Origin: Anas platyrhynchos
Lineage: Eukaryota; Chordata; Aves; Anseriformes; Anatidae
DNA length: 64,000 bases
Direction of reading: 5' to 3'
Assembly (NCBI RefSeq): GCF_047663525.1
Contig: NC_092591.1
Span: 33,327,001 to 33,391,000, forward strand
The notes below the pieces were generated by a model, which worked only from the letters and a program-made list of their open reading frames with translations, had not been told where the DNA came from and ran no database searches. A program made the position numbers and the translations under genes. Below, in pieces: positions 1 to 64,000 of the stretch; position 1 is the stretch's first letter; every line of letters begins with the position of its first letter.

Positions 1-126
1 TGTTAGGTCAGACATCAAATTATCCATTAGAGATGAGTGGACCATCAGAAGGTACATAGCCTTCAGAGCAAGCGCTTGAAGCAGAGAAGGTGGAAAGGGT
101 CTCAAGAACCATATATCGGGATTCTC
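1..126 (-). CDS. EXD1: EXD1 coding exon 10 (cut by window start)
   Basis: 126 nt visible, encoding residues 290-331: ENPDIWFLRPFPPSLLQALA, then LKAMYLL and LMDNLMSDLT. The Exo III position reads ALKAMYLL, without the usual Asp. Acceptor ACACAG at 131-127. The remaining exons lie beyond base 1. Confidence 0.94.
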
Positions 127-3100
127 CTGTGTATCCCAATACAAATGAAAACAGTTATTCCAGTAGCAAGAATTATAACAAAACTTTTCATCACGTTCTT
201 CTGCAGTTTAAACAATACCGCCAGATCCTGATCTCTATTTCAGTGCTATTGAATGCTTGCAGTTTCTAAGGCCATCTGCGGCCATCTGCATACAACCCTG
301 GGGATATCAGAGAAGAGGAACTGTGAGAGGAGGAATTACTTCTTAAAAAAATAACAGAAAAAACAACGTACACCTACTACAGTGTGTAATGCTAGGTTGT
401 CTCTCATCTGTCTAAAACAAGGCAGGAAACTAGGTGCGTCTTTTAAAGAGAGAAACCTAATGATCAAGTTGGAAAAAAATCTCCCATCAGGGAAGCAGCC
501 AGGGATAGGAACAATTTCAGTCAGCACAACTAAAACTATGTTCTGTAAGTCCCAGTGAAGCAGCATGACCATGATACTGTGAGCAAAAGTATCGCTACAG
601 TCCCTTATGGTGGTATACTTACTATACACGTATTACACAGTCATTTTTTGCTTTTAATCTTCAGACCAATAGAATGATTTGTGAAAGCTAAATATGGAAG
701 GCAAGCCTGTTGTCATTTGGCTTAGATTTGCCATACAGAATTCTCTAAAATGAAATTCTGACAGACGCTATTGGAATTCAAACACCAAAGTAAAATATAA
801 ACGTGTTCAAATTTGATATTTCACTGAGCAGCTATCAGTTTAAAAATAATTTGCCTGAACAAATGATAGCCATAGCAAAAGATATATAATTAAGGCTTTT
901 GATGAAAACTTCCTATCAATGAATAGATTGTGCAAAACCACTCAGATTTACTCAGGAAGTTACAAAACTAGTATAAAGGCAGAAAAGATGATCTGGCAGA
1001 ACAGAGCTTGTTCCCATTCACAAAATAAATCCTGTCTGCATAGTGGGGTCTCATTAAGTATCTAGCTCCTCTTTGGAAGTCCTCCTCCCAGCCCCCTCAA
1101 CTAAAAGAAAGGTCAGGTGATTAAAAATTCAACAAAGAGATATCACACCTGGCACCAACCTATTTACACGCTATTTATCCAGCTTACACTCCCCAAATCT
1201 TGTGAACTTCTTGCCTATTAAGACTTCCCTTGCTTCTCCCTCTCTGAAAGATTAACAAAAACACGGACAATTATAGAGCAAATGACACTGAACTGTGCTG
1301 TTACTCTCGTTTTTCCATTCTCGCAGTGCTGGCTAGAGTGTTTCCTCTTTCCCTACATGACTCAGGGTTCATTTTACCCATTTTGTTCTTTTGGAGCTAG
1401 GTTTCAGAATTAGTCAAGTATATTAAGATATCCAGACCATTTTTTACCAGTTACGCAAAACTTCTATTGCACAAGCTTTGTGTTTCTTCAATACCTCAAT
1501 TTCAAATGTACTATTAGGAAATACTAGCATAAGCACTGACAGGAGCTGAAGCATGCATCTGTCTCCCAAATGACTATTACAAAATGTCCTGAACTACAGC
1601 AATTTGACTATTAAACAGTACCACGCTCTTAAAAAAAAAAAAAAAAAAAAAGAATCTGAAAAGGGGCACAGCACAGCTCACAATTTAGTCTTCAGAGGTG
1701 CCTCACTGAATCAACTCACTGAAGCCACTTCCTGCCTGCACTTCATGAGGGCATCCCATTTGGAAGGTATCTTCAAGTGCTGCATCAAACACTCCTGCAA
1801 CGTGCAGACACGGTGTGGAAAGTAGCCACCTGTTGCCATTGAGAACTGCAGAACATCAGCCACCTGTGATGGAAGAGATCAGTATGTCCTCCCCAGTGTC
1901 TGCTGAGCAAAAGCAGAGAATGTGGAGATTTGACAGTGGGGAAGCATATTACAATACAAAAAATATACTGCAGACACATTAATCCTCATTTTGACTGTAT
2001 ACAAACCGCAGAAGTAGTAGTCTGACTCCTTAAAGCCATCAAGTTAAATGAAGAGTAAATCAGGTTATAAGAATGATTTCTCCAGACAGCACATTAGGAA
2101 TAGTATCAGAAGAAAGCAAGCACACAGTGATACTTCCCCTACTTCTTGTTGCTTTTTTAAAAACACAAAGTAGTGATGCAATGCAAGGAAAACATGATGA
2201 AAGAATATGTAAATGGTCTAAAACCTTTCGACGAAAAACTGATTTTGCCAGTAAAACTCATCTTTGACAGCATACAGACCCAAAACTGAAAGAGACAACA
2301 ACCTACAGCAGTAACTGCATGTCATATTTTTTGCTTGTTTCCTATGTTGGTTTTATCCTTTTTACCCTTCATAGTATCAGGCTCCAATTTTTGCTACTAA
2401 TTAGGGAACACAAAGATGACTGGGACTATTTTACCAGGTGCAGAGCGGTGACAATGGAAAACAGAAGCTTGGAAGAGAGTCTACCCACCAGGGAAGCAGA
2501 GAAGAGAAACTGAAAAGGCTAGATCCACCTTCAAAATCTAATACTTGAGTGATGCATCATTGGAACCAAGTTCTCAGACTTTATCTCCTACTCAAAACCC
2601 CAGACTCCTACTCTGGTCCTCTGGAATCCCCGCTGACCTCTCATAATCCTTGTCTAACTTTGTTAAGAAACCTGGAGCCAAACTCTTAACACAAGTATCT
2701 ACAGACCTGCCAACAAAACCTGGAGTTTACATGCTAGCCCAGTTTTACTGCAAGCGTTACAGCTGAAGCTGCTGTTTGAGCTGTTCCACCAGGAGCTGTC
2801 CATGTGCTATCTAGACCAGGTCATGCAGCGCTTTACAGCCCCAGCCCAACCCCTGCAGTGGTGACAACAGGATTTTCTAGCTTTGACTTCTTCTGGCCAC
2901 TTACACTGAGTGCAAATTCCAAGACTAGCCCCCCAGTTCCTGACTTATCTGTAAAGTCTTTTGAAAATACATCTCTTTTCCCATCCAATAGCAAAGGCAA
3001 ACAAGCTGGTATGATTTACTACTGAGTAAAGCTGACTCTAAGGCATCAGCTGCCTTCTCTGGGAGAGAAGCCATGTATTTACTGTGCTTATCAGAAGAAA

Positions 3101-6100
3101 GCAGTAAGCAAATCCGTTTACTGAATTCCCAAGGAATAAAAGCTTTTACTAAAGCATTGAGGAAGATGCAAAATGCTAGTGCACCACAAGTAGAACAAGC
3201 CATCTTGGACTAAGGAAGGAAATGATGTCAGACCTCCGACGCTCCGTAGTAGAACAAAGGATCTAGGACTGCCTATACTTCTGGTATGCTGACTACGCTG
3301 CTGTAGTCCAAAGAAGTCTACAAGCATCAGCTAAAAAGTAACAGTATACATGGAGAGAAAGGAACTGCAATAATTCAATCTGATTAATTCACTGAAGACA
3401 GGAAAATTAAGACCCAGTGAAAGCTGACTTTCACTGGTTTGTAAGCACAAATAACCAGGTAAAGAGGGAGTTTCCATCAATCCTTACTGAACTGACCTTT
3501 TTACTGTACCTCTGACCACTAAGAACTCATCTGGCTTTTAGCTCTCAATGGCCAAATGCAGATGAAGAGGAACCTCAGGAAAGACCTTCTGAAGCAGTCA
3601 GTTATTTTTACTCAAAGTCAAGATAAAGACTTTCAAATATACAGAGATGAATATTCCATTCCTCCAGAAGGTTAGAGAGGGAATTATTAGTTTTTTTTTT
3701 AAAAAAAAGTCAATGCTTTCCAAACAAGAAGATAATAGACTTAAATACATGTATTTAAACAAAAATGCAGTCTATTCATAAAAAGCCTAATCTGAATGCA
3801 CAAGATTAGAAAATAAACTTAACAATGAAAACAGTGTTTTAGCTATCACTGAACTCTCTCAGAAAATCTTAGTCATTGCATGCTAATGGCTTGGATTCAA
3901 GGGCAGAAACTGACTACTACATGCTGAAGAGGTGTGTACGTGTGTTGATCTGTGGAACCAGACCGCAAATACGTCACTTCCACATTTTATGATTAAACTT
4001 AGCATGAACCTCTGTTTTATGGACAGTCTCAAGTTGTTGTCCTTTCTTTATTCTTCTGGTACACACATCTAAGAATTGCATTATTTCATTTAATTGTAAA
4101 CAACTATGCTGCCAACAACATTTTAAAAGAGGCAGAGATTTCAGAGCATGAGAATGCTCTAATCTCATGATGCAGCACGGAAGTGTCAGAGAAGGCAGCA
4201 TTATGGATGCACATTAGAAACCTTTCACTGACGTGCACTATATGTATATTATTACAAGCAACAAACAGTTGCAGCAACTGGCCAAAACCATGGGTAAAAC
4301 TTTTCAAATGATGCAGGCAGAATCCCATTTAAACCAGAATTCTTCAATTCACTGCTGTGTTTTTAAACAGTCTCACTTGCACGTGCACTTGTGTACGCAG
4401 CCTGCTCCAATTTTAAGAAGAGCTTCTTAGTGTTAAGTGCTTCACAAAGAGCCTCTGTGAGAGTTTGCTCACAGGAATTTCCCAGTTACTGTCTCCAGAC
4501 AGTAGATGACAGCTCAATACTGCAATAACAGGCACGCTTTAGGGCAGTCAAAACCAAACTGCTCCCCTAGCTTACTTATATTGGATGTATGATTCAGACT
4601 CAGATCAATGGATCAGAGTAATTGAATCTAAGCCTAAAGATCTATTAATGCAAGAAAAGCATGCTCACTCTGAAACAGAACTATGAGAGCCATTTACGGG
4701 CCTCAGAGGTCCTAGCATGGGTCGGTCTGGTTAGGCATTTCCACTGTACCAGTTACATGTTCTAGGCAGTACAATTGCCTAGTTAATACATTAGCAGCAC
4801 TGGTAGGAATTTTCTTCTTGACCTTTTTCATACAGTCAAGACTTAACACTGACATTGATTGATACTTGATTTGTAGTAGAACACTACAAATTTTTAGGGG
4901 CAGAAGGCCAAACTAACATCAGAGAGGGACTGAAAGAAAGTTTTGTTGTATAACATTTACTATATAGCCCAGACTAGGACTTTGAAGAACTACTACAGAC
5001 AGTCATGTTTATGACATGAAAAATCAGTGCACACATAAGGACAAGAATAACACACCCACACCAAATACAAACAATGATAGCCATTTTGTTATTTTCTTCT
5101 CTGAAAATGCTCTAATTTTCCACTTAGTCACGCAACATTTTAACTACCACAATTACCAGAGCTAGCACTAGCAAAAGCAAAGATTTTTGTGATTATCTGG
5201 CCTATACTCTCACTTCCACCACTGTGTTTATTAACAGACACTCCCATTCCTGGATACCTGTAAGCCTGACTGTTTTCTGCACTTGTGAAAGGGTCAGAAA
5301 GGGTAACCAGAAATATAAAATACAAGTCTATCTGGCTCCAGTTAAAGCCACAGTAGCATCAGGTTGTGCCAAGTTTTATCAAGACCCATTAGCATGTATT
5401 AAAAAAATAATAATAATAAAAAAATGCTGCTAGTACTGGATATTAACAATCTCTTAAAATGGGGATTTAGAGATACCCAAAGCGCCTCTCATAGATCGAT
5501 GCTTCTCTTGACTAAGATAAAAGCTTCTTCTGTGAAAAACTAGTATTTTTAATCTATTCTGGTCTACACAAGACAAGCTCTAAATAGCAGCCTTGCCTGG
5601 CAATTCTCACCTGGAACGAAAATACATTTAGAAGGCTCAACTATCACCACATTCCACTGACATTAAACTTTCCTTGAAAGAAGGCTCTGAATAAGGCTCA
5701 GTTTTCTCTCATCAAAACTTTTGTTGCCAACAAGAGTATGTGAAGGGTACCTGCGTATCAAAGACATTGCAGAGAAGGACGCTGTACTGGTGAAAAAGGC
5801 AGTCTGAGATCCAACGGCAGTCATGTATGACCTGGAGCAAGAAAGAGCTGTCAGACAAACCTGTATCAAACTGCAATTTTTCTGGTAATCACTACATCTA
5901 TATGCAACCCCTCCTACCTCAGATGTCCTCACACACCCTTAACCCTTACCTTCAAGATGTTTTTATCTTCCAGCACCATCTGTAATCCATTTTTGAAAGC
6001 TTGAGGTCCCAGAAGGAAAATATCAAACAGAAAAATACGGCTCTTTGTTGCTATCTACGACAAATTGAATTAGAAAGAAGATGAGTGAGAGACAAGACCA

Positions 6101-9100
6101 ATGGATTTTAAGGTAGGAGAAAGCACACTGTCACATACAAGACAACCTTATATACAAGTACACATTAAGCAGCACACTCTCCTTAATGCTAATCTATGAG
6201 AAAGACTTGCTTTTTTCAGAGATAACTCACAATAATTAGGAAAAACGACCTAGTAGTCTACTATACACATTTAAAGGTAGCATTTTGCTGCATTTTAAGA
6301 GCAAGCCCTATCCAAAGCACTTTGCATAAATTCCTACATGTACCTCAATGTCATTTCTAAGGAATCCGATCAAGAAAAAATATTGTTCCTATGACATTCC
6401 TTTAGGTGTCAAAAACTGCTACAAAAAAAAAAAAAAGGACATTGTTTTCCACTACACCATTCAACATAGGCCATAATATTTAGATGTTGTCTATTCTCAA
6501 ACTCATAATGGCTTAACAAAAGCTGATATATGAATACAGTTTAGCCATGCCAAAGCAAACATTCTGTAGACACTTACTTCTGCAAGTTTGAACTCCCACA
6601 CAAGTTTTTGCTTTGGATTAACCACCCCCACTTTAAACCTCCTTAAAAATAAACCAGGATACTTTTGAGTATATAAAACAATATTAATTTCCATCCCTTC
6701 CTGGTCAGATATTTATATCATCACAGCTAATCAAGATATTTTATCATCTTTAGCTGGATTTTACTTCTCCAGTTATATTGGCATTGCGATTAGGTGGGTT
6801 TTGCAGTTTTTCCATAGGCAACAGCTGTACTATTGTACTACCTCTACCTCTATTCAAGTAAATAAAGATGGCAAACCAACCAAGTTATTTGTTATATACA
6901 AATATATGTGATATACAAGTAATTATTATATTGCTTTACAATGGCATAATTCTTCCTGTAACAGGTAGCGCATGAAAAAAATTAATTGTCTTGACGAAAA
7001 CCATATCCCTTACCAAAAGAGTCACATTAGTACATCTTAAGTACAGGCTAATCCCCAAACACTTATTAGTTTTGCATCTGTGTAGGGGCACATCTAGGGA
7101 AACACCTGCTTCTTACCTGAAGCCAGGAGAGTTTTCCATGACGACATAAATTAACACCTTCTCCAACTACACTAACAACACGCTGCTGTTTCAGGTGTAG
7201 CACCTAATGAAAAACAGGGACAAAAATAATCTGTGCCAGAGAATGATAAGCAGAGGGACAAATAGTAAAGCTGGATTTTTCTGGTCACGATCCATATGTA
7301 AGCTAAATACAAATCGGGAACACGATGAATCCCGTGGATATAGTGATCCAAACAGATGCAGTATCAGTCCAGTTACAGATAGATAGCTGGATATTCTGCA
7401 GCTAGAAACAACACATTTAATAGAGATCATTAACTAAAGATTATAAACTCCCCATACCTCCTCAGAAGAAATTCTCTTAACTAGGTTTAAGGAGCTTCCT
7501 CAAGATCACAAAGAAGGTGTTCCTGTTAGATAAGAACAGGAACTCATCTTCTAAGGTATTCAGATAAACCTGTTACCCTCACAGACACAAGAAGTTTCAA
7601 GAGAATTAAGATAAATTAACCCATACTGCACATGCTGCATAAGAGCGGCAGAAATAAAAAGTCAGCTTCTTTTTCAAGCAAAAAATAAATTAATTTGTAA
7701 GCAGGGAAATCTTGCCCTGTGGTAAAAGAACTTTTTCCTCTGTGTGCACTCTCAATTTATCATAATAAAAACCCAAATCCCAGATGATGTAACTGCAAGA
7801 GAAAATGGCTTGGAAGGCATAGCATTGCTGGTCTAAGTCAGACCTAAAAATACTATTCGGTTCAATAAATCTACCATGGGTTCTGAAATTCTTCCTACCA
7901 CATCCAGACACTTCTGAAGTTCTAAACACCCATGAAAATGATTCCCTCTCCAAACACCAACAATTCCTCATGTTGTTCTCTTTCTAAAGAAAATAACTGC
8001 TCACTAACTAGTCATACTGACTCCTCATCCTAGTTTACAGGTGAAACAGATTCTGAGAACAGCAACCAGCACACAGTGGTACAAATTCGTATCTGCTACA
8101 AACTTGTGCACTGCACTCTTTCCCTGCATGTATGTACAATTTAAACATACTTTAATACCACCAGGGATACCATCTCTACTTGACTTAAGAAGCCAGTTAC
8201 TACTTACTACCAAATTTTCACTACAGTCTGCAGAAACAATTTCCAATACAAGACCTCATGGAGCAGTGCTCACCATCCTGCACCTAATAGAGCTACTGAC
8301 AAACCCAACAGAATGGGCTTAAAAAAGTCATATATGCTAAGCAAAAGCTTTAGTTAATACTTACTGCTGGGCCAAATTTCTGCGGGAAGCAATCAATAAC
8401 TGTGTACTCTACCTTCTCTTCTTCTTTCTCTAAAATGAAGTTAAAAAAGCATTAGAAGCTTCATATGATTGAATGAACTCTGCACAGAGTATGTATTTCA
8501 GTCATATAATCGATCTACTTCTCCAGTTTAGCTTCTCAGCTCTTCTCTACTCCCTGAACACATCCAAACAGATCATAGAATCACAGAATGGTTTGGGTTG
8601 AAAGGACCTTAAAGATCATCTGGTCCCAACCCCCCTGCCACAAGCAGGGACACCTCTCACTAGACCAGGTTGCTCAAAGCCCCATCCAACCCAGCCTTGC
8701 ACACCTTCAGGGATGGAACAGCCATAACTTCACGTTCAGTTTACTGGACTGTCTGCTTCAGATATACATAGTCTTGAGCATGAGCCAAAATTCTAAATTT
8801 TTCACAGAAATATTGACTGTTCAAAAGTTGCAGTGTTTTTTTTTTTGTTTGTTTTTTTGTGATGTATAAAGAAAACAAAGATTTCAGTTCAAGAAACTGC
8901 ATCTGTTAACAGAGGGCTAACAGAATTTAAGACAGATTTTAGTATTTCAGAACACCTGCTTAACAAAGTCTAATGTACAGATAAAGGGCTCTCAAAAGAT
9001 TTTCTTTCCCTTTGAGTAAGATGCAAACATTAATAACATGCACCCATGACAACACAAGGACAGTCTTCCAAACTCTGAAATAACATCCTATTGCAAAATC

Positions 9101-12100
9101 ACATGACAACATTTTAAAAGGCTCTCCCAGAGTACGTCAGTCTCACTCATTTTCTTCCCCACCTCCCAGGCAAAGGCAACCGACCTTCCTTTAGCCTGTA
9201 CAGGCCTTGCATGCCTGTCACAGCTCTATGTGAACAGGGCGAGCCAACTGCGTTTTAGACCTGCACCTGTGGGTGTGCATACAGCAGGAACCGCTCAATC
9301 AAATCAATGCAAGTGCCTTCCAAGCGTGACAGCCAGCGCAGTACAGAACAGCAAGAGTCGTAGTGAGCTTTCACTTATTTGTCGTGCCATGTACATTTCA
9401 GGTACAAGGGTAAGATTAAACAGCCACCACAGAGGAATGCTCACTGGCTGAAGCGCTTGACTTCTCCAGAAATCAGTTATGCTGCTCAGCCACTTTTACA
9501 GCTGATGAGAACCACAGGAAAACCACATTCTGGAAAGCAAACAAGTTTTTCTGATGTTGTGTACATATTTGCAGGCAAAAGGCACGTGTGCTGATACCGA
9601 GCTCTGTGCCTATCTGCCTGCGACCACTGTTCTTTCAGAATACAGCCTGTCCAGATACAGGCAAGCCAAGAGCGCACAGCTTTGGGGGAAGATCCTGTGT
9701 GACACACACTAACTACATTGCTTGACTAATATTCGTGTTACCTGAGAGGGAGTACTTTAAGCTATTCAAGGCTCTGGGCTGGCTCTCAGGGAAAACGCCT
9801 GGAGAACTCCATGGGCTATGATCTGCTTGTCCTGTGTCTGCTCCTTTGTTCCCATTCCCCTCAGCATCTGAAGTGCACCTGCCAGAGCAAAACAAACATA
9901 CATAACACAAAAGTCAAAACATTACACATTTCACCAGCATGGATATTTTAATAACGAAAATTATTTCAGCCAATGCCATCTACCTGCATCTAGACAATAA
10001 ACTGCTGCACTGAAGCAACTTCCTAATCCCATGTGCATGATTCTTACAGGAGACTTTGAAGCTACCCCACTACATGGTTATTTTGCCCACAGGATCTTTA
10101 TTTCACATGAAATTTCAGATTTATTTCTAAAACTAAAAGGTGAAAATATAACCTGAACATATTCACGGCAAAGGTCAGCAATGAAGGTTTCAAGAGAAGA
10201 AAGAGCTAAGAGTACCATGAATGAAGTACCTGATCTAAGCCCGAGAACCACACAGTTGAAAAATCTGCAAATCTTGAAACTGAAACCTTAGTATTTGATC
10301 CATTATTTAATCATTATAATCACCCTCTGATTATAATCAGAGGTTTCAGTTACAAGTTGGATTACAAGTTAATAGATCAGTAGAACAGCTTTACCCACTG
10401 AAACGTTACTATAATCAAGCTCAAGTTATTACATATTTAGTAGAGATGGTAGCAAGTCAAGGCCGGAAATTGACGTTTCAGTAAGGTGAATGTTTACCAA
10501 ATCACGTATAAGATTTCTAAATTCTTAAATTCTGATTTCTAAAACAGGACATTCCAACATTAAGAGCACTTCACTGCGAAATATGCCTTATTAGTATAAA
10601 TTTCTGTATACTGATATAAAACCCTCCTGTTACAAATAGAGAGCTCCTACAGCGTATATCCCTATCTCAATATAATAAAACATAAAAATAACTCCTTATT
10701 TGTAAAAATAAATGATCAACATTTAGACGTGTCTGAAAAATCTTGTATCTAAAATGGCATATTAAAAGATTAGTGCAAAAATAAACCTGTCACACAAGTG
10801 AGCACAGTATGTATGTTTATTTGACAGGGAAGAAGGAGATGAGGCAGCAGCAAACAAGACAAGTGCTGCTAATCACAATTCTATATGCTAACTATATTTT
10901 AAGGACTATTCAGTAGATACCTCTTCATTCCTACTTTTCTTAGGAGAAAAAAAAAAAATGTGGTCTTGTGAGAAGACCCAAAGCAAAGCCATTTAAGAGC
11001 AGGAGACTGTAGAAGTCTAAAACATAGCTTTACCAGCTTCCTAAAGTCATGTTTATAAGCATTTTACAGCATGTACACAAACATAACTTCCATGTACAAT
11101 TCGCCTAGAACTATTCAGGCAGAAGAAATGTTCATGGGAAACCCTCCCTGAAACCACAAGCTGACCTGCAAACAAACCAAGGAAATTATTCTACTCCGGA
11201 ACATTAATGGGAACTAACAAAAAATAATAATAATAAAAAAAAAAGAGAAATACCAAGTTATAGTTTGAAAGAGTCTTTTAAACAGTGGAGGCCTTCTACT
11301 CATCACCTTATTAATCTCTTTAGAGCAAATACAAACTTGGCACAGCTGGGTCTGAACATCTGTAAGATATTCAGGTGGTGCCTCCCCTACCAATTGCATT
11401 CCTATCCCCATCTCCTACCACAAAAGGATGCAGGCATTTCAACATACTCAGTAAGCATTGCTGCTCCGTTCCCTGAATCCAGTTCATCCAGCACTTCCAC
11501 TACAATAGAAATAAACAATTTATATCCTGCTGCTGACAAGCAACTTTCAGGAAATAACAAGTGTTAAAAAAAAAGGAGAACTATAATGAATAATAAACAG
11601 CATAGTACAGACATATATACAAGAAAAGAAACTCAAAATACAGCTTAAATATTTTTAAATTCACTCTGATGTACAACTTATATAAAATAGCTCATATAAG
11701 TAGCTTACAAAAAAGGTATCAGAACTTTAATATTTAAACAATAAGCAGTGGGCTTAGCATCCCACCAAAAATGAAGTCAATATTGAACTACAACTAATTA
11801 CGCTACTTACTATTAAAAACATAAAACAGTACAGATATAAAAACTACAATGGAAAAAGGCAGATGGACACAGGTAAGTACTTGATAAGCTGCCTTCTAAC
11901 TACTTTCCCCTCAGCACTTTGCCCTTTGTCCCCAAATCAAAACTTGATAGCAGATGCCCATAGAAATAAATGCACAGGACCTTTAAACACTAGAAACTTT
12001 TTTTTGTGTGTGTAATTCTGTATTTTATGACTAGTGAATCACAGAAAAAGGCTCACATAAACAGACCACTTAGTGGAGATTCCTTTCACCTGTGCAAGTA

Positions 12101-13415
12101 AAAGCAAAACCAAATTAACTAGAACTTTCAGCAATTTAACTTCCCAGCACAGAACATCTTGCACTTGTAAGAGAATGCACAATAAACGTTTAATTACGCC
12201 TTCCACCTTCAGGAAGTAAACAGGGAGCATGCATAGCTCAACTTCCTGATTGTTATTTCCATTAGTGGTCTTACTGAACTTTATTCATTAGCTCATCAGC
12301 TTGTAAGCCTTAATGCAGTACAGTCACAAAACCTTCATGAAGTACGCGACTGCTATTTCACTAACAGGTAACTGGGGAACAAAAGGTGTGTGATTTCTAC
12401 AACATTCTGATTCCTACTGACTTTAGAAGAAAGTTGTGCAACTGAAGACTCCAGCAGTGACCAAAACTGAAATGCTGAACCAAGTGTCCATGATCCCCGT
12501 GTCTTAACACACATTAGGGCCTCACCACTGGCTATTTCATGTTCAAAGAACAGCTTTACTCCTGGGGTGCTTCTGCCAGTTTCCAAGTTCTTCACTGCAA
12601 TCAGGGAGTAGAAAAAATAGGTATGTCAAGTTCTGCTGTACAGGTAAAAACTTAGCATTTACTGAACAAAGCAAGAACAGAGGACCAGCTAGCTCTATTA
12701 ATTACAATAAAGTCAATAAAATGGGGATTTTAAAGGACAATATGTTCACTCTACGTTAACAGCACTTCCATACAATTACTCTGCGTGCTTAACAGGACAG
12801 ACTTTTGGTCTGCTATACCCACATCATCTCGAACCAGAGAGCACAGGCAGATCCAACTACTTTTATCTCAGCTTTAAGGCTGTGTTTTATTTATCCCAGG
12901 GCTGTTTAGGCTCTGGGGAACCACACACACGCGTTGTGGCAGGCACAGCAAGTGCTGGGCAGGCTGTGGGCTGGAGGCCGCACACGCTGTCCCCAGGCAG
13001 CCCCTGCAGAAGTCACCCACGGCTATTTTCAGACCAAGGGGTTCAAACAGCGGGGGGCAGGAGCATCAAACACCGCTTTTAACGACGGAACGAGTTACTG
13101 GTGCTTGTCCCCCAGAAGTCAGCCTCACATAGAGCTGCTTTCCTCAAAAAAAAAAAAAAAAAAAAAGAACAGGAGCACCCCAAGCAAGCCGCCCCGGGGC
13201 CGTGAGGCACCACAAACGCCCACAACAGCGCCTCAGCCTCCAGCCCCACACCAAGCCAGGGCGCTGGGGTACCACAGGCAGCCTCGACCTGTCCGCAGGA
13301 ACAGCCTCCGGTCGGGGCTGAGGTACTGCAGCACGCCCTGGAAGGCACCACCACGCAGGGTGAGCCTGACGGGCTTGCCCAGGGCAGCGCCGAGCCGCGG
13401 GCTGCTGAGCGCCAT
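1..13415 (-). CDS. EXD1: EXD1, exonuclease 3'-5' domain-containing protein 1 (3'-truncated by window)
   Basis: EXD1 is a germline piRNA-pathway protein; the mouse protein works with TDRD12 as an RNA-binding adapter. Ten coding exons are joined on the minus strand in 5' to 3' order: 13415-13289, 12594-12526, 11499-11448, 9878-9742, 8429-8365, 7203-7117, 6054-5950, 5831-5751, 1863-1720 and 126-1. All have GT-AG borders and compatible phases, giving 331 codons so far. The family is about 510 aa, so the C-terminal third lies outside. Residues 10-70 are LSm/Tudor-like (GKPVRLTLRGGAFQG). Residues 137-331 are a DEDD (RNase D-like) fold with VIHDCRW, VFDTQVADVLQFSM and ENPDIWF, close to the human protein as I remember it. 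The first catalytic Asp is absent (V163-G164-E165), as in the mammalian protein, which is reported to be nuclease-dead. I chose the ATG at 13415 because the LSm domain starts just after it; no upstream in-frame ATG was seen. Confidence 0.95.
1720..1863 (-). CDS. EXD1: EXD1 coding exon 9
   Basis: 144 nt encoding residues 242-289, starting VADVLQFSMATGGYFP and followed by LQECLMQHLKIPSKW. This matches the human VADVLQFSMETGGYLP segment. Acceptor TCACAG, donor TCA|GTGAGT. A 21-A tract (1631-1651) lies in the downstream intron. Confidence 0.95.
1864..5750 (-). other. EXD1 intron 8
   Basis: A 3.9-kb intron, one of the longest visible in the gene. I see no exon, CR1 copy or RNA gene in it. The stretch at about 2770-3330 has some plus-strand open frames that I could not assign. 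Confidence 0.6.
5751..5831 (-). CDS. EXD1: EXD1 coding exon 8 (Exo II position)
   Basis: 81 nt encoding residues 215-241, VIHDCRWISDCLFHQYSVLL then CNVFDTQ. The Exo II region keeps acidic residues (D218 and D224). Acceptor CTCCAG, donor CAG|GTACCC. Confidence 0.96.
5950..6054 (-). CDS. EXD1: EXD1 coding exon 7
   Basis: 105 nt encoding residues 180-214, from IATKSRIFLFDIFLLG to MVLEDKNILK, the central beta-strand and helix of the RNase D-like fold. Acceptor GTAG, donor AAG|GTAAGG. Confidence 0.95.
7117..7203 (-). CDS. EXD1: EXD1 coding exon 6 (Exo I position)
   Basis: 87 nt encoding residues 151-179, VLHLKQQRVVSVVGEGVNLC then RHGKLSWLQ. The Exo I D-x-E motif reads V163-G164-E165, so the Asp is lost. 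Acceptor CATTAG, donor CAG|GTAAGA. A second in-frame acceptor (CAG at 7188-7186) would drop six residues. Confidence 0.94.
8365..8429 (-). CDS. EXD1: EXD1 coding exon 5
   Basis: 65 nt encoding EKEEEKVEYTVIDCFPQKF and GPA. YTVID-QKFG is a hallmark of EXD1 just before the exonuclease fold. Acceptor TTTTAG, donor GCA|GTAAGT. Confidence 0.93.
8574..8727 (-). mobile_element. CR1 LINE 3' fragment, antisense
   Basis: Begins ATCATAGAATCACAGAATGG, then the standard complement of the CR1 3' end (AAAGATCATCTGGTCCCAAC, AGACCAGGTTGCTCAAAGCC). It is a 5'-truncated copy inserted antisense to this strand, in EXD1 intron 4 just upstream of exon 5. Confidence 0.93.
9742..9878 (-). CDS. EXD1: EXD1 coding exon 4 (variable linker)
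   Basis: 137 nt encoding residues 84-128, a low-conservation hydrophilic linker (CTSDAEGNGNKGADT to LNSLKYSLS) between the LSm-like and exonuclease domains. Acceptor GGCAG, donor CAG|GTAACA. Phase matches on both sides. Assigned by phase and position rather than by sequence similarity. Confidence 0.78.
10280..10349. repeat. Nested inverted repeat with perfect 20-bp palindrome
   Basis: CCTCTGATTATAATCAGAGG at 10324-10343 is its own reverse complement. A further 9-bp pair, CTGAAACCT (10280-10288) and AGGTTTCAG (10341-10349), encloses it. It lies in EXD1 intron 3 and has no known role. Confidence 0.75.
11448..11499 (-). CDS. EXD1: EXD1 coding exon 3
   Basis: 52 nt encoding VEVLDELDSGNGAAMLT plus two bases. 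VEVLDE aligns with VELLDE in the human protein. Acceptor TTGTAG, donor GA|GTATGT. The following exon supplies the missing base for Glu83. Confidence 0.85.
12526..12594 (-). CDS. EXD1: EXD1 coding exon 2
   Basis: 69 nt, phase 1 in and phase 1 out. Encodes VKNLETGRSTPGVKLFFEHE and the following IAS, the second half of the LSm-like domain. Acceptor TTGCAG, donor G|GTGAGG. Confidence 0.9.
13289..13415 (-). CDS. EXD1: EXD1 coding exon 1
   Basis: Encodes residues 1-42 plus one base, from ATG (MALSSPRLG) to FLRT. It carries the LSm-like strand motif GKPVRLTLRGGAFQGVLQ. The donor reads ACAG|GTCGAG. The exon is very GC-rich because it lies in the shared CpG island. Confidence 0.88.
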
Positions 13416-13669
13416 GAGGGCGGTGCGGACCCCCCAGCCGCGCACCTGAGGCGCCACACAAAATGGCGGCGGGGCGCGCGTGCGCGGGGCGGCCGAGGGG
13501 CGGGCGGCGGGGCCGAGCCGGGCCGATAAGAGGCGGCTCCGCAGCGGGGCCTTCTGACTAAACGCTGCGCGGCCGGGCCCGGCCCGGGGGTGGCGGCACC
13601 GGCACCGCTGTGGGTTTTCGGCTGTAGGACGCCTTGTGGGTGCGGAGTGCTGGTGAGGTCTCTGCGGAG
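13416..13669. promoter_or_regulatory. EXD1/CHP1 divergent CpG-island promoter
   Basis: 254 bp separate the divergent start codons. It is CpG-dense with no TATA box. It contains a YY1-type motif (AAAATGGCGGC, 13460-13470), an NRF1-like GCGCGCGTGCGCGG just after it, and GC boxes (GGGGCGGGC). The island extends into both first exons, about 13.2-13.97 kb. Motif roles are inferred. Confidence 0.8.
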
Positions 13670-13736
13670 ATGGGTTCCCGGGCGTCTACGCTGCTGCGGG
13701 ATGAGGAGATCGAGGAGATCAAGAAGGAGACGGGCT
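13670..13736 (+). CDS. CHP1: CHP1 coding exon 1
   Basis: Residues 1-22 plus one base. MGSRAST carries the N-myristoylation signal, followed by the acidic helix [15 protein letters not shown]. Donor GGCT|GTGAGT. An upstream in-frame ATG at 13634 would extend the protein, but it would bury the myristoylated Gly and was rejected. Confidence 0.97.
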
Positions 13737-16700
13737 GTGAGTGCGGGCGGGCCGGGGGCTCCTCAGGGCGGGGAGGGAAGGAGCCGGCGCCGCGCTCCCA
13801 ACCGGGCACCGGCGGCTGTGGGGGTGCGAGGCGCCTCCCGTAGGCCTGTGTGCAGTGGGGGGGTGCCGCCTGCCCGAAATCCCGGCTCGGCGGGTGCCCC
13901 TCGGTCGCAGCCGTCCCCGGGAGCTGTCACCGGCCGGCCCCGGGCTGCCGCAGGAGCCATTGCCGCGATTTGAGGTGGGCTCTGGGGCTGGAGTTTGTCT
14001 CCAGCAGCTGCTGGAGCCCCCCAGAGTGCTCTCGTTGTAATTTTTTTAAAAAAGTTGCCTTAAGTGTATTCAGAGTGAATACCCTCGTTGGCACTGGGAG
14101 CATAAAGGAGGTAGCGACACTTGTGTAAGTTTGGCATGTTTAACAGATGAAAAAGGAAATTCTTGTTTTAGTCAGAAGCTGAGAGTATTATTCTAGTTGG
14201 ACCAGAACATATCACCCTTCTGCTGTATGGTACTTGAACAAGTTGCTCTCCATAAAGTACTTCAGAAGAGGTAGAATTCAGTTTTGCTGCTGTCTATTCC
14301 AGTCAGATGGATTAAGCTGAGAATTCTGGCAAACAAATTCTATAAACACAGGGTACCTTTTAAACTAATCAGACAGGAAGGTCATGACATCATGGTATCA
14401 CTTTGCTGCTTGTTTTTTCTTCTCTTTCTTCAGGTAACAATGTCTTTTAGGTCATGTGTTTGTCCTCATGCTTACCCATCTCTTCATGCTACATAAATAA
14501 TTTCATTTGCTTTCTTTTCAACAAAAGCGTCATGTATTTGTTTTAGGTGATAGCATTTTGTGTGTCAGGTAAACAAGTGAGTACTGAAAAGGAATGCAAG
14601 AAAATTAAGACTGTATTGGCCAGTGTAATGGACAGCTGAGTGAGTTAACATACTTTCCGTCATGATCGTTTTTCCATTTGTCAAGGGAACATTCTACAGG
14701 AGGGTCATGATAAACAAGTTAGAATATAGAAGTCTGCTTATTCAGCAAGAACTTAATGTTTTTTTCTTCTTAAACAAGAAAATTATAGGGTAAAGGTAGC
14801 CTGGCTATTAATCACACTTTAAAAAACAAACACCAAAGCTGGAATGCTCTTTCAGAAGGCTGTACTTCTTTCTTCCCTTGTTTTATTATTGATGCAGTTT
14901 GATCCCTAGAATTTTGCTTATATGATGGCTAAATAAATACTATTAAGATAGCTGTATAGACATGACATTCTAAGCAATAAAGCCACCCAGCTCTAAATGC
15001 TTTGATTATATCTTTAATTTGGGAGGGTTAAGATTGTGATCAGTATGTTTAAGCCTTGTGGCCTGATTTTTGCTTCATTTCCCTGTGTTCTTACTATTCA
15101 GTTCTATTAGTTGTTAAATACAATTTTGTTAATCAAGTATTGCTGATCTCTGACTCATGCTCATAAGTCATCATAGGGTGTCTCTTTGGCTTGATCAAAT
15201 CTTTTTTCCTATGTCTATAAACAGTCCAGGAATGTGATTCTCCTCTGCCTTCTGTACTTTTATAGGTAGATGGAAAATTCCACCAAGCTTTAGCACTTAA
15301 ACACTTCACGTAAGTGCAAATATTTAAGTAAGGTACAAGATGGGAGAAAAACAGGACTGTAGGTTATCTGGAATGAAGTTCACAGCAGGAATGTAGTTTA
15401 ATTGAATAGAGTATCCTATAACTTGTTAGAAACCTAATGCTGATGATACTTCACCTATTAAGAGTTTGAGAAACAGTCTTTGTAGAAGTGACCTGATTTG
15501 GCAGTAATACATGTCCATCTTGAATTGATGCTCTGGTGAGCACTACTAAGGATTTTTTCTGTCTTGGTTTCTTTATTATGGAAAAATGTCTTTTCCAGTT
15601 TTTCTGGGGTAAGTACAACAGAGTGAATATTACATTTAACCTATTGGAATGAATTTTGCTATCCTCATGCTTCATTTTTATATAGCACAAAACTGAATAG
15701 CTGATGATACTAATGAGTGATAAACTATATGTTAATATTCTTTAGCTGAAGAGACTAAAAAAATCTGAGAGAGCTCTGAGAAGCATAATGTGTTACAAGC
15801 CATACAGTGATGTCTAAAAATCTCTTGAATAAACTTATAAATCTGGAGTCAAATTCTATGCTACTTGTTTTTTATTGTGATTAAGAACACTTCTTAGCAT
15901 AATAAATTTAGAAATATCTACAAAGGCAATGCTTCCGAGAACTGAGGAATAATGTGTCCATGAAAACCTCTACTTAGTGGCAGGTAATCTTCAGTAGGCT
16001 CTCAGTTATAAGAGTTAAGTCTGAAGTTGACGGTCTGAAACCTTACATGTGTTGTGGAACTTTTGTTTTGCATATAAGTATTTTGAAATTTGAGTTTGAA
16101 AAAAAAAAAACAAACTCAAGTACTCCTAATTATTTTTTCATTTCAGTATGACTATAAAAAACAAATGAAAGGACCAAGATGTATGTTACTTGTCAGCACT
16201 CTTGAAAGCTTTTTTGGAAAGCCATTGGAATGTAACAGTATTCAAACTCTAATTCATAGCCTTTGTTCCTATGCTTTGAAACTGTTCACGTAACATTTAA
16301 TAATAAACTAATGCTCAATGACAGCATAGAAGAAAAAATATTTCAGTGGCCAAAGGTGATGGATTTTCTGATGGTTATTTATATATTTAGGAAATATGTA
16401 AGTAATACATGTATCAGAAAGTACAAGCAGTCTCCCTGTTAAAGATGCTTTAAAAAACAAACCCTGAATCTGGAATGCTCTTCCAGAAGGTTTGACCCTT
16501 TTTCTCCTGTTATTTTATACTCTATGGTGTATTTAGGAAAAATATAAAGATATATCTTGTGCTACTGTTTTGGACAAAACTTTCAGAGTATCTAATTAGA
16601 AACACCTTGCTAATGATTTTGGCAGAAGTAAAATAACATACAGCTACTAACATAGGGGGCTTGACTTAAATGTTTAGAAGGGCCTTAATAACAGCAGAAT

Positions 16701-19700
16701 AGATAAAATCCTGTTTCAAGTAGCTTTAAGCCTTAGCTTTTGATTTTAAGAAGCAGTCATAAATTGTAAATCTTGTTCTGGTTTTCTTTTGGTCAGCAGA
16801 GTGTCAGGAATCTTTATTTTGCATGAGAAAGCTTTGAAAAGTGTCCAGTGCTGCAACTTATGTGAAGGATAGGAGTCAAAAGGAAATTTTGAAAATACAG
16901 TGGTTGATCTGAATCATCTTCCTTTGTCGTATTGCTGTGATTTGCTGTTTGTCTAGTATGACGTTAACAAAAACACTGCTTCTCCTGTCAATAGCTGCAA
17001 ATTCATCCCATTCTAACTATTACGGAGGTGTTCAAAAAATGGAGTTGCATACACTGGCTTGAAACTGGTAGATGAATGGAAATCTCATCACTCTTTCCAG
17101 GAGCTGTGGAAGTGCAAGGCTTCTTACCAGAGGTGTAACCCCAGGCTACTATTGTTTCATAATCCATTGTTGTGTTTGCATGTAGTATCTAAAATAATAA
17201 ATTAGAAACACAGAAATTAGAAGTCTTTAAAATAGTAGTGTCTGCTTTCTATGTGTGTGTTGCTTAACTTGAAATTGAGCAAGCTGTCTGATCTGATTGT
17301 AGAGAAGTTGCCTTATGTGGAACTGAGCAAATTGCCCAACCCAGTGCAAAGAATGTAGGTTGCTGAGTAGATATGGGAAAAAAAGTTACTGGCAGGTCAT
17401 CCTAAAGGAAGAAACAGTTGGAAGGAATGTTTGAACCTAAACAAATAGGCTAGAGAAAGAACAAACCTGATTGAAACAACAACAAAATTGCCTCAGTAGT
17501 TACAGGTCAGAAAACTGCTGTGCAACCTGTTCCCAAATAAGTTTTATACATGGGCTGGTGAAGGCTTTTAAAACAATTGAATCCAAACATTACACGAAGT
17601 ACTGGTTCAACATTGTGTGAAATCACACCTTTACTGAGTAAACATTACAGTTCAATGCAGTCTTACTCCATCTATTTATTAACTTTTGAAGGGACTCTGA
17701 ATAGCCAGCATCTTCTGTTAGACAATTTTCTGATGTTACAGGAACTGATGCTCTAGACAGATTCCCCTGTTTCCACCATGGACTAATCTAAAGATCTAGA
17801 TGTCTGGTATATTTTAATCATGATAATATCAACACCACTATGCTAAATCTAACAAGTGGCTTTGGCATCTTTATTACAAATTGGAGATTTAGCCTGCAAT
17901 AACTTTCTGCTTGCTTTGTCCAACTTCCTCCTGAACTTGTTTAAAAATAGACTTTTCAACTTTTAATTCATTGTCCCAGAAGCCTGCAAATTCATTTTGT
18001 GAAACCTAAAATGAAATTGTGTCTAGATTCAGGCAGTTCTCTAAAGGACAAATGGTGACCAGGTATAAAGTTTGACCATTTGCCAAATGCAGAGAAACAG
18101 TACATTCTCCATTTAAGGACAGAAAACAGACAACAGGAGTAGAGATGAACAAAAGAGAAGGAAAGATGCTACAGGAAAGGTTTTAGTTTTCTGAATGAAG
18201 TAGAAGAGATTGGTAGAGGTGTTAAGACTATTTCTAGCCACAAAGGAATGTAAGGAAATACAGTAGAACTGTAATTCAAATCTTCTGGTAACAGTAATTC
18301 AGTGTAATGAGTTCTATGCCTACAAGGAAACACTGACGTGCTAATCTGTTTGTTCTTTTTCGTCCTTCAGTCTCCCACAGTCAAATCACTCGCTTGTATA
18401 GTCGCTTCACTAGCCTGGACAAAGGAGAAAATGGCACTCTGAGGTAGGTACCATCACTAACTTGGCTCTCCTTGTGTTGACACATCTGTAATGGTGGCTT
18501 GCTGTTGCAGGATGCCTGCGTGTTTTCCTCATATGGTGAATCAGTGAGGCTGTTATAACAGGTTCCTTCATACCTACTGTCTATGTGGAATTTCAAGTTT
18601 GCTCTTTTATGAGAGGTCAGGAGAAATCTGATGGTTGAACTGAGTAAGGGTGCTCTAAATACCGTGTCTTTACTGTAGAGCTGAAGGCTTGTAGTAGTTA
18701 ATACCAGGAAGGCCAGAGTTGATTTCAGGGTTTCTCAACAAACGTTCAGAAATGTTGAACCATGGAACTTGCTCTTATCTAACATGGGCAACTGCCTTTG
18801 TTTCACATTCACCATATAATCACATCTGCCAGAACCAGAGCACAAGGAAGCTTGAGACAATATAGGACAGAGTGGAAAGCGGAAAGGGACCTTGTAACAT
18901 AGCATATGGGGTCTGGCTGAGATCAAGTTAATTTTCTTCATAGCAATTCCATCCTGGCCCAGTGAATACAGATTCAGGGATCACCCAGGGTTTTGTATGA
19001 TACGATCTTGCAAAATGTGACTGTAGGATGCACTACAAACATAAAGCTAGACCTACCTATAAACTTGGCTAGGCAGAATGCTAGAATCACTGTTGAAAAG
19101 GTGAAAGTGCAAAGTTGTAAGATATACCCTTTGGCAGTACCACTAGCTGCCTGCAGTTTCCTTCTGACTCATATGCAGTTCCTTCTGGTGCCACAAATTG
19201 TTGACTTCTCAGTTAACATTTAAGTAACTGGTTGTGCAGTTGTTATAGTGTAAACAAAACTAAGTGATTATTTTTGGTTAAAAAAGCTTTCCATCCTTTT
19301 TTGGCTTGTTCAGATATTCTTCAGTCTGACTCCAGTGATTTGAACTGTGGTTGCACTGCGAATATGTGGACTGCCATAGCTGAAGGGATGAAAATGGAGT
19401 GTGGGCGTGGAAGCAATTGGCTTGGGATGGGATGGGCAGGAACTTCTTAAGCCTGCTCTGCCACTGAAGCCAATGCATCATACATTGTAGCATTGGCTAT
19501 TGTGACATACAGACCAGCTGACTGTAGATAACAAGACTACAACTACTCTCAGAACTAAAGAGAACACTGACAGCCTCTTCAGACTCTGTATGTGGGTTTA
19601 GCTTTTACTGATTATCAAAGATGATGGCTGCTAGACTAGTCTAGCACAATTTGAAACTGAATGTAGGCACACGCTCTTTCTCAACTCCTCCCTCCAACTT

Positions 19701-22700
19701 TAGATTCACCTACTGCAGACAAAAACTGTATAAATTTCAAATGTTGTACTTAATTTATGTGAGATGGATAATTCATCAAATATTTTATGAGTATCAGTTG
19801 CACAATGGTTGGCTTCGGTGTTAGGTATCAGGAGGAGTTTAACTTTCATTGTTGATAATCATGTGATTCTGGGGAAAGGAAGTTCTTTTGGAAAATCCCA
19901 GCAAGCATGCAAACTGTGATCTATTAACTTGCAGTCTGGGCCTCTAAGCATAGCCAGCATCCAGCCACGGCTGGCTTAGAGTGGCATTTGAATTTTGTGA
20001 CCTGTCCTAGTATCCACAATATGTGAAAACAGTCATCAAGTTTAAGTAATGAAAAAGTACTTCCTGAAAAAACAATGGTGAGGTATGGGGGGGAAGAGAT
20101 TGAGAATTACAGATCGGAAGCTTAGAAATTATGGTTGGTTCGGAAATACTTATCAAAGAACTTCTTACTTTCACATAAGCAAGATGAAGTTATGTGCTTA
20201 CTGCCATCAAACAATTTGGAAGCAGTATCTTCTGATTGTTCCCTGTAAGCAAGAATGATTTTCTGTAAGGCTCTTACACCTTTGCCTTGTAAATCAGACA
20301 TAGCTAAAATCACTTTTTCTGATCATGGTCAGGTGTTATGCAGTTTTTTGTGGCATGAAACATCCATAAATATGGGCCGTGCTTCTGAAGAAGGGGAAGA
20401 ACTGTGTTGTCCTTACCCGTGTATCAAAAATGGGCAAAGTAAAGAGCATCGTGAGCAGGTTTGGTAAATGATTATTGCTCATGGTAGTTAGAGAAGGTAG
20501 GTAGTTCATTCTGGGACTATAATCCAAAGCTGAGATCTTTCCTAGCCAGATGATTCCATCCATTGTATTGATGTGCAGTTCCAAGTTGGTGCCTTTTCAA
20601 AGGTATATGGGATAAAAAGGAAGAGTATTGATGGAGACAGCTTCATGTGCCTTTTGGCTCTTTCCCCTCTTCATCCTCCAATTCCAACTTTGGCTACTGA
20701 TTAAGTGCTATCAGTTCTTTAAAAGTGTAAAGAAAATTATATTTTTCTTTCACTTTTCCTAAACAAAATGGCTAAACTCTGGCTTGTACTGTATGAATGA
20801 AAGCAGGTTGTAAAAGCAAGGACAAAACTTCCTTTGATTTCAATACTGTGGCAGAGTTGCCAAAACAAAGGGTTGATGCCTTGGAATATCTGTAGCTACA
20901 TACAATTGTGAAATCTGATCCATATCAGTTCTGCCTACATCCTGACTGTAGGCTGGGAGGAAACCAGCGTGCGCACCTCTCCTTTTCATGTTGATCTCAA
21001 AGATGAGGGTACTGGAGTATGTGAACAGGATAAGCATAAGCTTGATTCAGTGAGTTTTAGGGCTGTTTTGAGAGCTGGTACTGGTGTGCACCACACATCA
21101 TGCACCTGCTCCAAAACTATCCCCTACTTATGAGTCAGTATAAGTATCTCTAGGCAGTCCTGTAGTGAACTATAAAACAAGATACTTGTCTTAACTGCTA
21201 CTCTTGCATGTAACTATTGCATGGAGCCTCCCACTTACAATACTTTTTTCTGCACTGAGGAAATGACATGTTAAGCACTTCAGAGGTTTGGTTTTTTGTT
21301 TCTTTTACTGAACAGCAATTAGTTTACCCTGGTGAGTATAGAAGAGGAAGGGAGGCAAATGCTCTGAAAGCTGATACTAGGAGAATAGACACAGTGCTGT
21401 TTATGTAAGTCTTGCACTTATAAAAACTGTTCACAAGGCAGTGTATCCTAGAGAACTTCAGAAAGCCTTTGGTCCTGAGAGCAGGGTAACAAGCTATCAA
21501 AGCCATCTGTTGATCTTTGTCAGTAAATTGAATCAGTTCAGTCTGGGAAAGTGTTAGGTTTGTTCTTAATAGTTCAAACTGATACTGCATGTATTCACAC
21601 TAGAATGTGCAGGTTAGCTACCTGAACATGAAATTCTTTACCTTTGCTTAAGAAAATGCAAAAAATTTTCAGCTTTATCCAAAACACACAAAACAAGCAT
21701 CATATGGGTTTGGGCTGCTGAATGATAGGATACTATACTAATTCACATTCCTGTCCTTGCCTGTGCTTTCCTTTATTTATGCAAGTTTTTTTTCCTGTTG
21801 CTTTTCTTTCAATTATCACTTTTACTTTTGGTATACTTTGGAATAATTGCTTTATAAACATTAGTCACAGTTAAACTTTTAAACTCCTATAGACCATGTG
21901 TGAGGATGAAGTTAGATGAGGTGGCTGACACAACTATGAGAGGAGAATGACCACTCTTTATTACTTCTCCAGGCTCCTAACACATCTTTTCAGCTGTGGT
22001 GCTGTTAGTAAATTGAAGCAATTCAAAAATTAGTCTAATTCAACAGGAAAATAGCTGGGAGGATGGAGAGCTGTCTTTTGGGTTAGTGAGGTGCTTGGAC
22101 CACAAGAAAGTCTGATGAATGATAAAGCTAATGTTAGCTAGGGAAAGGAGTAGTGAAATATCTTTTTAATAGTAACCTGTTAAATATGACCCTCTTGCCA
22201 CCCTACTCTTTGAATTATTTCCCTCTTTTGAATTATTTTTTACTGCTTATACCCTGTGGACACTTTTCCTTTCTTCCACAACTTTCGTTATGCGTATGGC
22301 TTGTTTTCTTTTACTTGCCCTGGGCTCAAGATAGCCCCATGCTCATCCCTGTTAGGTAATGGTGCTTGTGACTTACTATTTAGAAGTAGAAGGGCAGCCA
22401 GATACAGAGGGTTCAGTAGGTCCCTTGCAGCCTTTAGGATAAGACAGCCACCTCTAGCATAGGGATCTGTGATATGCCTTGAAGGGTATACTCATGCTTA
22501 GAAATACTTATCTTAAAATCCACAGATTCCTTGCTGCAAAGTATGAGTGTGAATGCTGTGGCGCATATAAAAACCATTTGGTCTGCATAATGATAACATG
22601 CAGTTAAAGGCTACTTTGTGTTATGTTTAAGTAAGGATTTAGTAAAATCTGGGCCCTAGAAATACCACGTCAGAAGAGCCTTGTTGCTATGGCACATAAA

Positions 22701-25700
22701 CAGAAATACAGGGCATCAGATTTCCTATGAGCTCCAGCCTCAGCCAGGTGAAGTTTTGTCCCAAATGCCTGCAGGAAGCCTGAGTTTATAAATGCATCAT
22801 GCATTCATTTACTTTTATGGCTATTTGAGCTATTTCAATTATAACACTCACTCAGTAATGTGCTCTTAACAAGCAAAAATGGTCTACTGCAATCCTGATA
22901 ATGACAGGACAAATAGATTTGAAACCTGGAGAGTTATTTGTGGTTAATTGTTAATCTGCTATAAAGCAGAACTGGAGGCTGAAATGCTGAGTGTAAATTG
23001 AGGCTTAATACTCAGAAATAGTGATATGCAAGTAGAAGTATGCTTTGAAGTGTTAGGATTTTGTGCTGAATGGAATCTGAGAGCAGTTGCTGCTTCTAGC
23101 TTGTAAATATTAGCATTGAAGTTATGAACTAACAATAATATTTTAGCAACATAGGTTTTCCACATCGGTGCATCTGCTGCTGAAGTCACTAATGCATACT
23201 GTGCCCTTCAGCTGTAGCTGAAAATGCGGCAGTCCTGAAGGGTATTGTAACAAGTTAATCATGTTATGCAGATGGTAATTTTGCCTATTAAAAATAATTC
23301 AGACCTGATCAGAGTAGATGTTCTCTGGACTAGATTAAAAAATACGATCAGGTCACTTCAGTAGAAAGTCAAACAGTTTTGACTCTGTTGGATCAGATGT
23401 ACTACAATTGAGATTAACAGTGCTGTGGTGTAACTAGGTTCAAGAAGTGCTTCAGAATCCATTTACGGTTAGAACATCTTGCTCTGTCTTAGGCTAAACT
23501 AGTAATAAGAGAGGCCAGCAGGTTCCTTTTTCCTGCTTTCTTTAAGATCACAGTATTATAAAATGGTATTGTGCTTAAGTAAACAAGAACAAGCAGATTT
23601 TTTTTCTCTTCCAGATTCTTTAGCGCAAGCTTGTTGCTGATTCATTTAGTGAGCGTAGTTCTTAAAAGTAGCAAGCTCTCCATGACCACATTTGAGACGA
23701 AAACTTCAGAAACAACAGGATTGCATTTCTATTGAAGAGAATAGCCAGTATTTCTTGAGATCAGGCAGGAAGTGCCAAGTTTTGCATCCAGACAAAACAG
23801 GTTGTGGGAGGCCGGGTTGTTTTTTCTTGTGTGTTTTTTTTTTTTTTTTCCACAGCCTTACCATGTTGCTGTTACCTTTGTACTCTAAAGCCTAGATGAT
23901 TATGAAGTATGCCTTGTGCTAGCTGATAAATTGCTATGACGTGCAAAAAACAAACCCTGTTTCCTGAAATACTCACTAAGACATGAGCCTACCTTGGAAA
24001 CACCAAGATTATCTCACTTTCCTGTTAGTGAGATTCTGTTAGGTTGAAAGAAAAAGAATTAGAGCAACTCTAATAATAAAATGAACCTGTGCTCATGTCT
24101 AAAATGTGTTTACATCAGTACAGCTTCTGTCTTCCAGATCAGAAGTTGTAACAATACAAGCATTGCTATGCTTATACTAGCTGTGTACATATAATCATAA
24201 GTAGAAAAGAGAGTGACTGGTGAGAGAGAGCAGTGAGTCTTTGCAATGACCTGGTGACGTTGCATCTAGTATACAGGCCCCTGTCAAAGACTAAATTTAA
24301 ATTTTTAAAATAGGAGTGTTTCTTGGAGGAAGTTAAAATCTGGCATTTGGCATTCATAATGTAGGAAGTTCTTACATGAAATTAAAACAAGTGGATTGCT
24401 GGCAAGTATACTTGGAGAAGCATAGCATGGTATTATCCTAGAATCTGGAATGGGCTAGTCTGGGAAAATCATTCTAACTCAGAGGATGTGGCTCCTAAAT
24501 ATGTATGAAAGAGCTTGCTTTCATTTCAAAGCCATTTCAGAAGCTTTCCTTTCCTTAAATTGAAAACTAGCATCACTTCAGGAAGTTTTCTAGCACAAAG
24601 AATTTAGATGCTAACGTTTTTTGTTTTTAAGCATTTTTTTCCTTTGACTTGAAGACTTTATTATATAGATTTGTTGTATTCTTGCTTTACTTAGTCGTGA
24701 AGACTTCCAGCGGATTCCAGAGCTTGCTATCAATCCATTGGGAGACCGAATTATCAATGCCTTCTTTCCAGAAGGGTGAGTTCTGACTGGATTTGTGAAC
24801 AGTCTCAAAACTTGTACTTTGTCAGAAGCTCTATTAGAAGTGAAATGCTGACAACTAAAACACAGAATTTGAATTTAGTAATAATAGAATACCTCAAATT
24901 TGTCTTGTTGTGTGTTGGCACATTGTTTCCTGTGTTTTCATTCTTCAGTAATAGACTTCCCTACCTCATGAGTTTTGCATGCTTTATTCATTGACAAGAT
25001 CTGGCTGTGTCACTGTTTTCCACTCTTCTTGCTATGCCTCTAAACACTTCTAAAGAAAGTCAAGGGTGTGTATGGACTTTGGTTCTTACAGCAAACTTGT
25101 AGCAATGCTCTTTTATATGAAGCTGCATTGCAATTAATTATATTCTTTACCTTTTGCCTTCTAAGTGTGCCTTTGTTAACAGATCAACTTTTTTTAGTTT
25201 GGATCACGTTTAAGATGTAGCTTACAATGCTTCTAACATAATTCCAAAGAGACAATCAAATTTCCAGTACTGTCTCCCTTCACTGTACGTCTCTAGGTAG
25301 TTCTGTGGAATCTGCTTCTGTTTTTGAACACCTCATTACTGATTTGATGAGGAATGTTTTCTCATCTATTCTTAAAGTCAATACCATACAGGTTCCTGAA
25401 TGGAAAGTAGGAGACCTGGGAAGTACGCACGTAGCTGCTTCCCACACTTTCTGTAGAGAAAAGTGAGCAACTTGTCAGGGAGCAGCATGAGGTGGCTGCC
25501 CCACGGGCAGGAGCCCTAGATGACAGCTTGTAGGGGCAACATAGTCATCAACAGAGGGCACAGCACATGAAAACAAAAAGCAGAGCAGCAGCAGGTCTAG
25601 GGACAGTTGTCACATCAGTGCACTAGTTGCCAGAACACTTTGACAGTGGTGAAGCAAGTCTTGGGTTAGTCCAGGAAATTGCTCTGTAGGCCAGGTTCCA

Positions 25701-28700
25701 GATCAGCAAGACAGGTTGCTGCTCTCAGGCATAGTTGCAGGATAGCTCAGGCAGGGGCAAAAAGTTTGAAGGCTTGAGCTTAAATACAACGTGCAGTCAA
25801 GGAAACATGTAGCTCCCAAAAAGATGTCTTGCTGCTTTTTTCCCCATGCATCATTCTTCACAGCAATATGGTCCCAGGTTACAACTGCATTCTGTCAGAG
25901 CTGGTTTTGAGCACAGGCTGCCAAACCCTGGGGAAGTGCAAGTTAGTTTGCATTGTGTGGGCACTTCAAAACTTCATACTGTTCTATACTGAAATTAAAA
26001 AAGTGTAAGCTGTGTTGAAGCTGACCTGCTAAAATGCTTGTGCAGAGAGGACCAAGTCAACTTCCGTGGATTCATGAGGACACTAGCCCACTTCCGACCC
26101 ATAGAAGATAATGAAAAGAGCAAAGACCAGAATGGACCAGAACCACTGAACAGCCGAAGTAACAAGCTCCACTGTGAGTAATGTGAGCCTTCTTATAAAA
26201 GCAATTCGTTCTTTCCTTTTTCTAGGAAAAGAGTAAAGGGTTTGGGATCTTTTGTGTGGTCTCTTCTTGTGGAATGATATTAAAAAAAAAAAAAACACAT
26301 ATTGTTTTTAAATCCACTTGCAAGCTTGTTCAGAATATCAGTCAACCTATACTTGAATTGGAATCTGATGAAATCAGTTAAATTTTGAGTTATAGGTGTC
26401 TTTCCCTAATGTCTCATAACAAAATGTTTTGAAAAAAAATGCAGTTATTTTGTATTGAGCCACATCCCATACATGAATGGTCTTTTCTGTTTTTCTCCAG
26501 TCTTCTGTATAATACAGCACTCACTGAACAACCTTGGCAACAGTCCTCAGAGCACTTAAAATTTGTCATAAATCTCAGCCAGAACATAGTCAAAGGTAAT
26601 GAACAAAAATGTAAAAATGGTTGGCTCTGAAGTTAAAGGACTGAATATATCTTTGTGGCAATTATACCTCTGTGGCTCAGGGCTTTGAGGAAATAACTCT
26701 AAGTACAGTGCTTTTGAAACTTCTCATACTGAGTACTTAAATAATGTTTTTCTCTTCTTGGCAATAATGTTATTTCCTGTATGTAGGAATAACTTTTTGT
26801 GGAACTGAACATCAGTTGTACAGTGAGTGAAAATTTGGTTAATTCTCTTTTATAGTAGTTATTCATAAATTTTGTTTTCCTAGACAAAAGGAAGGAAAAC
26901 AGTGGCACTTGAATTCAACTGTTCCTCTTTTTTTCCTGTAGTTGCTTTTCGGTTATATGACCTGGATAAAGATGACAAGATTTCTAGGGATGAGCTTCTT
27001 CAGGTAAATAACATGGGGCTGCTTTGGATGATTCCATCATGACCTTCCTTCTTTATCAGTTCTTCATTCTGAAGAGTATAAAAGGTGTTTCAACAGTCTT
27101 AAATTCTTGTAGGAATTTGGTGGCTCTTTGTTATCTCTGGTTTAAGGTTTTAGATATGGTAAGAGACCATAACCTCGTTTGGTAGTCCAGATTGTTTTGT
27201 TAGACTGGGGTGCAAGATTCACATCTTAAAGTGTTAAGCTAAACAAGGTCTAATTTTAAAGGATTCCTGAAAGGTCTTACTGGGAAAAAATGGTTAAATA
27301 TCCAACAGATACACCAAGCCTCCAGAGAGCTACCTTCTGCAACTTCTGAAGGTGCTCCTAACAAGACCTCATAGGGACATTGAGGTGAATGAGGTCATTT
27401 TTCTAGTCTTCTGTGTATTCTCTAAGTAGAATAAAACTTCTTGAAACTGCAGCAGAGGTAATCAAAGTTCATCAGTGGCTGCATGTTTAAACTAGGCTTG
27501 AGCTAGGAGTAATTACATACTACTAATCTTGAAGTAGACACGGCAATTTGTGGTTCCTGATGTAGGACAAGGATTTGCTTTTAACTGCAACTGCCCGCTT
27601 CAATCTGCACAGAAAATGCTTTACTAAATGTAGAAAGTAATGGCTGTTAATCACCTGACTGTATACTTATAAAAATTCCTGTAGGAAGTATTCCAAACAG
27701 CAAATAGTCAAATCTAGAGTGGGTATGTTTTATATGGAAAAATAGACAAAAGCATTGGAATAAAGCATTAATTCCTGGTTCCATAAACTTTCTAATACTC
27801 CTGCGTCTTTGTGCTGCCTAGTGAAAAAGGTGGCTACAGAAGGAAGATGTTCACTGGAAACATTGATGTATCAGGAGAAAATTCTGTCAAGAAATGATTT
27901 CTGTGCTAATCTTCCTCTGTTCTTGCAAGAAGTTATCTGGACAGTATGCATGAGAAAAACAGCATTAATTTTTGTTCCTATATCAACAGCGTCTTTTTTT
28001 TTTTTTTTTTTTAAATCATCTGGGGCCTTCTGTACATTACAGGTGTTACGGATGATGGTTGGTGTAAACATTTCAGACGAACAGCTTGGCAGCATTGCTG
28101 ACAGAACAATCCAGGAAGCTGATCAAGATGGTGATAGTGCCATCTCCTTTGCGGAGTTTGTAAAGGTTGGTAAACTACATTTTTAACAAGGGTAAATGAA
28201 ACAGCTCAGTAATGGGCAAGTCATTCAGGCTTAAATGCAGACAGAACTAGGAAGCTTTTTGAGTATTCTTTCTGCCTACATTTGGCTTATTAGAACAGGT
28301 CATTTATTGTCAAGGTGTTAATAATTAGACCATACATTTCTCCATACTTTAGTGTAAGCTACAGCACTGAATAAATATACTGGAGAATTTTCACACCATG
28401 CTAAGAAGACTTCAGATGCTAGATTCTAAAAGGTATTTTCTACTAGAGTAGGGTGTTCAATGAAGGGTGATGGGGAACTTTAGAGTTACAGGCGGGTAAT
28501 TGTCATGTACTTCCAAAGCCTGCTGCTGGTGAGGTGATGAAATAAGACTTTCAATGCAGCAGTCTATCTAACTTTTCTTTTGCAAGCGCTTCTTTCTACT
28601 CAAATAGCCTGAGAAGCAGCAACTGAGTATTCTGCTGCTGTAACTTCTGCTGATCCATTTTCACTTGTAGATTTTTAACCATTAGTGTATGTCACTAATG

Positions 28701-29664
28701 TGAATTAGAGCCACTAAGTTCCAGGCTCTAGTCCTGTGAATTGCATCTTCTGATAGTAGTCAGAAATATGTAGTAGTAAGGAACCATTATAGAGTCAGTG
28801 GAGAAAGCTGTCCTATAGAGGAGCAATTTCAGCTGCCTGTTGGGATGACATTGATGAGAAGAACCATACTCACCTTGGAAGTGGACAGATGAGATGTGGT
28901 AATAAACAAGTTATGTGTGAAATTCTTATTAGGCATAAGGAAAACTTTTTTTTTGCTGGGGGATGCTCACAGGTGTTGAAAACAGAGCCTCCTTCCTTGG
29001 AGAGATTTAAAACTCAACTGGACAAGGCCTTGAGCAGTGATGTAGCTGGCCCTGCTTTAAGCAGTGGTTGAAGGAGTTGAACTAAAAGACCTCTAGAGGT
29101 CTTTTCAAACTTGAATTACTCTGAGCTCAGAACACTGAAGTCTTCCAAAAATTGTCTGAAGCAGATGATGTCATCTTACCTCAATGTTGATGGCAATTCA
29201 TTGCATGAAGTTGCCGCCCCGATTTTAAAATGATCTCTATTAGTGATGCTGTGATCTTTATTTTAGCTCTTCATTGACTGCTTGTGCCCTTTTTCTCTAG
29301 TCCATTCTTCCTTCTCACCATGCATTCTCACACTATCTAAATGGAATAGTCCAACCCTTTCTGGGCTATTGGCAAAGTGTATCAGTTGCATATTGGTTGA
29401 CAGCTTTCTTCGTGCTGTAATGGCTAAAGTTTCTTTCATCAGGAGGACCTTAGTCCTCAGAGCAAAAAATAGCACTCTAGGAGAAAATGTCATGCCAAAT
29501 CGAAGATACCCCGTGTTTCTGCCAATTTCCTTTATACTGTAGTAAGAAACATGTAGGAGAGAAATATTATGGAAATTAACTGAAATAGCTGTTTCTGGAT
29601 TTCATTGCAGGTTTTGGAGAAGGTGGATGTAGAGCAGAAAATGAGTATTCGTTTTCTTCACTGA
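13670..29664 (+). CDS. CHP1: CHP1, calcineurin B homologous protein 1 (complete)
   Basis: CHP1 is a myristoylated EF-hand protein. It is an obligate cofactor of Na+/H+ exchangers such as NHE1, a partner of GPAT4, and an inhibitor of calcineurin. Seven exons join exactly: 13670-13736, 18371-18443, 24695-24775, 26046-26173, 26942-27003, 28043-28165 and 29611-29664. That is 588 nt and 195 aa, the standard length. Gly2 (MGSRAS) is the myristoylation site. EF1 and EF2 are degenerate. EF3 (D123 to E134, [12 protein letters not shown]) and EF4 (D164 to E175, [12 protein letters not shown]) are canonical calcium loops. The C-terminus is KMSIRFLH. The protein is almost identical to human, with a few conservative changes as I remember it. 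It shares a divergent promoter with EXD1. Confidence 0.98.
13737..18370 (+). other. CHP1 intron 1
   Basis: A 4.6-kb intron. It starts in the CpG island and becomes AT-rich after about 14.0 kb. It contains a pair of diverged direct repeats (about 14818-14890 and 16449-16517). No exon or recognised transposon was seen. Confidence 0.6.
18371..18443 (+). CDS. CHP1: CHP1 coding exon 2
   Basis: 73 nt encoding [20 protein letters not shown] and NGTL, the degenerate first EF-hand. Acceptor CCTTCAG, donor GAG|GTAGGT. Confidence 0.97.
18444..24694 (+). other. CHP1 intron 2
   Basis: A 6.3-kb intron, AT-rich, with T-tracts near 23828. I see no gene, CR1 copy or structured RNA. Confidence 0.55.
24695..24775 (+). 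CDS. CHP1: CHP1 coding exon 3
   Basis: 81 nt encoding [18 protein letters not shown] and IINAFFPE. Acceptor ACTTAG, donor AAGG|GTGAGT. Confidence 0.97.
26046..26173 (+). CDS. CHP1: CHP1 coding exon 4
   Basis: 128 nt encoding [18 protein letters not shown] (second, degenerate EF-hand) and the CHP-specific linker [19 protein letters not shown]. Acceptor TGCAG, donor CACT|GTGAGT. Confidence 0.97.
26942..27003 (+). CDS. CHP1: CHP1 coding exon 5 (EF3)
   Basis: 62 nt encoding [20 protein letters not shown], which holds the canonical calcium loop D123-E134. Acceptor CTGTAG, donor CAG|GTAAAT. Confidence 0.97.
28043..28165 (+). CDS. CHP1: CHP1 coding exon 6 (EF4)
   Basis: 123 nt encoding [20 protein letters not shown] and onward through [17 protein letters not shown], the fourth EF-hand. 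The region 138-147 is a known nuclear-export signal in CHP1. A 19-T tract (27994-28012) lies about 30 nt upstream of the acceptor. Confidence 0.97.
28955..29128 (+). mobile_element. CR1 LINE 3' fragment, sense
   Basis: Contains CTGGACAAGGCCTTGAGCAG, then TGGCCCTGCTTTAAGCAG, GACCTCTAGAGGTCTTTTC and a degraded AATTACTCTGAG end. This is an old 5'-truncated CR1 in CHP1 intron 6. Confidence 0.87.
29611..29664 (+). CDS. CHP1: CHP1 coding exon 7 and stop
   Basis: 54 nt encoding [17 protein letters not shown] and TGA (29662-29664). Acceptor ATTGCAG. Confidence 0.97.
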   Translation, partial: VLEKVDVEQKMSIRFLH

Positions 29665-31605
29665 TGGATGGAGAACTTTTTCTTCTCTACCCTTCCTATA
29701 TAATGACTAGAACTTCATTTTTTCCTTACCACCTTTCCCCAGAGCATTGCTACTGGTGCATATAAAGTACATCATCTCCAACCCTTCACTGATTTGTTCT
29801 ACCAATGTGAACAATCTGTGTGCATCAGAAACAAAGGGAAATAGCTGCTGTGGAACTTGGAAAGGAAGGAAAAAAAATATTTTCCTTCTATTTTTAATTG
29901 CTACTTTCTCCTGTGTCTCCTGCATTACCATGAGTAAAAATGTTTCTCCTTCCTATGTACTGCTGTTTAATTTACAAACTGATTCTTCTGAGCCCTGAAT
30001 CTGAGAATTGGAAAAGGGGAAAATACCACAGAAATGCCTTTTGAAACACTTTTTTGGAGACAAGTGTCTACTCAGATACTAGGTGCAGTGATAATTATTC
30101 ACCTTTGCTTCCAGTAGCAATACCACATTAAAGCCACCTTTTATTTTTAATTCCCCAGTTGGCTTTTTACATGCAGATTTGTTTCTTCCCTGCTTCCAAA
30201 TCTGCCTTTTGCATGAGGACTTGAGTTCCTCCTATGGCTTCATTGTAAAACTAGCACTAATTGCATGATGACAGTCCAGAGGTATGGTGAAGATTTTCTT
30301 TTTATTTGTGGGATGAATTCACAGGGACAACAGGAGAATCTGGTGGAGAGACAGGCAATGGTGTCCTTAAAGGAAATAGGAACTCTGCACTAAGTCACTT
30401 AAACTGTTCCTGTAGCAAATGCACAAGCTTGTTTCTTATGATTAGCTTCCAGGCTTGACAACTGGTGGACCACAAAGTACCTTTTCCAGGTTGCTTTACT
30501 CTAGGTTGCCACTTCCTATCAGGGTGGTTTTGCCTCTGAAGGTATAAACTTGTTTACCAGTTTACATAATGCAAGAAAACTAGCCATGCCAAAATCTGGA
30601 TGTGTAGTTCTGTCACTGCCCTCTGATAACAGTGTAATGAAACATGACTGACTTTTTTTTTTATTTGTAGTGACCTGGGCATTAATTATTTGCACTTTCC
30701 AGTATGGAAGTCGTGGTCTGTTAGATTTGTGTTGGTGGTGGTAGGCATATTTATGAAAGCTCAGGCATAAGAATATCATTTGGGAAGTGCATATTATCCC
30801 AAATCTGAGTAATAGGGATATTTCAGAATATATTAATCTAATTTCTATTAAAAGAATATATTATCTCATTTCTGATCAAATCTCTCTGCAAGTATAAGAT
30901 TAAATGAAAGGATGATTGACACAGTTAATATAACAATCCTGATCAAATAATAAAAGTATTGAAAATTCAACATCAACGTAATCTTCTGTGTTTGGATTGG
31001 CAACTCATCTCGTTCAGTTGAACATCTCTGTTCTGGGAGGACCTTCCAGTCAAACAAACAAACAAAAAAAAAACCAACAAAACAAGAGCCTCTTTACTGA
31101 AGAATCAGTGTTATAACTGCTTCTTTGTCATGTGTTAACACTTCTATAAATACTTACCAGTCTCAAACTACTCTCAAATGTGTATTTCCTTTGTTCTTGG
31201 TTCCTTGAATCATTACTTGTGTTAAATAATAACATGCAAGTCTCTGAAGGATTTTTGATTTGTTTTAAATTAAGGACTTGCGAAGTGAAATGTTGCACTT
31301 TGTTTTGCAGAGTGCAGCATAACAAGTCCAGAAAGAAATGTAAATTAAAAACCTCTGTGTGTGAAATGGTTTTGACTGTCATGTAAAATAGGAATGTAAC
31401 AATGTTAACGGAAAAGTTTTTAATTTTTTTTGTAGGCATTGTGATCTGCTTTAAAGTAAGTGTTGCACTCTTATTTTCTGGCTATATAGCTGTAACCTAC
31501 AGTTGTGCCTTATTGTCCCAGTGAGACTGGATATTGTATTTATCAATCCATAAATAAAACCTTCCACTGTATAAACAAATGAAAATAAAATCCCTGTATG
31601 GTAAC
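29665..31605 (+). other. CHP1: CHP1 3' UTR
   Basis: About 1.9 kb of AT-rich sequence after the stop, with no further splice acceptor needed. It ends near two AATAAA hexamers at 31553-31558 and 31584-31589. The end point is inferred from these signals, not from transcript data. Confidence 0.7.
31553..31589 (+). terminator. CHP1 poly(A) signals
   Basis: Two canonical AATAAA hexamers, at 31553-31558 and 31584-31589, followed by a T/G-rich stretch. They are the most likely cleavage signals for CHP1. Confidence 0.68.
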
Positions 31606-33000
31606 TAATTATTGTCTGACTAAAGAGATTAAATAGTACTAGAATAGTGCTAGTTGGCCTTACAGGTCAGTTGTTAAAACTTAGTGTGTTCTCAGAGTAT
31701 TAACAAAAATCCTTCACTCCACTAGTAGCATGGAAGAAACTAGTGCAAAACAGGACCTGCAGAAGATGACATGCACTTACGATACTACAGTATGGATCCC
31801 ATAACAACACGAGCTTCATATTTCTCCATAGTTCCAGACAAGGTGTGTGGTTTTGGTTCTGTTTGTCTCCTTAGTGGTGTTCTTACAGAGGACTATACAA
31901 TGCCAGAAATAGTTTGTAAAGAAGTCTGTCCTCTTAAGTCCCCAGCTTAGAGATCAAGATATGTTTGCTAACATGCTTTTATGTCAACTCAGACTCTAAG
32001 CGCATGGGAGCAGAATCTAACTTTGCTGTTAGCTCTACAAATTGTCTGGAAGCCACAGGGACTGAAAAGCTAAAGGAGGGCAAGCTTAAGCTTGTAGAAT
32101 CCTGTATTTTTTCCCCCAGTTTTCTTCGAAGTCTATAGACTTCAAACATAGTTTCAAAGATAGTTAAGTCTTCAAGATGCTAAGATTTTTATCTTGCTTT
32201 GAGAAGCTGCTGACTGAGGAGTGTTGTTAGTAACCTTCCTGAGGAAAAGTCCTGAGGAAAAGACTTGAAAAAGAACGTGCCCTCTACTAGCCAAGGACAA
32301 ACTACAGAAATGTGATTTGCTGGTTTCAGAGCTCAGGCTGCCTGCAACTGAATATCTTATTTACTGTACTATGGTCTGTGTATTTGACCTGTGAATTAAA
32401 ATGTGGTAGATAAGGGGGTTTTACAGAATAGGTGTTAGTTGTGATGGATTTTAAGCTAAACATGAAGGAAGCTGTACAGATGTAAGCAGTTCCCTAAAGT
32501 CTAATTTCTAGCATAAAAAGAAAGAATTTGATCACCGGTTTGGCTCGTAAAGAAGGGAAGTAAAAATAACGTTAAGTTCCCTGACTTGTAAGGGGAAAAA
32601 ATAAAGGTCTGTGTTTGATGCTTTGAAGGAACAACTTCAGTTATAACTGCTGTGTAGGTGGGCTATAGATGTAATGCTGCTGTGGATGTGATGTTGAAGT
32701 TGGCAGCAGGGTTTTATTTGAGGTGGGGATGGGCACTAAACTGCCACCTCAGGAAGCTGCGTTACGGGGCTGAGGGCGTCAGAAGGTTCCAGCAGCGCGG
32801 GCCGTTAGCACCGCATCGCCGCTGCCTGCGGGTGGTCCTCGGCGCTCCTCAGGGGGTAAGCGCAGCTCAAGTGTAGGATTACTGCTGCTCTAACCCAAAA
32901 TAGATAAATAAAGGCAGCGAGTGCCACAGACACCGCCGCCGTGACGGGAGGCGGGCCCGCGGACGCTCGGGGTGTCCGTGAGGGGCCGCAGGGCCCCCTC
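31606..33000. other. Intergenic, CHP1 to OIP5-AS1
   Basis: About 1.4 kb between the CHP1 poly(A) signals and the next CpG island. AT-rich until about 32.75 kb, where GC content rises. No gene or repeat recognised. Confidence 0.6.
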
Positions 33001-33376
33001 AGCGCCTGGCGGCCCCTTTAAATCCCCTCAGAGGTCAGCGGAGGATTCTCCTCCGGCCGGCCCCGCCCGCGCGGCTGCAGCCACTCGCTTGGCAGCCGTG
33101 TGCCCGCCGCGCGGCCAATCGGAGGGGGCAGCCTCGCGGAGGGGTGGCGATCCTCCGCGATGGACGGCGCTGCCGACCAATCAGCCGCGAAGCCTGGCGG
33201 GCGACGCGCGGGAGCGGCGCCCGATAGGCTGGCGGCCGAGGGGGCGGGCCCGGCGTCGCCTGGGCGCCGCGAGCCCCCCGCCGGGTGGCCGGGGTGAGGA
33301 GGGGAAGATGGCGGCGTGAGCGCAGCGGGCGGAGCGGCCGGGGCCGGCCGGGCCCCGCGGCTCGGGCCGCGCTCAG
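33001..33376 (+). promoter_or_regulatory. OIP5-AS1 CpG-island promoter and first exon
   Basis: A CpG island covers about 32.75-33.72 kb. Two CCAAT boxes lie at 33115-33119 and 33177-33181. A YY1 motif (AAGATGGCGGC, 33305-33315) suggests the start of transcription lies just upstream, near 33290. No TATA box. The first exon would end at 33376 at a good donor (CTCAG|GTGAGC). Confidence 0.75.
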
Positions 33377-36208
33377 GTGAGCGCCCGCCGCCGCCCGACG
33401 GGCCGGGCGGGGGCAGCGGGCGCGGCCGGGCGGCTCCCGGCCTCCCGCTGCGCTGGGGGCCCGGGCTGCGAGCGGGGCCGGCCGCCGCCCTCACCCCTCA
33501 GGGGCCGGCCGGGAGGGCCGCGGGGCTGCGGCGCGCTGAGGGGAGCGGGGGCAGCGCGGGGCGGCTGCCGGGGCTCTCCCTGAGGCAGCGCCGGCACGCC
33601 CGGCTCTGGGGCGCCCTGAGGTGCTCGGGCAGCGTGCTCGGAGTGCCCTGCGCCACGGAGCGGTGCCGGGCGGGTTCGTGTTGTGAGCGGGGCTCCCTCC
33701 TGGAACCGGAGGGGTCAATCCAGCGTGGGAGTCCGTGTGCTTTATGTCTTAGAGCAGCTCTTGAGAATTCTGGTTCATCGCGTTATCCTGAGTGGCTGCG
33801 TTTTCAGTGTGAATGTCAGGTAAAAGTTAAAAAAAATATATAATTAAAGCACCTGAACGAGAAGCACAGCTTCAGATCCTGAAGAGACGTGGTCTGTTAT
33901 CCTACATAACCGATAAAGAAGGTGTTTGTAACTGATAAAATAACGCAAAAGGAACGTAACAAGTGTAGTTGTGGCAACTACTTCTGAAAGCAGTAGCCAC
34001 TTATGAGAAAAATTTCTAAAGGAATATTTTACCGTGTGCTATATTACATACCTATTCCTAGTGCTATGTTATTCACCTGGTAATAGCAGCTCGGGGGCAA
34101 CACAGCATTAAGGCACAGTGTGCTGCTGCTGGTGAATGCCTACTTGTACAGGTCTGCATGTGAGCTATTAGAATATGCCAAGGGATTTGCTTTTGGCATG
34201 TTACATACAAAGATAACTCTGCTTTATGCTATAGTTAGAAGAAGAATAAGCTGTCAACTGTCTTTCATGTGAAGTTGCACAGTATTTTTAGCAGTAAGTA
34301 AATACACTTGGATTAATATTTATTCTTAATTGCTTTGGATGCTTAAGAACTGTAAGAATTAGCATCAAAAAATAACCAGAGTTTTCTGTTACCCTGGCTA
34401 TGTCAAACCAACTCTGTTCACTGCTTTAAAATTCTGCTCACAGTGCTGTGAGCCTGTGCAATACAGAGATTTGCAGGAGTAAGCTGTGTCTCTTACGATG
34501 GTAACCTCTCATCTCAAGGGTGTCAAAAAGCAGGGGCCAACTAAGGCTAAGCATTCTGCCTGAATCCGTGAAGAGTCTGGAGTCTCTCTTGAACACCTCC
34601 CACGTTCATTCTTAAAAACTAGAAACGGAACGAGGTTTGAAAGGAGTCTTGATGTGTTGGTGGTTAGCTGAATGCAAGATACAGAGGCCCACACAGTCTT
34701 TGGAGGATTGATTTTAAAAAAAAAAAAAAAACCTCTCTAAAATGGGATGTGCAGGTAGGGATGTTTCTTTGCTTAAACAGTGTTCAAAGAGCCCTTTGGT
34801 GTGTGTATTGTGGAATAGGAATCTCAGCTGTAAAATGGTCGTCTCCTGCTGTAGGAAGTATTATTATTATTCCTACCCTATTGTGCTAAAAGCATAGGAA
34901 ATATGCATTGGAAACCTCATAGGAGGAGAGGGTGAATTTGTTTAAAATAAAAAGTGAAACAAAACAGGTTACAGTGTGTTAGGCTCATAATCTCATACGC
35001 AATGCCCAAGACATCTATCTGCCAGCCAGGCATCATAGCAGAGGTGTTTAAGCCATGTGTCCAGCAGTCAGGGGCCCCTTGCAGAGGACAAGGGACATCA
35101 GCGTGTCCTCTGGACTCCCAGGTTGGTGACTTCTGTGTTCCCGATAGGCCCTCGTTTACACTGTTGGAGGTGACAGTGACCTGTGTCTCCACCCTGTCCC
35201 TCTCTGTCCTTTGTATCCAGGTCTGTGCATCTTCTAAAATTGCAGGGGGACGTGCTGGGGTTCAGATGAATTGCTATGTGGGGTCCTGGCAACACAAGCC
35301 CTTCTGAGAGTCCTGTCCCTCTTCTGTGTCTCGTTTGGAGCTTCCATGCCCAGGCACTCCCTTTCTTTCTCCAGTTCTACTACAGTTTGCTCCAGTGCTG
35401 CATAGAGTGGATTTAGATACCTTTTTAAAAGTAGAGAGAGAGGTGGGGGCAAGTGACAGCGTGGAGAGGTGACAATGGGAAATTTTTGGAACCATTTTGG
35501 AAAGCCAGGTCCGTTGGATACCTTCAAACTGTGTTAGGGGTGTGGTGAAACTTAGTAGCATAGTTGCATACTTTTCATTGTAGTATCCCTTCAATTTCTC
35601 ATGTGCTGGTTGTGTCAGTAGATTGACTTTATTTCCCCCCTAAAGTTCATGGAAATTAGCCTATAGTTACTGTAGAGCAGAAGAAATATGACTGCCCTAT
35701 AGGTCAAAACAAGACTTTAGTTATTTTGAAGGTGTAGAATGAGTGAAAGAAAAGCTAACTATTCAAAGATTGGCACTGGGAATTGTCTCATTTCCATCAG
35801 CCTGATATGTAAGCTTATGTGTGATGTATAACTGATAATTATCAAATTAATTTTTTTGTGAATTGTTTGGTTCCTTAATGTCTTGAGGTCTCATAGTGCT
35901 TGTCAGGTTCTTGGGGGAGGACTTGAATTGGGTGGGTGAGAACTGACGACAAGAGGATGGAACAAGAAGATCTTGAATCTTTGCTAGTTAGGTGTGACTC
36001 ACTTGACCATCCTTTTCCTTATTCTGAAAGAGGAGCGTGGCTGTAAACATTTGAAAAGTAACATCAACATGTTTAATGTAGACTATCTGACAATGTTAGC
36101 TGGTTCCCAGAAAGTATAGATAATCTTCTGTGCCTTGTGCATGTAATGATCTGTTATCTGAAGAGCTTCCTAGATACAAATTTAATTTGTTAATCTCTTT
36201 CTCTCTAG

Positions 36209-36245
36209 GTGCCCTGAAGAGAATGTTGAATGGTGAAAAACAATG
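36209..36245 (+). ncRNA. OIP5-AS1: OIP5-AS1 candidate exon 2
   Basis: A 37-nt segment between a strong acceptor (pyrimidine tract then CTCTCTAG) and a consensus donor (AATG|GTGAGT). It contains GAGAATGTTGAATGG. I infer that it is a small internal exon. Confidence 0.55.
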
Positions 36246-36370
36246 GTGAGTAAAGCCATAAGGTTATGTAGGTACTAAATACACAGTATTAAACTTGTCA
36301 GTTTTCTTTCCCTTCCCCTTCTTTTTTTCTTTACCAAGAAATCAGTTACTGAAATTTTATTCTTTCTTAG

Positions 36371-36490
36371 GACACTCAGAGAACTGGAATGCTGCCACAG
36401 TGTCAACTTTCAGCTTGTGCTTGACTTGAAATAAACCTTTACTTAACTATATATATTTTAACAAAAATAAATGCTTTGAAAGTTACAAAA
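36371..36490 (+). ncRNA. OIP5-AS1: OIP5-AS1 candidate short terminal exon
   Basis: Acceptor TTTCTTAG at 36363-36370 is followed within 100 nt by two AATAAA hexamers (36430-36435 and 36466-36471). Use of this exon would give a short isoform without the miR-7 site. The 3' border is approximate. Confidence 0.4.
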
Positions 36491-37402
36491 CACCTGTTCC
36501 ATGCTGTCATTTTACTTTGCTAAGAGACACTAATTGTGCAATTGCATTAGCTTAGAGTAGTGATCTTAAAGGTTTATTATTTGTTAAACACTAGGAGTGG
36601 AAGAACAATAATGTAACCAAATGTCAGTTATCAAGTTGAAGAAAGTAAATTCAAAAATCCTAAGGATAACGATCAAAGTCTAGAATTTCAATTTATTTAT
36701 TTATTTTCCCAGTAAATTAAGCAAAGATATTCTGGTAGTTAAGGTATATAACAGAGTGTTATATTCTGTTCTTGGCTCTGCTACAAACGTTTTACATGTT
36801 TTGTTGCAGCTCCGCAGGTCTGCTTTTCCCCATCTTCATATCAAGAGTAAGACCCATCAGCATGGGCATGGATGGTCAAGCTTATGATCAGCTGAAATAT
36901 TTGAGTGCCTCGGAGAGCAAGTGATGGTGACATGTGGTGTTTTGCCATTTCCATAGTCTACTCACTACTTCTAACACAGGAGTTGAAAATTATCACCAGA
37001 AGATTATTTCTGAACTTGATCAACTAAAGGATTAAGGTAATTAGAATAATAAAAGGAAGTCAATGAAAGGCCAGAGAAAAGAGAGGAAGGAGATAGAAAA
37101 TATGATGTGTCCTCATGCACTTATATTTGAGAAAGAAAAAACAAAGAAAACATTTCCTCTTTCACATCACTCGTTGTACAGGAGAGTGGTAGGTTTGTTG
37201 TTTTTTTCTTGGCACTATGCAGAATTTCATTCATGTTACCTTCTAATCCAAGCTGGCATCAAACTTAAAGGAAAAAATCCATGTCTTAACAGTTTCTGTG
37301 ACTAGGCAGTACCAGGTGTGCCACTGGTGAAAGGCCAGGAGGTCAGTGACAAGACAGCGGTTGTTGAAGTATGTCTACACTGTGGACAAGAGGGGAGAAA
37401 TA

Positions 37403-37405
<3 letters not shown>

Positions 37406-37434
<29 letters not shown>
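37406..37434 (+). repeat. 29-base A tract
   Basis: 29 consecutive A residues in an OIP5-AS1 intron, the longest homopolymer I see in the window. It could be a decayed retrocopy tail, but I see no recognisable source sequence or target-site duplication. Confidence 0.9.
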
Positions 37435-37436
<2 letters not shown>

Positions 37437-37607
37437 ACCTAATCTGTGGATTTTACAGCTGTCATAAGTGTGTTTTTCCTCTACAGTACTGACAGCGTTG
37501 TAGTAATTAGGTGATTGTTTGTAGTCTCTTTGAATTGTGACCCACTATAGCAGAACTTATTCTCTCTGTGTGCAATGCCATTACACATTGTCCTATCGCC
37601 TCTTTTA

Positions 37608-37675
37608 GGTACTGGAGGACCATTATAAGGTCTCCCCAAAGCCTTCTCTTCTCCGGGTTGGGATCAACTCTTTAA
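37608..37675 (-). mobile_element. CR1 LINE fragment, antisense (inverted part)
   Basis: GGTACTGGAGGACCATTATA, AAGGTCTCCCC and AGCCTTCTCTTCTCC match the complement of an internal CR1 segment. It directly abuts a sense-oriented CR1 3' end, so this part is inverted relative to its neighbour. Confidence 0.72.
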
Positions 37676-37922
37676 CAGGGAGCATAGTGTTAGGACAAGG
37701 GGTATATTCAGAAGAAATTCTTTACTCAGAGGGTGGTGAGGCACAGGAACAGGTTGCCCAGAGAAGCTGTGGCTGCCCCATCCCTGAAGGTGTTCCAGGC
37801 CAGGCTGGATGGGGCTTTTGGCAACCTGGTCTGGTGGGAGGTGTCCCTGCCCATGGCAGCGGGGTTGGAACCAGATGATCTTTAAGGTTTCTTCCAATCC
37901 AAACCATTTGATGATTCTATGT
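37676..37922 (+). mobile_element. CR1 LINE 3' end, sense
   Basis: Contains AGTGTTAGGACAAGGGG, GAAATTCTTTACTCAGAGGG, GAACAGGTTGCCCAGAGAAG, GGTGTCCCTGCCCATGGCAG and the terminal GATGATTCTATG. It is a well-preserved 3' end lying in an OIP5-AS1 intron. Confidence 0.94.
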
Positions 37923-40900
37923 GTGTTCAGGTGATACCTCACATTGCCATGTTACGTGTCAGAGCCACAGTTATGAAGCCTCAGAGCTTGTTAACACCAG
38001 TATATTTTTGGGTGCACTGCTTCTGAGTAAGCATATAGTTCAGCATCTCTGTAGTATTGCATTAGCCAGCTTATGGACATACACAGTTAGATATAAAACC
38101 TTATAGAACAGGGGATTATTGCAGTCTGTGAAGCCAACTTTTTTTTCTGTTAGACTCATATTTTTAAAGTCATGAACCAGCAGGCATTTTAATGTCAAAT
38201 GTATTTTATTCTGTTTCCTGACCTCTCCTCTCTTTCATTTTGGAATTCCAGATCCTTGCTGAAATTTAAGAAGATGATAGTCCTGTTGCTTGCTCGTAGG
38301 CTGTGAGATGTGGACATGTCTCTCCTAGCAAGCAAAAACTTGTCCTTCACTTCCATGGAGCTGCACGAACAAAGATCTCTTCACTTCCTGCGTCAACCAT
38401 CTCACCCAATGCTTAATTCCCCAGATGACTTCTCCCACAGAAGCAACCCTGCTGCTGTATCAAAACTCAAAAGCAGAGTAACAGAAATCAGCATTTGTTT
38501 CCCTGAAGAAATGTCTTCTGTGCCAGCTCTTCATCCAGCTTTCTGCATTCTGTTTTAAAATGAGAAAAACTTTGAAATCAGATGGAAGTGGAAGCTGATG
38601 TTCTGATATCTATCTCCTTCTTCATTTTAGGAAGGATAAGTTCTTCACTGTGTCATACTGGAATTCCTGGCATATATAGTGTCTGCATGCATTGCCATGC
38701 CAAACTTGACATGTATGAAAAGTTTCAGCAGGAAACGAGGACATATTTTCTGCTCTGACATACAGAAGAAACTTAGCAAACAATTGGAGAAGTCCCATTA
38801 CAGGTATTTTGTAGCCCAGGAACCTGGCTTGACTTTGTAGATAGATGTCTTGATGTCAACTCACATAAAGCAGCTAATGCAGAGGAACAAAAGCAGAATC
38901 ACCTTGTCTGTAGCGTGTAACAGCATCATCCCAATCTGTGATCAAAATGTAGATTTGCATGTGTAAACCCACGTAAGTGCTGGATATGAAGAGCTTGCAC
39001 CAGAAGGAGAAATTACTCTGCACCACTTCATTTTTAGCAAAGAAAAATGAAGCTTTAAAGACCTTCAGGGTTACAGGATAATGATTAGGTTTGTGTTACA
39101 TCATTCTCTCCTTTTGGCTTTTTATAAATCCTTAGCAGCAAAAGGAACATTCTACAGTTGAAAAGATGGGGCAGAATTTCTTTCTTTATTTAAAGAAATT
39201 AACTGGTGGGATGGAAGAGACCGGAGGTGTAAAGTTGCGGTTTGTCCGCTCAGCTTCCTTTCCACAGTTTCAGCTTTTCATACTGCTGATGGAATCAGAT
39301 ACTTTTTATTCTTCTGTGACTGAGAACTGAGATGACCTGTATGTTTCCATCATCTAGGCCTGGTAGAACGAGCTGGTAGCCATGTAAGAGGTATGGCTAG
39401 ACTGAGAGCAGAAATGCTTAGGCTGGGCCTTTTTCTGGTTCCCCCTATTCCTTCCCAATCTAAGGCGCTATCTGTTGTTCTTATGTTTACACAAGATTCT
39501 TTGTCTACATCATTTGTGATTATATAGGATATTCTCGATCATTCTGAGGTGGGAGTTTGTACTGTTCACATGCTCCTTGCTGTGGTATGGTATATGGCAA
39601 GTAAGGTTTCTTGGCAAAAAGAAATCTCCATTTCAAGTCTGGAGCTCTTACTGCACCTTAATCCACACTTGTGATTTAGAAAATGTGATTTACTAGCTTA
39701 AAATATTTTAAAATTCGGATCAAATAAAGATATATAGGTTCTGTTAATAGGTTTGGGGAAATAATAGCATGGTTGGGGGGTGGAGTATTTTTTTGTTTTG
39801 CTTTGTTGTATTTTTCATTTTAGAAAACTGCTGGAGAGAGCCAGACAGCCTGAAAATGGCTGAAAAAGCCAACAGTTGAAATCCTTCTTAAATCTTTATG
39901 GTAGATTGCGAGGGCAGCATTGCGATACTTAAAATGTAGTGGAATTTTATGGGGACCACGTTCCACAGCAGAGTAAGGATGAGTGTTGGTGGTGATCCTG
40001 GTCTTTGGGGTAAAGTTAGATCTGTGTATAGACTTGCATTGTAACAGTAAGATTTAATGACAGCTTTACCCATTGTTTGTTTCCAAGAAGCAAAGATCAG
40101 ACATGAAAGCTAAGGAGAGTAGGAAAGGCACTGTGTATCAAAATAATGCCAACTGTAATGAGCAGAGAGGTGCACTAAAATTGTATGCAACATTGCAATT
40201 AGCTGTTTCTTTTATTAGTTTAGATGAGTTAACGTTAATCCTGGTGAGGCAACCACCAACTTGACCTGATTTCTTTTAAGAATATAGGATGTCTTTGCTG
40301 AAAATGGTCTGAATTTTCTGGTTTTAGATGCAACTAGAAAAGCACACTTAATTTTAGGTCCTGCTTTTGTTGAAACCAATAGGATTTAATGTAGATGTCT
40401 GTAGAAGCAGGATCCATCTCTAAGTGATGGAAAATACTGTTAATATCATAGGATTATATGTTGTTGGAAGGTATCTGGTATAGGAAACATCTGATCCTAA
40501 ATGTGGGAAATTCCTTTTCTTCCTTTTGCCCATACTTGTCCTTCTGACATTAGAGCTAGCAGTTGTTTCTTGCATAGCTGGGTGACAAAATACTTGGGGG
40601 ACAGGAATGTATTTTTATCTTCTGTGGATATGTACAAAAACTAAGAATTTTTCTGACTAGAGAGTGGACAATTCATGTTACTTGATTTCCACATCCATAA
40701 GAATAACCCTCAACATTTTGTAACCCTGCATTGTAACAACAACAACAAAAAACCTACATTTTTTTCCTGACTCCTAACCCAGATAACGTAAGAACATAAG
40801 CTTTCAAGTTTACTTCTAGAACATAACGTTTTTAGCAGGGCTAAAGATCTGTGGCTTTCACAGAACCAATACTCCAACAATGCATGCCCAGAAGACCCCC

Positions 40901-41056
40901 ACAACCGTACCTTTCCAGCCAGCTTCTTTATAAAAGTGCTGCGTTAGGAAATGCTGCCTCAGCCTACCTACTTTTTCTTGCTCCACTTTTTCTCTATGTT
41001 GGTTGGAAATCTTCCCATGTGAAAGATTACAAAAACAAGGGGCATGTGCAATAGAT

Positions 41057-41083
41057 CATATATATATACATATATATATTTTA
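41057..41083. repeat. AT-rich microsatellite
   Basis: Interrupted (AT)n run, ATCATATATATATACATATA then more AT, about 40 bp upstream of the miR-7 site. Confidence 0.85.
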
Positions 41084-41120
41084 ATACTTGTGGACAAAAT
41101 GATGTTACAAGTTGTTTGAA

Positions 41121-41146
41121 AACAACAAAATCACCAATGTCTTCCA
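41121..41146 (+). promoter_or_regulatory. miR-7 target-directed degradation site of Cyrano
   Basis: AACAACAAAATCAC (41121-41134) is complementary to bases 11-24 of miR-7. CAAT (41135-41138) forms the central mismatch. GTCTTCCA (41139-41146) pairs with the seed, bases 1-8. Perfect seed and 3' pairing around a short internal loop is the published architecture of the deeply conserved Cyrano site, which leads to miRNA decay rather than slicing. Confidence 0.97.
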
Positions 41147-44100
41147 TTTTGAGATGTGTATAGTTCCATAAGCATTAGTGCTTTGTAGCAAACAGTAGTG
41201 CCATGTTAGGATCAGTGCATGAGCCTAGTAGTATTTTTACAATTTCAGAGTGACAAATTTATTAATAAGCAGTGATGATAATGTAATTAACAATAGAAAG
41301 GATACAGTAGAAATATCACAAACATGGTCTAAATATGCAGTATCCTCCCTGTGACAGTGGTAATGCTATCTTTAGAAAGTGAATGCATTCACTTAATGGG
41401 CTTCATAGAGTCATAGTTAACTTTGTTTTTAGTATTTCTGTCCAACTGCAATAGTAAACTAGTGTATGTAAGCGTCCAGAATTCTCATCTCTGTCACCAG
41501 TGGTTCTTTTCATTTCAGTCTTTGTTGAAGGTGTTTTCTTCTATGAGCAGCATTTTCCATTTAATTACTACCCATCCTACGATATACTCAGAATTAAGAA
41601 TGTGATAAAGAATTTGTGTGTGTTTTGTGCACATCACTACTACCTTAATATTATTTACAAAATCTGTTAAGTAGAAAAAAAAAAAAAACACAACACATCC
41701 AATTACATAATTATTAAAACCAGTTAAACATTATCCTTTTCATCTACTAAGTTAGTTACTGGTTGCAAAATGCTTTTCTTCCAATTATAAGTAGAATACT
41801 TTTGTCCGTTATTGCAGGAATGGAAAACCTTTTTTTTTTTTTTTTTCTGAAGTCCGATTGAATCTTTTAACACCTTTGGTGGATCCTGCATTTACACACA
41901 TCTTAATAAGAGAGAATATAATAAGATTAAGGGCTGTTGAAAACCAACATTGCAGACTGCATCTGTTCAGCAGGCTATATCTAGTCATAGATTCCCCACC
42001 CCTGTATTGTTGAGAATTCAATATCCTGTGTTTTGGGTAACTTCCAGTATTGCTTTCCAGCTCTAATCTCAAATTTAATAACTTACGTCTCTCCCTCTGC
42101 TTTTTTCAGACGGAAAGTTTAGACCAGGAAATGTTCAAATGATTTAGCACGCAATGGGCAGCTTGGACTGGTGAAATAAGAGACTGGTATAATTCCTGAG
42201 ATGAGTGATGCTCTGTGGATGGCATTCTCTCATTTCCTAGGAAAAAATAAGTCTTATTTGATACCAGTGTTGCTCTTCACACATTTCTTTTACAAGAACA
42301 AAATTCTCTGTCACTTTAGAGAGGATACTGCATCTTTTTTCCCTGAGACCTGCCTGTAAATGGCCACTAGGAGGAGGGAGGGAATGGGTAGCTTGGTTTT
42401 GTAATTTTAATAGGATGTATCTCTAAAGTAATTAATCAAGTAGCATGTTCTTTGGTGCAAAACCAGTAATCCTTGCAGAGTTAATGTATGTAACAAACCC
42501 CCCACCCCGACCCTCTGCATATAATAAGTTTCCAAGAAAACTGGGTGGTTGGGCCATTTACAGCAGAGCTCTGGGGGACCTGTGCTCAGAGTTAGGTTCA
42601 ATTCTGAACAGAAGTAGCTGTACCATTGAATAAAGTAGTTTAGTGCTTGGGAGAATCAATTGAAAAATACCTCTGAAACTGGAATGCAAAATAGCACAGT
42701 ATGTAGGGGGAAGAATCCCTGATGCAAACAAAGCCATAAGATGATTTAATAAGAAAATAGAACTTTAGTAGCAATAACTGTTTTGCATGTGATAGTAAAT
42801 AACTTGCATTAGCAAGACTGTACAGTAGAGTAGGTGGGTAATAACCAAATAAGTTTGTGGCGCTCTGTGCTGCAGGGAGTTGCATGAAAAGTCTCTTTTC
42901 CTAAGATGGGTGAATTCCTCTTAATGTTCCTCTCATTGGAGGGAATTTGGCACTTGAATACTTAGTTAATGAACCTGATATTAAAAAACAAACAAACTGT
43001 TTAGCTTTGTCACACATCTGAAGCACTGTCAGTGAGTGCTGGGGGAAGCGCAGACAGTTCTTTCTGAAAGGGTAGCTTGTTTCCCTTTTTTATAGTCTAG
43101 CACTTGCTCAGTTTTTCTGAGGGGAAACTAAACCCTTCCAAATACTGGACTGTGGAAAGAACTTGGTTCTGAAGTTAGAATGCATTTTATTGCAGGTGGT
43201 ACTTATTTTTGTTTAAAAAGAACAACCTGAAATAGCGACAGGCCTTTAAAAAAAAAAAAATTAGATAATATTTGACACTGAAAACATCTGTTCATCCCAA
43301 AGGACAATTGTAGGATACTAAAAATGTTACCCTGCAGCAAAAATAATTTTAGACTTGCTAAACACTCTGTTTCAAGCCATTGATTTCTGTTAATGCCTGA
43401 AGTTTTGCAGAGACAAGTATGGTGAAGCCTCCGATAACAGAAAGGGATATTGATCTACAGCTGTAGCCTCTGCACCAGCAAAGTATCTGCGATCAAAGGG
43501 TTACATAGCAGAGCCCCAGAAGTGCTAAAATGTCCATAGTTGATGCTGTTTTCCGTGCAGATAGGTGGTCTGTAGAGACAGCATGGCCCAGCAGATAATA
43601 GTGTGTTCCTAACAGAAGTGTTACATCAGAAGTTTAGATCTATCTGGCTAGATTTCTTCTAGAAAGTTGAAGGAGTTTGGAATGTAACTTCCAGCTGAAG
43701 GGAAGCCTCTGATGTTCTGAAATTCCATAGGTGAAGCCTTCTGGCTCTTTGTAAGTTGATAGTGGGACTAGTAAGGGCTGTGAGTGTTTCTACAGCATAA
43801 TGTAATTAAGATAAGCATGAGCATATCTAAATTAAGTGTAGGCTAATATGTGTATGAAAAGCTAACTGATCTGGAAAATTATAATCAGCTTAAATTCCAG
43901 CTATTGCATTATTGATAAACTTGGAAGCTGGCCACAGGGAACCTTAATTTGATTGTGATCTGATTACATTAAATAAATTATAACTTTCTTGTAGTCTGTG
44001 GTCAGCAAGTACATTTACATAATGAATTAATAATGAAAACATGGTCACGTTCAGACTTCAAAAGTATGAACTTTGTGGCTGAGTAGAAATTTTCAAGGCT

Positions 44101-47100
44101 TTATTCATTTAGAGAAGGGGGTAGGAAGGGAAATGGAGACTGATGTAACCAGGCGAGCTATCTGCGTATTCTTCCCAGTTCAGATTTAATAGTGATCTGA
44201 ATTCCATGGGGTACTATATTAGAAATCAGTATTCACAGCCACAAAGGAAATCCCATTGCCTTTCAGCTGTCATACTATGGCATGCCTTTTGCTCCAAACC
44301 CCTTGATTTCACTGCTGCTAAAACTAAGTAGCAGTGCTACATGCTCCCACACTGCAGTGTGGGTTATCAAAAGTGCAGTGACCACTACTGCCATGACCCC
44401 GTTGGCATTACTGAACCTGAACGCAGGTGATACGTGTGGGTACTGTCCCTTACCCAGTGGTTCTGCTGTAGAAGATCTAGCCAGTACTTGCGTTGGGAAT
44501 TGCAGCTTGAGGATTGCAACTTCTGCAACTGAGCATAATTACCAAATTTAGGACCAAAAAAAAAATGGTTTGCAGACAACTTGATAGTGAGTGACAACAA
44601 ATTGTACTGTGCTTCAGGACATGGACACTTTATGCAAGGGTTACATTGACAAGAGCTGACAGTGGTTTTGAGCAGAGAAGGGTGGAAGAGAAGAGTTTTT
44701 GATGGATAACCAATTTTACCAATAACAACTTCCCTAGGAAAGAGTTTTGTCTTCCTTCAAAACCTAATAATCCTGCTTGCTGTTCAGGTACAGAGCTGCA
44801 TAAATGGCAGTTCGAGTTAGATTCCCCTGCTTTTCTTTTACTGAATGATCCAGCGTATTGCCCCTATAGCACTTTGACTGGCACACAAAAGCCAGCAGTC
44901 GAACCAGGGTGTCTCATTTAACAGTGCAGAACGCTACCCAGGAATTCTGCTTTCTATTCCCTTTCAGTCTGCTCAGCACTCATCTCCTGAGTTTTAGAGA
45001 AAGCGTAGGTGACGTAAGCAAGGAGCGTGTTTCCGTCTCTGAGCCTATGTACCAGGTTATAGGATAGACAGATTCCCTAAGGCTTTACATTTAAGGTTAA
45101 AGATAAAAGGTAACTTACTGTTCAGTGTGTCCTGTGTAAGTCTTATCTGCTTCTTTCCTCTTCCCCTCCAAACGAGTGTGTTTGCAGGTCAAATAAAAGA
45201 AGGCCAGTTTGTGATGCCTTAGGCATAAAGAAGTGCATGGAGAAACTGAAGGAAAGTGGCACAGGCCCACAAACCAAATCTTAGAGCTAGTATTCTAATT
45301 ATGCATGATTCAAAATGTCTAGTGTAATGTAGTTATTACCAGTAAATTGAGATATGCATTTATACATAACGAAGCAATAGGAATTAATATACCAATAGCT
45401 TGAACTTCCTGCTTTGATTCTCAAACTTTTATTCTCAAACTGTTTTTTTTTTGTCGTTATTTTTTTTTCTTTTTTTTAGAGAATGTGCTGCCTCTGTAGA
45501 GAAAGGGGCAGAATGTATAGATAGGGACAGAAGCATGGCACCAAAACTGTAAATCAGGAACCAGGATCAGCAGAACTCGCCTTTATAACCTCTTGTCTGG
45601 TTCATTTTAGTGCCCTGAGCATGTAAAAAGCAGGGCATGGACTAAGCATGTTTAAGGGCGAGATGAGGTTTCTCACCTGCTGCAGCTGTAGCAAGGAAAA
45701 GGGTGCAGAGTTTCTTTCAAGGTGCAGGGGGGGAGCAACTGGTAAAACCCACGGTAACAGAAACAACGGACTCAAATTGAGTGTAGTATTTGCCAGACAG
45801 TAGGTGATAAGCTTGTGCATAGAGAAATTATTTGGAGAAGACTGAAATTAATAAGCACAGTACAAATATTTCAGGTGTTGAATAGCTTTTTAATAGACAG
45901 TATTTTCAGGTAACTCTCTAGCCACATAGGCAGCTGTACTGAAGCATACTGGTACCAGCCAGCAATAATGGCACCTGCAGGAACGAACCTGAAAATACTG
46001 GTAATCTTGTATATTTTTTAAGTTCTTTGACAAAGAGATTTTTAAAAACAGAAAATGAGATTTGATCACTGAAGGTCTTTATCTTCTGCAACACAGGTTG
46101 CAATATAGTCTTTTTTTTCTTTATTTCACGTATTAAATAAAAGGGAATTTGGGTGCCATTTTTCCGTAAACTTTTACTGTGCTCTCTGTAATATTTTCCA
46201 AGTCTTTTAGTGGGTACTGCAGTGAATTTCTGCTGGCAGTTTGAAAATAACATAGAACGTGTGGCAGTGTCTACGTCACTTACACTTTTCCTAGTTTAAA
46301 GTATTCAATCACAGAATACTAGCATGTTACTGCAGAACTCCATACTTTTAGCTTAGCTTAATTTTGTAGGTGGGCTTAACTTGTGCAGAACACTTCTCCA
46401 TGTACAGAGGCTCAGTCCCCTTTCTTAAGCAGAAAGAGGAAGTGTCTTGGAGGAAGAAATTGTGTGTCAAGTTAAATCTTGATCATGCTTCGTAGCCAAG
46501 CATCCATAAAGCACCATGATTTGGGTTTAGAATGTGGGCTGTGTTTTTCTCATGAATGCTTTCTAGATATACAAGAATTGCCAAATGAAGATAGGAATAT
46601 TATTAGAGAATATTTAACTATTTTACAGTATCAAAGTTAGGTTAAATGAAATCCTTTGAGCCAACTTCTTCAAGCTAAAAGGGAATCTATTTCTAAAAAG
46701 GGTTTAGCGTGGCAGTTAACCATGGCCACCTAATGCCTAGAGGATATTCTTTTGAACACTTCATGTGGTTTTAAACCCTGTTACATGTTTTCTTTTGTGT
46801 GGTGAGTAAGCAGTTGTATCTATTGTTAATGCTTATCCCTTTCAATATAAAACCTGGGGAAGTAAGCTATTTTAGGACTTTAGTGAAGATATCCTCCTTT
46901 TGAGAAATACAACAGCAAAGGAGAAGTATTAATAATAGTTTCTTAAAAATTATCTTAATACTTAAAGTGGTTAGAGAAGACTTCTTATACTGAACTTTTG
47001 ATGGCATTGCTCACATGGGCTAGTGGAGATTACTGGTATCACTACATACTCCCATTGCACACATTTTACATGGTAACAGTAAAAGAATGTTTCCCTGCAA

Positions 47101-47978
47101 ATTCTGATTTTTTTTTTCCAAAAGGCAGCTTGCTTTTATATCTATGCATCTTTGAGGATTTCAAGATAAGATTTTATTCTTTTGACGCTGTAAAGAGGAA
47201 CTGTTTAAAAATGAACTTGGAAACTCTGCACCTGTATACAAATTTTTTTAGCAATAAAGCAGCACAGGCTGAGAATGCACTAAAACCTGGTGTGTCATTT
47301 GTTCAACAGAGAGATTAACCAAGGTACAATGCACCGTGTCTTCATTGAGGTGCAAACTGCTTCCGCTTCTGAGATGTACTTGCTGTGCCTTTGACAAAGC
47401 TTAACAATTTGAGCTAAACTTGCATATGTTGAATATCAGCTTTGGATCCAGCTTTTTCAGCAATTTTCAGACACAAGTCTATGACTTCCCCGAAGGCACC
47501 TGAAGAAAAATTGGCACTCCACTCAAGATGGGCAACTCACAAATAGAAGCTTCAAAGGTTGTTTTAGATGGTAGCAGGAAGCTTTTGTTGCTTGCAAGGT
47601 AGACCACCTAAAAGGAGTAACTCTCAAAACTGTTTCACATATATGTGGATTGTTTATAGTTTTGGCAGCTCAAATTCCTTTGGTGGTTGGCATTTCACAA
47701 CCTACAGGGAGGCACAACTTTCCTTGCTGCTGAAAGCAGTTCTGGGAAGTGCTGTAACACAGCAGCAAGATGCCACCTCATGAGGACTACGCTGAAGAAG
47801 CCATGGCTCCCAGCACCATCAGCTTTCCAAAACCTCTTACGAGATTGCTGACCCTTATGTGAGCTTATAAAAGATTCACTGTGTGATTGCTACTTCTGTA
47901 ACCTGCTATACCACCTTCATTTGTTCCATTTTCTGCTTGCTTTTCTCAGAGAAGACAGCTGCTCGTTAGCTCACATAG

Positions 47979-47984
47979 AATAAA
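47979..47984 (+). terminator. Candidate OIP5-AS1 poly(A) signal
   Basis: AATAAA, chosen because it gives a terminal exon of about 9 kb like the human one. Other AATAAA hexamers occur earlier, near 42629, 45195, 46135 and 47260, so alternative ends are possible. Confidence 0.35.
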
Positions 47985-48554
47985 GAGAGCTGTAGCCTGA
48001 CCTTGAGATGTGTTTTTAAATCAGGTATTTATTTAAAGAGAATCCTTCCTTCCTGAGCCAGACTGGCTGAACTGAAAGTATCAATACAGCCCTCAAGATG
48101 CCTAGCTAGAGGAGATTAGGTTCCACAGTAGGGAAAAAAAAAAAATTCACCACTCAGGTGTAGATTCAGGTGGAATTTGAATCCGAGACAGACTGTAGGA
48201 TCAAAATCTGAATCAAATCTTTTAGGAAGAAAAGTTTAAGCATCACTTAAAACCTAAGACTACAGTTTAAGTTGGTGTCTTAGTAACTGTTAAGCCTAAA
48301 CTACTGAAGATGCTGTTGCACTTATTTTGCATTTTGTAAATTAAGGTGGGTTGCTTCTTGAAACAGGTTTTATTTAGAACTCTACTGCTGTGAGTGTCAG
48401 CAGATGCAACGGGCAATAGTGCCAAGAACCATGATTTGACAGACACAAAGGACCGCAGGGTGACTCACTGGAACTGAGGTCTTCCCAGTTCAAAGACTAG
48501 TGAAATACAATTTAAAAGCTTACAACTCACACTATTACACAAGATATATATTTC

Positions 48555-50273
48555 TGAATTTCAGCATTTTTATTCTTTAAGTAGTCTTTACAACAGTAAA
48601 GATAATATAAAAAAAAATGCAGCTGACACCTTTCTTTTCCTCCTAGGGGTGCGTACTTTGTTAAATAAAGGAAGACAATTTTACGCTTATTACACACAGT
48701 AGAAATGTGAAGTGTATAACAAGAAAAACATCGATGCAGAAACCAGAATGAAAGGGCAGAAGTGAATAGTACCATTACCTACCATGTTTCTTGGACTGAT
48801 ACAACAGAAGAACTGACACTTGAAAAGCAACACAAAGGTGAAGTTTTACAAAGGAAAACACTTACATGAGATTGGAAGGATATTTGCATGAGGTGGGTTT
48901 AGTCACAAAAACCCAGTTAAAGACAAAGATGCTGTTAAACATAATACACAAGATTGTAAAATCTTGGTTCTTAATAATGAGTATGTATATATATCCAAAC
49001 TTTACATGAATGTACAGTGACAACTGTTAAGAAGAACAGCTCTCCAGTTAAAGGTTCAGGCTAGAACACGTTTTGGAGAAGATGATAACATTAGTCATTA
49101 CAGGCAATGAAGCAGATCTTACTAGAGTGTAACATTTATTTCAGGTAGTTACTTTTGATAGCCCAAATTTAGCTGTCATTGAGAAGTGCTGCATTTCTGT
49201 GCTTACACCTGTCACAGTTGTAAAACACTGATGATGATAATCATCATTTAGAGAGCAGGTACTGTTAGAATTTAACAGAGGGAGCTGCTTTTCTCCCAGC
49301 AGAATAGCTCTTGATACTGTTATTGCTTAATCAGAATAAATGGAGACAATTGAGGACTTTTAATCAAAAACCAGCACACTGAACATAAGTAGTAGCATAA
49401 ATACCAGCTGTCCACATAAGCCTGCAAGGTGCCTTGCAGTGAGTCTCATCCCCTCTGCTCCAAGCCTGATACAGGAGTTATTTATTTGTAAAATAAGGCC
49501 ATGAAGTACAGAGAGAACTCGTATCATCAGCAACACAGTGCAATCTGCCAATCACATATGGAAGGCAGAAAAAAGGCAATGGCAAACTGAATCACTGGAA
49601 TTAATCTGATCAAGTAAATACAACCCTCTCCAGACTGCTACATGAAGCTATTAATTTTTACAGACAGTTTCAAAAATCAGCCCTTTAGGCAGCAGACGGA
49701 GGAGGAAAAGGACCCCCCAGTCTTCCAACAAACAGGAACTGGGGACAAAGATACTCTGTCTATGTAACTAGGCGTAAGTAGCCTTCTTTCTTTTCCATCA
49801 AATTACTTTCTAGATGTTTGGAAAAAAAGCACAACCCAATCAAAAAGCAAAGCTAATAAGTACCCATTAGGTAACTTTTACAAGACATCTCAACAGGCCA
49901 TGGGAAGGCAGCAGGAAGATCATCACAGCTTCAGGAGAGCAGTGTTCCTGTGATGGACCAGAAGTAAAAGGGAAGAAAAGACTGTTCCTTGCTTTCACAG
50001 CTTCAACCCCGGACGGAAAGGCTCACATCTATCAAAGGCAGTGGCTCACAGCCTAAGCTTCGTGGAGCAGCCAAAAGCTACGTGTTTCTCTGAGCATAGC
50101 TTAAGAACGTTAGGTTTTCAGCTGTTCCCCTCAGAAAAAGAGGTGCATTTAAGTCCCAATTCTTTCTGTATAGAGACAGAGCAAATGATCAGCTCTCTCA
50201 AACCTGTTCTGCTGCATTATTTCCTCATAACGAACAAACTCAGTAGAGATGTAGAAACGGCCCAGGTAGTTCT
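48555..50273 (-). other. OIP5: OIP5 3' UTR (probable)
   Basis: Sequence downstream of the OIP5 stop. The complement of a poly(A) signal (TTTATT on the plus strand) is at 48569-48574, with a nearer candidate at about 49136. OIP5 and OIP5-AS1 converge here, which is where the antisense name comes from. No other gene seen. Confidence 0.45.
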
Positions 50274-50441
50274 TCAAAATGGCCTATTATTTTTGGTCTT
50301 GACTATTGCATATCCTGGCATTAGGGCAACTGCATCTGATGCAGAGCCATAGTTTTGTGCCATGTTCTTTTGCTTCAATTCCTCCGTCTTCTTTATCAGC
50401 AATTCTAGGCGCATGTGGACCATCACAAGCTTTTCTTTCAG
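50274..50441 (-). CDS. OIP5: OIP5 coding exon 5 and stop
   Basis: 168 nt encoding LKEKLVMVHMRLELLIKKTE and a tail ending KTKNNRPF, then TGA (50276-50274). The first half is the conserved coiled coil. The tail after about residue 208 is longer than human and shows no similarity I recognise. Confidence 0.87.
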   Translation of the reverse strand: MKEKLVMVHMRLELLIKKTEELKQKNMAQNYGSASDAVALMPGYAIVKTKNNRPF

Positions 50442-52842
50442 CTAGAAAAAAAAAAGTACTAGTAAAACTAGAGAAAAATGTTATTCTAACACTGGATCTT
50501 TGAACAATCCGCCTATCTGTTATGATAACACACTTGAGGATGACAAAACTTAAGTAATGTTGTGGGCCCATTTTCATGCTTAGAAAGGAAACCAAAATAA
50601 ATAAATGAACAAAAGGAACAAGTAAGCATATAAACACCCAACGCATTGGCTGTCTCCTACACACAGTAACTGTATTTGAACTATGGGACAAACAATTTAC
50701 TAAGTTATCAACTAACCATATTATATAATAGAACAACCAATTTAAATAGCAAAAAAGAAGAGAGGATCTTGTATCGTCTCTGAAACTACAACTTGATGTT
50801 GTTGTGCTGTTTTGAGTTTACATAGCTGTAAATACAACACTGCTAGAATCCTTTTCAAGTTAACAACAGAGTATTACATTTTTTTATTATTATCATCATT
50901 CAATGGTGACTTTTCAATTCCAGGGACAGCACAAGTGGTAATATTTAGAATCATTTAGAAAAACATTATTTTTGTTTTCAAAATGTAAAGTCCCATTCCC
51001 TCATGACAGCACTGAAGTAGCACAGAACATATGTATTCACTAAGAAATAACCTTTTGTCAAAAAGTTAGATAGAACTTGGTAAGTTCTAAGCATTGCAAA
51101 TACGGTAATTGTATTCATATTTTTGGCTAATATCCAAAAATAGTATTTCTTGCTATTTTCCATACAAAGTCATGTAGAAACCTTACTTTCCCCAGTTGTT
51201 CCTTTAGGGTCAAAGCAGGAAAATTCACCTTAGATGCTTCTATTGTTATATTGTTTTTTAAAAGATAGCTAGAAAACAAATAGGGAAAGGGGAAAAAAAA
51301 CAACAAGAACAACAATTAAAAAGCTCACACAATTGTATTCCTTGTTTATAAAGATTATTTAACAAGATTTTAAAACAGATATAAAATTATTCCCTGAAGT
51401 ACTCCATTGATTACGAAAATATTAAAAAAACAAACAAACAAAAAAACAACAATATGTTACTTTCAAATCATAAGATCCCCTCATTACCAGCTAAACATAA
51501 TTTACAGTTTCTATAATGAAGTCCATTTATCATGGAACTGTTTTGATATCTTACATTAGTTAAATGGATCTAGAACTGAAGGAGATTTCAGCACTGGAAA
51601 CAACTAAATTTAAACTTTGATGTAATGTGAGGACATTCAAAAAGTTTAAGGCAAATCACATGGAGTCATGCCAAAACAAACGATGTAAACACAGAGAATA
51701 TTAAAATCCCACATCAACGCTCTCAGTCAAAAGTAAACTGCAGACTCGTCGTACATCCTGCTTTAAAAACTTGCAAATTCCCATGAAATCCCTGACCATC
51801 AACATCCAGGACACTCACCAGAGGATGCTCTCCTTGAAGAAACAAAATAAGCCTCGGAGATGAGCCAGGTTACTGAACGCAGAATAAAGAATGAAGCCCA
51901 CCATCGAGCCACACAACCGACAGTATAATGCATTGTAGGCACTAAAAGGAAAAATGGAAAAATAATGTTATTAAACAAGTTATGAAACCATGGATACTGG
52001 GGAGATGTCACAGGACATCAAATCAAAATTTCATCGGGACAGTAAGACAGAATATAGTGCTTTATGCTTAAATAATACAGAGTGTACGAATATGGGAAGT
52101 TGGGCATGTTGTCTAAGAAAATCTGTGTAATAAGTGAAATTGCAATTAGAAAGAAAAATCCACAGCGCATCGTCTCAAAATGAGTTAGGTTGTAAAGATC
52201 AAACGCGATAATGCGGTGAAATAGATTTAAGTTGTAAAGATCAGGTGTGGTGCGTGGTGAAATCGGGGCGATGCCTGCACCTCTGACAGGCGATGTGAAA
52301 GCTCCCCCTGCCAGCGCCGAGCACCGCCTCGTGAGGAGGAGGCAAACAACCGGGTTTTTACCGACAGCGCTGTTTTATCGTGACAGAAAGCAGCAAGAAG
52401 AGACCCGGCGAGGCGGCCGCGCTACGCACCAGCCCAGCAGGGCTCCCTCCAGGCCCACCAGCAGCGCGTCCTCCCAGGCCACGTCCCCGGTGACTCCTGA
52501 GGAAAGAAGAGAGACGCGGGAGCACCGCGCCCTGCCCTGCCCTGCCCGCCCCGCTCCGCCCCGGCACTGACTGAGGCAGGCGAGGAGCCCGAGCCCCCGC
52601 TCCTCCTGCGCGCACAGGTGCAACGAGTCCGCCAGCACCGCCCGGCACCCGCGGCACTGGAACACGGCGCAGTCCTCGGGACGCAGCCCCCGGCGCCGCA
52701 GCGAAGCCTCCCCTGGGGATGGGGATGGGGCCGGGGCCGGGGCCGGAGGCGCTGGCGGGGCGGGGGGGGCCGGCGGGGGCCGCTCCGCCGTGATGACGCC
52801 GCCGAGCAGCGGCTCCTGCAGCAGCCGCCGCCGCACCGCCAT
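50274..52842 (-). CDS. OIP5: OIP5 / MIS18B, Mis18 complex subunit beta (complete)
   Basis: OIP5 (Mis18-beta) pairs with MIS18A and M18BP1 to license CENP-A loading at centromeres in late mitosis and G1. Five exons join in phase: 52842-52572, 52496-52430, 51941-51819, 51268-51187 and 50441-50274, giving 236 aa (human 229). The Mis18 (Yippee-like) domain carries its two zinc-binding CxxC pairs, C63/C66 (VFQCRGCRAVLADS) and C120/C123 (YCRLCGSMVGF). The C-terminal helix (LKEKLVMVHMRLELLIKK) is the coiled coil that joins the complex. Residues 22-43 are a Pro/Ala/Ser repeat not present in the human protein as I remember it. An open frame continues upstream to an ATG at 53085, but I chose MAVRRR: its ATG has a strong AAGATGG context and sits in a YY1 motif. 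Confidence 0.96.
51187..51268 (-). CDS. OIP5: OIP5 coding exon 4
   Basis: 82 nt encoding CYLLKNNITIEASKVNFPAL and TLKEQLGK. Matches human CYLLKTKAIVNASEM. Acceptor TTCTAG, donor AAA|GTAAGG. Confidence 0.93.
51819..51941 (-). CDS. OIP5: OIP5 coding exon 3 (second CxxC)
   Basis: 123 nt encoding AYNALYCRLCGSMVGFILYS and AFSNLAHLRGLFCFFKESIL. Second zinc-binding pair at C120/C123. Acceptor TTTTAG, donor CTG|GTGAGT. Confidence 0.95.
52430..52496 (-). CDS. OIP5: OIP5 coding exon 2
   Basis: 67 nt encoding VTGDVAWEDALLVGLEGALL and G, aligned to human VTNNVVLEAPFLVGIEGSLKG. Acceptor CCTCAG, donor CTG|GTGCGT. Confidence 0.92.
52572..52842 (-). CDS. OIP5: OIP5 coding exon 1
   Basis: 271 nt encoding residues 1-90 plus one base: MAVRRRLLQEPLLGG, the Pro/Ala/Ser tract, then LRPEDCAVFQCRGCRAVLAD with the first CxxC. 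The donor is A|GTCAGT at 52571; the GTGCCG four bases further on breaks the frame into exon 2. Confidence 0.9.
52715..52742 (+). repeat. Five GGGG runs (G-quadruplex candidate) in OIP5 exon 1
   Basis: GGGG at 52715, 52721, 52727, 52733 and 52739, each separated by two bases (AT, AT, CC, CC). The plus strand is the template strand for OIP5. On the coding strand it encodes the Pro/Ala/Ser repeat. Confidence 0.92.
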
Positions 52843-53183
52843 CTTCTCCCGCCCGGCGCTCCAGCGCGGCGCCCCGCCCTCCCCGCCTCGCGATTGGAGC
52901 GCGCTCGGGGAACGCGCGCTGCTATTGGGCGGCCGGGCTGTCAATCCTCGCTGCTCGGAAAGGGCGGCCCCGCGCCCGCTCAAGCGGCTCCTGAGCGCGT
53001 TTGAAAAAACCGGCTCGGAGGCGGCCGCGCCGCTATTGGTGGCTTCCCCTCCAAAAAACCCGCCCCCTCCTCCTCGCTCAGCCAATGGCGGCGCGCGGAG
53101 GGCGAGTTCGAACGGCGTGGGCGGGGCGTGGGCGGCGGTTGAGCGCGAGATTCGAAGTGTGGCGGTTGAGGGCCGCGACCGCC
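52843..53183. promoter_or_regulatory. OIP5/NUSAP1 divergent cell-cycle promoter
   Basis: 341 bp between divergent start codons, inside a CpG island at about 52.25-53.42 kb. There are four NF-Y CCAAT boxes: ATTGG at 52893-52897, 52924-52928 and 53035-53039, and CCAAT at 53082-53086. There are three CHR-like elements: TTTGAA 53000-53005, TTCGAA 53107-53112 and TTCGAA 53151-53156. There is no TATA box. CCAAT plus CHR is the known signature of genes repressed by DREAM and activated by MuvB with B-MYB and FOXM1 in G2/M, which suits both products. Confidence 0.85.
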
Positions 53184-53276
53184 ATGGCGCTCCCCGCGCT
53201 GCAGCACCTCGAGTCCCTCAAATACGCGGAGCTCCAGCAGCTCGCCAAGGCTGTCGGCCTCAAGGCCAACCTCCGG
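53184..53276 (+). CDS. NUSAP1: NUSAP1 coding exon 1 (SAP domain)
   Basis: 93 nt encoding [20 protein letters not shown] and [11 protein letters not shown]. Human has LDSLKYSDLQNLAKSLGLRA. Donor CGG|GTGAGG. Confidence 0.95.
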
Positions 53277-56200
53277 GTGAGGCGGGGGGCGCCGCACGGC
53301 TGGGGTGGGGGGGCTGAGCCGCGGGTGTAGGCGAGGGGCGGGCAGGGGCAGCGCTGAGGGGGCTGGGGGGGGGACGGTTGGTGCCTCCTAAGCTTCGTGA
53401 GGCGGCGGTGCCCCGCCTGAGGGGTGTTTGGCAGTGCTGTCGTTAATACTCGTCAGCTTTCGGTTGGCTCTGACGTATTTGGGCAATAAGTCTCTGGAGG
53501 TCGCTCCCCGCTGAGCTGTTCTGTTGTTGTTGTTGAATGTACGCGAGTGGTGCGGTGTGTGCAGGGTGAGCAAGGCACGGGCAGCTCCTGCCGAAGCTTG
53601 GTGCGATTTTAATTCCTGCTCAGCTGGGCAGCGCTGCTGAAACGGGCTCGTTCAGCTGTGAACGGTTACCTCTCCTTTTGCTCAGATGGAGCAGAAGGAA
53701 CCCGGCCAGGGAGACTTGTCTTTGTGCCCCCGTGGAAAATACACGTTGCATGTTTACCTGGGGTCTTAAATACGCTCTTCAATTAGAATTGTCGAATCTT
53801 AGGACATCTTAAGTTGGAAGGAACCCCAAGGAATATCGAATTCACTTCCTGGCTGGAGGAGAACCACCCAAAAATCAGACCACGTGTCTGAGACTGTTGT
53901 CCAAACAGTTCTTGTACCTGGTGGGTGTGGTGCCATGATCACTGCTCTGAGGAGCCTGTTCTGGTGCCCAACCACCCTCTTGGTGAAGATTTTCCTTATA
54001 TCCACCCTGACCCTCCCCTTCCCAGCTCCATGCCGTTCCCTCGGGTCCTGTTGCTGTCATGAGAGCAGAGCTCAGCGCCTGCCCCTCTGCTCCCCTCGTG
54101 AGGGAGCTGCAGGCTGTCAGGAAGCCTCCCCTCAGCCTCCGCTGTCCTAGGTTCAACAAGCCTAGTGACTTCAGCTGCTCCTACATTTTGCCATTTAGAC
54201 CCTTCACTGCCTTTGTAGCCCTCCTTTGGACACTAATAGTTTTACGTCTTTCTTATATTGTGTTACTCATACACGCACACAATACTCAAAGAGAGGCTTT
54301 GAGTAGAGCCAAAGAGAGAGAGCAGAGTGAGACAGTTGCTTCCCTCCAAGCATGCCTTAAGCATTCTCTTGGATTCAGCAAATATTCTATTTATTTGTAG
54401 GATTGGTTTGTAGACACTAGTTGGGTTTATGCAGTTCTTGTTTGGTGACTTAATGCAATGCTTGGTTTGTTTGTTGTTTTGATTTCTCTTCAGGGAGACA
54501 AACTGTTGAAAGCACTGAAGCAACACTTTCAAGGAATAAAAGAAGAAAGTGAAAATACGGTAATAGATGATAAAACAGCCATTCTTTTTCAGAAAGAAAG
54601 ATTTAACTTTGTAACTAGTCTAGCACAGCATATAATGAACATTGGTTTTAGCATGATGCAAATGGTAATAAAAAAACCCCTTCTTTTTAAATAGTGCCTT
54701 TAGTTTAATGCGCTTGCACTGCTAGAAACAGCTGTGCGAATACTTGAAGTGGCCTACTATATGGCTGAAAGCTGGCTCCCTTCCAGCTGTTAATTTAATG
54801 ATGTATTTTCTAGCCCTTCCACCTGTTAAAATTAACAAGGTATTTTTAGCATGCATACAAAATTATTCCCTATGAACAGTAATGTTTACATTCCATTGAA
54901 TGAATCTTAATTTTTCCTGTTTATCTCCAGACACTAGTCCTTTCATTTAGGCATGCAAAATGAATTAAAATACTTACATGCTGTACTGACTAATCTCAAA
55001 GCATTTTATATATACTACAGTTTACTTACGTTGACATAACAAAAGCAATACAACTGTGATGTTTACTTTCCATGTATTGTTTTTTTCAAGATTTCTGTGA
55101 ACTAAATTATTTCATTGTGTGTTTTTTTTTTTTTTTACTTTTGGTTAAAGAAGTTGGTAACCACTTCTTCTAAACTAACTATTTTTAAATATTTCACTTA
55201 TAACTTGCCTCTAAAAATCGTGAGGAGATGGTGTAATCTTAGCTTATTTTTAACTAGCATGGAAAAGTCTCCCTCTTACCTCACCCTCTTTCCTCTCCTT
55301 ATGTGTGTACCTTTTTATGTGATAATCTTTACAAAATTGGGAAGGGCTGCCGCGTCATTTCAGTCAGTCTCAAATATTATTTGTTTTTATTTTTTATAGT
55401 CTCTGACTGAAAAGAAATACAGTTTCATTCTGTAGCATTTTAAGGCTGTAAAACAGCTGGTGTTAAGGAATTTAGATACTGCCCTTTTTCTAATTACAGT
55501 GCTACTTAAATGTGTACTACTGTGTGAAATGCGTTTTCCAATGGTAATGTTGAAGCTGTCTCTTTGGAATATCTGATGTATATCAGATATGTTACAAGTC
55601 ATGGTACTTCTCTGATACAGGATGCTGAAAAAAGTGCATCTGCTTCCATGAACACTGAATTGAGCTGTCAGAAAGAATTTAAACCTGATCCAGTGTGTTT
55701 TGTCACAAAAAGATCTAAAGAAAAGAAAGCAACCAGAAAAAAGAAGAACTCCAGTGAGGAAATTAAAACCAAGGAAGAAACTACAGGGCTCTCTGCTGAG
55801 AAAGAGGTGACTTGTATTGCATGGCTTTGTGTGTGTTTGTGTGGGTGTTCCCAGTAAATGATAAGTGAAGCATGCTTGTTTCATTCTACTACCATATTAA
55901 TAGGTAACACCTGAGATTTTGTATGCAGATGTACTAGTGCTATTAGATTAATTTAGTCTACCATGTGCTATTCCATAACAAACAGAGATAACTTATGTCA
56001 TTAGTACAAGAAAATAAATTAAATTCCTCAGAGAGATACCATCCCAAACACTGGATGTAGGATTGCTTTCACTGGTTCATCATGGTTTCTGTCTGAACAT
56101 TAGACTGCTTGCACAATTTATCTAAAATGAAGCACTTGGCATTTTTTGATATAGAAAAGATTCACAGAAACTGGATGATTGCCCAAACCTTTTTTTTTAT

Positions 56201-59200
56201 TCTCGTGGCTGTCAGTGTTTTAATGCAAGTGTATGTATATATATATTTGTGGGTTGTATGACTGATGGAGGAGAGATTTCAGGGTGATATGGGGATAGAA
56301 TTATTTTTCTCTAGTATAATGTGCAAGTGGTGGGTGAGCTCTGAACTATGTGAAAAACATAACAGTACAGTTAGAGGGAAATGGGAAAATGAGAGGTGTT
56401 AATCTTTCAGCAGCATGTCTAAATAAGCAAAACCGTGCAGTAACCAAAGTTACAGAAATAAAAAGCAACATAGCCAGTGAATTTATTTTTACTTGCAGAT
56501 AGTTGTACTTTGTCAACAGAGGCAATTTATGCTAAAATGTTAGAACTGTGTGGGTAAAAGCTTTCTAATATAGATCTGTTTGTGCAATAACAGAATAAGT
56601 ATTTCCTAGGTTAATTCAGGTTGGACTTCAGAAAGCCTCTTGCTCTATCTTCCCCTGAAAGCAGGGTCAGCTATAAAGTTGGGGCTTTATCTAATCCAGT
56701 CTTGTAAACTTCTCAGGATGGAGACTATACAACTTCTCTGTGCAGCTTATTCCACTAACCAACTGCTCTTAGAATGAAATCTTTTCCTTATATCCACTTG
56801 TAACAAACAGTTTAAGTGAAGTATGCTTAACTGCAGGAACATTCTGAAATGAAAGAAAATGAAGTGCCCCATGGTGAGCAAGAAAAGGGACAGATGGTAT
56901 TCCAAAATGAGGAACCAGTAATTAAAAAGAGAGCTATTGAGAATCCAGGGATGGCTACTGGGGAGAAGGAACAACCAGAGAAGACTTCTACTAAAGGTAC
57001 TAGAGAGGAATGTGAGTAATAACTTCCATAAATGTAACTTTAGTCATTCATAGTAATTCAAATACATTTGCTGGTTATTTTGTTGTCTGCAAAGATTTTC
57101 TTTGGTGACATTTCTGGTGATCTGAACCTTTTTGAGGATGCCAGAGAAGAATCTGACATTTGGGCCTGTTTATTTAACACATCATAAAACAACTCCACAA
57201 ACTCTCCAGTCTGGTAGTTCTGCTAATTTTGACTTTGGAAATCTGGACCAATTAAATATTTTCAGTTAAGGCGTTCTTGATGGTCTGAGTGTATCTAATT
57301 CTTGTACTTTGTTTAGGATCTGTGCTTTCTGGAATACCCTTAAGATGCCACTTTTTAAAGGAACTGAGTAGCAAGAAGGGGAGAGTTCCCTTCCTTGTGC
57401 TTCCTTCTTTTTCTACTCACAAATGGGTTTTATCACTTTCTTTGTGGGAGTAATATGGGTATTAAAAGGCATAAAGACAGCCCTTATTAGTTTGTTTGCC
57501 AAACGTTATCTGTGTGTGTTATGGTGGACCACTTTTATATCTGGTAGCTTTTTTAGACCTTCAAACGTGATGCTGACAAAATATGGACTCATTTCCCGCT
57601 CTTTTGTGCATGCAGCTGACCTGAAGAAGAAATAAGCGTCTTCCCAATTTTATTTGACATATTCACAATAAATTTTCAGATACATGCCATTATTTTCTCC
57701 TGTTAGACTAGATGTAAATAGTCATTGAGATGTATTAAGGATAACATAACCTTGCTGTTCAATAGTACTTAAAGAACATTCTTACTGGAGGCTATTTCTA
57801 AAGCAGTTTAAAAATTACAGAAATGAGAGTTTTCAATTAAGTTTCTTATAAAAGCAGATGCAATAAAATGTGTAGAGGATGCTTTGGCTGAGGCAACATT
57901 ATAATGAATTTGACCCTGACATTTGGTATAGTGCCTGTCTCTTCCCATAACCATAAGTATCCATATTGCTTTGACTTTTTTTTTAACAGTAATTTCAGAC
58001 AGCAAGAGAGCTGTGTAACAGAAAAATACTATTGCTACATTTAGTACAGTTTTCTGTATGTTGGCTTTATGGTGTGTTTATGCTAAAAAGCAAGCTACAG
58101 GCAAGATTAAAAAAAATAAAATAAAGCAGACCTGAGGGCAGAGATAATCAAAATAGCTTAGGTTCTTGTGCCTATATTTAAGGCAATGTCAGAAAAGCTG
58201 GTCAAAATATGTTTATTTTTACAGGTATAAAAACTTCAAATATTAGGCTCTAAATATTTTTAGATAAAAGACCAGTGGGTTGTACTTGTTTACCACAAGC
58301 AGAGTTTGCTTGTTAACTCCTTCTGTAAAATACTTTACTACTGAAAGTACTGTCAGGCTATTTTCTGTCAGACTCATTCTGGGTTTGTAGTATGTCATGA
58401 CATGTTGTTACTGACATATGATTTAAAAAGCTTTTGAGAGTCTTAGGATGTACCTATTCCAATTGAGATTGTGATTTCTAAAAACCTAAAGCTGCTCTGA
58501 GGAGGTAAGGTATATTATGGAACCAAGGTTTTAAAGATATTTAAAGTATTTCCTATTAGTTCTAATCATTATGTCTAATCTTATTGTGCCAGGTGATATT
58601 CATCCTGTGGGAGGGAAGATCCCTATACATGTAGGCCGCGCATCGAGGTCTGGGAAAACAGGAATGAAAGCTACTACACCAAGTAAGAGAGTCTACCACC
58701 TTTGTAAATAGAACATATTGCCTCTGTGTGAAGGGAGACTTGACTTACGGGTTTTACAAACCAGACTTCCATTTTTTGCTTGAACCAAGAGACCACCTTC
58801 TCTTTAAAAAGCGAACAAATGAAAATGCCAGAAGGTTACGTGGAGGTACAGCTTCCCACTTGTAAATTCACAGCAGTAAATGATTTAAGTATAGGTTATA
58901 AAACTGGCTTATGGAGTGCTTTGGTGTCTTCTGGATATTATACTTGCATTCACAGTTTTCATAACAAAGAGTAGGAAGACATGCTATGACGCCTGCATAT
59001 TTAGTTCTCATTTTATAGTAATATCGCAAGTGTAGCATTTATAAGTTAGCTCACTTTCATTACTTCATAAAACACTATAAAAAACATTAACTTAAAATGG
59101 TTGGATTACTAGAAAATTGAAGCTTTGGGCTTTCTTCCTTTGTAGAATTCTCTAGAGCAGGTACCACGTAACTATGTAGTTGAAGTAGATGCTGTCTGCA

Positions 59201-62200
59201 CTGTTTAGGTACCTGTGGGTACACAGACTTAGAGGGATACTTTTTGGAGAGAAGTTGTAACAATAAGTGTTGCAAGCTTTTTCTGTTAGGTAGCAAGTTT
59301 CCTTAGGAGCTTGTCAGATGTATGACTTATTATTTTTGGAATTTCTTAGACTTTAAGAAGTTACATGAGGCTCACTTCAAGAAAATGGAGTCTATTGCTG
59401 ACTACATTGAGAGGAAGAAAAAAATGATTGAAAACTGCAGCAGTTCACTCAATGAAGTCAAGGTAAGTGCTAACAGGACAGACATCCATTGTTCCTGTAT
59501 TTGTTTTTTTCCAGAAAATCTAAAAATTCCTTCAGGGTCTCTAGAGCAGTAAGAAGCAGGTTATGTATGCATGCAGTGGAATATCACAGCATCAGTGAGA
59601 CTTGAATTGGAGTCCTATATAAGTAGTTCTATATACTTATTTGCATATAAGTTCAATAGCGATGTTTTTAGTATTAAAGTGTATGTTAATGGTGTATGGT
59701 TATAAATGGTTGTAGAAACCAATAAACAACTTTTGTTAACAAGTGTGAATTGCTGCAGAACTAAAGGTGATGGATTGTTCTTCAAAAAACAGGGATTTTT
59801 CAGTTCTTACACATGAAAACTACAAAGGGGCCTATTCCAGGATGTGGCAGATACTATAAGAGCAACTACAATGTATCAGTGAATACCAGTGTATAGATCA
59901 AAATGTAACACTGAAACTCCTGAAAGTTGTGTTTCTCTTTTCTGTGGCATATGTTGTATGCTTAATGCGTGCTTCAGACCAATTATTTTTGGCAGGTGCT
60001 GGCCAAAAAATCTAATCTTTTAAGGGCATCAGAAAAAGGCCTTCCACATAACAATTCTAAGGTATATGTTTTCAAACCACTTTAATAATATAAAAAACTG
60101 TGTGTCAAATGTCTTTCCCTTTCCCACCCTTCCCACTTTAAAAGCATAAGAGACTGTATGCTTCTGATTCATTGTGTATTTTCCCTTCCTCTTAGATATA
60201 TTCCTGACTAAACGTTTAATGGAGTATGTTAACTTGTGATTTGCTTTTCCCTAGAAACGTACTGCTGGCAAAACATTCTTATTCAGCCCAAATCCAGAAA
60301 GAGGTAGATTGTCTGCCACCTGCACTCCCAGTAACCCGCGACGCTCACCACGCAGTTTGCTGAACACTGCAAGTCAAAGTATTTTATCTAGGAAATCTTC
60401 ATTTAATCCTTCAGTCCTCTCCACAACCAAAATGAATGTCAGGTAAAAAGAACAAACCCAAGTTATCAGTGAGCAATTTCATATGATACACTTATTTTAA
60501 TAATAAACATTGACTGTGATTTGACTACTATATTTTTGTTCCAAACATGACCTACACAAGATTAATTCTGATTTCTACCTTTCTGCCTAACTTTAGGGCT
60601 GGTTTAAACTTTATTATATTAATATTATTTTGATTCTTCATCTTGATACCTGTTGATCAGAGTAGGGCCTCATCTTGTAATCAACTAACATAAGCAGATT
60701 GGTTCCCATCTGCTAGAAGCAAACTGACACCAGAAAGTCACGATTAATTGCTAAATGAATGAGCTCATACTTGATGCTATTATATTGGATCTCATTTCCT
60801 TTTAAAATGTTACACACTTCATTATTCCTACACATTAATCTAATACACAATTATGTTAATGTCTTCTGATTTTTTGTTATCAATAAACATTATTAGCTTA
60901 TTACTAATAAGCTAATAAGTCTTGAACAAAAAAAAAAAAAGGAATTGAAAGCAAAGTCCTTAATGGTATTCTATTGAGAAATGTTCTTTTGCCCAGTTTT
61001 CTCTCAGTGAAAGTCATTCTATCTACTATTTTCTTTGCCAGTTACTAACTGTTGATACTGGCTTTCCCCCTACCTGACTTTTCACAATAGCTGAAGTTCA
61101 GATTTAGATATTCTAAATTTTAACCTTGTCCTTCTCACCCTGCTAATAGTATCAGGTTAATCTTGTGTCTCCGTTGCATTACTTTGCATTTTTCTGATAA
61201 CACTTACTTCTTAACACTTGTGTGCCAAGTTTATAGTTGCTGGGACACTTTTTGTCTCTGAAAAAAGGATTTATTTTTTTTGGTTTCTCCCTTCTGCCCT
61301 ATATGTCAGTACAACTAATAAATAATATAAATAACTATGAGACCTCTAATCTTTCCATGATAGTTCTTTTGCTTCTTGGAGATCAAGACTGAGAGTCCTT
61401 TTGCAATAGAATAGAAGAGTCCTTCATTCTTGCTGGCTTTATTTCTATTTTGTATGTGACAATTTTGATTTCCATGGTTTCCTTCTATTAATCCAATCTT
61501 GTTCTCTGTTGAAAAATGATAGTGTAATCATCAAGTGAAAACAATATTCTACCTTTTAGTAATTGCTTACTTTTTTCCACTGTAGCCCTACTTGATTCTT
61601 TAGCATTATGTAAAATGTAACAATGCTTTCAGAACTTCCATTTCATTTGTCCAAAAATATGCTGTGCTAGATCTTGCAAGCTACACTTCATCCATAAACT
61701 TCCTAGCCCTCAAAATATAGGTCTTAATAATAAACTTTTGCAAGATATGGAAAAAGCAGCGCTTTCAGCTCAGTAATGTTATTGATGAGACTTATTAATT
61801 CATGCAAGCTTTTGAGTTTTCTTTCACATGCTCACACATTAAGAAGTGTGTATTTACACACACAGACAGCATACATGTGTCTTGGTATACAGGTAGCTTG
61901 TGTTTTGACTAGAATTTTTCTCCTCATGGATCTAGAGTTCTGTTTAGTTATTTTTTTAACTTCTGAATTTGAAAACTCAAATTAATAATGTTTATAAATC
62001 ATAGTGTTTTACTAGGGAAACTAAAGATTAAGTAAGCTGCATAGGCTGGTAAAGAGATCTAGCTTATTGCACTCAAATACTTTTTCTCTCCAAAACAAGT
62101 TAGCTATAATAGCTGTAAGTCATAGTAAGAATTTTAATGTTGGATCACAAGCTGAGAATCGTCAACAAAGGTATTTTTAGTGTAATTTGTGTTAGCTGTG

Positions 62201-64000
62201 AACATCTTATATATAGAAAAACTTCCAACATATAAAATGCATCTTCTACTCCTTTTGTGTTCTGTAATATGGCTTACTTTCCTTGTAGGTGACTAATTTT
62301 TGTCCTTACACTTCTGATAACTTTCAGGTTCTCAGAAGCCACAAAAGATAATGAGCATAAGCGCTCTCTTACCAAGACTCCATCTAGAATGTCTCCATAC
62401 TTAAACGAATTCTGCACACCTGATAGCCAGAAGAGCTGCAAACGCCTAAGTACGAAAAGCAGCAAGAGGGATACAAGAAATAATGATCTGGCTGCATCAA
62501 AGGGTAAAGTGGATGGCGATTTTGTTTTTTGCATGAAGACTTATTTGTACTGAATGGTTATATAATTCTTATAGCACAATATAATGTAGGTCCGTGTTTT
62601 AATTTCAATCTCTAATTTATGACTGATTCTTCAGAAACTGCAGCAGTTTATTTCCTTCAGTTTCCAGTATTTAAATTTAAATGTTTAGCTGCTAAAATCT
62701 AAACAGGTAGTAAGCATAAAGACTTTGAATACCTAGCTACCTACAGAAAAGCCTGTGGGGGATAGAAAAAGTTCTGGACCTTTATGGATCACATAGGAAA
62801 AGGTTGACATAACTCATATGGGGAGATTCCTATGGTGGGAGGTGTTTCTGATGCCTTTTCAAAGGTCTCATTCTCCTTGTGGGATAGGTTTGCACCAGTT
62901 ATCTAGCTGTGTTTTAGGACAACCTGATATTATCAGCCTCAGCAACCTTAATTAGGTCAGGATTCAGAACCCTGTATGTAGGAAAGAGGAATTCTTCTGA
63001 TCATTAGTACTCTGCACCACCACAGCTCTGCTAACAGTTGATATGATATCCTGGCATCACCAGGTACATCAACTCCAAGTTCTTGACCTCTGCTACCTAT
63101 CTTGCTATATGATAATTTTGGTATTTTTTGGGGTGGCAGGTCCAGTGAGCTGCATCTGTACAATATTGATTTCAGTGGTAGCAGAAGGTAGCATTTAATG
63201 GCTCTTTGGTCTTGAGAGTTGTACCATGGTCCTCACTGATCTATTTACGTAGCAAGTTGGAAAGTATGTTCTTGCTACTACAATTAATAAGTACAACAAT
63301 TCAATGTTTTTTTGTAGTTGTTACCCCCTTCAAGTTTGGAGCTCACTCTGCAGAGCCTACAAGCACAAAGAAGACATTTGATCTCAAAGCAAGTCTCTCA
63401 AGGCCACTTCGTTATCAACCACATAAAGGTACAGTGATCCTTTATTGGTCATATTACTTATTAAATGCTCATAAAAATAAGGCACTGAGCTACTTTGCTA
63501 CATCATGTTGTGTATTCATCTTTTATTTATTTTCCCTGTCCCTTTTTCTTGAGATTCCCAAGTAGTTTTTGGGCTGTTGTTAAATTTCTACATGATGCAT
63601 GCTTTGAGAGCCTCATTACTGAAAAATATCTCAATGAACAAAATCTCATGAATACAGAAATAAATGTCCATGTATTGCACTGAATATGAGTATGCACAAA
63701 GAATTTGAGATTAAAAACCTTATTGTGTAAAGGATCATTTCTTTATTAAAAGTGCATATTTGTGGGAGAAGCAAAGCATCTGAAATGTTCTTCGTGTAAT
63801 TACTGTTACCTGGAAAACTACTCATAAGAAATGGGCTGCTGAAACTAATAATACAACTGAAGAGGCATTTTGTCGTGCAGGCAGACAGCAAAGAACAAGC
63901 TAGCTAGTATAAAATTCACAGTAAGTTAAGCACATAAGTACTAAACTGTAGTAATTCAGTAACCTGTCTTTGCCTCTGACTTGTAGGACGATTAAAACCT
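53184..64000 (+). CDS. NUSAP1: NUSAP1, nucleolar and spindle-associated protein 1 (3'-truncated by window)
   Basis: NUSAP1 binds microtubules and chromatin and stabilises the mitotic spindle. Exons: 53184-53276, 54494-54559, 55621-55806, 56837-56996, 58593-58682, 59350-59462, 59996-60061, 60255-60442, 62328-62503, 63318-63428 and 63987-64000. They give 421 codons in one frame; human is 441 aa. Residues 1-45 are a SAP DNA-binding domain ([18 protein letters not shown]). Basic NLS-like KKATRKKKN is in exon 3. The conserved blocks [34 protein letters not shown] and [11 protein letters not shown] span the microtubule-binding half. The C-terminal charged helix and KEN box, known in human, lie beyond the window. 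The ATG has an ideal context (GCCATGG). The middle is poorly conserved and was placed by splice phase. Confidence 0.97.
53786..54295 (-). mobile_element. CR1 LINE 3' region, antisense (about 0.5 kb)
   Basis: Starts with a degraded AGAATCATAGAAT-like end, then AAGTTGGAAGGAACCCCAAG, CCACCCAAAAATCAGACCAC, GAGCCTGTTCTGGTGCCCAA, CCTCGGGTCCTGTTGCTGTC and CCCTCCTTTGGACACTAATA. It is the longest CR1 copy in the window, in NUSAP1 intron 1. Confidence 0.92.
54494..54559 (+). CDS. NUSAP1: NUSAP1 coding exon 2
   Basis: 66 nt encoding [20 protein letters not shown] and NT, completing the SAP helix. Acceptor TTCAG, donor ACG|GTAATA. Confidence 0.94.
55621..55806 (+). CDS. NUSAP1: NUSAP1 coding exon 3
   Basis: 186 nt encoding a charged, Lys-rich segment ([15 protein letters not shown] to LSAEKE) with the basic cluster KKATRKKKN. 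Acceptor ATACAG, donor GAG|GTGACT. Confidence 0.88.
56608..56822 (-). mobile_element. CR1 LINE 3' fragment, antisense
   Basis: Contains TCAGGTTGGACTTCAGAAAG, AAAGCAGGGTCAGCTATAAA and TCTTTTCCTTATATCCACTT, an older, diverged CR1. It ends about 15 bp before the acceptor of NUSAP1 exon 4. Confidence 0.85.
56837..56996 (+). CDS. NUSAP1: NUSAP1 coding exon 4
   Basis: 160 nt encoding an acidic, fast-evolving linker ([18 protein letters not shown] to EQPEKTSTK). Acceptor CTGCAG, donor AAAG|GTACTA. Starts a few bases after an antisense CR1 fragment. Confidence 0.85.
58593..58682 (+). CDS. NUSAP1: NUSAP1 coding exon 5
   Basis: 90 nt encoding [20 protein letters not shown] and [20 protein letters not shown] aligns with human NKRTAITTP. 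Acceptor TGCCAG, donor A|GTAAGA. Confidence 0.92.
59350..59462 (+). CDS. NUSAP1: NUSAP1 coding exon 6
   Basis: 113 nt encoding [30 protein letters not shown] and SSSLNEVK, the most conserved block of the family. Acceptor TTCTTAG, donor AAG|GTAAGT. Confidence 0.97.
59996..60061 (+). CDS. NUSAP1: NUSAP1 coding exon 7
   Basis: 66 nt encoding [20 protein letters not shown] and SK, basic and symmetric (phase 0 both sides), so it could be skipped without a frameshift. Acceptor GGCAG, donor AAG|GTATAT. Confidence 0.82.
60255..60442 (+). CDS. NUSAP1: NUSAP1 coding exon 8
   Basis: 188 nt encoding [20 protein letters not shown], then [17 protein letters not shown] and [17 protein letters not shown] and SPRS are proline-directed, CDK-like sites. 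Acceptor CCCTAG, donor CAG|GTAAAA. Confidence 0.93.
60443..62327 (+). other. NUSAP1 intron 8
   Basis: A 1.9-kb AT-rich intron. It contains the inverted repeat at 60890-60918 and a short CA/TA-like stretch near 61855. No exon or CR1 copy recognised. Confidence 0.55.
60890..60918. repeat. Perfect 14-bp inverted repeat with 1-nt spacer
   Basis: TTATTAGCTTATTA (60890-60903), C, then TAATAAGCTAATAA (60905-60918). It is followed by an A-run and lies in NUSAP1 intron 8. Confidence 0.9.
62328..62503 (+). CDS. NUSAP1: NUSAP1 coding exon 9
   Basis: 176 nt encoding [20 protein letters not shown] and a Ser/Lys-rich tail ([16 protein letters not shown]). Acceptor TTTCAG, donor AAGG|GTAAAG. Confidence 0.96.
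63318..63428 (+). CDS. NUSAP1: NUSAP1 coding exon 10
   Basis: 111 nt encoding [20 protein letters not shown] and [17 protein letters not shown], which matches human ITPFKL and [17 protein letters not shown]. Acceptor TTGTAG, donor AAAG|GTACAG. Confidence 0.97.
63987..64000 (+). CDS. NUSAP1: NUSAP1 coding exon 11 (cut by window end)
   Basis: 14 nt visible, completing Gly417 and encoding RLKP, as in human HKGKLKPW. Acceptor CTTGTAG. Confidence 0.88.

Follow-up and report, generated by a model that had tools for sequence, protein, structure and literature searches.

The window analysed here, that is, the whole stretch of 64,000 nt, corresponds to C5:33327001-33391000 of the 1.26-Gb genome (42 contigs) of the duck Anas platyrhynchos. 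Around a miR-7 site of the type that triggers target-directed miRNA degradation (TDMD), the gene order is CHP1 >, putative Cyrano >, < OIP5 and NUSAP1 > (arrowheads give the direction), with the neighbours placed by tblastn using human protein sequences. Published work is cited below from those parts of each paper that were available. The features are as follows.

13670..29661, plus strand: CHP1, upstream neighbour, with 7 coding exons and an intact 195-aa frame
33304..33315, plus strand: TISU-like element GAAGATGGCGGC with ATGGCG and a 3-aa ORF (M-A-A-stop), in a GC-rich stretch near the putative Cyrano start
33376..33377, plus strand: putative end of exon 1 (last exon base 33376), donor CAG/GTGAGC, by a crude consensus score
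37763..37888, minus strand: copy of a CR1-like repeat within the putative Cyrano gene, one member of an inverted repeat pair
41045..41053, plus strand: TGTGCAATA, miR-25/92 seed-match element
41121..41146, plus strand: miR-7 TDMD-type site, exact match to the 14+4+8 pattern
41121-41134, plus strand: 3'-pairing block AACAACAAAATCAC, which pairs over 14 bases with the 3' end of miR-7
41135-41138, plus strand: target loop CAAT, 4 nt
41139-41146, plus strand: 8mer match GTCTTCCA to the miR-7 seed
41157..41163, plus strand: TGTATAG, Pumilio recognition element
41216..41222, plus strand: TGCATGA, Rbfox motif
47142..47148, plus strand: CTATGCA, miR-153 seed-match element, by letter match
47251..47258, plus strand: GCAATAAA, poly(A) signal / miR-137 element
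50376..52686, minus strand: OIP5 coding exons as matched (tblastn, Yippee-Mis18), convergent downstream neighbour
53184..63481, plus strand: NUSAP1 exons as matched (tblastn, Pfam NUSAP), divergent from OIP5

The joined CHP1 exons matched the solved CHP1 protein (PDB 2e30, deposited as calcium-binding protein p22) with an E value of 2.9e-123. One of the two scanned OIP5 exons exceeded the Pfam Yippee-Mis18 cut-off and the other fell just below it, and four of the five scanned NUSAP1 exons exceeded the NUSAP cut-off, the first exon giving only a sub-threshold SAP match. The putative lncRNA gene was thus found where a Cyrano orthologue would be expected, between CHP1 and OIP5 and convergent with OIP5. 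The order in human is the same (CHP1 / OIP5-AS1 / OIP5 / NUSAP1). The zebrafish cyrano gene also adjoins oip5 (PMC6347452, as far as its available text goes). The probable OIP5 stop codon lies near 50274, as read from one frame, leaving about 3 kb (47259-50274) between it and the likely poly(A) signal of Cyrano. Below the OIP5 stop, the closest AATAAA/ATTAAA word on the minus strand is at 49481. Given this gap and the position of that word, Cyrano and OIP5 may converge without overlap in this genome. The predicted 3' end of the duck copy thus stops some 3 kb before the last coding exon of OIP5 is reached, and an antisense overlap is only putative.

On the plus strand, positions 41121-41146 read AACAACAAAATCAC-CAAT-GTCTTCCA, without a mismatch to the expected pattern. 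The sequence-only reading had described an intact site that pairs with 8 seed-region and 14 3' bases of miR-7, which held in full, around a "4-nt central mismatch", which needs correcting: the duplex contains an asymmetric internal loop in which 4 target nucleotides face 2 of miR-7. Pairing of the site with the 24-nt miR-7 gave 8 seed pairs, 14 3' pairs and a computed energy of -29.5 kcal/mol. The best non-overlapping alternative for miR-7, at about 9.0 kb and outside the gene, reached -22.4 in a scan of 36-nt windows of the plus strand taken every 6 nt, and among 30 shuffled versions of miR-7 scanned along the gene the best value was -25.8, at a step coarser than that used for the real miR-7. 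The site combines an 8mer seed match, extensive 3' pairing and a central loop within 3-11 nt, the pairing features by which TDMD triggers are recognised in the available part of PMC10899785.

Several analyses indicated that the match did not arise by chance, and we rejected this explanation. The 14+4+8 pattern had no other match in the window, even when up to 3 mismatches were tolerated; the mean over 100 shuffles was 0.01 matches, and a first-order Markov estimate put the expectation at about 3e-8 for 128 kb of strand. The exact pattern had 0 matches in 257 Gb of prokaryotic DNA, and the pattern with a loop of 2-8 nt had 0 matches in viral contigs, both in collections that may lack records close to the genome of the window. 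Uniqueness was assessed for the pattern in the window and for a 251-bp core (41000-41250) in the whole genome, where it had one match, the window itself. A protein-coding explanation was also disfavoured. The site is crossed by six stop-to-stop ORFs with a length of 15 aa or more (maximum 68 aa), and the three scanned gave no Pfam match above the cut-off, only one weak sub-threshold hit to DUF2456. The statement that nothing nearby encodes protein was likewise supported, as the nearest recognised coding exons belong to CHP1 (ending at 29661) and OIP5 (about 50.3-50.4 kb). A scan of the window against Rfam returned no family at gathering scores.

To the extent that its text was available, the LncLOOM study (PMC7798263) compared Cyrano in 18 species with usable RNA-seq, chicken included, and reported nine elements that are conserved in every species but the shark. 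Eight of these nine could be tested as defined there, the two miR-7 blocks by pairing and the other six by their letters, and all eight were present on the plus strand and in order. The TGTGCAATA element lies 67 nt upstream of the site, the Pumilio element 10 nt downstream of it, the Rbfox motif 52 nt past the Pumilio element and the poly(A) element 102 nt past the miR-153 element; the available part of the same study places the miR-25/92 element about 60 nt from the site, separates the Pumilio and Rbfox elements by about 55 nt, and puts about 100 nt between the miR-153 element and the poly(A) signal. Counted on both strands of the window, the short words are individually common (TGTATAG 12, Rbfox motif 30, CTATGCA 8, TGTGCAATA 4 and GCAATAAA 4), and the 12-letter TISU match GAAGATGGCGGC occurs once. 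Their clustering is rare: on both strands, only anchors at about 41.1 kb had at least two of three neighbours (TGTGCAATA, TGTATAG and Rbfox), with distance windows chosen after the elements had been seen. GCAATAAA at 47251..47258 likely marks the 3' end of Cyrano, and the putative gene most likely spans about 33.3-47.3 kb on the plus strand. The score behind the exon 1 donor is crude, and several real CHP1 sites also scored low with it.

Site, synteny and all eight testable elements in order strongly support the identity of this sequence as the OIP5-AS1/Cyrano miR-7 site, so the sequence-only reading had named the locus correctly. The duck copy shares with known Cyrano (human, mouse, chicken and fish) the OIP5 neighbour, the elements in their order and close spacings, and the 14+8 pairing and the 4-nt loop are common to both sites. 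It differs in carrying a CR1-like insertion, and the comparison with known Cyrano was made by published description; the full letters of the human, mouse and zebrafish sites were not found in the literature, among the matches listed. It should be noted that conservation of Cyrano beyond mammals, chicken included, is already reported in the available part of PMC7798263, and survival of the site in duck was therefore to be expected.

A non-functional relic or a retrocopy that has lost its transcription could also retain such a site, and copies of the Cyrano region do occur elsewhere in the human and mouse genomes (PMC8250186, available part). In duck, by contrast, the core from 41000 to 41250 matched only once in the genome, and for this reason we rejected a retrocopy. 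In addition, the synteny, the promoter-side TISU element, the poly(A) signal and the sequence between them are all retained, which makes a relic extremely unlikely.

The block might instead have been kept for another reason, such as Pumilio or Rbfox binding or RNA structure, with the miR-7 match being secondary. The Pumilio and Rbfox elements indeed follow the site within 80 nt, and a cloverleaf structure has been proposed for human Cyrano RNA (cited in PMC8250186, available part). However, the site is complementary to the miR-7 3' region over all 14 nt and includes a full 8mer, and according to the available text of PMC8250186 and PMC10370758, covariation analyses have too little power to back a conserved Cyrano structure. 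The predicted local fold around the site was ordinary (z-score of only -1.16; 28 of 200 shuffles folded as well), and the predicted accessibility of the seed match was average (probability unpaired 0.018, the 44th percentile along the unspliced gene), so a special RNA structure or accessibility at the site was unsupported. We therefore consider preservation for such a reason highly unlikely and continue with the reading as a Cyrano miR-7 site. Part of the 3'-pairing block lies inside a small predicted hairpin at 41111-41126, GTTGTTTGAAAACAAC, whose 5' arm duplicates the miR-7 3' end sequence. This hairpin would have to open before 3' pairing. The ordinary fold, the average accessibility and the hairpin speak against a TDMD function of the site. 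Such stems are frequent in the gene, about 2.9 per kb (40 in about 14 kb, a count inflated by AT repeats and overlaps), and thus the hairpin alone is not significant.

The cognate miRNA is encoded in the genome that carries the site. The mature miR-7 22-mer had four exact genome matches, each within a full-length mir-7 precursor (Rfam RF00053; 91.3, 90.7, 81.7 and 72.5 bits). All four loci encode an identical 24-nt mature sequence that forms the perfect 8+14 duplex with the site, at -29.5 kcal/mol in each case. ZSWIM8 is the ubiquitin-ligase subunit needed for TDMD, and its exons were present as far as the query, a 405-aa part of the human protein, covers. This query had eleven matches, of which nine were collinear on one contig (C6) with 80-94% identity. 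Three of the nine contained a stop codon, which is most simply explained by a match running past an exon end. Local re-alignment of six C6 loci showed near-identity in the SWIM zinc finger and the sequence that follows it; the lower identity in some alignments is due to their overrunning the exon ends. The two further matches, on other contigs and with 53-54% identity, fit ZSWIM8 paralogues.

On the basis of these results, the locus is very probably the orthologous Cyrano (OIP5-AS1) lncRNA gene, with a site that would act as a TDMD trigger for miR-7. The Cyrano transcript would bind miR-7-loaded AGO through the 8mer seed match and the 14 3' pairs, the duplex would bend at the 4-nt loop, and the pairing would draw the miR-7 3' end from the PAZ pocket; ZSWIM8-CUL3 could then ubiquitylate AGO, leading to the destruction of miR-7. 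The available part of PMC13083262 describes such a course for CYRANO: when it pairs, the 3' end of miR-7 is released from PAZ and AGO2 is displayed to a ZSWIM8 dimer. In the same source, the duplex bends at the wild-type human loop of 4 nt (LL4), altered loop lengths reduce ZSWIM8 binding and polyubiquitylation, and about 25 nt of flank on each side helps without sequence specificity. According to the available text of a review (PMC10899785), Cyrano has a strong seed site with 14-nt 3' pairing and causes more than 98% loss of miR-7 in some mouse tissues. Since the duck site has the same pairing lengths, the same loop length and ample flank, it should by homology act as a TDMD trigger. The sequence-only reading had gone further and argued that TDMD also operates in this lineage. 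The four miR-7 genes with a matching mature sequence and the ZSWIM8 exons make this likelier, and from the DNA we infer transcription, splicing, AGO binding and miR-7 decay; the claim thus stands as an expectation rather than a demonstration. In summary of this point, the site is real and correctly identified, and its function is most likely that known from mammals.

The same pairing would also retain miR-7, and in the available part of a review (PMC6175985) Cyrano is said to have been proposed earlier as a miR-7 decoy. If it worked as such a sponge, miR-7 would be titrated without being degraded. However, the putative gene has one 8mer miR-7 site, all other seed matches in 33-47.4 kb being 6- or 7-mers, and a single 8mer site makes a poor sponge. 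Moreover, TDMD has this architecture of 14-nt 3' pairing and a 4-nt loop, and ZSWIM8 exons are present. Titration alone therefore seems improbable, and degradation remains the preferred reading. Other known triggers, Nrep/libra for miR-29b and HSUR1 for miR-27, likewise combine a seed match with extensive 3' pairing around a loop, as far as the sources available in part describe them; they differ in miRNA, gene and pairing lengths and do not belong to the Cyrano family.

In the available parts of PMC6347452 and PMC6633201, zebrafish cyrano mutants lacking the site show no overt phenotype, with miR-7 levels not reported there, and removal of the conserved region raises the remaining transcript (PMC6633201). 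Cyrano knockout mice look normal as well, yet their miR-7 is sharply increased (PMC6175985, available part), and thus the absence of a phenotype is no argument against TDMD. For birds, the available text of PMC7530283 reports chicken myoblasts with the same miR-7 sequence, in which miR-7 falls on differentiation in culture and rises in muscle in vivo. These data neither support nor refute a role of Cyrano. A review that covers ZSWIM8, chicken and Cyrano describes no bird Cyrano experiment in its available parts, and none of the listed matches for TDMD in birds had a title on the subject.

What the analysis adds is the finding that one bird genome carries the site together with miR-7 genes and, over the part tested, ZSWIM8. 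In mammals, Cyrano protects CDR1as. The available text of PMC10899785 describes this circular RNA as eutherian-specific, and any role of bird Cyrano must therefore lie elsewhere. With the tested parts of the pathway, including the loop length of the trigger, encoded together, birds offer a clean test of whether this potent TDMD axis predates mammals.

Two of the miR-7 genes (L003 on contig C34 and L004 on C35, contigs of 16 Mb and 86 Mb) adjoin exons resembling the C-terminal part of HNRNPK, as judged with an HNRNPK query. Their flanks share three aligned stretches (about 2.2 kb in total) with 74-80% identity, which suggests Z and W gametologs. With two miR-7 genes on Z/W-like contigs, the gene dose of miR-7 may be unequal between the sexes. 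It is conceivable, and in our view quite improbable, that Cyrano-driven decay also buffers sex-linked miR-7 dosage in birds; if true, an autosomal catalytic trigger could even out the miR-7 dose between sexes.

The CR1-like copy in the putative gene (37763-37888) forms an inverted pair with a copy at 8606-8731 (126 nt, 86% complementary). We take the pair to be CR1-like; avian CR1 letter patterns gave only one weak match. In the left 12 kb, none of ten selected ORFs of 66-98 aa on the minus strand exceeded a Pfam cut-off, and one gave a weak sub-threshold hit to DUF2920. Region 1-13400, to the left of the CHP1 promoter, may be an intron or UTR of a neighbouring gene. Its GC skew is negative, opposite to that on the CHP1 side. 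Finally, the first CHP1 intron contains a direct repeat (14790-14876 and 16421-16507) of 87 nt with 72% identity.
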